From: Linderina pennispora
Lineage: Eukaryota; Kickxellomycota; Kickxellomycetes; Kickxellales; Kickxellaceae
Direction: 5' to 3'
DNA length: 64,000 nucleotides
Assembly: GCF_002104995.1 (NCBI RefSeq)
Contig: NW_024468287.1
Span: 1-64,000, forward strand
This document shows positions 1 to 64,000 of the stretch, piece by piece (the stretch's first letter is position 1; each line of letters starts with the position of its first letter). The position numbers and the translations under genes were made by a program. The notes beneath the pieces are model-generated. The model ran no database searches. It worked only from the letters and a program-made list of their open reading frames with translations, and was not told where the DNA came from.

Positions 1-252
1 TCCAAAAATATCTAGTAGCTAAAAATAGTTCTGAAAATGATTAATCAAATAACTATCTAACAAAATTGTAATTTACTAAATTTACAAGTCCAGGAATGAC
101 CCCCTATACACACAAAAACATTCTGGACACAACAATTATAAATATCTATGACAAAATGTCTAGTAGCAAAAAATAGTTCTGAAAACGATTATTCAAATAA
201 CTAACTAACTAAATTGCAAACATCTAAAATTTACAAGTCCAGGAATGACCCC
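1..252. repeat. Tandem copies of a ~150-bp AT-rich repeat
   Basis: Two adjacent copies of one AT-rich unit are visible. The first is cut by the window edge (1-103) and the second runs 104-252. Both contain the words CTAGTAGC, AAATAGTTCTGAAAA and AGGAATGACCCC, and a third copy lies at 1262-1411. The second and third copies also share CATTCTGGACACAACAATTA. The unit occurs inside the degenerate Ty3/Gypsy remnant and flanks its RNase H piece, so it is either an element-internal repeat or a short non-autonomous element. It has no coding capacity that I can see. Confidence 0.75.
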
Positions 253-594
253 CAATGCCAACTACAAAGTCATGGCATTTGCAAGCTTTACAGCAGTATT
301 ACAGCAGTTGGTCAACATCTACCACATACTCAGCATCTGCTTGTACCTTTTCATGCTTACACTGGCACAAAACAGGTCACAAAGAAGGTGCTACATGAAT
401 TGGAGCCAGCCTGGTGTAAACTCAAGTCTGCATTACTCAATGTCAAGACACTATACATTCCTAAGCCTGGAGCTCCACTAGTGTTGTGGACCAATGCATC
501 TGAGCTTAGTATAGGAGCAGTATTGCTGACACAAAAATCCTCTGATGAAGATGATTTGGCACCTCTAGCATTCTTCTCCATAAAGTTTGATTGA
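214..594 (+). pseudogene. Ty3/Gypsy reverse transcriptase, RNase H-side fragment
   Basis: The open stretch encodes a segment typical of the RT/RNase H junction of Ty3/Gypsy Pol. It has a KKVLHELEPAW-like connection, then LVLWTNASELSIGAVLLTQ, which resembles the RNase H core (L.TDAS..GiGAVL). The catalytic Asp position is occupied by Asn (TNAS), so even this piece would be inactive. The frame ends at a TGA (592-594) and the matching downstream RNase H sequence continues in a disturbed frame. The reverse transcriptase fingers/palm and the protease are absent, being outside the window or lost. Confidence 0.7.
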
Positions 595-1032
595 CTGAAA
601 TGTCAGCATCCCCCTGGATAGCAAGAATGTGCAGCCATTATTGAAGTGGTGAAGCACTTTTACCTATATCTTGATAGGATGAGCCAACCTGTGGATTCAG
701 ACAGATACTACTACTGCATATGCCATATTCTGACACATAAGATAGAGAGCGATAAAGACTAATCTCTCAAACTTTCAGGATGGAGCTGTCCAACAAGGGC
801 ATTACAAACTGAATGATGGAACATCAGCCAGGTATCAAGCAACAAACAGCAGATTAGCTGTCATATGTTATTGCACCTTTGGTTGGCAAAAATAGCCAGA
901 AAATTATTGAGCCAGTTCACTATATCCTTGGTGCCATTTGAATAGACACTGATGGGGTTATACAGAGATAATTATCTGCCCATTAACTATTTATGCATGC
1001 TGGAACTATTGGCAATTTCAGTGAAAATAAAA

Positions 1033-1232
1033 ATTTCACCCAAACTGCCATCGGCATCTTGGAAAAGTTTCAGTGAACATAATTTCAACCAGAAAGAGAA
1101 ACCTTTGCATATTTGGGGTTAATTATCATTGGGCAACAAAAGTCAATATCTCAATAGATGTGGCTAAGCAACCACAAGGAAATTATGTTCACTGAAACTT
1201 TTCCAAGATGCCAATGGCGGTTTGGGTGAAAT
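1033..1232. mobile_element. MITE-like element with ~54-bp terminal inverted repeats
   Basis: Positions 1033-1086 and 1180-1232 are inverted complements of each other with about two internal mismatches over roughly 54 bases, enclosing a ~93-bp core with no ORF. The left end starts ATTTCACCCAAA and the right end finishes TTTGGGTGAAAT. Size, long TIRs and lack of coding capacity fit a miniature inverted-repeat transposable element or foldback element inserted in the decayed retroelement. I could not identify a clear target-site duplication. Confidence 0.7.
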
Positions 1233-1261
1233 AGCAAAAAAATATTTGTATTTTTAAAATC

Positions 1262-1411
1262 AATTATACACACAAAAACATTCTGGACACAACAATTATA
1301 ATTATCTGTTCCAAAATATCTAGTAGCTAAAAATAGTTCTGAAAATGATTAATCAAATAACTATCTAACAAAATTGCAAATAACTAAAATTTATAAGTTC
1401 AAGAATGACCC
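1262..1411. repeat. Third dispersed copy of the ~150-bp AT-rich repeat
   Basis: This stretch repeats the 104-252 unit (TATACACACAAAAACATTCT at its left end, GAATGACCCC at its right end) with scattered substitutions. It sits directly after the MITE-like element and directly before the long integrase frame that opens at 1405. Confidence 0.75.
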
Positions 1412-3600
1412 CTGATGATGAAGGGTCAAGTTCAGATAGTAAGGTTGAGGACATCAAATTCTTAGTTGATGACTATGAAAACAAGATGTCTGATGATGAC
1501 AGCAGGAACATGCCACAAGCCAACACACAAAGCATGCAGCAGGATGACAACAATGACAATAATAACAATGATGACAATGACAATGATGACATGTGGCATA
1601 CTATAGGTGCATAACTGGATGAAGAAGAGCTTGGTACCAGAATGGAGCACATGCATATGGTGCTTCCTGATCTGCCATATCCATCAGAATATCTCAAGTG
1701 CCAGCACACTGACAATTTCCTCCTTATGATCTGGCATATATATGAAGAGTGAACACAAGTAGGCATGGATGCAGACCAGCTGCATTTGGAGGAAGCAGCT
1801 GATTATGAACTCCAAAATGGTGTACTTGTCCATTTTATTGAGCTCAGAAGTCTATATGATACCGATCTATAGGCACCAGTACTTGCAAAATCTGCAGCTC
1901 ATAAGTACATAGCTGCGGCACATATGGCATTGGCACATCCATAGTATAAGCAGCTCTATGGGTTTGTACACTGATGGATATGGTACCACCAGTTATCCAA
2001 ATTAGTCAATGATATAACCAAATGCTGTACTGAATGCCAGATGACAATGATTCAGCAATGGCCTAGTATGGTAATGGTGCCTTCGCAGATGCCAACTCCA
2101 TGGGAACAAGTCTACATCGATCTGCTTACAGTTGGTCCAACTGACAACCCTGAATATGAAACATTGGCCATTGTCAATGCTGCAAGTATGTATTTTGAAG
2201 TTTATCCAATAACAAATACTACTGCAGGTGGTGTCATCGATGTGCTCACTATGAATTGGCTCCAGGCATATGGCTGACCCCAGATTTTGACTTCAGATCA
2301 TAGGCCCCAGTTTGACTATGTTGAATTCTGCAACTTCTTGCAGAGTAATGACATTGTATGGAACCCATCGTTGACATACTATCCACAAGCCAATCTTGCT
2401 GAAACTGCAGTAAAACGCTTCAAAAATGCCCTGAGGCCACTCTTGCTACAGCATCTGCATAAAAATTCATGTATGCATCATACAGCACGAATTGTAGATG
2501 CGAATGCTGTCACCCCCAACAGTACAATTAGATGTACTCTAGCTAAGCTGTTCTTCGGCGAATGAAATCAGCACATGATTAATGAGCTGGCTGATAACCT
2601 TTACCAGTAAGCACGTCAGTAGCAGCAGCACATAAGGCAACAAGCAAGACTGCATGCAAATGCCATTGTAGCACTGCACTATTTCTTACCCAGTGAGCTG
2701 GTGACCACTCATGCTCTCCCAATCGCACACAACATTGCTCAGGCACCAGAATACTGATGCAGTCCATACAAAGTAGTCCAGAGAATAGGCATGGTCTATA
2801 AGCTCTGTGACAGGTATGAAAACGTGCTTGCAAAGAACTTTGCTGGCACTGACTTGATGCGATACTGGGAAGACAACGATGGTGAATGGTGACAGACCAA
2901 TACGTCAAGCAGACCCGGATCACTAGGAGCACCAGGAGCACCAGGAGGACCTGGTAGCTCCTTTGGATCATCCAGATCAAGAAGAGGGCCACCTAGTTCG
3001 CCAGCAGACAGTGGATCAGGATTGAGACTAAGCAGTCAAGGCCTGACTCACTTGATGCCAACACATTATGTGCTAGCTGCAAATGAGATGATGAATTCGG
3101 ATGACACGCAGGCAGAAGCAATAGTACCAGTGACAGCCGAAATGTCCGAACCAGTGGGTAGCACACTGAATAGCCAAGAAGTGCCTAACATTGAGACTGA
3201 GCATTATTCTGCATGCCCAAGACTGAATGCATCGACCGAAACGGAGCACCATAGACCAGTAACATGATCATTGTCTCACGAAACAATCACGCCCCCAGAT
3301 TATAACCCAGATCGGCATCGGGACGTTTACAGATGGGTTCGTGAAGGCCAGACCGATCGTGGACTTACAGTTGATCCCATTGCTGAACCTGACTCAATAC
3401 TCGAGGGTTATCCCAACATCTCCCCAGGTATTAGTATGCTAGACGAGTATGGTATCAACAAAGTTCCAGGATATGCAAGTCTGTCGGCGATATACGAACG
3501 TGACAGCAAACAAGTAAACCTTGAAGAACCGATGACAAACAAGGATAGCACTGAGAGCAGCCCTAGCTGCAATTGTGACTCTGTATTGAATGGTGCTAAT
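1405..3600 (+). pseudogene. Ty3/Gypsy integrase remnant, one frame broken only by C-to-T type stops
   Basis: One uninterrupted reading frame spans about 2.2 kb without any indel. It contains an acidic Asp/Asn-rich stretch, then an HHCC-like integrase zinc-binding region (AHKYIAAAHMALAHP ... CCTECQ) and an integrase core. The core shows WEQVYIDLLT (first catalytic Asp), LTSDHRPQF (second Asp) and YYPQANLAETAVKRFKNAL (the usual Y.PQ.nG..E region, with Ala in place of Gly). A Gly/Pro/Ser-rich C-terminal tail follows. Twelve in-frame stops occur, with first bases at 1612, 1750, 1870, 1942, 1972, 2275, 2563, 2608, 2620, 2755, 2890 and 3265. Each can be derived from CAA, CAG or CGA by one C-to-T change. 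The frame runs to the 3' end of the neighbouring ABC relic near 3600. It is not functional. Confidence 0.8.
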
Positions 3601-3601
3601 T

Positions 3602-6600
3602 TTAAGAAAACTGCTTGGCATCTTGGGCTCGCTTGGCAGCATCGGCAAGATATTCAAACTCGCCGGACTTTTCACACATGCTCCGGAAGATACTGCCTTG
3701 TCTGTTGAGCAAGTTGGCCGGAGTGTCAAACTCGGCAACCTTGCCCTTGTCCAGTACCAGCACGTGATCATAGTCGATGATGGTGCGCAGTCGGTGAGCA
3801 ATGCAGAACAGGGTCGAGTCGGCAAACTCGGAGCCACGGATCGTGCGCTGGATACGGTCATCGGTATCGAAATCGACCGACGCTGTTGCCTCATCCATGA
3901 TGATCAGCCGCGACCGGCGGACCAGAGCGCGAGCCAGCGCCACCAGCTGACGCTGACCCAGTGACAGGTTCTGGCTATTCTCCTTGATCTCGGCCTCCAG
4001 GCTAGTGAATATGCCCGACATGCGCTCCAGCGAGCTGTCGATGGCATTGCCTTCAAACACGCTGATTGCGGTGCTGGCGGTCTGGCTGCCACGCTCGCGC
4101 ACCAGATGCGCACGGTGCAGCGCATCCCACACAATCTCATCGGGGTACTCGCTGAACGGGTCAAGGTTGAAGCGAATAGTGCCGTTGAACAGCACTGGGT
4201 CCTACGGGATGATAGTGACATTGCGACGGAGATCCTCCAGGCCAATCTTCGAGATGTCGACCCCGTCAAGCACGATCTGGCCCTTAGCTGCCTCGATGAA
4301 CCGCAGGAACGCCAGCGACAGCGTCGACTTGCCAGCGCCGGTGCGACCAACCACACCAATCTTCTCGCCATGCTTGATCGACATGCTCAGGCCATGCAAC
4401 ACTGGGACATTAGGCACGTACTCGACGACCAGGTCCTCAATCTCAAGATCACCAGTCCTGGGCCAGTTGCTGACGGGCTTGTTCTCGGCGTCGACTGAGC
4501 GCTGGCCTCTTGGTCAAGCTTTAGATACTGGCTAACCCGCTCAACGCCATTCATGTTCAGCTCATTGTCGCCATAGTTCCGGATGGCAAACAGCATATAG
4601 TCTTTAAACTGCAGTGCATGTACCAACGCAAACCCAGCAAGACCGGCGTCGAAGCTGTGGACATTCCACAAGATGAAGAAGGCGCAGAAGAACGACACTG
4701 TTGCACCTGCGGCATCAAGTCGGACAGATACCCAACGGTTTGACACCATTGTTAGGTAGAACAGGGCGATTCAGCTCATCTGATCTGTTAATAGCCTCCA
4801 TGACGTAGTACTTTTTGAGACCAAACGCGCGGATCGACGATACGCCCTGTATTAGTTCGCCAAACAGTGACAGCAGTGGCGCTGAGGCATTTGACTCGAG
4901 TCGCTTCAGTTCGCGGGTTGAATCCAAATAACGTTTGGCAATCACCACATATGCGACTGTGATGACAACAGCAACAGAAATGAATGGCGGCATAACTGCA
5001 GTGATGATGACGATAACGCCTAATGCAGCAGTGAAGTCTGCAAACATCCAAATGAGTGAATCTAGGGTGTTCGTGCCAATCGATTCCATGTTGCAGGGAG
5101 AACCGGTTAATGATCCGACCGAATGGCGTCGAATCAAAGAAGCGCGGTGTAGCATGGACAACTGACATGATTAGCTTTGCATGCACATTTCTGGTGGCTT
5201 TGATCAGTCCAGAATATGCATAGGCAAGCTTGATAAACAGCGCAAAAACTTCGATGACGCCGATTGCCAGGTAAATACCGATCCAAAACGATACTGTATG
5301 CTGGCCGACTATGTTGGTGTTTGCTGTTGGTGATACTGTGTCGATGGAATCGCGTAGAACCACGGGTGGAATTGCCGTGTCATTTGCCTCTACCCAGATG
5401 CGGATCCAGTAGTCTTGAACAATCATAAGCACATTTGTCAGGACGTTTAGCAGAAGCACAGCAATCCAATACCAGTGGCTTCCACATGCCGAGAAGAATA
5501 TGCCCCAAACCTCCATTTTGACCCGCCCAGTCTCACGCTCCTCATTCTCAACTAAAGATCCTTCAAAGTTTACCAGATTGATATCTGCACCCAAGCCCCC
5601 GTCAATGACCAGTTTGTGCCGCTTCTTGCTGTTGTACTTGTCTTCTGATATCGGATCATTGACAGCCTTGGCCCGCTCGGCATTGCCATCATCATCGATG
5701 TCATCAACTTCCTTGCCCTTTGATTCATCGTCAGACTTGGTGTCTTCCTTGGTGTCGAGCTCAGTAAGTGTGGCAGAGAACCTGCCCAGGGCTTGCAGTT
5801 CCTGTGGAATGCCCTTGAGTGCATTTTTTGCCTTGATGCATCACTGCAATATACTGCGCATAGTGACAAGGACACAAGTGCGGCCATGCATCAGCGATGA
5901 CTTGTTCAGCAGACATTCCATCAGGATGTGCTTGGCAGTGTATGCATCGACAGCTGACAGACAGTCGTCAATAAGCAGGATCCTGCGGTCCAAGTACACA
6001 GCATGCGCCAATGCAACACGCTGCTTCTGGCCACCCGACAGCATCACACCGCGCTCGCCAATCTCGGTCTGGTCGCCAGCAGTCAGGATCCGCAGATCGG
6101 GCTTCAGTGCACAGACACGCAGCACCTCCTCATAGCGCTGCTGATCATACGGCTCGCCAAACAGGATGTTCTCGCGGATGGTGGCATTGCGCAGCCCATG
6201 CCTCCTGGCGCAACATAGGCCAATATCGCGAATTGCTATCTGTTCGCGTGACAGCTCAATAACGTCTTGATAGCCCTGGTTCGAAGTGATGCTCTGGTCA
6301 GCATTGACAGTTGGCAGCTGAATAGACCTGCTGATCAATGTCATCTTATCAATGAGCACTGACAGCAATGATGAGTTGCCACTGCCTGTCGGACCAGCAA
6401 TGACCGATAGCCCATTAGCAGGAGAAGCAAATATCGATGTCCTTGAGCCTAAATGCAACCTTATCTGGCTGCTCCTGCTGGCTGTCCAACAAAGCATCTG
6501 AATGGGTCAAAGCATCTGATATCAGTGGTATGTTCTCGTCAACCTTAGCCATATACCCAGTATCATCGGCTGAATTAGTCGAGCTGTTCCTATTGTATAA

Positions 6601-6640
6601 CTGATCCTGATCACTAGATCTACGCCACAGTGCATACGCA
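3602..6640 (-). pseudogene. Broken ABCC/MRP-type ABC transporter (5'-truncated)
   Basis: The piecewise translation follows the order of a full-size ABCC (MRP/Ycf1-like) exporter: NBD1, a linker, the second transmembrane domain and NBD2. NBD1 has GPTGSGNSSLL at Walker A, the signature LSGGQKQRVALA and Walker B ILLIDDCLSAVD. NBD2 has GRTGAGKSTLS, LSLGQRQLVALARAL, LIIMDEATASVD and an AHRL switch. The first transmembrane domain is absent. Defects: the invariant Walker A Lys of NBD1 is Asn; a TAG replaces the Gln codon of the NBD2 Q-loop (IIP-stop-DPVLF, near 4202); frames shift near 6430, 5110, 4745 and 4460. The functional family exports glutathione conjugates and other organic anions, often at the vacuole. 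It lies opposite to, and is bounded on both sides by, retroelement sequence. Confidence 0.85.
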
Positions 6641-6812
6641 AGTGTATAGTGGCTCTACTATATAGTTTCAGTACACACCAGTGCATCAGCAGCTCTCCTC
6701 AGTTTCTTTACTGTCACTAGTTATATACCACATTAAGTTACTAGTATCACAACATCTGGTAGCATCACCTAACTTTTCACGTCACTCCAATTGGTGTTGA
6801 TTAGTAATAGCC

Positions 6813-7784
6813 ATGATGAAGCTATCAACAGCTGACTTTTCCTGGGCCATCAATACGGCGGTCAACTGGGCACAAGCAAATGGGAAGTTTACCGGAACTA
6901 AGGTATCAATGTCCCTGACACACTGGAAGCGTGACATGATGGATATGTTCGAGGGACTTTGCGTAACGGATGAGAGAGATCAGTTCAAGTTAGCCAGTGC
7001 AACGATTTCACCGGAGCTACGAGATGCCTGGGCATCTTACCAGGATAGCCGCAATACGGACATCGTAGATGAGACGATGAAGCTACAGGACTCCTTTTCC
7101 AACCTGTATGATTTCCTCTACTCTAGGGAGGCAGCATCTGGAGATTCAGTGATTGCGCTGAGCAAGTTACAGCAGCTGACACTTGCTGAGGATGCTGAGT
7201 CAACAAATGAGTTCAACACACGTTTCGACCAACTGGCGCGCCAAGCAGGGATTAAGAGCGATGCACTACTAGCTGACCAATATGTCCTATGCTTACCGTT
7301 GACAATGCGGACCTCTGTTATGCGAAACTCGAACAAATTTCTCATCAGTAGGAAGGCGGCCACACTTCGAGAACTACAGTTTGCTCATCGCTCTGCAGCT
7401 ACACACAACACTGCAAGGTCGAGCATCACCGGCTCAGCCACAGATGGTGAGCCTATGGAGGGGGATAACTTGAAGGTGCATGCAGCGAAGACCCGTTCAC
7501 AGAGAACCATGGGGTATCGTGGAAGCTCAAGTATGCTATTCGACCGTGTTAAAGGCTGGGTGACATATGATGAGTTCACTGCATGCCTGAAGGCACGCAA
7601 GTGCATTGCATGTGGCCATGAGGGACACATATTTCGTCAGTGTGATGTAGCTCGCCAAAAGGGGGCAACAGGCAACAAGAACACAGCACAAGTTAACCAG
7701 CTCAACATGGAGACTGGTAACGAGTCGGATGACTCATTCTCAGGGAGCCCCTTGGGAAAAGAGTGTTGGAATCTCAAGATCTGA
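6813..7784 (+). CDS. Retroelement Gag-like protein with CCHC zinc knuckle
   Basis: Intact ORF of 323 codons. The N-terminal two thirds resemble a retrotransposon Gag capsid region (WKRDMMDMFEGL, then a helical stretch with EFNTRFDQLARQAG). A single CCHC zinc knuckle, CIACGHEGHIFRQC (C-x2-C-x4-H-x4-C), lies near residues 268-281 and would bind element RNA. The tail is acidic. No protease or pol frame follows: the ORF ends about 20 bp inside the LTR that begins at 7764, so its 3' end is probably truncated by that LTR. It has the same orientation as the Pol relic at 214-3600 but is separated from it by the ABC relic, so common origin is unproven. Host capture is possible but less likely than an element remnant. 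Confidence 0.75.
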   Translation: MMKLSTADFSWAINTAVNWAQANGKFTGTKVSMSLTHWKRDMMDMFEGLCVTDERDQFKLASATISPELRDAWASYQDSRNTDIVDETMKLQDSFSNLYDFLYSREAASGDSVIALSKLQQLTLAEDAESTNEFNTRFDQLARQAGIKSDALLADQYVLCLPLTMRTSVMRNSNKFLISRKAATLRELQFAHRSAATHNTARSSITGSATDGEPMEGDNLKVHAAKTRSQRTMGYRGSSSMLFDRVKGWVTYDEFTACLKARKCIACGHEGHIFRQCDVARQKGATGNKNTAQVNQLNMETGNESDDSFSGSPLGKECWNLKI

Positions 7785-7994
7785 TTACTGTGAACTACAT
7801 AGCTTTTCATCCTGTCGTTCTTTTTCTTTCTTCTTCTTTTTGGCTGTGCCACCTGAGAGATGGTATAAAACCCTTTTGCTCGCCTCCCCCCTCCTTCTCT
7901 TTTGCTTTCTTCATCAATATATATATATATTCCTTGACTCTTTCACTTGCTATTGCTGACAAGTTCGCAGTAATCGGATCTTGTGATTCTAACA
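7764..7994 (+). mobile_element. Solo or single LTR (231 bp)
   Basis: The segment starts TGTTGGAATC and ends GATTCTAACA. Its outer ~25 bases form an imperfect terminal inverted repeat with three mismatches, as in many LTRs (TG...CA ends). A TATAAAA box at 7864-7870 and a pyrimidine-rich stretch after it fit a U3/R promoter. The flanking five bases (AAGAG left, AATTA right) do not match, so there is no simple target-site duplication. This could be a 5' LTR whose internal region was replaced, or a recombinant LTR. The rightward strand is chosen from the TATA box. Confidence 0.6.
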
Positions 7995-8040
7995 AATTAT
8001 ATCTTAATTATCCATGGTGTGCAAAGTGGTATTAGAATTA

Positions 8041-8330
8041 CGCGACCCATGTAAACAAATGAGGTCAAGCATATGGAGTGTTGTTTCGTGGCCGATGATG
8101 CCCATCATGACGATGCCATAGCAATTGTCAGGCCAACCGACAATGGGAGTAGCTCTAAGGCTGAACCAATGGAGATATCCAGCAGAAACCTGTGACCCCT
8201 ACAACCACAGCTTTCCACCCCGGTTTCACCGATGAGGTCAGATGCCTGCACAGCAGCAAAATCTTCAAAGAGAGGCAGCGCGTGGCATTTGCAGCTTTCC
8301 TTTTTTCCTTTTCCATTTTCTTTTAGCATT
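8041..8330 (+). pseudogene. Dispersed gag-like relic, copy 1
   Basis: A forward-strand translation reads DDAHHDDAIAIVRPTDNG ... AEPMEISSRNL, a stop, then PLQPQLSTPVS. A related relic lies on the minus strand at 36101-36290 (GDEHHDDAIEVIRSTDNE ... AEPTDISSEDL, a stop at the same place, PLQ). The shared reading frame in otherwise diverged DNA marks an ancient dispersed coding repeat. The GEPMEGDNL segment in the Gag ORF at 6813-7784 hints that it derives from a related gag. It is not functional. Confidence 0.5.
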
Positions 8331-8574
8331 GAACTTCAAACTTATCTACGCCCTCTATTATCATAAAACTAGGTGTGTCGACTATATTAACAAGGAGGTT
8401 ATGTGGGCAGTGTTTACGAGTATATAATCGTATGTGTAACTTACAACGACATTTAGAGCTAGTGTGGCTCTCAGATCGCCCACCTTGGCCATCATTATCA
8501 ACATCAGATGAAGGACATGTGCGGAAACAATGAATATGATTTGCCTGTTCGTCTATATCACTCAAAAATCAGTA

Positions 8575-11500
8575 TCATTCTACTTTGAGAGCTTTACTTG
8601 TGGTTGATGGACTGGACGCATACTGGCCAACTTTGCGCGGATAGGCGTCCATGTCAGTGTTTCCTGTAGGCCGTGCCAACGAAGGCTGCTGACGTGCCGA
8701 TGATGAGCCACCAGATATACCGACTCGCTCATGCAATGGGCTTGGCCGGCTCTGGGCGAATTGGCCATCGACTGCCATGGATACAGGTCGGTTACGCATT
8801 GGCGACCCGATTCTCGAAGTGACAGGAGCAGCAATTCTCGACATTGGTGTACCATTGCTGCCCTGAGCAGAACCAGGATTTGCAATGGAGGAGCTCAGCT
8901 GAGAGAGCTCGCGAGCTCGGTCTTGCAGCGGCGAGCGCCTAGCACCGTCATAGCCGCCGTTTCGCGAACTGCCAGAATGGACTGTCCTGTCGTCGTCAAA
9001 ATCCTCCTCCATGATTGGTCCTCATCATCGTCATCGTTATCACCTGATGCCTCGTTAGCAACCGTTAATGCCTTTACAAGCTGTGACATAGTCGGCAACT
9101 CTGATCCAGGCTCGATCTGGCGAAGAACATTAGATATGCTCGACCACATGTCAGAGAGCTGGGCGAGCTGGGCGCTTGTCTCCTCGACCCAGCTAACAAG
9201 ATGCGGATCATCGTCGGAACCGGCGTAGGGGGCATGCTGATCAGTCCTGGGTTGTCATCCATCACGTCCTTGATAAGCAAGCCGGTGAACTGCCAAATGT
9301 TGCGCCGGATGACAGTGATCAGCGTGTGTGTAATTGTCTTCACTGTGCGCTTGGGCATATCGCCATGCAGCCATTTGCTCTTATCCTCACGCTTGTACCA
9401 TTCGGACTCGGGGATCACAACAAAGTGGCGATGCGCCGCACGTATAATTGGCTCAAGGCGAAGCGACGGATGGCGCCTCGGGTCACCAAAGGGAGGACGG
9501 CCAATATTCAGTGGCAAGGTTGTGCCAGCAAACGGCCCAAACTGGCGCTCAGTGTCGCTAGGCAGAGACTTGGATAGCCGCCACAAGCACTTCATCGTCA
9601 TATCGCCGAAATTCTGGACGATCCATGTCAACACCTGCTGGTGGCGGGTTGGCCACACGCTCCGAGAGACTCGACGTCATAAGCTGGATCAGCGACACGA
9701 ACACGCCGGTGCGGTCAGCCTTGTCCAGAATCTTGACGATAAGCGCATTGAGCCCTTGAACAGCTGCTCTCTGTCGCGGAAGTGACTCGCTCCAGGCTCG
9801 CCCGACTTCAATGCAGGGTCGACAATTCGACGAATCAGCTCCTCAAGTAATGTACTCAGCGTGCTCTGTGGTACTGCCAGGGCCAGACGAGGATCGGAGA
9901 AGAGCTCGAGAAGAACGTTGTTCGTCAGCTTGCGAATGCGGTGCAGCGTCGACTGGAACGGCGATGGCATGGATGGGTCGGTAGGTCATGGTTGTATATG
10001 ACCAGCGAACCTGCATCGCCATACCTGATACAATGTTGGATATGTTGTGGCGTATATGCGCCACCCCGGGGCTATTGAACCGTGACTCATTGCCCGACGG
10101 GTGGTCCAGGGAGTCCAGAATGGCCTGCAATCTCTCGATGGCCATCTCTGTCGCCTTTGGATCGTCGCCGCTTAGGTCTGGCAATGATTCCCTCAATCCA
10201 CTGCTCGCGCTCGGGCTCGCTCATTGATGCAAAATCAGCTTGGCGCCGGTACTGCGGCATTCCCAAGCCGTATCCTGCGAACGACATCGGACGACCAATA
10301 CCAGATCCCGCAGATTCGCTGTTGCGCATTCCACCGCCAATACGAGAACCAGGCAGTGACGTCGGAGGTGTTGCTAGTGGTGGGTGTCATAGTAGCTCGT
10401 GCGCTGGGCGGGAGGACGGAACGGCGACGAAATTGCTGGTTCCGCTGGCTCAACCGGCGTTGCTGAAATAGCCCTAATTCCCTCCGATAGGCGACTGGTC
10501 GCATTGCTACGGTTCAAAGCCAGACCAGTCTGGTATTCTGTGGTAGCCGCTGAGTACTGAGGCAAATTCAAGGCTATCTGAAATCGAGGCGTGAACACGG
10601 GACGCGACGTATACGATGGCCTGCTGGATGATGAAACAGGAGCCGGCGGCGGGGGCTGAGCGGCCTGCTCAGGGAATGGTGCTGGAGATTTGCTTCCATG
10701 TCCAGTAACAGAGGGCGGGGCCGACTCAGAAACCTGGGCCGGCCGATTCAGACGGCTGATACCCGAAGTTACTCCACGAGGAGCACCTGTTGGGCGACCA
10801 ATGCCTGAAATTGGTGCTCCAAACATAGAAATACGAGACCGACCCCCAGCTGCTGGAGCTTGGCTCATTCGCGATCCTGGTCGGGACCATTCCATCGCTG
10901 CCAGCGTTTACCGATGCCCCTGATCCGACCCCAATGGTTGACCGCTTCAGCTTCTCTTCAAGCATCGTTCTCTCCTTCTCTGCCAGCCGTCCACACATCT
11001 TCCACAGATCATCGGCACCGCCAGGCAGTCTGTTCACCGATAGCAACCAGCACATTTAGTGTCGATGTCCGCACGTTGCTGTCGCGATCAGCAATTCCCT
11101 GTGCAATCAATGGAATAATGCGGGATGGCTGAGAGCACACAGCGCTGAGTCCAAGACCAGCTGTGCGCTCGCGAATCAAATAGCAGACAGCGTCGAGCGA
11201 CTCTTGCCGAATTCGCGAGCTGGCCCGGTTTGTAACTCCAGTAGTCAAGAAGCGATGCGAACAGCTTGGTCGTAGGATATAGGTGGGCAACTTGCTGGCC
11301 CAAAAGACGCCTAGCCCGGGCGCGAACGGCCTCCTTGGAATCCCCAAGCCGGCTGATAAGCGCAGGCAAAATGGCACTCGCTTCGTACTCAGACCATGTA
11401 GTTCCCGGACTGCTCTGCAAGGCTGATCAGCTGCTCCAGCAAGTCGAAGCACTTTAGGAGAGTATGTGTGGACCCGTCGTACATGCGGATGCTGACATAT

Positions 11501-14500
11501 TTCAGCACAAGGTCGATGTTGGCCATGAACCGCACAGCCAGCGACTCGCCATTGTCTGTAGGCAACCAGCGGCAGTCCGTAGCGCTCCTGCGAAAGTGCT
11601 GGAATAGCCAAGACCTCGTCCAAAATCGTCAGCCCATTCAGGTAATCACGGTCCTTTGTAGTGGCCAGTCGAAAACAGCAGCCGATGGACGAGCGGGTTA
11701 AAGTGGTGGCCGATCTCTTGCTTAAGCTGCGCCTCCAAGTCGCCTCGGTTACGCGCTTCGCCAAGCTGCGGCCCACCGCGGAGTTCCGTGACCAGACATG
11801 GCCATGTCCTTGCGCGCGCGTTGTTCCTTGGCTCTTGTATCGCTGTCAAGAACAGGCGGGACCCCCTCCAACTCCTCGTTGCTCATGTGCGCCATAGATT
11901 GGCCCTGTGACGGTGTGTTGGCACGAAGTGACGACGCTGGGCGGCTACTGGCACCGCTGGATGGCCCACGAATAATCTTTGGACGCATTGATGACAAACT
12001 GACTGAAGGCGAAGCACCTGCAGGCCGTTTGACAGCCATGGGCCGACGCAGCATACCAGGACCACCGACTGTTGGGCCAGATGCCTGGGCTGGTGACGCA
12101 GGAGCAGTTGCAGCATGGCCAACACCAGTCGCACGCCCAATCAACTCCGAAGCAGTCATCACCGGTTCGGCCACTGGAGACATAGCGCGCTCGACTACAC
12201 GGCGGGAAGGGGTTGCTGCTGCTGCGGCTGATCGCTTGGGCTCGCCGCCAATCCGCTGAGTGCCTCAGTTCTTCGATCATGGGCATCACTGTGCCCTTGG
12301 CCACGTCCTTGAGTTGGGTGTTGCACATGCTGTGCACGGCCTCGAATCCACAACTGTCAACCAACAGAGCAAGCACACGCTTGGCCTGCTTCCGCACGTC
12401 AGCATTGCGGTCCTGTAGGCACGAGAACAGCGATTCGCTGATATGCGACAGGTCGGGCAGCCGACCCTTCTGCTGGAGTCAATGTGTCAGGCCAGCCACT
12501 GCAACAGCGTAGACCGCAGCTCGGGTGAGGTCTCTGCCAACGCCAGGTGCACTGCTGGGAGGATTGCCTGGTCAACACAACCCGGCGTTGCTGTAGCCCA
12601 CGCAGTCATAGGCCTGATACAGCAGCGCTGCGCACCTGCGGCTTTCTTGTCAGACATGCACTTGCATTGTCGGTAGAGCAACGATGCGAACACTGGTGGC
12701 CTGTGCAGCGCCGCTGTCGGTCGAAAGCGCCCCCAGAATACCCAATGCGACGGCAATCAGGTTCTTGTTCGAGTCCTGAAGCCGCAGTTTCAGAGACGCG
12801 TAGATTTCTGAAGGGATACTAGGCTGGATGCGGTGGTTTGCAGTTTCTAGAGCCGTCTGAATCGCCGTCAGTCCTTCCTTGCGCTTCTTCCAGTCGGCAT
12901 CGTTAAGCATCTTGTATATTGTGTTTGGCAGCAGCGTGGCTAATGTCCTGACGTGGGAACAGGTCGTCCATCGGATCATCGCTGCCGGCTCCAGCCGCTG
13001 CTCCAGCTGCTCCAGCAGCCGCACCATTGGCGGCTGCTCCGCTGCCATGGCCATCCTGCGTGCGGAGTGGGGTCAGGCATAGCTTTGATCAGCGACCTTG
13101 TCAAACTCGGCATCAAGCAGCTGCATCAACTGCGGGTTCAGATCCTCAACCAAGTCCTTGACTGCCGGACCAACCGCCCGTCGCAAGGTGCCCATGACCT
13201 GTGACTGCCTTTGCACGCGTTTGCGCGTTGCTGCTCATGAGACCGGATTCCTTGACCATGCTGACAATCGGACGCAGGGCCAGTCCCTTGATGCCGAATT
13301 CGAGCAGTAGCGAGTCCACCCACACGAGACAGTCCGCCACGACCTTGGGACTCTTTTGGCTCTTAATCGGCTCGATGGCTTGACCAAGAAGGAACTTCAG
13401 GGTGAAGCGCTCAGCAATGGCAATCAGAGCATTGCCCTGCAGGACCCTTCAGCTTGATATCGCCCAGCTTGTCGACCAGATGCGGGATCGAGAGTGCTGC
13501 AGCGCCAGTATTGAATTCCAGCGACCGCTCGCTGGCCATCCACTCAATGACCTGGAACACGCGCGACGTGACCTGGAAGTTGCTCTCCTTCCACCCAGGC
13601 TTCTTTGAAAACTGACGAACGACCAATTCGGGATGGACTGGCGACCCAGCCAGCGGCTTGGTCTTCAAGATGCTGCTTCAGCATGTCCATAGCTTCGACG
13701 CGATCCTTCCATTTGGCGCTCTGGAGCCCAGTCAGTGCCTCAGCCGGCAGAGCATCAGCAAGCCTCTCGTCCAGATTATCGTCGTTGGCGAACCGCATAC
13801 GGACCGTGTCATCAGCGCCTTTGCTACCTCCACCGGCGGTGGCAGCACTTGCAGCAGAACCACCTGCCTTTGTTGCGGCAGCAGCAGGTGGCCGTGCACT
13901 CAGCGGCTTCTTAACTGGAGCTGCTGCCTGCAGGGCGAGCAACACGAGCAGGTGGGGCTGCTGGCCTTTGGAGCAGCAGCAGCTGCTGCTGCTGCTGGAG
14001 CAGGCTCGGGTGGCAAATCATCCAGAGTCCGACCCTCGCGCTGAGCTTTCTTTAACGCAGCTGCCCGGGCAGATGCCTCGAGCTTCTTGCGGAGGTGCGG
14101 TGGCATATTGGCACCTACTCCAGCGGGCTTTTCCTCCCTTTGGAGCCTCTTCGACTGGCGCTGGCTTTGGCGGCACAGGCTTTGCTCTTGGCGCCGGCTT
14201 ACTCCCAGGTGCTGGTCTGGCTCCAGGCCGTGCAGCCACTGGCCTGGCTCCCGATCTTGCTGGCGGCGGTTTGGCTACAGGTTTTTCCGCCTTGGCCTTG
14301 ACGGCGGCCTTGTCCATGTACTCGGTGACCTTCTCCATCTTGATCTTGTCAATGCCCTCGATGAATGGCTCCAGCACCTTCATCGTGACCAGCTTGCCCA
14401 GCGTTCCCAAACATTCAGCCGAAGCCTCACGCACACTAGCATCTCCGTCGTCGAGCCCAGCCTTGAGCTGCTCTGAATACCGCTTGACATCCGATTTGCT

Positions 14501-15901
14501 GGGCTTGGTGCTGACTTCTGACAAACACCGCCGCAAAAAGTGGGCGGCCTCTGCCCTGACCTGCGGGTTTTTGTGGGTGGCTCCTGTGAAATAGTGGTCG
14601 CCAATTGCCGACAGATCGCGGCTGACGGCGATAAAGTAGTTGTCCATAGTGACCCGGATTGCATCGATAACCGTCTGCTTGCGCTCCTTTGACTTTTCGA
14701 CCAGGCCGGGCAGTGTTGACTGAGCATAGGGTGCAAAGGCCGAGCGCATGGTACCAGCAAACTGGCCCAGACACTGGATGACAATGGTGGCCACGATGAT
14801 GTTGGTGTCTGTAATGCGCTTGCCCATGTCCTGAATGAGATCGCCAGTCGCAGAGTTGGGCTGCAGGCGTACGGATTTTTGCAGTGTCTCATGCAGCGCT
14901 TCAATGACCTCCTTGCGCTCCTTCCACTTCTTTGACGTGACCAAGGCGTGGAAGTCATCGGGGAGCTTCTTTGTGATATCGACAGGATCCGCAAGCTCCC
15001 ATGCATCCATTCCGCCATCCACATCATCGCCCTCCTCATTGCCTCCGCCGGCACCCTCGTCTGCAGCTCCAGCCGACTCATCAGACTGCGGCTCGTCAAC
15101 CTCCCGCTGTGACCGAAGCAGGCGCTTTTGTGTGGGCCGCGGTTCGCCGGCAACTTTCGCAAACTGTGTCTCCAGCTCCTTCAGCAGTACTGGCTGCAGG
15201 TCCTGCAATGACGGAACCAGCGCCTGGCCAATCCACCGATACAGCTCCACTGCCAGTGCCTGGGCCTCGCTTCTCACACTATTGTCGCGGTGGCCAAATG
15301 GCTTTGACAATGCCTTGATCCACGCTCTTCAGGCTTTATGAACTTGATGCCGAACGCGCTCACCAGCTCGCGCGCCGCCTGACACTGCCGCAGCGATAGC
15401 CTTGGGTGTCTTCGCGTCGAACCCCTCCACAACTCCCTCGATAACAGGACCGGGCGTATCTGCCTCGCTCAGCAACATCAGAAGCTCCACGCTCTGTGTC
15501 CGTGTAACAGCCTTTGTCGACGCTATACACTTGCTCACAACACCAGCTACTATTTCGCTGCGGTACCGAAGCGGGCTAGGTGCATTTTCAACAAATGCCA
15601 TGACGGTAGCAACGCCAGCCTCCTGCGCAGCCATGTTGGTGTCGAGAATCATTTTCGTCAGGTACTGCTCGACCATATTGAAGCGCGCCCCGTCGTGATC
15701 TGGGTCCAGCGTCTTTAGCTCGCTAGGTGACGCTGTTGTAAGCGGCCATGCGCACCTTCCAGACCTACATTTCAGCGGTGCTTAGCAAATGAGAAATAGA
15801 CCCGGTGGCAAATCTAGCTGCTCCTGCTCAGGGTTGCCCATTACCTTGTGTGTCAGCCGCTGCTCTAGCGGCAGGCTCGAGTAGTCCTCTGCATCAGCCA
15901 T
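8575..15901 (-). CDS. STU2: XMAP215/Stu2-family microtubule polymerase, multi-TOG, frame-disrupted
   Basis: The protein binds tubulin dimers and speeds plus-end growth at spindle poles and kinetochores. The start ATG is at 15899-15901. Exon 1 encodes LPLEQRLTHK and joins VWKVRMAAYNSV across an 80-nt GT-AG intron (15765-15844), giving the classic TOG1 start. Next come HEAT-rich TOG units at about 15.7-15.2, 15.0-14.4, 13.7-13.1, 13.0-12.3 and 11.8-11.0 kb. A TOG5-like end has DRDSNVRTSTLNVLVAIGE. The conserved C-terminal domain (MTMKCLWRLSKSLP, near 9.6 kb) is followed by a Ser/Pro-rich tail ending KALKVE. About 2400 codons exceeds the two-TOG ascomycete proteins and resembles the five-TOG animal form. 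Single-base indels break the frame, for example near 15375, 15320, 14120, 13950 and 13660. Several are undone by removing one base. The family identification is firm; the integrity of the gene is not. Confidence 0.85.
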
Positions 15902-16240
15902 AGGCACAGAATATGAGTTGGAATGTGCAGAATAGTAAATTGAAAATTGTCAAAGTGAAACGGAAAGCGAGAACACGAATGCACAAGCCCCTGGAGTTTT
16001 TTCTCGTAAACACAGCAGCGGCTCGGCTCTCTAGCCGGCGAGCCGAGGGGTGGCTGTCTTGTACACGTGATTTCGAGCCGGCAAAAGTGATTGACAGGCT
16101 TATTGTTGCTTTCTGAGTGAGCCTATTTTCGAGTGCCGACGATTCTGCAAGTCTTGGGCGACTGTGAAGGAGGATAATAGTCTCAGGAACTCTCTTTTGT
16201 CCACCAGCCTTTTTCTCCGCATTTTTTATTTTCTACTACC

Positions 16241-18027
16241 ATGGATAGCTCTGACCGCCCATGGCTCGCGTACCCCGGGTCCGACGGCGTCATGCACACG
16301 TTCGAGTCGCTGGGCCGCAGCGTCTCCCTCAACAACAGCATGCCTCCAGCGCCGTTCCACTATGGCGGGCGGCCCACATCCTCACCAAACAACCACAACA
16401 ACAGCAGCAGCAACCTCAGTATCTCCAGCCGCCCTAGCAGCCAGCTCAGCATGCAGAGCAGTAACAGCGCGTTCCTCAACACCATCAACCCACAGATTCG
16501 GCGCAAGATAGAGGCTGCGCAAGTCTATTTTCTCGACTACTACGTCGACCACCTTGCCTACCTCGCCAACCGTCGCGCACGCCTTGAAAAGTTCAAGGAT
16601 GCGATCAAGAGCACACCCACATCTGCCCAGGACGCCCAGCGCTCGTGGTCGGCTCACTGCCACAACGAGACCGGCATTCTGCGGAGACGGCGCAACAGAA
16701 CCAGAGAACGCGAGTTTGACATCCTGGCGCAGATTGGCCAGGGGGGCTTTGGAAAGGTGTTCCTGGCGCGCAAGCGTGATACTGGCGAAGTCTGTGCTCT
16801 CAAGAAGATGGCCAAGCAGAGACTCGTGAGACAGAACGAGGTGCACCACATCCTGACCGAGCGGGATATTCTGAGAACCTCAAAGTCGCCATGGCTCGTC
16901 AAGCTCTTGTACTCATTCCAAGACCACCACCACCTGTACCTGGCCATGGAGTTTGTACCAGGCGGTGACCTCCGCTCGCTGCTCATGCAGAACGAGCTGT
17001 TCCGCTGGCGCATTGCCCGCTTCTACTATTGCCGAGGCCATCGCTGCTGTTGCTGCTTTGCACGATTTTGGGTACTTCCACCGCGACCTTAAGCCGGAAA
17101 ACTTTCTGGTAGACGCGACCGGCCACCTCAAGCTGACTGACTTTTGGTTTGTCACACGGCCATCTGAGCCGGCCCACGCTCGAAGCCATGCGCGAAAGGA
17201 CTCAACAGAGTCAAGGATCAGGAAGTCGTGTTCCACTCGTCCAGCGAAAAGCGCTCGTTCTCTCGGCTCACGCAGGTCCCTAGCAACTCAAGCCGTGCCT
17301 TTTCATCTGTCGGCTCACCCGACTACATGGCGCCCGAGATCCTACTGACGTCAATGGCATTTGGCCGTAGCCCCATCAGCCTGCCGCTCCGCCAGTCCGT
17401 CGTCCCTCTCGCTCTCGTCTGAGGACCCTCTCGCGGACGCAGCACACAGGCTATCGACTTCCGCACCGACTACTGGTCGCTTGGCTGCATTCCTGTACGA
17501 GTTCCTGGCCGGATACTCGCCGTTCTCGGGCCCTGACAACGACACTGTCTGGATCAACGTGTTCCACTGGACCCGGACCTTCCAGAGACCAGACTTTGAG
17601 TCCCAGGAAGGAGAGGATAATCTGACGCCCGAGTCTTGGGACCTGATTAACCGGCTGATATGTGACCGTGAGGTCCGCATGTGCTCGCTCAACGAGATTT
17701 CAACTCACCCGCTGTTCCGCGGCATGGACCTGTTCCACTTAAGAGAAACAGCTGTGCCGCCGTTTGTGCCCGAGCTGCACTCTGATGCTGAGACCTAAGC
17801 ATTTTGACGACTTCAACAACCCTGATGACATGGCGCACTACAGGGATGTCAACAATCGGTGGGATGAAACCAGTAGCCTGGATGATGTGGGTGTGGATCC
17901 AGCTGCGTTCATTGGATTTACATACAAGCACAACCGCCAAGGCACGATTTATTTGAACATATCATGCTTGTTGATTTTGAAATCGGCAACGCATTTCAAA
18001 GGCCATCATACCAAGCCAACCACATAA
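16241..18027 (+). CDS. DBF2: NDR-family kinase Dbf2/Sid2 (mitotic exit / septation), frame-disrupted
   Basis: A Ser-rich N-terminus precedes a Mob1-binding region ([21 protein letters not shown]). The AGC kinase domain follows: [13 protein letters not shown] glycine loop, CALKKM lysine, [54 protein letters not shown] activation loop and [13 protein letters not shown]-terminal AGC extension has IPPF-like PPFVPEL and [16 protein letters not shown]. This order and wording match Dbf2/Sid2, the terminal kinase of the mitotic exit/septation initiation network that acts at spindle poles and the bud or septum site. The frame is broken by apparent single-base insertions near 17030, 17143, 17203, 17495 and 17797, and a TGA lies at 17420. 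It is divergent from STU2, with a 340-bp shared promoter region. The C-terminal end is uncertain. Confidence 0.85.
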
Positions 18028-19143
18028 AAGCCTGACATTATAGACCGCCCAGTACCCGTCTTTTTCTCCTCAGTCATTTTGATCCTACTTTGTTTTTCCT
18101 ATAAAGCTCAATCGCACTTTAGTCCCGTGAAGGTCAGCAATACTATCCTATGCCCTAATAAAATCTACTATGGTGACACCTGGTAGTAGACATCAAACAA
18201 GCAGCGATGATTTTTATATGTTAAATATGCAGCTATTTTTACAGGTGAAGACCGCATAGAGCGTAAAATGGTAGGTATATCAATGAGATTGTGTAGATAT
18301 GGAGTGAAGTACAGTCTCATATAGCATACTGTTGTTTTAATTATATACAGAGAGCAATGGTGAGGTGGGAAAAACGAGCTGGAGAGCAGGGAACCAGGTC
18401 TACTCATTTTATATGAATTAGACGAGTGCTGTTGACAGGGAATGACAACTTATTCTTTCCTCCTCCTCCTCCACAGTCTATCGTTCTAAGCTCCTTAGGT
18501 CTTGTCTGGCGGTCTCTTGGCAAAGCTGTTTCTCACGAAATGCGCAGCAAAGCCTCCTATCCTTGCAGTTCATAGAGAAAAGACAAAAGAAAAGGCTGCA
18601 ATAGACAATACCAAAGTACTGCGTGGCAGTCTACCCTGCAGCAAAAAGTGAGCTGGACTACGGACTGGAGCCATCCATTGGCCACATATCCATGATTGAA
18701 AAGTGCTGGCAGCCCCACTTGAGCTGTAAGCTACTTGCTGAGAGGGATTCCCCAGAGCAGTAGTGCGAGAGACCAATTCAAAAAATATGCTGGTAAAACC
18801 ATTTATTTGAGGTTAAGAACAAATGATGCAGCTCACGAACCATCCGCTGAGCCGCAGAAGAACTGCAGCGTGGTAGCCCAATGGCACTGGTAAGCCAGGT
18901 ATATGTACACTAGTGCTGACAAAGGACGCGCAAAAGTTGAAGATGCTTAGAGTATTGCGCACTAATTTACACTCGTAGGAAATAATGATCAACAACTATG
19001 TCTAACTAGATGGTTCATACACTTTGACAACCCCAAGTCTATATGGCATTTTGCATCCATCATAACATGCCAACTTGAGCATTAATTCTTTTTGCTATAA
19101 TGTCTATCAAATGTGCGTTTAATGAGAATACAAAAAAGTGTGT
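18028..19143. other. Intergenic, no gene seen
   Basis: About 1.1 kb of moderately AT-rich sequence between the kinase and the transporter, which end toward each other. Only short ORFs without recognisable content occur on both strands. It probably holds the two 3' UTRs and terminators. Confidence 0.5.
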
Positions 19144-21245
19144 CTATGGAGTGCTCTTGCAGATATCCAGCGGTGGGTCAGATGTGCCCCATGTGATAAT
19201 CGAAATGTACGTGACATAGAAGAGTGCAACCACGCCTACCGCAATGAGCACCATATCCTTGGTACGCTCCCACTTGGTGCGCGCTATCGACTTTAGATGC
19301 ATGCTGGACGGGTAAATGAAGCTCAGAGGCACCAGACAGAACGAGCCGACCAGCGACACGACATTGTCCAGCTCATCTGCGCCGAAAATGGCAAATGCCG
19401 AGATGCAAAAGACGGTCAGTGTGCGGAAAATGTTCTTTTGCCACTTTACGCTGGCATGGTCGCGGCCCGACCGCTCGAACATCATGGCCTCGACGATCTT
19501 GACTGCGGGAAACAGCTGTAGGGGCATCGAGAATAATATGGCCACGGAGTAGAAGAGCTGGACTAGGATGGTCCACGACGACTCGTTAGGCAAGTTCAGC
19601 AATACAACAGCCTCGACGCGGTCGCCAAAGGTCATGTACGACAGTGACCCAACACACAGGAACAGGCCCAGACACAGGGTGATTGCTGATGTGAGAACCC
19701 AGCTAAAGTCCTTTTTCTCTTTCAAGCTCTCCAGAATCGGGATAACAAGCGTTATGCCCTCAAACGAGTACACGGCGGTGCCCACAAGCAGTGGGAACCG
19801 CACCGGATTGTAATGCATGATGGGCGCCGAACCATTCTGCGCGATTGACACCTACGTCGAAGCCAAGCAAGTAGCCCAGGCTGATAACGATCAGGATGTT
19901 GGCAACCATGGCAACCGGCGCAAAGTACCTGATCTGCCGGATCATCGCCAACGGTACAAATACAACCAGCTGAATTAGCACCCAGAAATTTCGTGCCCAG
20001 TGTCGCCTGGCACCCTGTCAGCGTGTTAAACACGTTGCGCCAGTTTTGCGCGACGAAAATGGTGTACGCGCAGCACCCGCCAATTTGCGCCAGCACAATC
20101 GATGCGGTTACCGCGTACTGCATTGTGCGCCCATACAGCTTCAGTCCGATTTCACTGTAGCTGCCGCCAACCTTCAGATACACCTCGGCCAGCAGGAGAA
20201 TGCAGTGCCAGGCGTACGCTGCGACGCATATCATCAGCATACACGACGTCAGCAATCCGCCATTGTAGAATGCACGGGGAAGAACCAGAACGCCGGTACC
20301 GACAAACGCCTTCATGAGCAAAAAGAACGCCTTCTTGTTTGACGCCGATGACTGCAGGCTGCTGGCTGTCCGTCGCAGCGGTGTGCGCTCATCCGCCCTG
20401 CCTTCGTCCGCTGCTGCTGCCACAACCCGGCTGTCGAGGTACTCTTCGTCCTCGTCACTGAGGTAGTATCCGCCGGCAAAATGGCCATACAGAGCAATAA
20501 AGTCGATGAAACTCTCGGTCAACAGCCCCGGCGGCGCGAGTCCTTGGCGGCCAGCGCGCTCCTGCATGAACTGGCGGCGGAACCCACCAGGCACGTTGAT
20601 CTGATCACGGGTGTATCCCAGATTCCACTCCGAGTCGGAGTCCCATCCCGAAAACGACCGACGTCTGCTGACCGAGTCTCTACGAGCATCCTCCGCCAGG
20701 GGCGCCTCACTGTTGCTTTGCTGTTGTTGCTGCTGCTTCTGCCAGCGGTAAATTTGGTGCGTAATGTCGCCCGACGGCAGCGTCAAAGGGTCAACCACCT
20801 CGCGGTTTGTGTCGTCAATGTCGTCGTTGTCGTCGTCATAGTACTCGTTGGTGTCACCTGCGTACCCGCTGTAGTCGTTGATACTGGTGTAACCAATCGA
20901 CCCGGCGTGCACGTTCGACGACACCGAATCACGCTGCTTGCTGCTGGCAGGACGCGTGACCAGGTGCCGCTTCAGGCGCCGCGCAATTTCCGCCTTCTCC
21001 AGCTTCTTCCGGTGAATCGTTGACGAGGACGAGTCGCTGTCGTCGGCGTCGGCGACATTGCGCAGAACGCGGCTCATGGGCGACGTTGTAGTGTGGGACC
21101 GCGGGCTGGACGATAGCAGAAGCTCAGTGGCTCGCGAGAGACTCCCAGATATGCTGGCAGGCCGGCGGTCAGTGGGCACAGGTATTGAGGTGGCGGGTTT
21201 GTTTGCATTACATTGCAGGTGGGGATTGTTGGATGGGCTTTGCAT
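19144..21245 (-). CDS. Vacuolar amino-acid transporter, Avt3/SLC36-like, frame-disrupted
   Basis: Residues 1 to about 290 form a long hydrophilic N-terminal tail rich in Ser, Asp and Gln, as in fungal Avt3/Avt4. The AAAP/SLC36 core follows: KKAFFLLMKAFVGTGVLVLPRAFYNGG (first helix with the unwound GTG segment), then about ten more hydrophobic helices including PLLVGTAVYSFEGITLVIPI and the conserved VGSFCLVPLSFIYPS near the end. The family exports neutral amino acids from the vacuole. Two apparent single-base insertions interrupt the core. Near 19984 an extra T turns KFWVLIQ into KFLGANS. Near 19853 an extra base falls between FDV and SIAQNGS. With both removed the protein would be about 700 residues. 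The start at 21245 is the first ATG of the frame. Confidence 0.85.
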
Positions 21246-22000
21246 TCAGGGGCAGCTTGACGATGCCATCGCCGGTGCTCACCATGATAAGCAGGTATAT
21301 TGTTCAAAGGAGTGCAGGCAATGAATAGAGATAAAGAAACGGAGGGACGAGGAAGGAAAGGAGAATGGGGTGGCTCCATTGAGAGATGAACGCCTTGTTT
21401 TTATCCTCGGCAGAGGATATTTTCTCACCGCAATGTTTTTGCTCGATCAGGTGGTGCCTGCGCTGCTATCTGCCCGGCACTGCACGGCGCAGCCTTGACC
21501 CTGGGCGCGGGAAACCGCTCCCGATTAAATCCTGGCTAATCGGCATGCTCCCACACTGGCATATCAAAAGCTGTCGTGGGAATGGTCTGAAACTGTTCCT
21601 GGCCGGCAGCGCAGGCGGCTGGCGCACCCAAGCCTGCTGCTGCGGCTCGCGAAAAACAGCATGCCTCATTTGGCAGCCCCAAAGGGGGAAGAGGGCGTCA
21701 CATGCTCAAACAGCAGGAGGTGTTTCGGCAGGCAGAGTGAGCGGCAAAGGGGCGAGCGGCAGCAAATCCTGGGTTGCGGGCTTATCTTCTTATCAACAGC
21801 CAGAGCCCAGGCGCGTGCACAGCGATTTGCCGTGCCGTCTATTTACTCTGGCTGCCCAATCGAGGACAGCCGGAGAATAAGCCCCCTGGTTAAAAGGACG
21901 CCGTCATTTCCCCCTTTCATTTTCCTCCTTCCCCGCAGCACACAGCGACTAGAGCATTCTTTAACCAACTCCTTCCTAACTCTATTATATACACACACAC

Positions 22001-22606
22001 ATGGCGGACTACGACGAAAGCTCATACTGGGACCAGTACGACTCGGCCGATTATGTTGAGAATATGGTGGTCGTACAAGACCCCTACACGAAACCCAGCA
22101 GATACCGAGACATTCTACCCAACAGCGCCTATAGTGCATCCGAAAGCTCCGGCAACAGCAGCTACTGGTCAAAGTACACCGAGTCCCGGAATACCGGTGC
22201 TCAGGACACGCCACAGGAACCCACCGGCCAGGAAATGCGACGAGTGCTGGTGTTGCCGGACCGACTGGCCGCCATGTCGCTAGCTGACAAAGACGAGTCC
22301 ACTGGCAACGAATCCACTGACCCCCAGCCCACAGCACTGGAAGATTCCTTGAAGTCCACAGAACCCACGCTGCTTGCAAAGGTAGCGTCAGCACCAGCAC
22401 CAGCATCGGCAGCGGCAACAATAGTGGAGGTACTATCATCGCCGCTGCGTGTCCCGCAGCTGAGCGATGGCGAAGATAGCGAGGAGATTGAGCCGATAGA
22501 CTCGCCGTCAGGCCCGTGCTTCCAGGGCGTTAATCCTCTGGCACTTGCCGCTCGCCTTGGCTTCCTCAAGTCGCAGCTGGACCAAGCGGAGGAGCTCTTG
22601 GCATAA
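22001..22606 (+). CDS. Hypothetical acidic protein with SYW repeats
   Basis: Intact 201-codon ORF that I do not recognise. It starts MADYDESSYWDQYDS and contains a second SYWSKY motif near residues 52-57, so the Ser-Tyr-Trp-x-x-Tyr unit is repeated. The middle is low-complexity (Pro, Ala, Ser, Glu). The C-terminus contains PLALAARLGFLKSQLDQAEELL, a predicted amphipathic helix that could mediate oligomerisation or binding. There is no signal peptide or membrane segment. A TATATAC sequence lies close upstream. It converges with the GATA factor at 22705, with a 98-bp gap. Confidence 0.65.
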   Translation: MADYDESSYWDQYDSADYVENMVVVQDPYTKPSRYRDILPNSAYSASESSGNSSYWSKYTESRNTGAQDTPQEPTGQEMRRVLVLPDRLAAMSLADKDESTGNESTDPQPTALEDSLKSTEPTLLAKVASAPAPASAAATIVEVLSSPLRVPQLSDGEDSEEIEPIDSPSGPCFQGVNPLALAARLGFLKSQLDQAEELLA

Positions 22607-22704
22607 AGATAAATATCATCTGTGAATTGTGAATACGGAAAAAATTATTTTCAATGAAATGGGGGAAGAAAAAAACAAGTGAAAAATGAGGCAGTAAATT
22701 TTTT

Positions 22705-23355
22705 TTACAAGGTGTTGTTGTTGATGCTGGCCAGGCGCTCGCACTCGCGCTCAACGTCGGCTCTGCCAAACGAGGTTGGGAACCGTTTTGTTAGAGCAAT
22801 CTCGGCCGTGGCCACGGTCGCCAGCGAGTCCAGCAGGCTAAATGTGGGCTCACAGAACCTTTTGGTTGGCTCCAGCGGTGGGCTGAGCTCGGCTGCCTTC
22901 ATCAGGTACTCCATTCCCAACGAAGCCTGGATGCCGCCGCAGTTCATTCCCTCGTCACTGCGAATCACCACCACCGGCATCTGGGGCGACGATGGCACTG
23001 ACGAATAATTTGACGATACGTCCTCCTCGGACATGGCACTGGCTGTCCGGTAGGATGGCACCAGTGCTGGCACAGGCGGCATCTGGCGCCCGTGCATCAT
23101 CAGGATGGCCTTGGCGGCCTTCTCGGTTTGCTTGCGCTGCTCCTTGGCATGCTTCTTGTTGCCCACGCCTGGAGTCCGTCGCCGTCTCTTGATGACCGTG
23201 CGCTTCATTGAGATGGGCCGCACGACGTTGTGAAGTTTGAAATACAGTCCGCAGGCGTTGCAGATTACGTTGCCCTCAGTGTCTCGCCTCCACAGCGGTG
23301 TTGTGTCGACACCACAGTTGAAGCACACAATATGGTCTTTGGCAGGTTCAGACAT
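22705..23355 (-). CDS. Single-finger GATA transcription factor
   Basis: The start is set at 23355 (MSEPAKDH), because the finger follows at once and upstream in-frame sequence is not protein-like. Residues 11-35 form one class IVa GATA zinc finger (CFNC, 17-residue loop with [12 protein letters not shown]), followed by [17 protein letters not shown] and a basic RRRR patch, so it should bind WGATAR DNA in the nucleus. The 216-residue protein has a helical [17 protein letters not shown] stretch. Its C-terminus, [11 protein letters not shown] ... ERECERL, matches the tail of the neighbouring SRE-type factor (LDSLASVASLE ... QRECERL). The two are therefore probably ancient tandem paralogues that keep the same C-terminal interaction module. 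Confidence 0.9.
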
Positions 23356-23834
23356 GACTAATACTGGAGCTGGAAGAGAGGGTGGAATATTTGAGTATCG
23401 AGGAGCTTGAAAAAGATAATAATACAAAAAACAAGGCGTGGAGATAATAAAAAAGCTGTGTGAAGGAGGAAGATAAAAGATGAATCGAACGACCTTAAAT
23501 AATCTCGCAAAAACTGACGACGACGACATCGACGCCAGGCCGCAGTGCCAACCTTGGCATCATTGTGTTGTGGCCGAATGGGGGATTTTTGAGAACGACA
23601 AAGATTATTTTTATAAAAAAGAAACGCGTGACATGGGCTCGCAGTGAATGTTGCAGCCAGCCAGCAATTTCCAGTTCGTCAAAGACCCTTGTTTTTCTCA
23701 CTCGCTGCCGCTCATTCTGGCACCACCACACCACCACCACCACCACCACCACCCACTCGCCCATCAGGAGCGGCAGGAGCGGCAGGAGTGGCAGCAGCGG
23801 CAGCACTGCCACTCGCCAATCACTCTTTCGGAAA

Positions 23835-24959
23835 TCAACCGCTCGCACCTAGTTTATTATTCAAAGCGTATTCAAAAGGGCGGTGGACCTTGCCAGAAGC
23901 TGCCGGAGGCGTTCGCACTCTCTTTGCAGCTCGTCCTTGTAGCTCTCTGCCTGCTGCTTTGACTCCAGCGACGCAACACTGGCCAGGCTGTCCAGCATCA
24001 CCGAGTCGCCGTCGTCGTCCTGCGTCTGGCTGCTGGTACTGCTGGTGCTGGCTGGCACTGCTGGCACTAATGCTGCTCTTGCTGCTACTGGAAGAATCCG
24101 AAGCCAGCTCGACCGCCATCGCCAGGCTCTCAAGCCCACACAGCGTCGGTGACTCACACACTGTCGCATCGCTGTCGATGCTGGGCGACCGCTCGATGCG
24201 GCTGTGCTGCGGCGTTGTGCGGTTGCGGCGCTTGATGACCGCCCGCTTCATCGTCACAGGCCGGATCTTGTTGTGCAGCTTGTAGTACAGCCCGCACGCA
24301 TTGCAGATAACGTTGCCGTCGGGGTCGCGGCGCCAGAGCGGCGTGTAGTCGACCCCGCAGTTGTAGCACGTCGGTGTCAGGCCCTGCTGCATCTGCTGCT
24401 TGGGCGACACCCGCTTGCGCTTGACCGCGTGTCCGTCCTGGCTCAGCTGCTTCTGGTTGTAGGCTGGACAGCCAGCGCACGACGAGCTGCCGCCTGTGCC
24501 GTCGCATTGGCCGTTGCCAGGGCACGTGCCGGCGGACTCGGTCTCAGTCGACGACGACTGCGATGGCGAGCAGCAGCTGCCAGAACACGACGAGCCGTCG
24601 CGATTGGCAGGCGGTGACGAGCGCTTCTTGATGGTCTTCTTGAGCGGATGCATGGTGTTGTACGCCTTCAGGTAGAGCCCGCACCGGTTGCACAGGTGTG
24701 CGCCTGTCGTCGGATCCCGCCGCCAGAGCGGCGTTGTCGTGGTCTTGCAGTTCATGCACGAGATGGGGCCGGCTGGCTGGCGGGCCACCCGCGGAGTGCT
24801 GGTGGGCTTGATGGTACGGACAGCCGGCAGCGGTGCCGTGCTGGCCAGGGGTGCTGTTGCCGCTACAGGTACTGTTGCTGCCACACCGCCAGTCTGCTGC
24901 CGCTCGAGCTGCTGCTCAGGCTGTGTCGAGATAAGAAGCGAGGAAATGGAGAATGACAT
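23835..24959 (-). CDS. SRE-type two-finger GATA factor, copy with frameshifted C-terminus
   Basis: Residues 1 to about 300 equal the intact copy at 28745-29860: two GATA fingers with a Cys-rich region between them containing CPGNGQCDGTGG and CAGCPAYN, the signature of iron-sensing repressors (SREA, Sre1, Urbs1, Sfu1, Fep1). In the Ser codon repeat near 24030-24070 this copy is 17 nt shorter than its twin. The frame then shifts, and an Arg-rich tail ending NNKLGASG replaces the C-terminal coil. DNA binding and iron sensing could survive. In the family the C-terminal coil recruits the Tup1-type corepressor, so repression may be impaired. A base-call error in the repeat would give the same picture. 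Confidence 0.85.
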   Translation of the reverse strand: MSFSISSLLISTQPEQQLERQQTGGVAATVPVAATAPLASTAPLPAVRTIKPTSTPRVARQPAGPISCMNCKTTTTPLWRRDPTTGAHLCNRCGLYLKAYNTMHPLKKTIKKRSSPPANRDGSSCSGSCCSPSQSSSTETESAGTCPGNGQCDGTGGSSSCAGCPAYNQKQLSQDGHAVKRKRVSPKQQMQQGLTPTCYNCGVDYTPLWRRDPDGNVICNACGLYYKLHNKIRPVTMKRAVIKRRNRTTPQHSRIERSPSIDSDATVCESPTLCGLESLAMAVELASDSSSSSKSSISASSASQHQQYQQPDAGRRRRLGDAGQPGQCCVAGVKAAGRELQGRAAKRVRTPPAASGKVHRPFEYALNNKLGASG

Positions 24960-25126
24960 GGCTATTATTGTTTTTTTGCTACTATGTACAGGCGAAGAGT
25001 GGAAATTGATGCGGTGGAGGAATGGAAAAGCGCAGGTGAGGAGAAATCTGATGATGCGCTACGAGATTCTTCCACCCCAGCTATTTATGCCTCGCTCTCG
25101 GCATCATCTTTTCCTTCACAGTGGGT

Positions 25127-25170
25127 TTATCTGACGAAAAGATAAAGAGCGCGGCAACTCAATCGGATAA
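25127..25170. promoter_or_regulatory. Cluster of GATA sites upstream of the SRE-type gene (left arm)
   Basis: TTATCT (25127-25132), AGATAA (25140-25145) and ATCGGATAA (25162-25170) lie within 44 bp, about 170-210 bp upstream of the start codon. The last differs at one base from the extended ATCWGATAA site described for SREA-type repressors. Autoregulation is an inference. Confidence 0.45.
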
Positions 25171-25514
25171 GCCAGCCCCCGTCCCCCAAATCGCACCATC
25201 CTGCTCGGCTTTTCCAGGGCTTGGCTGATGATGATAATCTCGCTCGGAAATGCCGAGCACTCGTCGCACGCAGTAAAATAGATGACTTATTTTTCGCAAT
25301 CTGATGAGAGCATGTTCCAGAACGATTTTCCGCTGCTCATTCTCATCCTGTGCCTCAGACTGCACAAGAAAAAGTACCGCTTTTGGCCAATTCTGGCGGC
25401 CAATTCGAATACTCAATGCAGCAGCGCCTTAAACCAGCACCGGCTGCTCCTTTTCACGCTGATTCCGGAATATCTGCAGACTTTGGAAGATGGAGTGTGC
25501 ACCCAGTGCCGACT

Positions 25515-26351
25515 CGGGTTGGCAGCGACTGTAAACTCATAATACTTGCATTTATACGCTTTTGCCAGCTTTACACAGTGGATATCAAATTGCAGCAGTT
25601 GATTAGGGTGATTCTGTGGACCAACATAGACAAGACTTTAGTATAAGGAATATCCATTATACTTGGTACCGTAGAGGGGATAAGCACACAGCGAGGAGAT
25701 GAAGAACCGTGCTGGGGTTATGATTGGGGTTCGGCTGGACCACATTATGAGCAGCTTTACCTTCACTGTATCAGTATTCTAATCGCTCAGTTTGATTGTT
25801 CTGAGAATTTCTTTAGCATTCTGCCGCAAAACTATAAAAGTTATTGGGAATATGCCAATAATGGTAGAGTAGCTTTGGCGCTATTTCCTGCAATCCACAT
25901 GGCAGGGTAATACTCTTGCCTGCATGTACTTTATCTATTTGGCAGTTCTGTGTTGACATTCGGGCAATCCCACTCCCTTCGCCACCATGTGCAGATTCGA
26001 ACCCCCATCTATATAAACATTGTGAGCTGGAGCGGCCCCACCCTCTCTTTTTCTCCTCAGTATTTTCTAGTCACATTCATTCTATATTGGTTATAGCTAC
26101 TGGACTTTCCTAAGATCGACATATACTTGCCGGACTCAGCGTGGATATACTGAAAGTGCTGTTATATAAATAACCACTGCCTCCTTACGTTAGCCTGTTC
26201 GTCATTCACACCTCTATACTGCATTTAACCATTCCACTAGTCAGTTTTCTGAATATATGCCACGTATTTTGAAGAAATTAAGCTAACTTTGGCGTTCCAG
26301 GAGGTGGTATGATTGAAGTATGAGCTTTTCTGTCATATCATTCCCTAGATT
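25515..26351. other. Spacer of inverted repeat 1, promoter-like part
   Basis: Single-copy sequence between the arms. TATATAAA at 26010-26017 is followed by a CT-rich stretch typical of fungal transcription starts, suggesting a promoter for the ORF(s) at 26352 and beyond. A second TATA-like sequence lies near 26163. No coding sequence is evident here. Confidence 0.4.
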
Positions 26352-26735
26352 TTGGACAAGGAGGTCAAAGCCTATCCTTCTTCCCTAAAGGAATCATTCA
26401 ACCGCCCTGCTAATCGAGAAAAGGCTCTAAATGTTTTCAAGAAGACTGGGAAACAGCTACATGCCTTTCTCCATGTTACGGAGATGGTCGTGGTAGAGGA
26501 GGAGGTGCAGGAGATTATCAAGGTGTTCAAGAATGTAATTGACTGTGATAGAGTGAATATCAAGAAAACCTTTGAGAGCAAGAGGGTAGCGGAGGTGATA
26601 GAGATGGTAAGTATGGCCATCCAGGGAATAGAGCTGACCGGACTAGCTAGCAGTGGCATACCTTTTTCATTTGAGCATTTTCTAGCACTCAACTTTGGTC
26701 CTAGCCGCAAGCCGCAAGCCAAAGCTCATGGGTAG
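26352..26735 (+). CDS. Hypothetical protein or exon in the spacer
   Basis: Open frame of 127 codons that I do not recognise. It is predicted to be mostly helical with Lys/Glu/Val-rich segments (TEMVVVEEEVQEIIKVFKNVI, VAEVIEMVSMAIQGIEL). The first codon is not ATG but TTG, and the frame follows a CCCTAG splice-acceptor-like sequence, so it may be an internal exon. A GTAGGT donor-like sequence lies at its end near 26732. The TATATAAA at 26010 would serve as promoter. I cannot assign a function or confirm the exon structure. Confidence 0.35.
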   Translation: MDKEVKAYPSSLKESFNRPANREKALNVFKKTGKQLHAFLHVTEMVVVEEEVQEIIKVFKNVIDCDRVNIKKTFESKRVAEVIEMVSMAIQGIELTGLASSGIPFSFEHFLALNFGPSRKPQAKAHG

Positions 26736-27134
26736 GTACAGAATATCTTTGGTGAAGCTACAGTATGAGCCCCAGACTTTGTTATACTGGCATAGTTGCC
26801 TTATAAGGGCGTACAAACACGCCGTTCAGTTAAACTAAGAATATTCCTAGTGATGCTATTTAGCTAGTCTGACAAATGTGAATACAAACACTATCGAGAA
26901 TATTCGCAGTATCCAGAAAGGAACCAACATGTTTACATTCGCAGACTATTTTGTAGCCCCTTGAATGAACATTATGCCACTATCGGTGCTCTCCTGGGTG
27001 CTTTGAGACTTGGTGAGCAGTAATATATTTACATAGCACTACAAAACGTACATATCGCTCATGCATGCTTCTTTCAAACATTACTCACCACAAAATTATC
27101 AACGCAGCATATGCTTATTTCAGGAAATCCAACA

Positions 27135-27539
27135 ATGTCGTACGAGGACGACCAGCTAACCAAGAAACTCAGGAGGATGGAGCATTTGATGTACGAGATA
27201 AACTATGGCAACTACGAATTGCGGGAATGGGGCCAGAAATATTACGACAGCAAGTTGGCACAAAGCAAGCACCTCAACCACCACGGAATCAATGCGTATT
27301 TGAAGAGAAATCTAAACAAGACCGGTGAACTGCAGCAGGAGGTCAGCCACGCTAATAGGATGCTCTTGGAAAAGAAGCACATGGTTGATGGCATGATCTG
27401 CGAGCTGGACAGGCTGGTTGCATCGGACCCGCATAATATTCGAGGCACGCATGAGGACGTATGGTCGAGGGATGCGAGAAATAGGGCGACTAAGTCTATT
27501 GAACTGTTGATGAAGCTCCGGGTCTTGAAGAGGAACTGA
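27135..27539 (+). CDS. Hypothetical helical protein
   Basis: Intact frame of 134 codons starting MSYEDDQLTKKL. It is rich in charged helices (LRRMEHLMYEINYGNYELREWGQKYY, QQEVSHANRMLLEKKHMVDGMICELDRL), which suggests a coiled coil. It has no signal peptide, membrane segment or known motif. TTTCAG at 27117-27122, just upstream, could be a splice acceptor joining it to the ORF at 26352, though the obvious donor gives a different frame. It is not part of the inverted repeat. Confidence 0.45.
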   Translation: MSYEDDQLTKKLRRMEHLMYEINYGNYELREWGQKYYDSKLAQSKHLNHHGINAYLKRNLNKTGELQQEVSHANRMLLEKKHMVDGMICELDRLVASDPHNIRGTHEDVWSRDARNRATKSIELLMKLRVLKRN

Positions 27540-28189
27540 GCTGTGATGTGTACCTCTACGCCAGGTGTAGCGTCGTGTATGTCTGGGTATGGTGGGCAGA
27601 ACACCGGTGATTCGGACATTTTATCCCTCAAGTGGGCTTTCCCTACGCTAGTCACTGAAGCATAGGTAAACTACAATGGTAGGAAGCGAATTCCTTCTAC
27701 TTATATGCCAAGCAGTGGATAATGTAACTTTCGCCTAGCACACAATAAAACACAGAATGGCTGTGATCTGTGGAAACGGATGTGGTTTCAGATCGCTAGA
27801 AAACGGCAAGGTTGTCCATTGACTCTTGAGCAAGTCTTTAAAGAGAGCATAGTTGAACGCTTTTGGATGACATAAAATTCACTATATCTGTTATGCCTAG
27901 GCCGTTATATCGCAAGCACACTGTAGCCAGAGCGCTCCAATGTGTCTCATCTCGATCTCCTTTGTCCTCTGCTTCATTATTAAATCAGCTCTGCAGGAAG
28001 CGAACTGCTTGTCCATAGGACTTTCCTTCATCGTGGACTTTCCGGGCACTGGTGGTTAACAGCTGTCACACAGCATGTGCAGAGCCACTTCCAGCAATAG
28101 TACGAACAGATATGAAACAGAGGAGAAACGTATGTACTGTGCTCTTCAAGAACGTTCTCCATTCCCTGTGGGTAGAACCAGCAAGCTCA
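27540..28189. other. Intergenic spacer, nothing recognised
   Basis: About 650 bp between the hypothetical gene and the right arm of inverted repeat 1. No ORF with convincing protein character and no repeat was identified. Confidence 0.4.
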
Positions 28190-28533
28190 AGTCGGCACTG
28201 GGTGCACACTCCATCTTCCAAAGTCTGCAGATATTCCGGAATCAGCGTGAAAAGGAGCAGCCGGTGCTGGTTTAAGGCGCTGCTGCATTGAGTATTCGAA
28301 TTGGCCGCCAGAATTGGCCAAAAGCGGTACTTTTTCTTGTGCAGTCTGAGGCACAGGATGAGAATGAGCAGCGGAAAATCGTTCTGGAACATGCTCTCAT
28401 CAGATTGCGAAAAATAAGTCATCTATTTTACTGCGTGCGACGAGTGCTCGGCATTTCCGAGCGAGATTATCATCATCAGCCAAGCCCTGGAAAAGCCGAG
28501 CAGGATGGTGCGATTTGGGGGACGGGGGCTGGC

Positions 28534-28577
28534 TTATCCGATTGAGTTGCCGCGCTCTTTATCTTTTCGTCAGATAA
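28534..28577. promoter_or_regulatory. Cluster of GATA sites upstream of the SRE-type gene (right arm)
   Basis: Mirror of the left-arm cluster: TTATCCGAT (28534-28542), TTATCT (28559-28564) and AGATAA (28572-28577), about 170-210 bp upstream of the start at 28745. Confidence 0.45.
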
Positions 28578-28744
28578 ACCCACTGTGAAGGAAAAGATGA
28601 TGCCGAGAGCGAGGCATAAATAGCTGGGGTGGAAGAATCTCGTAGCGCATCATCAGATTTCTCCTCACCTGCGCTTTTCCATTCCTCCACCGCATCAATT
28701 TCCACTCTTCGCCTGTACATAGTAGCAAAAAAACAATAATAGCC

Positions 28745-29860
28745 ATGTCATTCTCCATTTCCTCGCTTCTTATCTCGACACAGCCTGAGCAGCAGCTCGA
28801 GCGGCAGCAGACTGGCGGTGTGGCAGCAACAGTACCTGTAGCGGCAACAGCACCCCTGGCCAGCACGGCACCGCTGCCGGCTGTCCGTACCATCAAGCCC
28901 ACCAGCACTCCGCGGGTGGCCCGCCAGCCAGCCGGCCCCATCTCGTGCATGAACTGCAAGACCACGACAACGCCGCTCTGGCGGCGGGATCCGACGACAG
29001 GCGCACACCTGTGCAACCGGTGCGGGCTCTACCTGAAGGCGTACAACACCATGCATCCGCTCAAGAAGACCATCAAGAAGCGCTCGTCACCGCCTGCCAA
29101 TCGCGACGGCTCGTCGTGTTCTGGCAGCTGCTGCTCGCCATCGCAGTCGTCGTCGACTGAGACCGAGTCCGCCGGCACGTGCCCTGGCAACGGCCAATGC
29201 GACGGCACAGGCGGCAGCTCGTCGTGCGCTGGCTGTCCAGCCTACAACCAGAAGCAGCTGAGCCAGGACGGACACGCGGTCAAGCGCAAGCGGGTGTCGC
29301 CCAAGCAGCAGATGCAGCAGGGCCTGACGCCGACGTGCTACAACTGCGGGGTCGACTACACGCCGCTCTGGCGCCGCGACCCCGACGGCAACGTTATCTG
29401 CAATGCGTGCGGGCTGTACTACAAGCTGCACAACAAGATTCGGCCTGTGACGATGAAGCGGGCGGTCATCAAGCGCCGCAACCGCACAACGCCGCAGCAC
29501 AGCCGCATCGAGCGGTCGCCCAGCATCGACAGCGATGCGACAGTGTGTGAGTCACCGACGCTGTGTGGGCTTGAGAGCCTGGCGATGGCGGTTGAGCTGG
29601 CTTCGGATTCTTCCAGTAGCAGCAAGAGCAGCATTAGTGCCAGCAGCACCAGCAGCACCAGCAGTGCCAGCAGTGCCAGCAGTGCCAGCAGCCAGACGCA
29701 GGACGACGACGGCGACTCGGTGATGCTGGACAGCCTGGCCAGTGTTGCGTCGCTGGAGTCAAAGCAGCAGGCAGAGAGCTACAAGGACGAGCTGCAAAGA
29801 GAGTGCGAACGCCTCCGGCAGCTTCTGGCAAGGTCCACCGCCCTTTTGAATACGCTTTGA
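28745..29860 (+). CDS. SRE-type iron-responsive GATA repressor (intact copy)
   Basis: Protein of 371 residues. Finger 1 (about 68-92; CMNC, 18-residue loop with [14 protein letters not shown]) and finger 2 (about 198-222; CYNC, 17-residue loop, CNAC) flank a Cys-rich region (about 140-170) with CPGNGQCDGTGG and CAGCPAYN. That arrangement is diagnostic of fungal siderophore/iron-uptake repressors (SREA, Sre1, Urbs1, Fep1), where the cysteines bind Fe-S or iron. Basic KRAVIKRRNR follows finger 2. A Ser-rich repeat tract leads to a C-terminal coil (ESYKDELQRECERLRQLLARS) of the kind used to bind Tup1-type corepressors. Expected role: nuclear repression of iron acquisition when iron is plentiful. 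It is near-identical to the inverted copy at 23835-24959, which lacks the coil. Confidence 0.9.
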   Translation: MSFSISSLLISTQPEQQLERQQTGGVAATVPVAATAPLASTAPLPAVRTIKPTSTPRVARQPAGPISCMNCKTTTTPLWRRDPTTGAHLCNRCGLYLKAYNTMHPLKKTIKKRSSPPANRDGSSCSGSCCSPSQSSSTETESAGTCPGNGQCDGTGGSSSCAGCPAYNQKQLSQDGHAVKRKRVSPKQQMQQGLTPTCYNCGVDYTPLWRRDPDGNVICNACGLYYKLHNKIRPVTMKRAVIKRRNRTTPQHSRIERSPSIDSDATVCESPTLCGLESLAMAVELASDSSSSSKSSISASSTSSTSSASSASSASSQTQDDDGDSVMLDSLASVASLESKQQAESYKDELQRECERLRQLLARSTALLNTL

Positions 29861-30202
29861 ATAATAAACTAGGTGCGAGCGGTTGATTTCCGAAAGAGTG
29901 ATTGGCGAGTGGCAGTGCTGCCGCTGCTGCCGCTCCTGCCGCTCCTGATGGGCGAGTGGGTGGTGGTGGTGGTGGTGTGGTGGTGGTGTGGTGTGGTGGT
30001 GCCAGAATGAGCGGCAGCGAGTGAGAAAAACAAGGGTCTTTGACGAACCGGTGGACATGTAGGCTCTCAGCAAGTATCAGGCCAACCAGAAATTTCTTTT
30101 TCATGCTTGGGCTATACATCAGTCGCGTAGTGTACATATATCAGTGTCATATATACTTTTCTTATCTAGACTAATTGAAGACAATGTTCAACAACATGAG
30201 AC

Positions 30203-31753
30203 TCACTCGCGGCTAAGATCTCTTCCGTACATCCATCTGCTGGCCCAGTCAATGGCAACACGTGTTCTGTTCCTAAGCGACAGCAGCTCACTGAGGTAGG
30301 CCGACTTCCAGAACCAGAAGGTGGCCACTCCACCAGCAGTAATGTTGCGGTTGAAGAAGGGGAGGTCAGCAATAGCCTTCTCGCTTCCGATGTAAGCCAG
30401 CGATCCCTGCGACGAGTACTTGAACGGACGAGTCTTTGCGTTCATCTGCAAAAACAGGTCGGTGATGAGGTCATCATTCGACAGATGGTTGAACTTACGC
30501 GCCAACCACTTGCCCTGCTGCGAGGCGACCTGGGCCAGCGGAGCATATGACGAAACAGCACAATCGCCGAGCGCCCAAATGTCCTTAGCACCCTTGACCC
30601 GCAAGTACTCGTCAACCAAGAGACCACGTCCGTTAGTCTGGACCTCTGGGAACTTCTGGCGAATCTTGTTGGTGATAGGCTGCGCCTTGATTCCCGTAGC
30701 CCACACCAGCAGTCCGTAAGGGATTTCCGACCTCGTGCCGTCCGGGTTCTGTACAATGAACGTCTTTTCCTTAACCTCCTTGACCATGGTACGTGTCAGG
30801 ATCGAGATGTTGTTCTCCTTGAACGTGTCTTGGGTGAAAGTAATCAGCTTCTTGTCAAACGCCGGCAGCACATTGGGCATAGCCTCAACAAGCGTAATCC
30901 GCACGCGATCCACCAGCTCTGGGTACCACTTGGAAAGATCGTCCTCCATAAAGTCGTGCAGCTCTCCAGCGTACTCAATGCCCGTTGGCCCGCCACCCAC
31001 GACGACCATGTGCAGCAGACGGTCGCGCTCGGCCTCGGTAACATCATCGAACGACGCCTTCTCGACAGTGTCCATAAGACGACGACGGATCTGGCGCGCA
31101 TCGGCCATCTCCTTCAGGAAACAGGCATGCTCCTCGACACCTGGAGTGCCGAATGTGTTGACAGTGCCACCAACACCTACGACCAGGTAGTCGTAGTTGA
31201 GCTTGAACGGCTCTTCGTCCACCTTACCCTTACCAGTCAGGATCGCGTCCGAGTTGGTATGGCGCTCGAGCACCAGCTGCTTGGCATCAACATCGATATC
31301 AACGCACGCAGCCTCCAGGAACTTGACCTCGCGCTCCTTATGCCTCGTCAGCAGACGCACGGGCTCCATGATCGAGCGGTTCTCAATAGTGCCGACAGTG
31401 CAGCTGGGCAGCAGCGGTGTGAACAAGAAGTAGTTGCGCGGAGATACAACAACGACATTAAAGTTGGTTGTATCGAGGTTTTTGAGCAGAGTTGTGCTGC
31501 CCCACCCTGTGCCCAAGAGAACCAGAGTCTTCTTTGACGGGTCAAACGGCATTTGGTCGCTCGGGTTGCGGGTCGTGTACATGCTCCAGCCCATAAATCC
31601 TGCCGTGCTGAGTCCGACGGCGTATACTGCGCGCTTGATCTGGCGCAGCCGGGATGTGCGCGGCTTGGCCTGCTTGTTCAGCGTAGACATGGCTTGGCGC
31701 TGAGCAAAGGTTGTCGCCATGCGACTAAGACGAACACTTGTCCTCGCAAACAT
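30203..31753 (-). CDS. NDE1: Alternative NADH:ubiquinone dehydrogenase, mitochondrial (NDE-type)
   Basis: Rotenone-insensitive type II NADH dehydrogenase, a single flavoprotein that passes electrons from NADH to quinone without pumping protons. The 516 residues have an Arg-rich presequence (1 to about 35) and a membrane segment at 42-59 (AVYAVGLSTAGFMGWSMY). These are followed by the first dinucleotide fold (GTGWGSTT at 81-88), SPRNYFLFTPLLPSCTVGT, the second fold (VVVGGGPTGIEYAGEL, about 250-265) and the FAD-contacting WALGDC (near 391). Presequence plus one membrane segment is the layout of external, intermembrane-space-facing Nde enzymes. A paralogue is encoded in opposite orientation at 38330. 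The 1/2 numbering is arbitrary. Confidence 0.92.
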   Translation of the reverse strand: MFARTSVRLSRMATTFAQRQAMSTLNKQAKPRTSRLRQIKRAVYAVGLSTAGFMGWSMYTTRNPSDQMPFDPSKKTLVLLGTGWGSTTLLKNLDTTNFNVVVVSPRNYFLFTPLLPSCTVGTIENRSIMEPVRLLTRHKEREVKFLEAACVDIDVDAKQLVLERHTNSDAILTGKGKVDEEPFKLNYDYLVVGVGGTVNTFGTPGVEEHACFLKEMADARQIRRRLMDTVEKASFDDVTEAERDRLLHMVVVGGGPTGIEYAGELHDFMEDDLSKWYPELVDRVRITLVEAMPNVLPAFDKKLITFTQDTFKENNISILTRTMVKEVKEKTFIVQNPDGTRSEIPYGLLVWATGIKAQPITNKIRQKFPEVQTNGRGLLVDEYLRVKGAKDIWALGDCAVSSYAPLAQVASQQGKWLARKFNHLSNDDLITDLFLQMNAKTRPFKYSSQGSLAYIGSEKAIADLPFFNRNITAGGVATFWFWKSAYLSELLSLRNRTRVAIDWASRWMYGRDLSRE

Positions 31754-32491
31754 GATTATCTAAAAAAAAGGACAAGAGGAGGTTCTGCGGATCTATAATA
31801 AGAAACAAAGAAATGAAGCAATGTGGAGACAAGAAACAAAGGTCCAGAGTGCCCGGACCTTGACGCCGCGCCTATTCTTTATACTCTGAAGAAAAAACAG
31901 TCAAAGCGAGCCGCGGAAGGGCGCAGACAGCATTGAGCGTGGCACCCAGCCTGGACTTTATCTGTGACTCGCTTGCAATGGTGGAAAAATATTTTTTGGG
32001 GGTAGAGTGGGCGCACTGACGGGCTCCGGACACTCTGACTGGCTAGCCTAATCTCCGAAAGCAACCATGCCCTGCCTCGCTCCCCCTGCCCGCCACTCCT
32101 TCTTTGGCCGGACAACGGAACTGCATCGTTGCTCGCAGCCTCCGAGGGAGTATATGCACGTCGTCTGGGCTCTGCAGAGCCGGGTGGTTTTCATCCTTTT
32201 GCCGTCGGAATCTTTTGTAGCCCTTTTCCCCGATCCCTGGGCATTTTTTAGTGTAGAGTTTGGTTTTATTAAGCGACACCAGCCATAAATTTCCCGCGCC
32301 ATAGATAAAAATTCCCCACTGCCTTTCACATGAGCTAATCCCACTATTCCGTGAAACTCCGGCCACACTGCCTGGAACTGGCGGTTGAGCGGTACGAGCT
32401 CACAAAGGAAATCTTTTGGTTCGGCCAAATTGTAGCCAATCGTCGGGGGCACTGGTTGGGAAAGAGGATTTGCAGTGGCAAAGAGGAAACA
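31754..32491. other. Intergenic, promoter of the NADH dehydrogenase
   Basis: 738 bp between two minus-strand genes. It holds the upstream region of the NADH dehydrogenase and the 3' region of the small secreted protein. A possible CCAAT element (reverse, ATTGG) lies near 32433. No coding sequence is supported. Confidence 0.35.
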
Positions 32492-32815
32492 TCAGCAGCA
32501 TTTGAGCTTTGTGACGTGATTGTTGTCGTCCACATAGACCGTCAGCCGGTAGTGCTGCCGGTGGTTGTATTCGTCCTGTTCGTCCGGGTGCAGGATTCGG
32601 TATGGCGATGGCAGGTTGCGCTCGTATGCCTTTCGCGTTTGCGGTATGTCGTCCTCGCGCTCGTCTACCACCCAATTTTCGTGCAGATACCGGTTCATTA
32701 GCCGAGGCGACCAGTAGAACCGCCGGCATTCGTCGCCACGGATTTGTCCAGCAACACCAACAATATTGCAAAGAGCAAGAATGGCAGCGAGAGATAAGAG
32801 AAGCGAATTAGTCAT
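32492..32815 (-). CDS. Small secreted protein, I78 peptidase-inhibitor-like
   Basis: The start is taken at 32815, where a classic signal peptide begins (MTNSLLLSLAAILALCNIVGVAG, cleavage probably after the Gly/Ala pair). The mature part of about 83 residues has one Cys near its N-terminus (DECRRFYW) and a CC at the very end. The C-terminal half, SPYRILHPDEQ ... YRLTVYVDDNNHVTKLKCC, has the spacing of the I78 elastase/subtilisin inhibitor fold (R-x-I-x-P-G ... RLNV-x-V-D-x-x-g-x-I ... C). The I78 assignment is by pattern only. The longer frame start at 32866 would bury the signal peptide and is less likely. Confidence 0.6.
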   Translation of the reverse strand: MTNSLLLSLAAILALCNIVGVAGQIRGDECRRFYWSPRLMNRYLHENWVVDEREDDIPQTRKAYERNLPSPYRILHPDEQDEYNHRQHYRLTVYVDDNNHVTKLKCC

Positions 32816-33488
32816 TGCAACGATTTTTTGTAGGTTGATGAGAAAAGTATACGGACAGTTCAACAAGAGTCCTCACATTTCAATCTCACCGAGCCTGGAT
32901 TTATACATGGCCGTTGCTGTTAATAATAGACATCTTGCACACTATAGCATGCTATTTTTCGAGGCATATCTCTCAATATCGCAAAGCAGGAAGGCAGTAA
33001 TGAATTGGTTCGTGTACCTAGAGCATCTTGCGATGGCGCAACTGCACCAAAAGCGATCGAGCCGAGCCGAACCTGATTGATGCTTGCATATGAAGTCAAT
33101 GAGTGCTAGGGTAGAGGATATTAGTAGCCTAGAGGCAGCAACCCAAAGCAAAACGTAGTTGCATTGCAAGGTCTTCACTGGAGATATCTGTGCGCTTGCA
33201 GCTTGCAGAGCTGCCTGGCTGCAGGAGTAGTAGAAAAGTGGGGGCATGGAGCTTCAATGATGGCCATTCAGCTGGCTGCCTCATTAAATCACTCGACATT
33301 GTCGACCACCAGACAAACAGCCTGGCCACTGCAGCTGCTGCGAGGGGTAGTTGCACCAGCTGTTGTTGCGAACTTGACTGCTGTTTCTGCCACCGCTTCT
33401 GCTGTTTCTGCCACCGCTGCTGCTGCTTCTGCTGCTGCAAGCGATCTTGGACGAAGCATATCAAAGTCGTCGCCAGCCACGTCGATGG

Positions 33489-33495
33489 TATAAAA
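33489..33495 (+). promoter_or_regulatory. TATA box of the first secreted repeat protein
   Basis: TATAAAA 130 bp upstream of the ATG at 33625. The same box is kept in the inverted copy at 52110-52116. Confidence 0.6.
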
Positions 33496-33624
33496 CACAG
33501 GTGAGATCCAGCAGATCCAGCAGTCATCCTCAGGCTACCTACCAGCATACAGCTCTTTCTCTTGCCGCTAATCAATCCCACTCCCTCGCCACCTTCCGTC
33601 TAAGCGTAGTCTTACTCCTCAGCC

Positions 33625-34377
33625 ATGCGTACTGCCGCCTCGTTCCTTGCCATTGCCTCTGCTACCGCCTTTGCCCAGGAGATCGGTGCCACCGACGGTC
33701 CCAGCATCGTCTCGGGCTCCAACGCCATCTCAGCTCCGAACGTCAACAACGGCTGGCAGGCCGAGGGCTCGTTCTTCTCGGGTGCCAATGGCGGCCACGG
33801 CAGTCTGTTCAACAACATCGTCGGCAGCTCGTTCTCAACCGTGAACAGCAACAGCCTGTCCAAGGGTAACATCATCAACAACCCATCGTTCACCTCGGTT
33901 TCCGGCAACGACGGGTGGACTGCCAACGGCGATTCCAACCAGCTCGGTCCTGTCGGAAACTTCTTCGGCCATGGGTTTGTCCGCCGCAGCGGCGACGTCG
34001 TCTTTGCCAGCAACCACCACCAGCTGAACCGTGCTCCAGGCTTTGTCCACCCTGCCTTTGTCCATCCAGCCATCGTTGGTGCGGTGTACAGGCGCAGCAA
34101 CGACGTCGTGTTCGCCAACAACCACCACCAGGCTACCGTTGCTCCGGGACTTGCTGCTCCGGGACTTGCTGCTCCGGGACTTGCTGCTCCTCAGTTTGTC
34201 CAGCCGGTCTTTGGGACTGCTGTCCCGCAGTTCATCCAGCCTGTGGTCCAGCCAGCTTTTCAGCCTGTGGTCCAGCCAGCTTTTCAGCCTGTGGTCCAGC
34301 CGGCTTTCCAGGCTGCCCCAGTCGTTGCTGCCGAGCAGAACGGCCAGAAGGCAACCGTCATCCAGAACCAGGCATAG
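33625..34377 (+). CDS. Secreted repeat protein with dibasic-flanked peptides (putative Kex2-processed precursor), gene A
   Basis: Protein of 250 residues with a signal peptide (MRTAASFLAIASATAFAQ). A conserved N-terminal domain (DGPSIVSGSNAISAPNVNNGWQ, then SFFSG and a Asn/Ser-rich part) precedes the repeats. Two repeats begin right after dibasic pairs: RR at 120-121 followed by SGDVVFASNHHQ, and RR at 156-157 followed by SNDVVFANNHHQ. The C-terminus has three APGLA units (15-bp DNA repeats, 34141-34185) and three QPVVQPAF units (24-bp repeats near 34238-34309), ending AEQNGQKATVIQNQA. Dibasic sites before a repeated core are typical of kexin-processed fungal peptide precursors. That role is inference. 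Tandem paralogue at 35121; inverted copy at 51201-51980. Confidence 0.85.
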   Translation: MRTAASFLAIASATAFAQEIGATDGPSIVSGSNAISAPNVNNGWQAEGSFFSGANGGHGSLFNNIVGSSFSTVNSNSLSKGNIINNPSFTSVSGNDGWTANGDSNQLGPVGNFFGHGFVRRSGDVVFASNHHQLNRAPGFVHPAFVHPAIVGAVYRRSNDVVFANNHHQATVAPGLAAPGLAAPGLAAPQFVQPVFGTAVPQFIQPVVQPAFQPVVQPAFQPVVQPAFQAAPVVAAEQNGQKATVIQNQA

Positions 34378-35120
34378 CTCCTATTCTCATCACTAATATC
34401 TAGCCGTGCTGAGCACGAGCCCATTGCACTTGATGCTCTTCCAATATATCCTGCATTCATATCGCCAATCACGCAATGCAAGCCAATGCTGCCTACGTCA
34501 TAAATGTCGACACACGCTATTGTCATCATCCTGACCAACAATTCGCGAGCTGAGCAATGGCACAACAGCAGTAGCCAGACCCCCGCCTCTCCCCGATTAC
34601 GTGCATTTGGCTCGGCTTCATTTCAGAAACCGCACCGCATTGACAAAGGGACGGTCCTAGCCCAAAGAACAAATGCTGCGCACGCTGGCGACGGGGAGCG
34701 GTGTGGTTTGTTTGCGGCGTGGTTGTTCGCGGTGTGGCGATATCTGCCAGATAATGGCCACGACAAAGCCTAGCAATTGTCACAGAAACAAGCGGACCAG
34801 CCCTCGCCAAGTAGACATCAATTGGCAGAGACACACCAACAGCCTTGTTGGCTGACCGACAGTAGTGCAGACCATTTGCGTGACCGGTGAAACAAGGGAG
34901 CTGTAGGAGAATAGCTCCTACCAGCAATTGTGCCAACGCAAACTTTGAATCCCTACATCACAGGCAGCTCTAAAGGACAGGCCCGCCTAGTCCCGGATCT
35001 CTGGTATAAAGCCAGACCGGTCGCAGCCGGAGCCAGCCACCGCTACAAGCTACTGATCTCTACCAGCTCTTACTCCTCACAACTAATCCCTCGTCAACCA
35101 CAGACTACAAATCTCCAACC
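34378..35120. other. Intergenic between the two tandem secreted genes
   Basis: 743 bp holding the 3' region of gene A and the promoter of gene B (TATAAA at 35005-35010). The whole stretch is repeated in the other arm. No further coding sequence is seen. Confidence 0.5.
35005..35010 (+). promoter_or_regulatory. TATA box of secreted gene B
   Basis: TATAAA 111 bp upstream of the ATG at 35121, preserved in the inverted arm at 50593-50598. Confidence 0.6.
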
Positions 35121-35945
35121 ATGCGTACCGCCACCACCTTCATTGCCATCGCCTCTGCCTCGGCTTTCGGCCAGGAGATTGGCTCCACCGACGGCCCCAG
35201 CATTGTCTCAGCCCCTAACGCCATCTCAGCTCCGAATGTCAACAACGGCTGGCAGGCTGACGGCTCGTTCTTCTCTGGCGGATCCAGCCAGGGTGGCAAT
35301 GCCTTCACCAACATTTTCGGATCGTCTTTCTCGACTGTCAATAGCAATGATGTATCCAAGGGCAACATCGTCAACAACCCATCGCAGTCCCATGTCAAGG
35401 GTAACGACGGCTGGACTGCAAACGGCAATTCGAACCTGCTTGGTCCGGTCCAGAACACATTCAGCGCTGCTGGGTTTGTCCGTCGCAACAGCGATGTCGT
35501 GTTTGCTAACAATGCCCATCAGGTGAGTGCTGCGCCGCAAGTTGCCCACCCTGGGTTCGTCTCTGGCGGCTTTGCACCAGCCGGCGTTTCTGGCTTCGCA
35601 GTTCCTGGCTTCGCTAACAACGGTGTCGTCAGCAGCGTCTTCAAGCGCAACGGTGATGTCGTGTTTGCCAATGACCACCACCAGGCCAGTACTGTTGTTG
35701 GCACTGCCTTTGGCGTTGCTGCTCCGCAGTTTGTCCAGCCCGTGTTTGCTCCGGTCTTTGTCCAGCCCGTGTTCACTCCTCAGTTTGTCCACCCAGTTGT
35801 CGCTGAACCCATTTCTGCCTCTGCTGCAGCTCCTGCTGTTGTCCCAGAGGTTGTTGCTCCCATCGCTGCAGCTCCTGTTGCCAGTGTTCCTGTTGCTGCT
35901 GAGCAGAACGGACAGAAGGCCACTGTCATCCAGAACCAGGCCTGA
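35121..35945 (+). CDS. Secreted repeat protein with dibasic-flanked peptides, gene B
   Basis: Protein of 274 residues, a tandem paralogue of gene A with the same signal peptide style (MRTATTFIAIASASAFGQ), the same DGPSIVSAPNAISAPNVNNGWQ domain and the same C-terminal AEQNGQKATVIQNQA. Two dibasic sites again precede the repeated core: RR at 121-122 followed by NSDVVFANNAHQ, and KR at 175-176 followed by NGDVVFANDHHQ. The region after them is rich in Val, Pro, Ala and Phe (FVQPVFAP-type units). Gene A and gene B thus give four cores of consensus [S/N]-x-D-V-V-F-A-[S/N]-[N/D]-x-H-Q. Secretion is firm; peptide processing is inferred. Confidence 0.85.
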   Translation: MRTATTFIAIASASAFGQEIGSTDGPSIVSAPNAISAPNVNNGWQADGSFFSGGSSQGGNAFTNIFGSSFSTVNSNDVSKGNIVNNPSQSHVKGNDGWTANGNSNLLGPVQNTFSAAGFVRRNSDVVFANNAHQVSAAPQVAHPGFVSGGFAPAGVSGFAVPGFANNGVVSSVFKRNGDVVFANDHHQASTVVGTAFGVAAPQFVQPVFAPVFVQPVFTPQFVHPVVAEPISASAAAPAVVPEVVAPIAAAPVASVPVAAEQNGQKATVIQNQA

Positions 35946-36100
35946 ATCAAATACGAGTACTGTTATCATATAGTTGAGCTACATTCCGCTAATCTTTATC
36001 TACCTATATATAAGATTTTATAACCCAAGTGTCCGACCGTCTACTAGAATCATTTTAATCGATTAAAAAAAGTATAGAACTTTTAAACCTCAAAGCGAGT

Positions 36101-36290
36101 TTGGATGACTTGCTCTGTAAACTCTTTTTTGATCTTGAAACCAGCGTGACAAGCTGTTATTGTAGTGGTCACAGATCTTCACTAGATATATCCGTTGGTT
36201 CGGCGCAAGAACTGCTCTCATTGTCAGTCGACCTGATAACTTCTATGGCGTCATCATGGTGTTCATCACCGGCTGCGCAACGCTCTTAGG
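36101..36290 (-). pseudogene. Dispersed gag-like relic, copy 2
   Basis: Read on the minus strand this encodes DEHHDDAIEVIRSTDNESSS, AEPTDISSEDL, then a TGA and PLQ. It matches the relic at 8041-8330 residue for residue in about two thirds of positions, including the stop after SS-x-x-L. It lies just outside the left arm of inverted repeat 2. It is a decayed transposable-element fragment. Confidence 0.5.
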
Positions 36291-36410
36291 ATATTTATTT
36301 ATGAGCACCTATTGAATAAGACCATATAGCTCTTCTAGCGGTCATGCAATATTTGTACACCTGCACAGAAGCTCCGCCAAGCAGTTGCCTCTAGGCACCC
36401 TGATCTCAGT

Positions 36411-37218
36411 GTGCTCACCCCACCGATGCTTGCAATCTACAACAAGCTGGCACCAATCCTCAATGCCTATGATGCCAAGTACAGATTCGCCAAAGACAGC
36501 CGATACTATGATGCCAAGGTAAATCCACTTAAGCATCTGCGTGCATACATTCGTCTATGCCAGCTTATCGAGAATGAGCAGCTTGGCAAGTTTCCTCCCC
36601 AATGCTTGCCTCTGCGGACATCATGGATCCCAGGCCATATGCGCTTAGACAAGCAAATAATCAAGCAGGTGTTTGTTTCGAAAACACGTGAGGAGGTTAC
36701 CAAGATCAACGCAGCAAAGAGGACAGCAACAGAGGCAAGGAAAGCAGCAGAAAAGGGCGAAAAATTGGCCAAGAAGGCTGCACGCGAAGCAGCGAAGATG
36801 CCATCAGATGCAATAGAGGTTATTGCAGCAGACATTCCGGAATGTTCCCAACCCGCAGCCCTACCAGAGATCGAAGAACCCAACTGTGAAGTGCCATGGC
36901 CTTCTCCGCTGTACAAGCGAGTCATGTAAGCGGGCCATGGCATGATACAAGTGGGTCTATTTGTCTCGACTCTTGAACTGCGACCTCGCAGCAGTTCTGA
37001 ACTTCAGACTCATTTTCCAGTCACTCTGTGATTCAGGCAGTATTCCTGAACGGCTCTGTCGTTCTACAGCCATTGCTGCCGATGCTTCCGGCACCACTCC
37101 GGCAACAAAGAGGCCGCGCAAGAGGCGTGCAGCAGCAGGCGATTCTGCTGCCAGCAGCAGTGAACCAGCGCTGAAGCGCCTACGCAGAGCAGGCCACCAA
37201 GGTGGGAGATGTCCATGA
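36411..37218 (+). pseudogene. Possible Fanzor/TnpB-like nuclease relic with internal deletion
   Basis: Two pieces are visible. The first (36411-36929) encodes a helical region with LPLRTSWIPGHMRLDKQIIKQVF, resembling the N-terminal part of fungal Fanzor-type proteins as I recall them, then a Lys/Ala-rich coil. The second, in another frame (about 36930-37218), encodes YKWVYLSRLLNCDLAAVLNFRLIF. That resembles the RuvC-III motif of TnpB/Fanzor (R-D-x-x-A-x-x-N), with Arg replaced by Cys, a one-base CGC-to-TGC change. A TGA precedes it where CGA is expected. A basic RPRKRR tail follows. RuvC-I, RuvC-II and the zinc finger are missing. The assignment is tentative. Confidence 0.4.
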
Positions 37219-38329
37219 CCACCATTGCACCAACAACCATCCAACACGTTCAAATGACCGGTTCGCCATGATGCATTTATCGACGTGTCAACCCATGCTG
37301 ACTAGCAGCCGAGATCGCATCACAAGCAGAGCAATTCTAGTAAACAAATACGCACATGGGCACAATAGGGTGCCTCACAATACTCTTCTCCAAATGCAAT
37401 GGTCCAAGTATTCTTTTCAGGTGATGCTGCCTTTATTTGCATTCTGCTGTTGTCCGTACATCTTCCAGTTGACACATGCTCAGGAATCCGGGGAATTTTT
37501 GTGAGTGAGGAGGAAATAAAAAAGAAAAACAGTCACAAATGATATCTCGCGTATTTTCAAATGCGCCGGAAGGGGTTTATGCAGCTGTCTTGTGTGCGGC
37601 GCATTATCTCGCAGGAATAAAAAAAACTCTGGCTGTCACAGGCTGCAATCCACCGAGTCCACCAGAAAAGCAGATATGTTTAACAAAAAAGAAAACGAAA
37701 AAGATAATTGTTTTGGCGTGGGACTCGGTGGCCATGGGTCCAATTGACGGCATATACCAGCGCCATGGCGCAAATTATTCAACCCGATATTATCCATGGC
37801 GACATCCATATATCCGTATGTGCCAGACGGATAATATATCGTCATCCAAAGAAAAGCAGCCCAATAACAAAGTCAATTGGACAACTACCACTCTGTGCGT
37901 GCGACTTCAACTCAGGGCAAACCGCATAAGCGTATGCAAGGCTGCAGCAAATGCATGGCTTAGGGGGGACATCGGTCAGACTCGGAATTTTATCGATTCC
38001 ACAACTGCGGAGGCTAATGGAGAAACATTCCGCTGCCATTGGCCTGAATTTCATGCTTACGAAAATTCCCTCCGTTTGGCGCAGCCAATGTACCCACACG
38101 CTAGCCCACCCCGCCCCGGAATAAATCCGTCTTACCCGTCACCACGCCAAAATGCTACCATGCAATTGTTGATATTCTCCATACCGACTGTGAGGGGACA
38201 AACCTGGTATATAAAAGGGCATGGCCAACCCACCCTCACATTTTGCCTATTAAAGCTCAGTACTCATTACTACATATTTTTTTGTATTCCTGAATATCGT
38301 CAATACAAGCACACACAAAATCACCCAAT
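37219..38329. other. Intergenic region upstream of the second NADH dehydrogenase
   Basis: About 1.1 kb. A long forward frame (37539-38483) overlaps the TATA box and the start of the NADH dehydrogenase and is not protein-like. CCATGG/GCCATGGC words recur near 37730-37800. Nothing else is recognised. Confidence 0.4.
38208..38216 (+). promoter_or_regulatory. TATA box of the second NADH dehydrogenase
   Basis: TATATAAAA followed by a CT-rich region, 122 bp upstream of the ATG at 38330. Confidence 0.6.
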
Positions 38330-39742
38330 ATGCTTCCCAGATTTCGCCCTACACTCTTGGCCGCTACGCAGCGCGCCATTTATTTCCGGGCCCGTCCAAT
38401 GTCCACCATCGTCCCACACACAGAGCCGCAGAGGAAAACACTGGTTCTCTTGGGCACAGGCTGGGGATCGACCACGATCCTGAAGAACATCGACACGAAG
38501 AAATTCAACGTTGTGGTGGTATCGCCGCGCAACTACTTTCTGTTCACGCCCCTGCTCCCCAGCTGCACAGTCGGGACTACCGAGAACCGCTCGATCATGG
38601 AGCCCATCAGACACATCGTCGGCAAGCGCAATGTGAAGTTCTACGAGGCCGAGTGCACAGACGTCGATGTCACCAAAAAGCAGCTGGTGCTCGAGCGCAC
38701 CCCGCAGGCGGTTTCATCTGGCTCCAGTAACCTAAAGACCAAGATTTCCTACGACTACCTGGTGGTAGGGGTTGGCGGCACATACAACACGTTTGGTACA
38801 CCGGGTGTCGAAGAGTACGCGTGCTTTTTGAAGGAGATGACCGACGCCAGCAAGATCAAGCGGCGGCTCAAAGATGCCATTGAGAATGCCTCGTTCGACA
38901 ATATAACCGAGTCAGACCGCAGCAGGCTCCTTCACATGGTTGTGGTGGGCGGCGGGCCCACGGGCGTAGAGTATGCTGGCGAACTGCATGACTTCATGGT
39001 TGAGGATATGAAACGGTGGGTGCCCGAATTGGCCAGCAAGTTCCGGATCACGCTAATCGAGGCCTTGCCTAATGTTTTGTCGTCGTTCGACAAGAGACTG
39101 AGCGAGTACACGAAAGCGATCTTTGAGAAGAACAACATCGAGTTGCGCACCAGCACCATGGTCAAAGAGGTCAAGGACAAGGTGGTGGTCGTGCAGAACC
39201 CTGATGGCACCAGCGAGGAGCTGCCGTATGGGACGCTGGTGTGGGCAGCGGGAATCCGCGCTAGGCAGTTTGCGCACACATTGCGCGAAAAGCTACCAGA
39301 TGCGCAGACCAACCACCGCGGACTGGTAATTGATCAGTATCTGAGAGTCAAGGGCGCCCAGGATATCTGGGCATTGGGCGACTGCACGGTGACGGAGAAT
39401 GCACCGCTGGCCCAGGTCGCCTCGCAGCAAGGCAAGTGGCTGTCACGGTCGCTGAACATGATGGCAAGGGATAGGTCGGTCACTGATACGTTTTGTCAGA
39501 TGGAGGAGAGAGCACAGCCGTTCAAGTACGTGTCTAATGGCTCGCTGGCGTATATTGGTGGAGAGAAGGCGATTGCTGAGCTGCCGTTCTTCAACCAGCA
39601 CATTACGGTTGGTGGGCCATTGACCTCAGTGATGTGGAAGGGATACTGCCTGTGGGAGCTGTCCTCGGTTCGCAGCAGCATGTCGGTGGCTACTGATTGG
39701 ATTCGGCGGGCGCTGTTTGGCAGAACCGTGAGCGTAGATTAA
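38330..39742 (+). CDS. Alternative NADH:ubiquinone dehydrogenase, paralogue without membrane segment
   Basis: Type II NADH dehydrogenase of 470 residues, clearly paralogous to the one at 30203-31753. It has GTGWGSTT at 42-49, SPRNYFLFTPLLPSCTVGT, the second dinucleotide fold VVVGGGPTGVEYAGEL near 204-219 and WALGDC near 347. The N-terminus is a short Arg/Ala-rich presequence (MLPRFRPTLLAATQRAIYFRARP) that leads straight into the first fold, with no membrane helix. That is the layout of internal, matrix-facing Ndi1-type enzymes. The topology is inferred. It ends 72 bp from the TEL1 stop codon (convergent). Confidence 0.9.
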   Translation: MLPRFRPTLLAATQRAIYFRARPMSTIVPHTEPQRKTLVLLGTGWGSTTILKNIDTKKFNVVVVSPRNYFLFTPLLPSCTVGTTENRSIMEPIRHIVGKRNVKFYEAECTDVDVTKKQLVLERTPQAVSSGSSNLKTKISYDYLVVGVGGTYNTFGTPGVEEYACFLKEMTDASKIKRRLKDAIENASFDNITESDRSRLLHMVVVGGGPTGVEYAGELHDFMVEDMKRWVPELASKFRITLIEALPNVLSSFDKRLSEYTKAIFEKNNIELRTSTMVKEVKDKVVVVQNPDGTSEELPYGTLVWAAGIRARQFAHTLREKLPDAQTNHRGLVIDQYLRVKGAQDIWALGDCTVTENAPLAQVASQQGKWLSRSLNMMARDRSVTDTFCQMEERAQPFKYVSNGSLAYIGGEKAIAELPFFNQHITVGGPLTSVMWKGYCLWELSSVRSSMSVATDWIRRALFGRTVSVD

Positions 39743-39814
39743 AATTGAATATTTCCTCTAGTTTTTGTACCCATGCAGTCATGAATATGTATTTCCATTT
39801 GAGCTAGCACAGTC

Positions 39815-42800
39815 TTAGTACCAAGCACTCCAGCCCTCAAACATCCTGGACAAAGAGTTCGGATCAGTAGCCTGCTGGATAAGCTCATTAACCTGCCCCT
39901 CAACGCTAATATTGGCATTGAGTCGCTTGCCCACATGCAGGATGGACCGGCTCGCCTCCTTATTGTCTTCGGCATTCATCGGCAGGGCGGCATTGGGCTG
40001 CGACGACATCCTCGTGCTGTTGATGCTGGCGGTCCGTTCGATCTTGTCGCGGCGCAGCGGGATCAACGACCACATGTAGAGTGGATCCACCTTGAGCACA
40101 TTCAGAATAGTGATGACCACCCGGGCGTTCTCGCGCATCTTGCTTAGGGCGACACGGCAGCTCTCCTTGAATGTGGCCTCCAGGCCAAACATACCCATGC
40201 CGTCTTGCATTTCGCGGGTCAGACGGAACGGCACCAATTCGGGCACCGGTAGCAATCTGCCCAGATCAAAGGCAATGCCCAGGTCGATATGCACCAGCTC
40301 AGCAGTGCGGGTGTCCACAAGGATGTTCTGCAGATGCCTATCGCCGATGCCCAACGCCCAGCCGGCCATTGAGGAAACTGCTGCCGACCGGATATACACG
40401 TCACGGCGCTCGAACCACGTCTGGGCATCGTAGAACATGCTGTAGAAGAAAAAGCGGAAGATGGGCGGGGCCTGGGCGCACACGCGGGAAAAGATGTCGA
40501 GCTTCTGCTTTGGCGTCACGTCCTTTTGTTTGTGGACATTATGCACGGCGGCGCGCATTTGCATGGTGGTAGGCGCGTCAGGACGGTATTTGGGCTCGTT
40601 CTCGCGGAACCACTCGCCAAAGGGCATGGTGCTGTCGACCCACTGCAGCACACCACAGCGCTTGGTTAGCGGCACCACCATGTAGGTGCGAATATGAAGC
40701 CGGTCTGCAGGCACCATGAAGCTGTTGATGACCTGGAACAGCTGCTCAATAACCGCATCCTGGCGCATATCATCTTTGCCCTTGACCAGCTGCTTGTACC
40801 GTTGCCCATCGGAACCCAAAAGCCGCAGAATCTTGGGCAGATTGATGCCACCGGCCAGCGAGTACCCCTCAGACATGGATGAGATGAATGGCACGCAGGT
40901 GTAGTCGCCGGGCACCCCGATCGTGGGCCGGGCAGTGAACACGGGGATGTTTTGCGGCAGATCATGCAGAAGCCGCGAAATGCGCATCTTGCTGCCAAAC
41001 CCGATAATCTTGTTGACCAGCTTCGAGCTCCGGTACTTTTCGGGAACAGCGCTGACAGCTAGCTCAATATAGACCTCGCACATCTGGTCGATGGCATCGA
41101 CGATGCTGCGCAGCTCGGCATCAGTGGATTTTAGTTGCATCAGAATGCCCTGGGCAGCCTTGCACCGTTTCTCCTCCATGTCGTCGGTCTCTGTGCGCTC
41201 CCTGCGCTTGCTCGAGGCAGCGCTCGATGTGCGGTTAGCGTTGCGCAGGGCAAACAGATGGCCGATGATGTGATACGGGTATTCGACAGCCATGCGGTAC
41301 ACCAGACGCCTTAGCACCAGATGGAACGGGGTCTCGTCAGTGCTCAGCCGGGCACACAGCTGGTGGGCCAGCGGCAGGAACTTGGCGCTGGCAATCCGGT
41401 CCACGGTCTGCTGGGCCAGAGTCTCGGCCATTTCGGGCGCAGACGCATGGGTCATCAAGAGTGAGACCAGTGGGTAGACGCTGCTGTCGAACGACCCGGA
41501 GCTCTCAAGGCAGCGCGCAAAGGCCCACACGGCAATCCGCAGAAAGCCCGAGATCTGCGACCGCATGTCCAGGACCTCGGCTTCATCTTCGGCCACCTGG
41601 GCCTCGAGCCGGCGGAGAATGCCCCGGAGCCGCGCCTGCTCCGAGCCATGAGACTCACGGATGGCCAGCTCGCACGCGCGCAGCTCGCTGTGCTTCTGCA
41701 TGCGCACGGCGATGGCCGCCTCGTCGTCCATAGAGCCCAGCAGCTCCTCGCACTGGCGCTCGGCAAAGGTCGCCAGGACATGCAGAGCCTTGCTGGTCCA
41801 CGCTGTGGGCTGTGCCGAGTGCAGGAGCGCAGCGGCCGTTTTGAAGTGCTCCTCCCACAGCACCGCCGGCCGCTCGATGCGCTGGCAGTCCATCCACTCG
41901 CCGATAGTCAGCGTGACGCGCGCCAACAGCATGCGGTCCTCGGCTGTGATCTCTCGGCGGTGCTGCGTCAGCATTTCGATGGCCAACGTGCGGCTGCCAG
42001 CCTCCCACAGAACTTCAGCCTCCCACAGGCGCAGCTCAAGGTCCTCTGTTGGCGCCAGAGATTTCAAGCGGAACACGTGGTTCATGGCCGTCTGCCAGTT
42101 GTGGGCCCGGCGCGACACATTGCAAGCCTGCAGCGCAGCCGCCTTGTACTGAGCAAACACCGCCGGTACATCGAGCGCCTGGCTTTGGGCCATGGCATCG
42201 CAGACCGAGATCTCGTGTAGCGCCAGGTTCAGCAGATACAGCGTCTCCTGATCGCTGCCAGGCCGATCGGTGCCCACACGGTCCAGCACTGACCGGACGA
42301 TTCTGGCGGTCACCAGGAGATCGCGGTTCTCGAGGGCTTTGTTGGCGATCAGCGGCATCAGTAAGCCGACAGCCTTGTGCACCCACCGCTCACCGGTGCT
42401 ATCCTCCCGCACCAGCAGCTGGCGGGCCGCCCGCTCCGCTGCCGCTGTCTGTCCGTGGGCCCGCAGACTTAGAATATTAAACAGCGTCTGCTCGGTGCTC
42501 AGCTGGCCGCCCAGCAACACCGAACTGGTGCCCGCCGGACAAACAGGCGCTCCAGGAACCTCCCATTTGGCCAGCCGCCATGCTGATGCAAACGCCGCGT
42601 CGCCATGGCTCTCCGGCGCTACCGCGGTCAGCATGCCCAGCTGCACCAGTGTGCTACCGATCTCCAGCCCATTGTTGTCGCTACCAGCGGCCTCCTGGTA
42701 CATCAGCAAGGTGCGCCAATCGGCCTGATTCCAGCACCGCCGCATCACATCGCTGGTGGTTGCCACGCTGGTCAGCAGCCGCGCCGCCGCCTGATTGCCT

Positions 42801-45800
42801 AGCCGCTGATACGATGTCATCAGAAGCGCACGCGCATCGCTTGTCAGCTCGTCAAGCCGCGGTCTCGCTTCATCCGAGCACGTCAGGTCGCATTCCAAAA
42901 GAAGCACTGCTGTCTCAGGCATATCCAGTCGGGACGCCAGTGCAGCCAGCTCAAACAGAGGCAAGGGCACCAGTTGCAGAAACTCGCGGATATCCGCGTA
43001 TTTGGCGTCCAACCGCCGCACCTGCAGCATCCGCGCCACGATCTCCCGCGCCAGCTGCGGCGACTCCTCACACCAGTTGTGCGCCAGGTCCAGAAGGAAC
43101 CCGGCCACCTCGCTGCGCATTGTCTGGCCTGCCCGCAGCACTCGGTTCAGCACCCGCGGCAGCAGCGGGCCAGCCACGCTCGGGTCAACCGAGAGCAGTC
43201 CCAATGGGTACTCTTCACCAGTACACTCGGGCCGCGACGCCAACGAACATGTGAGCTGACATAGCGCCTGGCTGGGCGTGGCTCTTTCCGGACACAGCGA
43301 CAGCAGATGCGCATCGTCGAACTGAGTCGCGAACCGCAGTTCCTGCGGCTGCCGTGGTATCGACCGCATCAGGTGCAGGCTCGAGAAGATCCGCCGGTCG
43401 CTGTCTCCGAGCTTGTCGGTTGGGTCGTCCATATGCACCGCTGCATTGATGGCCTGGCATACAACCTCAAGGTCTGTCGCCTGCCGGAATGTCCGGCACA
43501 CCAGCCATGGCAAGTCATCGCTGACATCATCGCAGCTGCCTTGAGCCTGACTGCCTGTTTGCTGCTCAAACACCTCCAGCAGCAGCCCACTCTGCATTAG
43601 CGGCGCCAGCACTCGCTCCCTCGCGATCTGGTCGCCGACAAACCCAGTAATGTGCCTGTCGACCATCTGCTTCACCTCTGTGAGCTTCACAACGGCAGAT
43701 ACCGCCAGATCAAGTTTACCTAGTGAGGTAGCGCCTGGCGAATCCTCCGGTACTGTCAGCTGCAGCAGCCGCTCAGTGCATTCGACCAGGATCTCCGCAC
43801 ACGCACCAGCATAACATTCGAGCCTTAGGTACCGCGTCGCACACTCGGCTATGTCGGCCAGGCCCATGCGATCATCAGACTCCCTGACTGCTGCAACAGT
43901 GACAACAAACCCTGGCCGGTGGCTGACCATTTCAGCGATCTGGTCCAGAGCTGACCCGAGCATTAACCATGGACCCCCGGATTCGTTCGGGTAAGCCCTG
44001 GCCACCGCGTCGATGACAGCCGCGAATATCTCCGCAAAACGCAAACTGTGGTTGGTTTGCCGCAGCAGCGAATCAGCCATGCCCGCCAGTAGATCCACCG
44101 CACACTGGCAGAACCTGTCGCGCGGACAGCGATCGAGCAGCAGGCATGCACATGCAATCTGCACATGCTCGGCTCCACTCCACGCATTGACAAGTAGACG
44201 CGCCGCCGAAATCTGCACCACATCGCTGCCTGCTACCTCGCTCGATACTATGTCAATGAGCAAAAGAACCGCAGCCAGGAGTCGCTGCCGATCGTACCCC
44301 ACTCGTGTCTGTGCGAGCTGCAAGTGAAGCCGTGTGATTAACTCGCACACGCGGGCGCCGGTCAGGTACTCGTGGACTGAGCCCGCGCCATGAGCTCGCG
44401 CAATATGCTCAATCGCACCAATAACCGGCGCACGGCCATAGTAGACACTCCATTGCGGCATGTTGGCATTGGCATATTGGGTCTCTGCAAGCCCAGCGCA
44501 AATCCGGCCAGCAGACGTAAGCTTACCAATGTCAAGCTGTTTGATCGAGACCAACCGCAGCAGCTGGAATACCAGGTCGGATGACCGATCGGTTAAAAGA
44601 TCCTCGAGAACAAGAGACGTGAACTTCGGAACCAGCAGTTCCTCGCGGATCTTCGCATACCGGTCCACATCCGCTGCCGATATCACCAAGGCATGTGCAA
44701 ACAGGCGCTCGAGACAGTAGTTGCGGAGCCCCGGAGCCAGACCACTGACCAACTCCCCGGCCCTCGCAATATCACCCTCCACCATACGATCCACTGCCAA
44801 CTCTGCCACCACCCGGTCGCCAAACTCCGGGTCGCCGCTGGTGAGCCCTGCTGGCAAAGTGTCAAACACGTCTCTGTCTATCCGCAGTAGCTCAGGGACA
44901 TACCGGGAACACATCGTCACCACATCAGTACCGCTGACAGTTTCCGCAATATACGCCAATAGCCGATGGCAGAGACTCGACACCACATGCATGTCCGCTG
45001 TGAGCTGCTTAAGCAAAATCACCAGTGCTCCAGGAACAACACACTGCGATCTTGCCACCAGCATCGCCAGGCCCAGGTCGCGCGTCACTAGGTTGCTGAT
45101 GCTACCCGAGGTGCCTGCCATTTCATACACCACGGCGCCATCCATTGTGATGAATTTGAGCCGCAGCCGGTGCCCAGCGAGCTCAGCCTCAGCCGCCAAG
45201 CGCGCACCAAACCCGGGCGACATCTGCACGCAGTCCGTCAGCACATCGACGCCGGAACCCTCCAAAGCTGACAGCGCTCTGCCCAAGCCATGCTCGTTGC
45301 GACTCCACGGTCCGACAATCAGCCGAATAAACGCCGTTTCCACACACACGTCGACTCGCCCATTCTTGGCCTCCACCGCCAACCACGCAATGAACCGCGC
45401 CAAGTCGTCGCCCACCGCCTTATGCTCCTGAGCAAAACACCGCACCACACGGGCGACTGTAACAAGCACCGCGTGCATTGTGGGCATTTCCAATGCGTCG
45501 CTGTCGAGGAGCCCGAGTGCCCGGCCCACCAGTTTCTGTCCGGCTGGCCCCGAGGCTGCACCAGCGCGTATAACGCAGTCGGATATAAATTCGCACGCTA
45601 CAAGGAACGATGTGTCGTCCAGGCCTGTGATTGCTTCCTCAAGCGCTGTTGCCAGCCCAATGCATTCTCCGGACATGTGCACCACGCTGACAGCCGACGC
45701 CAGCCAGCGCCACGGCTCCGGATGCAAATCACAGGAGAAGCATCGCATGCGTGTCTCGCACAAATGCCCTGCCTGGCTTTTCCCGCGCCGACTGAGCGAC

Positions 45801-48412
45801 CGCTGAGTCAGGTCAATGGTCAAGGTTTCCGATGACTCGCCATAGCTATTTTCCGTACTCTGCGCACCTGTCACTGCCCCCAACTGGCCACCGACAGAGA
45901 TATTACATAGCGTCTGTGAGTTCGCAGATGAAAACAGTGACTGAAGCACTCTAGCCAGCATTGGCTGGTGCTTATGCACACCTTGCGTCCAGCCGTGCGT
46001 TAGACTGAGTGCCTGGCACACCAGATCAAGATGCATTTCTGAGCCTGCAAGTGACTTTAGCAGCTGCGCATATTCATCTGCAAGCCGCTTAGCCCGGGAT
46101 TCTGAGGGTGTGGCGTCGATGTTGCCAGGATGGAGTGCGGCTGCTATGAACTCCGCCGCCTGCCACACGACATGGGCTATGCAGGGGATCGCCTGAACCG
46201 TCTCGTCCGCAACTGCCTTGGTCATGGCTTCGAGCAGATTGCGCGCTACCAGCCACCACTGCTCAGCAGACAGCGGCGTTTGGCAGGTCCTTCTGCCACC
46301 AAGGCACTTCTCGCATGTGTTTTGGTCGCCACTAGCTAATATGCGATCAACAAGCCGCGATGTCGCTGCTTGATCGGCTGTAATCGCATCCAAAACATCA
46401 AGGACCTGGTCGAACTGCAGCTCGAACCCCCATTCCGCCGCAGGAACTGCCATATCCGATGCATACTTCACCGACCACCGACAGCCATATCCCCCCAGCC
46501 CCAAAGCCCACCCCACCACCTTGACGAACAAATTACCAGGCCAATGCAACTGCACTGCCCTGTCGCAAAGACCCATGATGGCTCTGCTGGCAGCACCGCC
46601 GATCGCCTCGTCACTGGCCGCTAGCTCCTGCAGCACAGCAAGGCGCGGCGCAAGTACAACTGCAAGCTGCACGTAATCTGGGTCTCGAATCTGCCCGCAT
46701 ACATGCAAAGCGCTGGCCGCCTGCTCCCAGCTCTGCAGCCCGTCAGCCACTGCGCCCCGACACAACATATCGAGAACCAGTCCCGCAACTCCGCACAGCT
46801 CCGCCTCAACGCCAGCCAATGCATGCCTCCAGACCATCAAGCTATTGCACTGCGGCTTTGGCTGTGTGTCCAATGAATCCAGGGCACGGATCGCCCCCAG
46901 AACCCACTCGACCAGCTCGCTCGGCTGCTTCTTATCACCAGCAAGAACCCCAACCAGTGCGTCGTAGCACTCCTGGTAACGCCTTTTCGTCATGCTTTCC
47001 GAATACATATAGATGATAAACCACACCACCTGTGCGGCTCCGCGAGCATTCGCAATGCCACTGTCCTCGGCCGACCCAAGGGTGGCTAGGAGCCGCGACA
47101 GCGACGTATGGCCGGTGCGCATGCGCTTCCGCCGCCTAAGCGACCCCTGGCTATCCTGCGACCGGTCGGCACGGTCCAGCAATTTGACTGCCAAAAATCC
47201 CACCGTGTCGAAGAACCCGTACTGGAATGGATCCAGTGTCGTGTGCAAGTACTCCATCACCGAACGCCCCGGTCGCGATTTACAATGTGCCATCGGCCAC
47301 AACGAAAGAAGCGCGCGAGGAAGCGACATGAACCGGAACTTGTCCCACGACCCCGTCGTCAATGTCTTCAATGCCATCTCTAGCAGCGCCCAGCCGTCGT
47401 CGCTATCCGCCAGGCTGCAGTATATGAGCCTGGTTAGGATCCGGATGCACCGCAGCACCGAGTGTTTTGTATGTGTGGACCGCGTCGACCACAGATGCAG
47501 ACATGGCGACAGTAGCTTCATGGAGAGCTCGGAATCCCCAATCGCTTGCTCGTCCGGCAGGGCAATTAGCACTGCGTTGACTGTATCGATGATATGCATA
47601 TGGCACGGGTTCTCGCGCTCATAGTAGCACAGGAACTCGGCGCAGAACCCCATCACCGGTTCCCGAAGCTTGGCCATTCGCGCCGGGTTCGCGCTGCTCA
47701 CCACTGCTGACAGAGTTGCCGCATACTCGACATCCCCGGGCACCACTGCTGCTGCCGAGGCTGCCGAGTCCTGCGACTCTGCCACACTATCAAATCTTCT
47801 CAGGAACCGAATACACAGACCAACCACTGCCAGGACCAATTTATCCCCACAGCCACGCAGATGCGGCGGATGCGCCGCCCACGCCCTTAACACCTTGCCA
47901 TAGTCCAGTCCCAGCACCGGCACCAGTGACGGATCGTCCACAAATGCCTGTGTGATATGCTTCACCATGAATTTCGCCAGCCTGCCCGATACATGCGGAA
48001 TCATGGCAACCCAGATATGCCGCACATGGCCTGAGTACTGCGACTGGATCCTGCTGGCCATGCGCTGGCCTGCCAGTGACAAGTCAAGGCCGTCTTGGCC
48101 GTGCCTATTGATGAACACCTGCGACTCCTTGATTAGGATACGCGCGGTCCACGATACAATATGCTCACAGACCTCTTCACTGAGCGTGCCCATGATTGTG
48201 CTCTGTTCTCGCTGCGACTCCTCGGCGAGTATCCCGGCTATCTGCTGTATCCCGTGTGTACGCTCCGTGGCCTTGCTGGACTCGAGCTGCTCAAGCGGCT
48301 TGAGAAGCGCTGGGTTGATAGCCACTTTGCCGCTTTGCCACATACCAGCAGTGTCCTCTTCGGCTACTAAATTGACGTGTCGCCGTGAGCCACTCATTTT
48401 GGAGGGTTTCAT
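39815..48412 (-). CDS. TEL1: ATM/Tel1 checkpoint kinase, full length
   Basis: Uninterrupted frame of 2865 codons, close to the usual Tel1 size. A TAN-like motif lies near residues 35-55 (LEQLESSKATERTHGIQQI), followed by a long alpha-solenoid and a FAT region. The PI3K-like kinase domain spans about 2470-2790: KGKDDMRQDAVIEQLFQV, catalytic GDRHLQNILVD (near 2688), HIDLGIAFD, and PVPELVPFRLTREMQDGMG. The last is the wording that separates Tel1/ATM from Mec1/ATR. A FATC domain ends at the C-terminus (VNELIQQATDPNSLSRMF). The kinase is recruited by the MRX/MRN complex to double-strand breaks and telomeres, and phosphorylates SQ/TQ sites. A second Met at codon 6 is an alternative start. The intact 8.6-kb frame argues for good base accuracy here. 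Confidence 0.95.
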   Translation of the reverse strand: MKPSKMSGSRRHVNLVAEEDTAGMWQSGKVAINPALLKPLEQLESSKATERTHGIQQIAGILAEESQREQSTIMGTLSEEVCEHIVSWTARILIKESQVFINRHGQDGLDLSLAGQRMASRIQSQYSGHVRHIWVAMIPHVSGRLAKFMVKHITQAFVDDPSLVPVLGLDYGKVLRAWAAHPPHLRGCGDKLVLAVVGLCIRFLRRFDSVAESQDSAASAAAVVPGDVEYAATLSAVVSSANPARMAKLREPVMGFCAEFLCYYERENPCHMHIIDTVNAVLIALPDEQAIGDSELSMKLLSPCLHLWSTRSTHTKHSVLRCIRILTRLIYCSLADSDDGWALLEMALKTLTTGSWDKFRFMSLPRALLSLWPMAHCKSRPGRSVMEYLHTTLDPFQYGFFDTVGFLAVKLLDRADRSQDSQGSLRRRKRMRTGHTSLSRLLATLGSAEDSGIANARGAAQVVWFIIYMYSESMTKRRYQECYDALVGVLAGDKKQPSELVEWVLGAIRALDSLDTQPKPQCNSLMVWRHALAGVEAELCGVAGLVLDMLCRGAVADGLQSWEQAASALHVCGQIRDPDYVQLAVVLAPRLAVLQELAASDEAIGGAASRAIMGLCDRAVQLHWPGNLFVKVVGWALGLGGYGCRWSVKYASDMAVPAAEWGFELQFDQVLDVLDAITADQAATSRLVDRILASGDQNTCEKCLGGRRTCQTPLSAEQWWLVARNLLEAMTKAVADETVQAIPCIAHVVWQAAEFIAAALHPGNIDATPSESRAKRLADEYAQLLKSLAGSEMHLDLVCQALSLTHGWTQGVHKHQPMLARVLQSLFSSANSQTLCNISVGGQLGAVTGAQSTENSYGESSETLTIDLTQRSLSRRGKSQAGHLCETRMRCFSCDLHPEPWRWLASAVSVVHMSGECIGLATALEEAITGLDDTSFLVACEFISDCVIRAGAASGPAGQKLVGRALGLLDSDALEMPTMHAVLVTVARVVRCFAQEHKAVGDDLARFIAWLAVEAKNGRVDVCVETAFIRLIVGPWSRNEHGLGRALSALEGSGVDVLTDCVQMSPGFGARLAAEAELAGHRLRLKFITMDGAVVYEMAGTSGSISNLVTRDLGLAMLVARSQCVVPGALVILLKQLTADMHVVSSLCHRLLAYIAETVSGTDVVTMCSRYVPELLRIDRDVFDTLPAGLTSGDPEFGDRVVAELAVDRMVEGDIARAGELVSGLAPGLRNYCLERLFAHALVISAADVDRYAKIREELLVPKFTSLVLEDLLTDRSSDLVFQLLRLVSIKQLDIGKLTSAGRICAGLAETQYANANMPQWSVYYGRAPVIGAIEHIARAHGAGSVHEYLTGARVCELITRLHLQLAQTRVGYDRQRLLAAVLLLIDIVSSEVAGSDVVQISAARLLVNAWSGAEHVQIACACLLLDRCPRDRFCQCAVDLLAGMADSLLRQTNHSLRFAEIFAAVIDAVARAYPNESGGPWLMLGSALDQIAEMVSHRPGFVVTVAAVRESDDRMGLADIAECATRYLRLECYAGACAEILVECTERLLQLTVPEDSPGATSLGKLDLAVSAVVKLTEVKQMVDRHITGFVGDQIARERVLAPLMQSGLLLEVFEQQTGSQAQGSCDDVSDDLPWLVCRTFRQATDLEVVCQAINAAVHMDDPTDKLGDSDRRIFSSLHLMRSIPRQPQELRFATQFDDAHLLSLCPERATPSQALCQLTCSLASRPECTGEEYPLGLLSVDPSVAGPLLPRVLNRVLRAGQTMRSEVAGFLLDLAHNWCEESPQLAREIVARMLQVRRLDAKYADIREFLQLVPLPLFELAALASRLDMPETAVLLLECDLTCSDEARPRLDELTSDARALLMTSYQRLGNQAAARLLTSVATTSDVMRRCWNQADWRTLLMYQEAAGSDNNGLEIGSTLVQLGMLTAVAPESHGDAAFASAWRLAKWEVPGAPVCPAGTSSVLLGGQLSTEQTLFNILSLRAHGQTAAAERAARQLLVREDSTGERWVHKAVGLLMPLIANKALENRDLLVTARIVRSVLDRVGTDRPGSDQETLYLLNLALHEISVCDAMAQSQALDVPAVFAQYKAAALQACNVSRRAHNWQTAMNHVFRLKSLAPTEDLELRLWEAEVLWEAGSRTLAIEMLTQHRREITAEDRMLLARVTLTIGEWMDCQRIERPAVLWEEHFKTAAALLHSAQPTAWTSKALHVLATFAERQCEELLGSMDDEAAIAVRMQKHSELRACELAIRESHGSEQARLRGILRRLEAQVAEDEAEVLDMRSQISGFLRIAVWAFARCLESSGSFDSSVYPLVSLLMTHASAPEMAETLAQQTVDRIASAKFLPLAHQLCARLSTDETPFHLVLRRLVYRMAVEYPYHIIGHLFALRNANRTSSAASSKRRERTETDDMEEKRCKAAQGILMQLKSTDAELRSIVDAIDQMCEVYIELAVSAVPEKYRSSKLVNKIIGFGSKMRISRLLHDLPQNIPVFTARPTIGVPGDYTCVPFISSMSEGYSLAGGINLPKILRLLGSDGQRYKQLVKGKDDMRQDAVIEQLFQVINSFMVPADRLHIRTYMVVPLTKRCGVLQWVDSTMPFGEWFRENEPKYRPDAPTTMQMRAAVHNVHKQKDVTPKQKLDIFSRVCAQAPPIFRFFFYSMFYDAQTWFERRDVYIRSAAVSSMAGWALGIGDRHLQNILVDTRTAELVHIDLGIAFDLGRLLPVPELVPFRLTREMQDGMGMFGLEATFKESCRVALSKMRENARVVITILNVLKVDPLYMWSLIPLRRDKIERTASINSTRMSSQPNAALPMNAEDNKEASRSILHVGKRLNANISVEGQVNELIQQATDPNSLSRMFEGWSAWY

Positions 48413-48744
48413 ATAGTGGAGAAATTAAAATGCGAATAATAAAAACTAGAAAAACACGCGAAATGAATGTTATGAAGGAAAAAAAACCCCTGGCTCGCTG
48501 CGTTCAGGGTAAGTGTTTCTGGTGTGTCCGAAAGGGTCGCCTATTCTCTGGTACTCAGCTGCTGATCAATTTACGGCTTTAGCGCAAGGAGGGGTATTAT
48601 TCTTTGGGAAATCACAAGTTAAAAGCCAGCGACTTCACAGTATAGGATCCTCCCCCATGGCTACCCTAACAGTGCCATCACCAGACATGCTTTCAAATCC
48701 GACAAAGGTGTGAAGGAGGACCTATTCTCAGCCACCCGGTATCC
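48413..48744. other. Intergenic, TEL1 promoter side
   Basis: 332 bp between the TEL1 start and the 3' end of the small secreted protein, both on the minus strand. A-rich near 48430-48490. No TATA box or repeat stands out. Confidence 0.4.
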
Positions 48745-49179
48745 TCAACGGAACACTCTGGCTCGACGTGCCAGGTGGGGTGGAGCTAGGCCAAGCGACG
48801 GAGGCTGGACCCCAAGATGGGCGACATGCTCGGGAGTTGCAAAGAACGTGTTGGTGAACTGGGGGATCCGCTGGCCATCAGACCCAATCTCAACATGCGC
48901 AGGTATAATCAGGCCGGCTCTCTTGCCGAATCTAGTATCACCACCCAGCGCCCCGGGGAATGGAGCCAGGCCGTCTTGGAGCTGAAATTCGCCAGATAAA
49001 CCCTGAACGAACCCTTCAGGCACGCCGCCGGAAGCGAGCACTGACCCAATACTCCCAAATCCGCTGTTAATGTCTGGAGATGAAACTCCAAGCGATCCAT
49101 CGGTGACGCGCGCTCCAATTGAAACCCCGTGTTGCTGGCAGAAAACAGGGGTGGCAAGTGCTAGGACAAAGAGCTTCAT
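48745..49179 (-). CDS. Small secreted protein with dibasic sites
   Basis: The start is placed at 49179, where a signal peptide begins (MKLFVLALATPVFCQQ). This fits a TATAAA box at 49255-49260 (reverse) about 76 bp upstream. The longer frame to 49230 would add 17 residues before the signal peptide. The mature protein of about 128 residues is Gly/Ser-rich (VTDGSLGVSSPDINSGFGSIGSVLASGG), has no cysteines after the signal peptide, and carries dibasic pairs in FGKRAGLIIP and near the C-terminus (HLARRARVFR). These could be kexin sites, as in the neighbouring repeat proteins. The family is unknown. Confidence 0.65.
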   Translation of the reverse strand: MKLFVLALATPVFCQQHGVSIGARVTDGSLGVSSPDINSGFGSIGSVLASGGVPEGFVQGLSGEFQLQDGLAPFPGALGGDTRFGKRAGLIIPAHVEIGSDGQRIPQFTNTFFATPEHVAHLGVQPPSLGLAPPHLARRARVFR

Positions 49180-49617
49180 ATGATAGAGCAGCAGATTTTC
49201 GGTTGAAGAAAGGATAATTGCTGGATCCATGATGCTTTGGAGAGACAGGCTGCCTTTATACTCTGCCCCGTGGCTTGTGGTGCCAGCATTTCTGCGAAAT
49301 TAAAAACAAATATTCGAATAAAACTGTGGACAAAAGTGCCATTTACAAAACGCACAATAAACCACCACTGGCAGAATAGATGGAAGAGCCAACATTGTGG
49401 AACCAGTCCTACTCGAACAATAACAACGTTGGTACCAAGTGCATGCTCGGAACAACTAGACAGTCGTATACGCCAACAATGCGACAACAATAACATATAT
49501 TTCCTATTTAAGTGTGCCACATATACCAATATATAGACGATTGTATAGCGTTGAGTGCGCAATACATGGAATGTGATGTATTTGGGTTGGGATACAAACT
49601 ATATCTAATTATCTGTT
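49180..49617. other. Intergenic up to inverted repeat 2
   Basis: 438 bp containing the promoter of the small secreted gene (TATA at 49255-49260, minus strand) and AT-rich sequence up to the arm edge at 49618. No gene seen. Confidence 0.4.
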
Positions 49618-49657
49618 AATGTAGCTCAACTATATGATAACAGTACTCGTATTTGAT

Positions 49658-50482
49658 TCAGGCCTGGTTCTGGATGACAGTGGCCTTCTGTCCGTTCTGC
49701 TCAGCAGCAACAGGAACACTGGCAACAGGAGCTGCAGCGATGGGAGCAACAACCTCTGGGACAACAGCAGGAGCTGCAGCAGAGGCAGAAATGGGTTCAG
49801 CGACAACTGGGTGGACAAACTGAGGAGTGAACACGGGCTGGACAAAGACCGGAGCAAACACGGGCTGGACAAACTGCGGAGCAGCAACGCCAAAGGCAGA
49901 GCCAACAACAGTACTGGCCTGGTGGTGGTCATTGGCAAACACGACATCACCGTTGCGCTTGAAGACGCTGCTGACGACACCGTTGTTAACGAAGCCAGGA
50001 ACTGCGAAGCCAGAAACGCCGGCTGGTGCAAAGCCGCCAGAGACGAACCCAGGGTGGGCAACTTGCGGCGCAGCACTCACCTGATGGGCATTGTTAGCAA
50101 ACACGACATCGCTGTTGCGACGGACAAACCCAGCAGCGCTGAATGTGTTCTGGACCGGACCAAGCAGGTTCGAATTGCCGTTTGCAGTCCAGCCGTCGTT
50201 ACCCTTGACATGGGACTGCGATGGGTTGTTGACGATGTTGCCCTTGGATACATCATTGCTATTGACAGTCGAGAAAGACGATCCGAAAATGTTGGTGAAG
50301 GCATTGCCACCCTGGCTGGATCCGCCAGAGAAGAACGAACCGTCAGCCTGCCAGCCGTTGTTGACATTCGGAGCTGAGATGGCGTTAGGGGCTGAGACAA
50401 TGCTGGGGCCGTCGGTGGAGCCAATCTCCTGGCCGAAAGCCGAGGCAGAGGCGATGGCAATGAAGGTGGTGGCGGTACGCAT
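49658..50482 (-). CDS. Secreted repeat protein gene B, inverted copy
   Basis: Protein of 274 residues, identical to the 35121-35945 product except for two changes I can see: Ala to Val in GFANNGVV, and Thr to Ser in VVGTAFG. Signal peptide, both dibasic sites with DVVFAN cores and the C-terminal AEQNGQKATVIQNQA are kept. The TATA box is mirrored at 50593-50598. The coding frame is intact. Confidence 0.85.
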   Translation of the reverse strand: MRTATTFIAIASASAFGQEIGSTDGPSIVSAPNAISAPNVNNGWQADGSFFSGGSSQGGNAFTNIFGSSFSTVNSNDVSKGNIVNNPSQSHVKGNDGWTANGNSNLLGPVQNTFSAAGFVRRNSDVVFANNAHQVSAAPQVAHPGFVSGGFAPAGVSGFAVPGFVNNGVVSSVFKRNGDVVFANDHHQASTVVGSAFGVAAPQFVQPVFAPVFVQPVFTPQFVHPVVAEPISASAAAPAVVPEVVAPIAAAPVASVPVAAEQNGQKATVIQNQA

Positions 50483-51200
50483 GGTTGGAGATTTGTAGTC
50501 TGTGGTTGACGAGGGATTAGTTGTGAGGAGTAAGAGCTGGTAGAGATCAGTAGCTTGTAGCGGTGGCTGGCTCCGGCTGCGACCGGTCTGGCTTTATACC
50601 AGAGATCCGGGACTAGGCGGGCCTGTCCTTTAGAGCTGCCTGTGATGTAGGGATTCAAAGTTTGCGTTGGCACAATTGCTGGTAGGAGCTATTCTCCTAC
50701 AGCTCCCTTGTTTTCACCGGTCACGCAAATGGTCTGCACTACTGTCGGTCAGCCAACAAGGCTGTTGGTGTGTCTCTGCCAATTGATGTCTACTTGGCGA
50801 GGGCTGGTCCGCTTGTTTCTGTGACAATTGCTAGGCTTTGTCGTGGCCATTATCTGGCAGATATCGCCACACCGCGAACAACCACGCCGCAAACAAACCA
50901 CACCGCTCCCCGTCGCCAGCGTGCGCAGCATTTGTTCTTTGGGCTAGGACCGTCCCTTTGTCAATGCGGTGCGGTTTCTGAAATGAAGCCGAGCCAAATG
51001 CACGTAATCGGGGAGAGGCGGGGGTCTGGCTACTGCTGTTGTGCCATTGCTCAGCTCGCGAATTGTTGGTCAGGATGATGACAATAGCGTGTGTCGACAT
51101 TTATGACGTAGGCAGCATTGGCTTGCATTGCGTGATTGGCGATATGAATGCAGGATATATTGGAAGAGCATCAAGTGCAATGGGCTCGTGCTCAGCACGG

Positions 51201-51980
51201 CTAGATATTAGTGATGAGAATAGGAGCTATGCCTGGTTCTGGATGACGGTTGCCTTCTGGCCGTTCTGCTCGGCAGCAACGACTGGGGCAGCCTGGAAAG
51301 CCGGCTGGACCACAGGCTGAAAAGCTGGCTGGACCACAGGCTGAAAAGCTGGCTGGACCACAGGCTGGATGAACTGCGGGACAGCAGTCCCAAAGACCGG
51401 CTGGACAAACTGAGGAGCAGCAAGTCCCGGAGCAGCAAGTCCCGGAGCAGCAAGTCCCGGAGCAAACGGTAGCCTGGTGGTGGTTGTTGGCGAACACGAC
51501 GTCGTTGCTGCGCCTGTACACCGCACCAACGATGGCTGGATGGACAAAGGCAGGGTGGACAAAGCCTGGAGCACGGTTCAGCTGGTGGTGGTTGCTGGCA
51601 AAGACGACGTCGCCGCTGCGGCGGACAAACCCATGGCCGAAGAAGTTTCCGACAGGACCGAGCTGGTTGGAATCGCCGTTGGCAGTCCACCCGTCGTTGC
51701 CGAAAACCGAGGTGAACGATGGGTTGTTGATGATGTTACCCTTGGACAGGCTGTTGCTGTTCACGGTTGAGAACGAGCTGCCGACGATGTTGTTGAACAG
51801 ACTGCCGTGGCCGCCATTGGCACCCGAGAAGAACGAGCCCTCGGCCTGCCAGCCGTTGTTGACGTTCGGAGCTGAGATGGCGTTGGAGCCCGAGACGATG
51901 CTGGGGCCGTCGGTGGCACCGATCTCCTGGGCAAAGGCGGTAGCAGAGGCAATGGCAAGGAACGAGGCGGCAGTACGCAT
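51201..51980 (-). CDS. Secreted repeat protein gene A, inverted copy with frameshift
   Basis: Matches the 33625-34377 product through both dibasic-flanked DVVFA cores. One extra T in ACCGTTTGCTCC (near 51468) then shifts the frame, so the APGLA and QPVVQPAF repeats are replaced by a Cys-rich tail (CSGTCCSGTCC) that ends in the former 3' region. The original frame remains open and would end at 51227. Since the peptide cores lie before the shift, a processed-peptide function could survive. An assembly error in the T run is an equally simple explanation. Confidence 0.75.
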   Translation of the reverse strand: MRTAASFLAIASATAFAQEIGATDGPSIVSGSNAISAPNVNNGWQAEGSFFSGANGGHGSLFNNIVGSSFSTVNSNSLSKGNIINNPSFTSVFGNDGWTANGDSNQLGPVGNFFGHGFVRRSGDVVFASNHHQLNRAPGFVHPAFVHPAIVGAVYRRSNDVVFANNHHQATVCSGTCCSGTCCSGTCCSSVCPAGLWDCCPAVHPACGPASFSACGPASFSACGPAGFPGCPSRCCRAERPEGNRHPEPGIAPILITNI

Positions 51981-52490
51981 GGCTGAGGAGTAAGACTACG
52001 CTTAGACGGAAGGTGGCGAGGGAGTGGGATTGATTAGCGGCAAGAGAAAGAGCTGTATGCTGGTAGGTAGCTTGAGGATGACTGCTGGATCTGCTGGATC
52101 TCACCTGTGTTTTATACCATCGACGTGGCTGGCGACGACTTTGATATGCTTCGTCCAAGATCGCTTGCAGCAGCAGAAGCAGCAGCAGCGGTGGCAGAAG
52201 CAGCAGCAGCGGTGGCAGAAGCAGCAGTCAAGTTTGCAACAACAGCTGGTGCAACTACCCCTCGCAGCAGCTGCAGTGGCCAGGCTGTTTGTCTGGTGGT
52301 CGACAATGTCGAGTGATTTAATGAGGCAGCCAGCTGAATGGCCATCATTGAAGCTCCATGCCCCCACTTTTCTACTACTCCTGCAGCCAAGCAGCTCAGC
52401 AAGCTGCAAGCGCACAGATATCTCCAGTGAAGACCTTGCAATGCAACCACGTTTTGCTTTGGCGTATTTATTCCAGATTTTAAATTGACT

Positions 52491-53870
52491 TCAAATGTTG
52501 TAGTCGTACAAAATTGCACCGCCAGAACGGACCACGCTCTCGATCTGGTCATCAGAGTAGTTTAACACCCTACGCAGGACATCATCCGTATGCTGCCCAA
52601 GCATAGGTGGTGGTAGACGCACGCCAACCTCTGAGGTGGAGTATTCGACAGCAGGGCCGACCAGCTTGAGAATGCCTGCAAATGGATGCTCGACTTCTTT
52701 GACAACCTGCCGTGCAACTAGCTGCGGGTGCTCAAATGTCTGCTTAATTGTGTTGACAGGCCCGAACGGCATGCCGCTTCCCTCCAGCCGAGAAACCAGG
52801 TCGTCAGTCTTCCAGTCGCTCAGCGCCTCAGTGATCAGGGCAACGAGCTCATCGCGGTTCTGCACGCGATCTGCGTTGGTCGCATACTTTGGGTTTTCAA
52901 GCAGATCCGGTCGGCTGATGGCGTCGGTGAAGATCTTGTACTGCTTGTCGTTGCCAGCTCCAATGCAGATGCTGCCGTCCTTTGTCGGGAACACCTGATA
53001 GGGGACAATCGACGGGTGGCTGCTGCCGAGTCGGCTGCCCTCCTTGCCTCCTACCAAGTAACTTGAGGCAATGTTGGCCAGGACCGTAGCCTGTGTCTGC
53101 ATCAGCGACACGTCCAGGTGCTGGCCGACATTAGACTTTACTCGCGACAGCAGAGCAGCTAGGATTGCGCTGTGGGCGTAGATTCCTGTGGTCACATCGG
53201 TGACAGCCACGCCAACCTTGACCGGTGGCCCGTTGGCCTCACCAGTAATGTGCATGAGACCAGCCTCGGCCTCGATGATGGTATCATATCCTGGCTTGTT
53301 CGCATAAGGCCCCGACGAGCCATATCCTGTGATTGATGCGTAGATGAGCTTCGGGTTGACCTTTTTCATGTCCTCATAGCCGAGCCCGTACTCGGCCAGT
53401 TTTCCGGGAACGTAGTTCTCGACGAAAACATCGGATTCCTTGGCCAGATCCAGAATGACCTGCCGCCCCTGCTGGACCTTAATGTCAATGGCGATTGAGT
53501 GTTTGTTGCGGTTGGCACACAAATAATACGCACTCTCGCCCTTGAACAGGGGTGGCTGGCGGTACAAGCCACCCTTGGATGTCACACCCTCAATGGCCCC
53601 AACCTGCTTTTCATACAGCTTGAATGGAGGACCCCAGGCACGAGTGTCGTCGCCGCGCGCTGGGTGCTCGACTTTGATGACCTCTGCGCCGAGATCCCCA
53701 AGGAGCATCGTGCAGAAGGGTCCGGCAAGGACACGCGTCATGTCAAGGACACGAATTCCTGTCAGTGGACCGACTGACTTAGTTGCATGAGTGGCCAGCA
53801 GACGCTTCGGGGGTGTCATGGTGGCCGGATGGTTTCTCGCAGCGCAGAACAGCTGATGTACGAATGGCAT
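52491..53870 (-). CDS. Type III (CaiB/BaiF) CoA-transferase, mitochondrial, SUGCT-like
   Basis: The start is chosen at 53870 (MPFVHQLFCAARNHP) because the TATA sequence at 53945-53952 lies about 75 bp upstream; the longer frame start at 53981 is upstream of that TATA. The 459 residues begin with a mitochondrial-type presequence. The family N-terminus (GIRVLDMTRVLAGPFCTMLLGDLGAEVIKVE) follows, then NRNKHSIAIDIK, VFVENYVPGKLAEYGLGYEDM, ITGYGSSGPYANKPGYD, VGVAVTDVTTG and HLDVSLMQTQ. Together these are typical of family III CoA-transferases. The closest subgroup by wording is succinyl-CoA:glutarate CoA-transferase (SUGCT), which moves CoA between dicarboxylates in mitochondria. The exact substrate cannot be read from sequence. 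Confidence 0.9.
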   Translation of the reverse strand: MPFVHQLFCAARNHPATMTPPKRLLATHATKSVGPLTGIRVLDMTRVLAGPFCTMLLGDLGAEVIKVEHPARGDDTRAWGPPFKLYEKQVGAIEGVTSKGGLYRQPPLFKGESAYYLCANRNKHSIAIDIKVQQGRQVILDLAKESDVFVENYVPGKLAEYGLGYEDMKKVNPKLIYASITGYGSSGPYANKPGYDTIIEAEAGLMHITGEANGPPVKVGVAVTDVTTGIYAHSAILAALLSRVKSNVGQHLDVSLMQTQATVLANIASSYLVGGKEGSRLGSSHPSIVPYQVFPTKDGSICIGAGNDKQYKIFTDAISRPDLLENPKYATNADRVQNRDELVALITEALSDWKTDDLVSRLEGSGMPFGPVNTIKQTFEHPQLVARQVVKEVEHPFAGILKLVGPAVEYSTSEVGVRLPPPMLGQHTDDVLRRVLNYSDDQIESVVRSGGAILYDYNI

Positions 53871-53944
53871 ACTTGAAATAACCGTAGGTGGGATATCAAC
53901 ATTGAGGAGAAATTGGTCAGATGCATCCTCTGACCGGTCGACCT

Positions 53945-53952
53945 CTATATAA
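53945..53952 (-). promoter_or_regulatory. TATA box of the CoA-transferase
   Basis: TTTATATA-type sequence on the minus strand about 75 bp upstream of the ATG at 53870. It decides between the two possible starts. Confidence 0.55.
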
Positions 53953-54744
53953 ACCCACTGTTCTGCACATGTCACCAGCAATCCTGCTCCCAGGGGTCAT
54001 AGCCCTTGACAATGAATTCCGCTCTGCCACAATCACTCTTGCTGGAGCCCAATAAGGCCAGATGGTAGAGTATAGCGTGAGAAGCAGGACATTGCTTTGG
54101 CAGAATGCCGAGGCGTGCCATGCTAGACAATAGCGCCCATGCGTCTTCACACGCAATGTATATCGCCAGGGCCAGTGCTATCCACTTACCCAGACTGCCT
54201 ACCTGCTGATTTGCTCACCACCAGAATTTGTTAAGGGCTAGGTATTGGTCCGCTGGCTCTCAGACCCAAAACACCCGCTGGTATCTACGGTCAAAAGGTA
54301 AATTGCGGTATTCATATGAGCAACAATATTGCAGTGGCAGCTGTAGCTAGATGTTTGTCTGTTGCGCTGTTCTAGTGGCGCTGTTGACGTTATTTTCCAA
54401 CCAGTTTCCTTGTTCTCTCAACAAATATGGACAAGGAATTGCTACAGCCACAGCACATCCATCTCCCTCCCTCCCTTTCTTGTTATCCATTTTTGCCAAA
54501 CGAAGGCGAGATGAATATCCTTTTGTTTACGATAGTAATGGCTACGTAGCAGAATATACAGCCAACCGAGCTGAGGCAGAGAATTCATTAGTCTTGTCTA
54601 TCTGTCAGTCGCCTTTCTCTTCTTCTTCCCCCTCTCCCTTTACTCTGTTCCTTTCCCTCATATACCTTCGCGCCCATCCCCTATACAGCCTCTTGCCCTA
54701 TACCCTATACTGTAATCACCGACCACAAACCTAGCACTCTAACT
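53953..54744. other. Intergenic, divergent promoter region
   Basis: About 790 bp between the CoA-transferase and the Pro-rich secreted protein. The last 150 bp are strongly CT-rich (54600-54720), as expected before a highly expressed fungal gene. No coding sequence is supported. Confidence 0.4.
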
Positions 54745-55647
54745 ATGCGTATCTATCAAGCTATCACAGTTTTTGCTGTAGCTGCCTCGGCATTCCCTAC
54801 ACAGCTTCTTGCTGTCCGTGAGGGTCCCAGTGGGGATATAAATTCGCCAGCAGCTCCGCATGTGGCTCAGCCTGAGCAGATGCCGCTTCAAGATCGCCCT
54901 CCTACTCAAGACCACCTAACAGACAGCGACCGCCCCCCTATTGTAGCGGAGAACGGATCCCCTGTTCAGGATTACCCGCCAGCTGGTTTTAACGAACATC
55001 GCGATGGATCGCAGCACCACCCAACTGATAGCAGCAGCAGTGGCCAAGATCCGGGTCGCCCCGCTACCCAGGACCGCCCAGCTGAAGGCGACCGCCGTCC
55101 TGTTGTAATCGAGGACCGCCCTCCTGTTCAGAATCAGCAGCCAGCTGCTTTTGATGAACACACTGCTCCCCAAGGCCGTCCAGCAGAGAGCAACAGCGCT
55201 AGACCGGTCTCGGACCATGCGCCAGTGGTTGTTAATGAGCCTCACGATAGGCCACAGGATCACCCTGCGGCAGAACCTCCCCGCAGCTCTGGCCATCAAT
55301 CTTCTCGGCCTCCAGCTCGTCAACACTTTGAGAAGATCGAGCACCCTGGCGGCAACCCGAACAGCATCGAGAAGACGTCGCAGGACATTATCAACGACGA
55401 TCAGCACGGGGTTCACTCAAACATTATCCACCATGTTGTCACCAGCAACAGTATCGTCAACGGTAAGCCCACAAATGTCAATATCCACGGCACTACCGGT
55501 GTTGCTAATAACGGCAAGAACAACGTTGTTCTACCAAATGAGTTTTGGAACCAGTTCAACCCTGGCCAGCCTGGGGCTGGGCTCCCTGGCACCAACTTTA
55601 TCCCTGCTGGTCTGGGAGCTAACGGCCGTCCTCCTAGCGACCATTAG
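54745..55647 (+). CDS. Secreted Pro/Asp/His-rich repeat protein
   Basis: Protein of 300 residues that I cannot assign to a family. It has an N-terminal signal peptide (MRIYQAITVFAVAASAFP). Residues about 45-190 contain about three degenerate 30-43-residue repeats beginning RPPTQD, RPATQD and RPAESN and containing RPPIV, RRPVV or HAPVV, which suggests an extended hydrophilic wall or matrix protein. The C-terminal third is different: IINDDQHGVHSNIIHHVVTSNSIVNGKPTNV, then an Asn/Gly-rich stretch and a Pro/Gly tail. No GPI signal, cysteines or dibasic repeat sites are evident. Confidence 0.75.
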   Translation: MRIYQAITVFAVAASAFPTQLLAVREGPSGDINSPAAPHVAQPEQMPLQDRPPTQDHLTDSDRPPIVAENGSPVQDYPPAGFNEHRDGSQHHPTDSSSSGQDPGRPATQDRPAEGDRRPVVIEDRPPVQNQQPAAFDEHTAPQGRPAESNSARPVSDHAPVVVNEPHDRPQDHPAAEPPRSSGHQSSRPPARQHFEKIEHPGGNPNSIEKTSQDIINDDQHGVHSNIIHHVVTSNSIVNGKPTNVNIHGTTGVANNGKNNVVLPNEFWNQFNPGQPGAGLPGTNFIPAGLGANGRPPSDH

Positions 55648-56348
55648 TACTAGCCTTTAGTGATTCTTGAAACAGAGGTTGTTTTCTCTATATGGCCTTG
55701 GTGCGATGTCGCGTTATTTTTATTTTTGGCTGCATTTATGTTCGGCGATCGCTTTTTGGTCTGATCCAAGCGGTCCGAATGGTTTGGCCAATGGGGAAAG
55801 CTGGGGAAAAATCGGATCGCTGTAGCTACCAATGCACAATTTTTGTACACTTCTTACATGTAACGCACGAAGATCCCGGGCTATGGATGAAGAATTCGCG
55901 TGCATCTCCCTCCTAACACTGGCAAACCAGGCCAGCTAAATTGGTTGGGAGAGGGAAAGAGGTGGTGAGAATTGGAACGTCGTTCTTATTGCACGCTTTT
56001 TGGCTCCATGGCCAGTGTAGCAGGAATTACACCATCGCTGTACACACGAATGCAAGACAGACAGACAGCAGCTGCCGGTACTCTCCGCATGAAACAAAAG
56101 GTGCTTCTTGTTTTGCTTTCTTTTCTCCCAACTACTCTTTTTCACGCCTACTCGTTTTAAAGTAACATATTATCCTGCTGGTCTGGACATCATACGACAA
56201 ATAAACATACTCAGGCAGTAGCTTTCTCCCCTCTTTTCTCTTCACCTTCGCCCTCTCCCCTCTCCCTCCTTCCCTCACTACCTACACACTTGTATCCTCT
56301 CCCTCTTGCCTCACATTCCTCCTTTCATCCGCGTTATACTTTTATTCA
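55648..56348. other. Intergenic, promoter of the Cys-rich membrane protein
   Basis: About 700 bp between tandem plus-strand genes. The last 130 bp (56215-56345) are a long CT-rich tract leading to the ATG at 56349. No gene seen. Confidence 0.45.
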
Positions 56349-57773
56349 ATGGCAGGCTCTGGTCGTGTTCAAGCAGACGACAATTTTGATATTGATGACT
56401 GGTACGACGCGTCACGTCGTAGCCGAGGCGTTTCTATGATGCCGGCGAGCAACCCGCAGCTCGTCAATTATCAGAACATGCACGTAGCCAGCCCCATGCC
56501 GCCTCAGAGCCGCTCAAACCAGCAGCAACAGCAGAGACACCCACCACAGAGCAACGGGTATAATGTGGATTCGTATTATCATGGCAGCCACAACGGTCCG
56601 CCAACCAGTGCCCAGCAGTTGGCGGGCTATTATGGTGGCTACGGCGATAATGACAACAATGATATCAGTTACTCGAATGGCCATTATGACCCAGTCCACT
56701 ATCCTGGCGACCGTGGGCCGCCACGCATGCAGCAGCAGCAGCAGCAGCAGCAGTATGGCCGGGGCCCCGCACCGCAGGCTCCTACATACCAGCAGATTAC
56801 GCCAACTCATGGAAACTACCAGAGTGGGGTATATCCACTTGGAGTGGCTCCACCGATGAATAACGGGACCCGTCCATCAACTGGTCGCTCAAACATGAGC
56901 ATGGGATACATTGCCCCTGACCCAGGAATGGAGTCACGCCCCCAGACTGCGCGGTCAGACAAGAGCACAACACCGCTGAACCCAAATGCAGTCGTCCTCT
57001 CCAACCTACCCAAGGGTGTCAAAGCATCAAGCGAGACCAGATACTCTCCCCCACCCCCGATCAGCACTGCCAATACCAGCTCGACGCTACACTCAAGGCA
57101 TGGCAATGTCAGCTCGCCATACTCGCCAGCGGCACCCAAATATGGGGCATCCCCTTCAACCGAATACCTATCCACTGTCAAGAGCCAGCAGCCGCTTCTT
57201 AACAGCAGCCACTCACATGGCCACAGCGATATGACTACGGTCGACCTGTCAAATGTCAGGTCTGGTGGCGGCTACCAGGCCCCAGAACGTCCGATCACCT
57301 CGTCCACCACTCGTTACAATGCGTCACAGCTCGCAAGAGGAAAATCCGTTAATGACCGCTATGAGCAGCGCAAGGCTGGCGGTGACTCGGGCGTGGGCGA
57401 GTGCTGTGAATGCTGCTGTGGGGGCTGTATGCGCTGCGCATGCTGCTCTGTCTGCTGCTGCCTCGGCCCGATCATCACTTGGATATTAGTTATTCTTGTC
57501 CTGGTTGGCATTGCGCTGGCGCTGTACTTCAACTGGGACAAGATCATCGGCGCAGTCAAAAACAAGGGAGCGGCAGCGGCTGCCTCTGTTGCCTCCACTG
57601 CTGCGACTCCATCAGCTGTGCCTATCCCTACTACCGCCCCGCCTGCCGCCCCGCCTGCCGCTGCTACTAATGCTGCTGCTGCTGCTGCGGCTGCCGCCGC
57701 CTCTGCTGCAGGACTCCCACCTGAGGCTGTAGCTGCCGAAGCAGCAATCGCCGCTGCCGCCACCCCTGCTTAA
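56349..57773 (+). CDS. Single-pass membrane protein with Cys-rich juxtamembrane cluster
   Basis: Protein of 474 residues with no known family. A long disordered N-terminal part is rich in Gln, Pro, Ser, Gly and Tyr and includes a poly-Gln run of seven CAG-type codons near 56729-56752. At about 353-371 comes a dense cysteine cluster (GECCECCCGGCMRCACC, then SVCCC), directly before one hydrophobic helix at about 373-395 (PIITWILVILVLVGIALALYF). A short basic stretch and an Ala-rich tail (about 75 residues) follow. Such clusters next to a helix are usually palmitoylated, which suggests a plasma-membrane or cortical protein with a cytosolic N-terminus. Function unknown. Confidence 0.75.
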   Translation: MAGSGRVQADDNFDIDDWYDASRRSRGVSMMPASNPQLVNYQNMHVASPMPPQSRSNQQQQQRHPPQSNGYNVDSYYHGSHNGPPTSAQQLAGYYGGYGDNDNNDISYSNGHYDPVHYPGDRGPPRMQQQQQQQQYGRGPAPQAPTYQQITPTHGNYQSGVYPLGVAPPMNNGTRPSTGRSNMSMGYIAPDPGMESRPQTARSDKSTTPLNPNAVVLSNLPKGVKASSETRYSPPPPISTANTSSTLHSRHGNVSSPYSPAAPKYGASPSTEYLSTVKSQQPLLNSSHSHGHSDMTTVDLSNVRSGGGYQAPERPITSSTTRYNASQLARGKSVNDRYEQRKAGGDSGVGECCECCCGGCMRCACCSVCCCLGPIITWILVILVLVGIALALYFNWDKIIGAVKNKGAAAAASVASTAATPSAVPIPTTAPPAAPPAAATNAAAAAAAAAASAAGLPPEAVAAEAAIAAAATPA

Positions 57774-57846
57774 AGACATTATCGTAGTTTTGTGCTAGTT
57801 ACACTGTTATTTTTAGGACACTCGTAAAATGCAACATGTCGTATCT

Positions 57847-59598
57847 TTAGTAGTCCTTCCATCCAGTGACATCAAGGCGAGCAATCTTCTTCTCAACGCC
57901 AACCCGCATGTCGTCCATGTAGTTCTGCATCGCGTCCAGATATGTCGGGCACGAGGCGCCCAGGATGCGCACAGCCAAAAGTCCAGCGTTGTCAGAGTTG
58001 TTGATGGCGACAGTAGCCACAGGCACGCCGCGCGGCATCTGGACAATCGAGTGGAGGGAATCGACGCCGTCCAGGCAGCGGCCCTTGACTGGGACGCCGA
58101 TAACAGGAAGAGGCGTCAGAGCAGCGACCATGCCCGGCAGATGCGCAGCACCGCCAGCGCCAGCGATGATAGCCTTGAGACCACGCGTGTGGGCAGACCT
58201 AGCATACTCAAACATGCGGTCAGGTGTGCGGTGTGCAGAAACGATGGTCAGCTCGAACGGAACGCCAAACTGCTCAAGGATGTGTGCGGCAGGACGCATG
58301 GTGGGCAGATCCGAGTCAGAACCCATGATGATACCCACCAGCGGGCTCATGTGCTTGACATCCTTCTTCTCCTCGTCGTTAACCGAGCCATCGGTAGTCT
58401 GCTCCTGCGACTTACGGTAGGCCAGCCGCTCACGCTCCTCATCCGAGGCATTGGAGAGCTTTCCGACAATCAGATCAGTGCGGCGACGAAGCTGAAGGGC
58501 AGAGTCAGCAACCACCGTGACATGGCCCATCTTGCGTGCTGGCTTGGCACCAGCCTTGCCATACAGATGAACAGTAGCACCAGGCACCTCAAGGCTAGCC
58601 AGGCACGGGTCCAGCACGCTCTGCATACCATTCTGGCCGCCCAGCACGTTGATCATGGCCGCGTTCGGGACTTTGAGCTCCGTGCTGCCAAGTGGCAGGT
58701 CCAGAACAGCACGCAGATGGTTCTCGAACTGCGAAGTATGGCAGGCTTCGATCGTATAGTGGCCAGAGTTGTGCGGACGAGGAGCGATCTCGTTCACCAG
58801 CACGGTGCGGCCGTCCTCATGAAGGAACATCTCGACGCCAAAGATACCAGCGCTGCCGCTTGGCAGGCATGAAACGGTATCAGTGGCGACCTTCATTGCA
58901 ATCTGCCGGATGTCGCCGTCAATCTGAGCGGGGGCATAGACCAGCTCGCAGATGTTGTCACGCTGGATGGTCTCGACCACAGGGTATGTCGCAACCTGTC
59001 CGCTGGGACGACGGACAACCATGACTGCCAGCTCCTTGGTGAAAGGGACAAACTTTTCGGCGTAGAGCATCTTCTCGCCCAGCGTCTTGAACCCGCTGGC
59101 CGCATCATCTTTGCTCTTGACAACGTAGTTCCCACGGCCATCGTACGCACCAAGACGGCACTTGAGCACAAATGGATAGCCAAACTTTTCACCGGCAGCA
59201 ACAACCTCGTCAAGCGAATCACACCTGACAAACTCGGGAAGGGCCAGACTCTGCTCAGCCAGATACACCTTCTGCAGGTACTTGTCCTGGATCAGTCGCA
59301 CGGTGCTGGAAGACGGGCGGACCTGTGCCAGGCCAAGGCTCTCGATCTTGGCAAGCTCGTCGCAGTTGACGTGCTCGATCTCCACCGTCAGGACATCGCA
59401 GCCATCAGCCAGCTTCTTGATCGCCTCCGAGGACGTGAACGGCTCGTCAATGTGCTTGTCCGAGTTGCTGATCTGCTTGGCAGGCGAGAGAGCGGTCGGG
59501 TCAAGCACCCGCACCTCGACATTCATGCGGCCAGCCGCCTCGATGAACATGCGTCCGAGCTGGCCTCCGCCAAGGATACCGATAACCTGCTTGTCCAT
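57847..59598 (-). CDS. ADE2: Phosphoribosylaminoimidazole carboxylase (fused PurK-PurE)
   Basis: Purine biosynthesis, conversion of AIR to CAIR in the cytosol. The 583 residues start with [22 protein letters not shown] (ATP-grasp PurK N-terminal fold), then [11 protein letters not shown], the ATP-grasp core ([47 protein letters not shown]) and a linker. From about residue 419 the PurE mutase domain follows: [35 protein letters not shown] and [22 protein letters not shown]. This fusion order is the fungal form. Convergent with the gene at 56349 (73-bp gap) and divergent from the receptor gene (298-bp shared promoter). Confidence 0.96.
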
Positions 59599-59896
59599 TG
59601 TGAAAAAGTTTCAAGGGGAAGGTGAGTGTGGGGGGAATAGCGCTTTTCGAGCAACGATGGTTTTCTCGGAAAAGAAAAGGTTGCAGTTCCTGGCGATTGC
59701 CAGCAATGGTCCCAACCGCGGTTGCGGATTAGGTTGTGATTATGCCGAGATAACGTGAAAGTCGCAGATTAGTAGATCCGGGCGATTAGCTCACTAATCT
59801 AAGATGTGCATGGACAGCCGTGCTTTACCAGGCACGGGTCTGGACTGTCCGAGGCCGAGAGCTACAGCTCTCCAGCAATGATGCTACTCTTACGCC

Positions 59897-62098
59897 ATGT
59901 TCCTGCAGGACCATGTCTGGGTGCCTTTGGAGCTTGCCCAGATCAGCGAACTATGGAATATGACCTATCTCTTCTGTGTTTCTCCAGCTATCTTTGCTAT
60001 TATTCCTATGATCCTATATCCAGTACCATGGCCTAGTCCAACTTTCAGATCCAAACCAGATATATACGTGCTCTCACATCTCTGCATGGTAATGCTAGCA
60101 CTACAGCACCAGGATACATACCTTCTCGGTAGCGATCCCACTCTTGTCGGCAAAAGTTCCATCCTAGTATACAAAACCGTATTTTATTCAGTGCTGGGCT
60201 TTTACATTATATTCACAGTGGGGACCTTCTCGCTGTACATCTGGAGGGCAAGGCGATCGCAAGAACGCTCGTTAAGGGAGCGGTCAGTGTTTCTGCTCAC
60301 GTTACAGGTGGTTGGTGGGTTCATATTCGGCTGTTGCACCCTATGCCATAACGCCATACCACTATTCCCGTGCTTTATTGACTTTTGGCTGTTGTACATT
60401 GGATACAATATCTGGCTATATGCATTTGGGCTTCGCGCTTTGCGGTTTTACATTCAGGCGCGCTCACATACTGCGATTGGGCATGAGGTACGGGATAACC
60501 CTATTCGGCCAGGAAATTTACACCAGTATCTGGACCGGTTGCGTGAGATAGGCGGGCAGAGATATTTACAGTCGTCCTACAACCTCAACAAGTCACAGCC
60601 AACAATCAGTTCGACAAATGGACAGCGCAAACACTCTCTCGCAATGTCGCTTCAAAGCGTTCACAATCTGCATAGGCATCGGCCACCACTCCCTGATACG
60701 GTTGACACAAATAATTCGACCAACCTAGCCGCTATTGTCATCGAGCCTGCGGAAATCGAGCAGAGGAGCAGCAGTCATGGATCTCACAGCGGGCGTGTAT
60801 CGATATCCTCTCGACTCTGCTGTAACAGCAAAGAGCTGTCCCTTCGGCAAAAGAATGCTAGCCGAAGTCGCGTTTTAACCGTGCTAGCCCGTGGCATCAT
60901 GTCAAACCGAGTAGTGGGGAAGATACTCCTGATATTATTGGTGCTTCTGGCGATTGGTCTCTTGTTCGGAAATATCTTTTCGCCTTTACTGGCTGTCCGT
61001 CCGATGCACTACAACTGCGTTAGAGCATGGGTGATGTTGCCTCTAGCCATCTTTTCTGGCATTTACTACTTCATCGCTTGCCCTATTCTCCTTGCGCTTA
61101 TCTGGCGATACCACGATGCATATGGAATTAGAAACTCCCTTATCATCTGCGTTGTGACTGGGATGTTACAATATCCTATCGTCATTGTCTGGGAATTTGC
61201 GATTCAGCCAATCAACCACTACATTTCCCCTTTATTCTTCACGTGGGCTCAGATGTTTATCATCTACATACAGTCGATTGTCGTCCCACTGGTTGAGTCG
61301 TTTTATATTGCCTACCGAGAACGCAGGAGGTCGAGCATGAATGACACAGACCAGTTGATCGACGAGTTCCGACGTCCAAGCCGGCTGCCCATCACGGCTA
61401 GACGGCAATCGGGAGCAACTAGAGAGGGTTTTTATGCAGCTCTACAGGATCCGGAAGAGCACGAGAGACTCAAACAGTTTGCAGTGCGTTGTTTTTGCAG
61501 CGAGCTGATGTCCTTCCTCGACGCTTACGCGGCACTCAAAGCCAACATCCATCTTGACCTCAAAACCCATTCAACGCCCGAGCAGAACACGAACTTGAGG
61601 CCGCTATCTGGCTCTGTTATATCGTCGTTTGATACCCTGCAGCCTCCGACGACGACTCCAAATCTACATGTCACGTGTTCTATATCAGGAACTGGTCGCA
61701 GCCATGCATCCCAAGATGTCGTTGCTCCATTTTTGTTCGACGACACACTGAGATCGGAATCTCCCGAATCAAGGCTGACAAGGCCGTCATCGTTTGGGAT
61801 TGGACTTACTGATATTACTACTGGCATCGTGCAAACCATGGCCAGGGCATTTCCGCGACTAGTCATTGACGACTCGACCACCATTTCTGAGAGAATCCGC
61901 GAGCCTGTTTCTGCCATACTGACCACATTCATACTTCCCGAATCATCGTTGGCGATAAACACGTCTAGCCAAGTCATCAGAGTTGCACAAGACTACTTGG
62001 ATGGGGGCACAATCACGATGAGCTGCTTTGACAAGCTGAAGGATGACGTTCTTGATATGCTCTACTCAAACGTGTATCTCCGCTACAAAAATAAATGA
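59897..62098 (+). CDS. 7TM receptor fused to an RGS domain
   Basis: Protein of 733 residues. Hydrophobic helices are at about 21-44, 57-73, 95-122, 135-160, 165-188, 338-365, 373-402, 411-433 and 438-465, separated by a long Ser-rich loop (about 210-330). The soluble C-terminal region starts with GFYAALQDPEEHERLKQFAVRCFCSELMSFLDAY (about 511-545), matching the first helices of an RGS domain. After a low-complexity insertion the RGS resumes with the terminal helices (SSLAINTSSQVIRVAQDYLDGG ... CFDKLKDDVLDMLYSN). Fungal receptor-RGS fusions (GprK/Rgs-type) bind and deactivate a G-alpha subunit at the plasma membrane. The ligand is unknown. Confidence 0.8.
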   Translation: MFLQDHVWVPLELAQISELWNMTYLFCVSPAIFAIIPMILYPVPWPSPTFRSKPDIYVLSHLCMVMLALQHQDTYLLGSDPTLVGKSSILVYKTVFYSVLGFYIIFTVGTFSLYIWRARRSQERSLRERSVFLLTLQVVGGFIFGCCTLCHNAIPLFPCFIDFWLLYIGYNIWLYAFGLRALRFYIQARSHTAIGHEVRDNPIRPGNLHQYLDRLREIGGQRYLQSSYNLNKSQPTISSTNGQRKHSLAMSLQSVHNLHRHRPPLPDTVDTNNSTNLAAIVIEPAEIEQRSSSHGSHSGRVSISSRLCCNSKELSLRQKNASRSRVLTVLARGIMSNRVVGKILLILLVLLAIGLLFGNIFSPLLAVRPMHYNCVRAWVMLPLAIFSGIYYFIACPILLALIWRYHDAYGIRNSLIICVVTGMLQYPIVIVWEFAIQPINHYISPLFFTWAQMFIIYIQSIVVPLVESFYIAYRERRRSSMNDTDQLIDEFRRPSRLPITARRQSGATREGFYAALQDPEEHERLKQFAVRCFCSELMSFLDAYAALKANIHLDLKTHSTPEQNTNLRPLSGSVISSFDTLQPPTTTPNLHVTCSISGTGRSHASQDVVAPFLFDDTLRSESPESRLTRPSSFGIGLTDITTGIVQTMARAFPRLVIDDSTTISERIREPVSAILTTFILPESSLAINTSSQVIRVAQDYLDGGTITMSCFDKLKDDVLDMLYSNVYLRYKNK

Positions 62099-62313
62099 CC
62101 TGAAGCAGCTTTAAACTAAAATTTCTCATTGAATGATCATGTGGATGCATGCATTTTATCCTTCGATGGAAGAGGCAGAATACACCAGCAACCACAAACC
62201 ACATTTATGTGGTTCCATGTTCCACATTGCTTTATACAATTTTTTTCTGGAGGAACTTGGAATCGTGATCGGATCAGTTGAACAACTGGTCGTTTGGAAA
62301 TCACATGGAGTGC

Positions 62314-62386
62314 GTCCGATTGGCTCAGTTGGCAGAGCGTGAGTCTCATAATCTCAAGGTCGTGAGTTCGAGCCTCACATCGGGCA
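62314..62386 (+). tRNA. tRNA-Met (CAT), elongator type, no intron
   Basis: Full cloverleaf of 73 nt. The acceptor stem GTCCGAT pairs with ATCGGGC (one T-G wobble) with discriminator A. The D arm is GCTC/GAGC. The anticodon stem TGAG/CTCA has a T-T mismatch at its last pair, with loop CTCATAA and anticodon CAT at 62347-62349. The T arm is GTGAG-TTCGAGC-CTCAC. TTCGAGC in the T loop and the non-initiator acceptor stem indicate the elongator. B-box-like GGTCGTGAGTTCGAGCC is present. A short T run follows downstream. Confidence 0.93.
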
Positions 62387-64000
62387 CTGTCTTTTGCTTC
62401 TGCGGGGCTTCTCTTTTTGGATATACAGGCGCTTTTTTGCACGCTGGGCGAGACAATGTCAGTCGAATCAGGTGGTGGCAAGCCGGGCGCCAGCAAGAGC
62501 CCCGCTACAGCCTACATTATGGAGGTAACGTCTAGCCCTTGATGGGCTGCACAAATGGCCGCATTGAAAATACCTCCGTGCAACTTGTCTATTTTCTTAT
62601 CACTCTTTTCTTCAGTATTAAATATCACCTTTAAAACCTCCCACATATCTAACACAACACCATTAATATTCATGTAGAGGTGAATCAGCCATACCTATAT
62701 GGTGTATGAAGCATACTTTTCAGATCCTTTGGAATGAGCGTTGTAGAGAACGTTGCATTCATATATTGGTGCAAGACAGAATACCTGATTGGAACATACT
62801 TCACCTTTGGTTGTGACTGGTAACCGTTACAGATTGGCCAAGTAATAGCTCATGTTGTTTACAGCATCTTTTTGACTTTTTTTAGTATATTCAATGGTTG
62901 GCTTTTGGCTTATCCACGTCCTCTTGCAGTCTACGTGTCACAGATGCCATACCAGCTTCACTGTCGGCTGCTACAACTGCAGGTCAAAAACGCTAAATTC
63001 TGCCTTTTCCAGTTGCTCCAGTTAATCCTTAACAGGAACTGCTGTCAGTAGCGCCGGGACCCTTTCCTTTGGATTATTCGGCGTATTCAGCTCAGTCACA
63101 CCACACAGTCTCGTATACCCTCTGGTAGCCAACTCAAAAACACCCATCAACCGATCTACAAATATCGATCGGTAAGCAGATAGCGGCCATCAATCGCTCA
63201 GCGATCTCGGCCCCTTACCCTCAGTAGGAGAGCGACTGATGCCTTCCAGGTGCGGCGTGTTTCCAGGCTGATCCTTCCTATCAGTATCATCATCGGCAAT
63301 GCGCATCAAAATACCAAGCCCAAGTAATTCATGCCTTTGCCGCTGGCCATCTGGCTCACTGCTATGCTGCTGACGCCCATGGGGTCGTACCCGCCGTTCT
63401 ATACCTACCTACCAGCAATTGCTGTCTGAAAAAGATGAGCGAATGGGGACGGGGGAAGCAGGTGGTATTGAGGTGTGACCAAGTCAGCTTGATAATAAGA
63501 CGCGTGCAGCACAGGTGACAGGCCAAATTATTTCTATTTCTGAAGGGGGCAAGAGGGGTGTGGATTTGCAACAGAAGCACAGCGACTGAATATGCAGCAT
63601 AGCGGATGACGTGTAGGTTCTCGTCACAATATAGAAATTGGCTGGTTTGATATCATGGAGCTTTTTATAGCCAAATGTAAGAGACGAGATAAAGGTGTGC
63701 TATTGTGTGTTTTGGCGGTACGCAAGGCTACATGTCCAATCTAACTAAGCCTAAGGTTATCGTTCACAACGAGAAGAGAAACTGGGTGCTAACCAATCAC
63801 GATATGTGGTGTATCAGAGCCCAGTCGTAATGGCCGTAGGTGTCCTGGTGGCTGTCCTTTTCACTTGCGCTCTCCGACGACCAGTTGCAGTCGTTGCAGC
63901 GCCACACAGAGCGCACATACAGGCGGAGTTTCGTCTTGAGGATTGCCATATCACGAATATTCCTTGCAAATGCCTGTATAGAACAGAAAACCCAGTATAG
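62387..64000. other. Unannotated 3' end of the window
   Basis: About 1.6 kb without a supported gene. Only short frames exist on both strands, including one open to the window edge (63806-64000, 64 codons with a hydrophobic start, MVYQSPVVMAVGVLVAVLF), which could be an exon but has no recognisable feature. No tRNA, LTR end or repeat copy was identified. Confidence 0.4.

Follow-up and report, generated by a model that had tools for sequence, protein, structure and literature searches.

The window analysed here, a stretch of 64,000 nucleotides, lies on contig 156 of the 26.2-Mb genome of Linderina pennispora (order Kickxellales, phylum Kickxellomycota). Two tandem genes lie on its plus strand, each an uninterrupted open reading frame supported by homologue search and encoding a secreted-looking precursor: gene 1 (33625..34377, 250 aa) and gene 2 (35121..35945, 274 aa). 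Both proteins have a hydrophobic N-terminus and an Asn/Gly/Ser-rich domain reaching to about residue 120 (hereafter the N-domain), followed by a dibasic RR, core 1, a variable linker, a second dibasic pair (RR or KR), core 2, a variable proline-bearing tail and a conserved stretch formed by the last 14 residues. In the translation of gene 1, RR at 33982..33987 and RR at 34090..34095 stand directly before core 1 (SGDVVFASNHHQ, 33988..34023) and core 2 (SNDVVFANNHHQ, 34096..34131), respectively, and the conserved C-terminal residues, EQNGQKATVIQNQA, occupy 34333..34374 according to a 35-row alignment. Gene 2 has RR at 35481..35486 before core 1 (NSDVVFANNAHQ, 35487..35522), KR at 35643..35648 before core 2 (NGDVVFANDHHQ, 35649..35684) and, in the same alignment, the conserved C-terminal 14 residues at 35901..35942. 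Matches to a TATA consensus, identified as such only, are found 136 bases upstream of the start codon of gene 1 (TATAAAA, 33489..33495) and 116 bases upstream of that of gene 2 (TATAAA, 35005..35010).

The cores were delimited by a core pattern and by comparison of all 12-mers within each protein. The core pair was the top 12-mer pair in both proteins, its score being equalled in just 2 of 21945 non-overlapping pairs of gene 1 and 2 of 27261 of gene 2, and the two top-scoring pairs of each protein represent the same core in two registers. These data confirm the first-pass annotation, made from the DNA letters, which had placed two tandem genes, correctly, at 33625..35945 with two cores apiece after RR or KR. 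It had also assigned a signal peptide to each gene; a signal-like hydrophobic stretch, running to AFA or AFG and then Q, is indeed present in genes 1 and 2 as a candidate, although it was recognized solely by eye. AlphaFold2 placed a low-confidence helix at residues 3-13. Neither protein contains cysteine. The third-position GC of gene 1 (0.71) and gene 2 (0.61) is within the range of seven other measured genes (0.53-0.74), and codon bias was therefore dropped as a sign of high expression.

Genes 1 and 2 are situated in one arm of a genuine inverted repeat (33143-35985 versus 49618-52462), which aligns in three blocks at 99-100% complementarity and is 99.54% identical across 2843 aligned bases. 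The other arm had been claimed to carry two further genes of this kind. This holds for gene 2, whose arm copy on the minus strand (49658..50482) is intact by ORF and alignment and encodes a 99% identical protein, but only in part for gene 1, whose translated arm copy (51201..51980, minus strand) keeps both cores and is frameshifted in the tail, being out of frame after core 2. The frameshift may be real decay or a sequencing error. Both genes are present in both orientations on contig 168 as well, where each gene has two copies with the same protein sequence and the gene 1 copies are intact. A comparison of the four arms revealed 99 sites at which both arms agree and contig 156 differs from contig 168, compared with 2 sites uniting arms of different contigs and 17 single-arm differences, which indicates that the arms have been homogenised within each contig. 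This apparent concerted evolution looks like arm-to-arm gene conversion. A left-right value of 90.9% for contig 168 is not an arm identity, because stretches beyond the arms were counted in.

Several other features were observed in the neighbourhood. A second inverted repeat (24051-25523 / 28181-29653, 99% over 1473 bases) bears a GATA zinc-finger gene in duplicate, identified by a Pfam run on the 28745 copy. Paralogous genes for type II NADH dehydrogenases (NDH2_C; 30203-31753 minus and 38330-39742 plus) flank genes 1 and 2 on both sides in opposite orientations. A minus-strand gene (39815-48412) occupies the greater part of the spacer that separates the arms; its 2865-aa product is PI3-kinase-like, has TAN and FATC domains and is presumably of the Tel1/ATM type. 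The gene at 32492-32815 (minus) encodes a protein of 107 aa whose N-terminus is signal-like and which has no Pfam match, and a 733-aa protein at 59897-62098 (plus) appears by eye to combine 7TM and RGS-like regions and had no Pfam match at E 1e-5.

A homologue search returned 34 proteins out of 7468 candidates at E 0.001, including the gene 2 protein of the window itself. All 33 named homologues belong to Linderina, Coemansia, Martensiomyces and Dipsacomyces, the last three of which we take to be Kickxellales; because a hit requires five-residue words in common, the search may have overlooked distant relatives elsewhere. One of them, P0003, a record of L. pennispora, is identical in sequence to the gene 1 copy on contig 168. 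The family alignment of 35 rows comprises the 34 homologues, among them the truncated P0002, and gene 1, and is shallow (Neff 2.6). At the curated cut-off, no Pfam family was matched by genes 1 and 2, the arm copy of gene 2, P0010, P0022 or P0034, and the precomputed Pfam assignments of the 34 homologues held none either. Sub-cut-off matches of gene 1 to PT (E 0.0069) and GLTT (E 0.043) were attributed to low complexity in the tail. The gene 1 protein, the only query used against solved structures, found no relative there at E up to 1, and AlphaFold2 on the 35-row alignment gave no usable model (mean pLDDT 46.6, pTM 0.14), which, given the shallow alignment, shows neither fold nor disorder. 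The earlier claim of a new family is thus borne out by scanned members lacking a Pfam model at cut-off and by 33 named homologues from four genera. In the literature searched, no paper contains both Kickxellomycotina and Kex2, and among the papers listed none deals with this family, judged by title and abstract opening; three papers containing the letters DVVFA treat other subjects, judged likewise, and SGDVVFA and GDVVFADNHHQ were not found.

Further candidate or decayed members were seen in the L. pennispora genome. A 48745..49179 (minus) protein is a probable diverged member, which resembles the family in its first ~50 residues and then continues as FGKRAGLIIPAH (hhalign against the gene-family profile A1, E 4.7e-5, probability 68%). 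The protein of 54745-55647, which looked like a relative by eye, was dropped at an hhalign probability of 0.65%. Two copies of the DVVFA family, at C1:2.94M and C188 (coordinates L009 2204-2932 and L013 17-701, minus), look decayed; that at C1:2.94M has lost its first dibasic site (HC), the single such loss observed, and has an altered core too.

Across the 35 aligned proteins, [KR]R lies 0-2 residues upstream of 72 of 72 pattern-detected cores (2 residues in 66 cores, 1 in 4 and 0 in 2), although these are not 72 independent tests because the homologues are related. Three altered cores missed by the pattern (the first of P0021 and the third of P0029 and of P0031) are likewise all preceded by a dibasic pair. 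Thus, no protein of the database set has lost the dibasic pairs while keeping the rest, which the first-pass annotation had named as the finding that would speak against its proposal. The 35 proteins contain 76 basic runs, far above the mean of 7.1 and the maximum of 17 in 200 shuffles. A second pattern found a core behind 73 of these runs, two more precede a core or its remnant by eye (P0021, DVLFA; P0031, NSVTITNN), and a single one, RRAASA of P0022, has no core behind it; P0033 holds the sole further basic pair, a KK close to its C-terminus. Three proteins have one run, 24 have two, seven have three and one has four. Pairs are of the KR (32) or RR (46) type, with one KK and no RK, so that R occupies the second position in 78 of 79. 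The first pair begins at residue 115-130 in 34 of 35 proteins (residue 120 in gene 1 and 121 in gene 2), the exception being the truncated P0002.

The residues around these sites were compared with the preferences of kexin. Yeast Kex2 accepts aliphatic residues at P4, and 72 of the 76 family sites carry V, F, I or L there. At P1', 66 sites have S, G, D or A, 9 have N and 1 has Q; both positions are uniform when counted over all sites jointly. Sites cut by Kex2 in vitro are reported to be enriched in small or acidic residues at P1', P2' and P4' (PMC2515848), which the small or acidic P1' found here fits; the charged P4 that the same report expects for some enzymes is not what the family sites carry. 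Moreover, a profile search of the genome gave one match to the proprotein-convertase P-domain, and a catalytic exon near it at the same locus had yeast Kexin 1ot5 as its best match among solved structures (7e-50). Judged from these matches, a kexin gene is present in the genome, as are S10 carboxypeptidase genes.

These data could also be read as a secreted protein that stays uncleaved, in which [KR]R and DVVFA together form a binding or structural motif. The motif is conserved in its entirety, and a conserved KR can indeed stay uncut, as is probably the case in native Pry proteins in a study where a third of the tested proteins were uncut (PMC2515848). However, the spacing between dibasic and core varies, K and R interchange at the first position of the pair while R at the second is nearly invariant, and the pair is kept in paralogues with unrelated sequences behind it (see below), which together make a purely uncleaved protein quite unlikely.

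Conservation, taken as the mean majority frequency per column of the 35-row alignment, is 0.84 in core 1 and 0.78 in core 2 but 0.35 in the first linker and 0.34 in the tail linker, as the first-pass annotation had proposed in setting a conserved core against variable linkers. The N-domain (0.74) and the last 14 residues (0.76) are kept nearly as well as the cores, however, and conservation therefore fails to single out the core. The first-pass annotation had also suggested comparing nucleotide substitutions between core and linker. Between contigs 156 and 168, gene 2 shows 19 synonymous and 25 nonsynonymous differences; its pN is 0.008 for the N-domain, 0.030 for the first and 0.029 for the second segment of site plus core, and 0.113 and 0.065 for the linkers. 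The core values say little because each segment of site plus core has one nonsynonymous change, and the last 14 residues are uninformative because they have no change of either kind. Up to core 2, gene 1 shows 11 synonymous differences and 1 nonsynonymous difference between the contigs. Between genes 1 and 2, pN is 0.18 in the N-domain, 0.15 in each site plus core and 0.40 and 0.30 in the linkers, and the last 14 residues have pN 0 at pS 0.48.

The core itself had been suggested to be the product. No dibasic pair follows HHQ anywhere in the family, however, and kexin alone therefore cannot yield a 12-residue core; the predicted products would be about 30-108 residues long with the core as their N-terminus. 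Predicted inner fragments have 30-60 residues (34 for the second fragment of gene 1), except for one 8-residue piece in P0022, and predicted last fragments have 58-108. In five DVVFA proteins measured, FVILMYWA residues make up 43-53% of the fragments versus 31-35% of the N-domain. In our judgement there is an even chance that these genes encode a kexin-processed secreted precursor whose peptides are probably surface or wall material. After removal of the signal peptide, the precursor would pass through the Golgi, where kexin (Kex2) would cut behind each [KR]R and a Kex1-type carboxypeptidase would trim off the basic residues, releasing a conserved Asn/Gly/Ser-rich pro-region of ~100 residues. 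Most members would give two peptides, 3 of 35 one and 8 of 35 three or more, each starting with xxDVVFA-N/D-xHHQ or a variant, and the last one would mostly end in the conserved NGQKAT-IVQNQA. The sequences show the gene structure, the core repeats, the retention of dibasic sites and their fit to kexin, the paralogues with other cargo and the kexin gene; cleavage itself, trimming, secretion and a surface role we infer. The peptides are most likely extracellular surface or wall material like the Ustilago Rep1 repellents and not a small pheromone, a role favoured by inference from the Rep1-like layout and composition; the long variable linker that stays attached to each core in the predicted products counts against the precursor reading as a whole.

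A short N-terminal core that is conserved across genera and repeated behind kexin sites would also suit signals (pheromones or hormones) of the Kickxellales, and the pheromones of most early-diverging fungi are left open in a survey of KEPs (PMC6339444). We regard this as quite unlikely, since the products would be long, the linkers change fast and most members have two copies. The first-pass annotation had named pheromones and ribosomally made cyclic peptides as known products of such repeat proteins. The pheromone reading gained no support from the genome, in which no match to the STE2 or STE3 family was found. A modified or cyclic RiPP precursor of the dikaritin kind agrees with the signal-like N-terminus, the repeated core and the kexin-type sites, but the core lacks a second site behind it, no match to UstYa was found in the genome and none turned up when 8 neighbouring proteins were compared with Pfam at E 1e-5; we consider it highly improbable. 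A search of the genome for the hydrophobin family gave no match either. All four genome-wide negatives (STE2, STE3, hydrophobin and UstYa) carry little weight, because 0 of 14 control genomes matched any of these families.

The strongest new evidence, independent of the DVVFA proteins themselves, comes from predicted paralogues that share the N-domain and have unrelated sequences behind the dibasic. Four of them occur in the same genome, C79a (C79:266.5k), C79b (C79:268.2k), C1:3.157M and C162:54k, with N-domain matches at E 1.9e-25 to 1.4e-15 and, for profile A1 against A3 (the C79b type), an hhalign E of 5.6e-19; C1:3.157M and C162 resemble two copies of one gene. Their dibasic begins at residue 123-132 of the tabulated frames, and three of the four (C79b, C1 and C162, not C79a) end in IVQNQA. 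The unrelated sequences behind the dibasic are DGAYHAAAAPAGEY; SVVERALA/SIVDRALA/GIVERAPV; and GGYGGEPVGYG. In C79b (L010 4707-5363), an extra dibasic stands at residue 21, right behind the signal-like stretch, and three 8-residue units lie between KR/RR pairs with LAKR spacing, forming a short KEP-like array that brings C79b nearer to typical KEPs than the DVVFA proteins are. Such octapeptide units are found three times in P0035 and twice in P0036, from another L. pennispora record, so that their number differs between the two records, and P0037 of L. macrospora has another array. Retention of the dibasic in proteins without DVVFA would be explained by a processing site but not by a structural DVVFA motif.

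The same paralogues bear on how many of the sites would be used. If kexin cut the first site only, the products would be a pro-region and one structural wall protein of PIR-like kind with core 2 as an internal repeat; the first dibasic is common to every paralogue type and begins within residues 115-130 in all aligned proteins but the truncated P0002, and Kex2 is proven to cut Pir proteins (PMC2515848). Nevertheless, the later sites are retained as strictly as the first with uniform P4 and P1' over all sites, no protein of the 35 has a cysteine beyond residue 20, and Pfam scans found no PIR repeat domain in the window genes (up to E 1) or in P0010, P0022 and P0034 (up to E 10), and such restricted cleavage is thus unlikely. 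Returning to cleavage at every site, we tentatively suggest, as a possibility short of a likelihood, that the family is a conserved secretion scaffold with exchangeable, predicted kexin-released cargo, in which the DVVFA peptide is a candidate coat or signal peptide of Kickxellomycota, possibly the first. The scaffold would consist of the N-domain, the first dibasic at about residue 115-132 and often a C-terminal IVQNQA, and its cargo would be DVVFA peptides, LAKR-spaced octapeptides or GGYGGEP-type tails.

Signalling and surface peptides have received little study in early-diverging fungi. The role of KEPs in these fungi is said to remain to be determined (PMC6339444), and the main texts of two KEP surveys (PMC6339444, PMC7329392) contain no mention of Linderina, Coemansia or Kickxell-. 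Judged by its sequences, the DVVFA family is a real one with a kexin-type architecture that spans several genera, and most of its members are under the repeat threshold of both surveys, having too few repeats for either published screen. It supplies exact predicted N-termini for mass spectrometry, and, judging from the paralogues in which the cargo is exchanged, screening for the shared pro-region and the dibasic behind it would reveal more.

Compared with known systems, hydrophobins have an eight-cysteine pattern, which is absent here given that all 35 proteins lack cysteine beyond residue 20. The XA/XP dipeptides of STE13-type trimming, typical of alpha-type pheromones, are not found behind any of the four window sites and occur behind 4 of 76 family sites (in P0022, P0027, P0028 and P0030). 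Dikaritin (ustiloxin-type) precursors are alike in general layout (PMC9769878), but the DVVFA core, unlike theirs, is not closed by a second site. PIR cell wall proteins, like this family, have an N-terminal part ended by a kexin-type site and internal repeats. KEPs share with it a signal-like N-terminus, repeats behind KR/RR (all 72 detected cores) and a kexin in the genome; however, the surveys set a minimum of three repeats separated by Kex2 sites (PMC6339444, PMC7329392), whereas the window proteins have two sites and two cores and 27 of 35 family proteins have fewer than three sites, the other 8 with three or four being those that might pass. Moreover, unlike in KEPs, the N-domain and mostly the C-terminal end are common to paralogues with other cargo. 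KEPs of Coprinopsis have been expressed in Pichia pastoris (PMC9769878). Rep1 of Ustilago maydis has 12 repeats and yields, on Kex2 cleavage, amphipathic peptides (ten with 35-53 aa, one with 228) that are reported to form amyloid-like fibrils on hyphae (PMC4617103). The DVVFA window proteins differ from it in holding two cores, but are likened to it by layout and composition: the peptides that kexin is predicted to release have sizes similar to those of Rep1, some tens of residues, and the last fragment is longer. In our best reading, the two genes encode a kexin-type precursor whose layout appears most like that of Ustilago Rep1.
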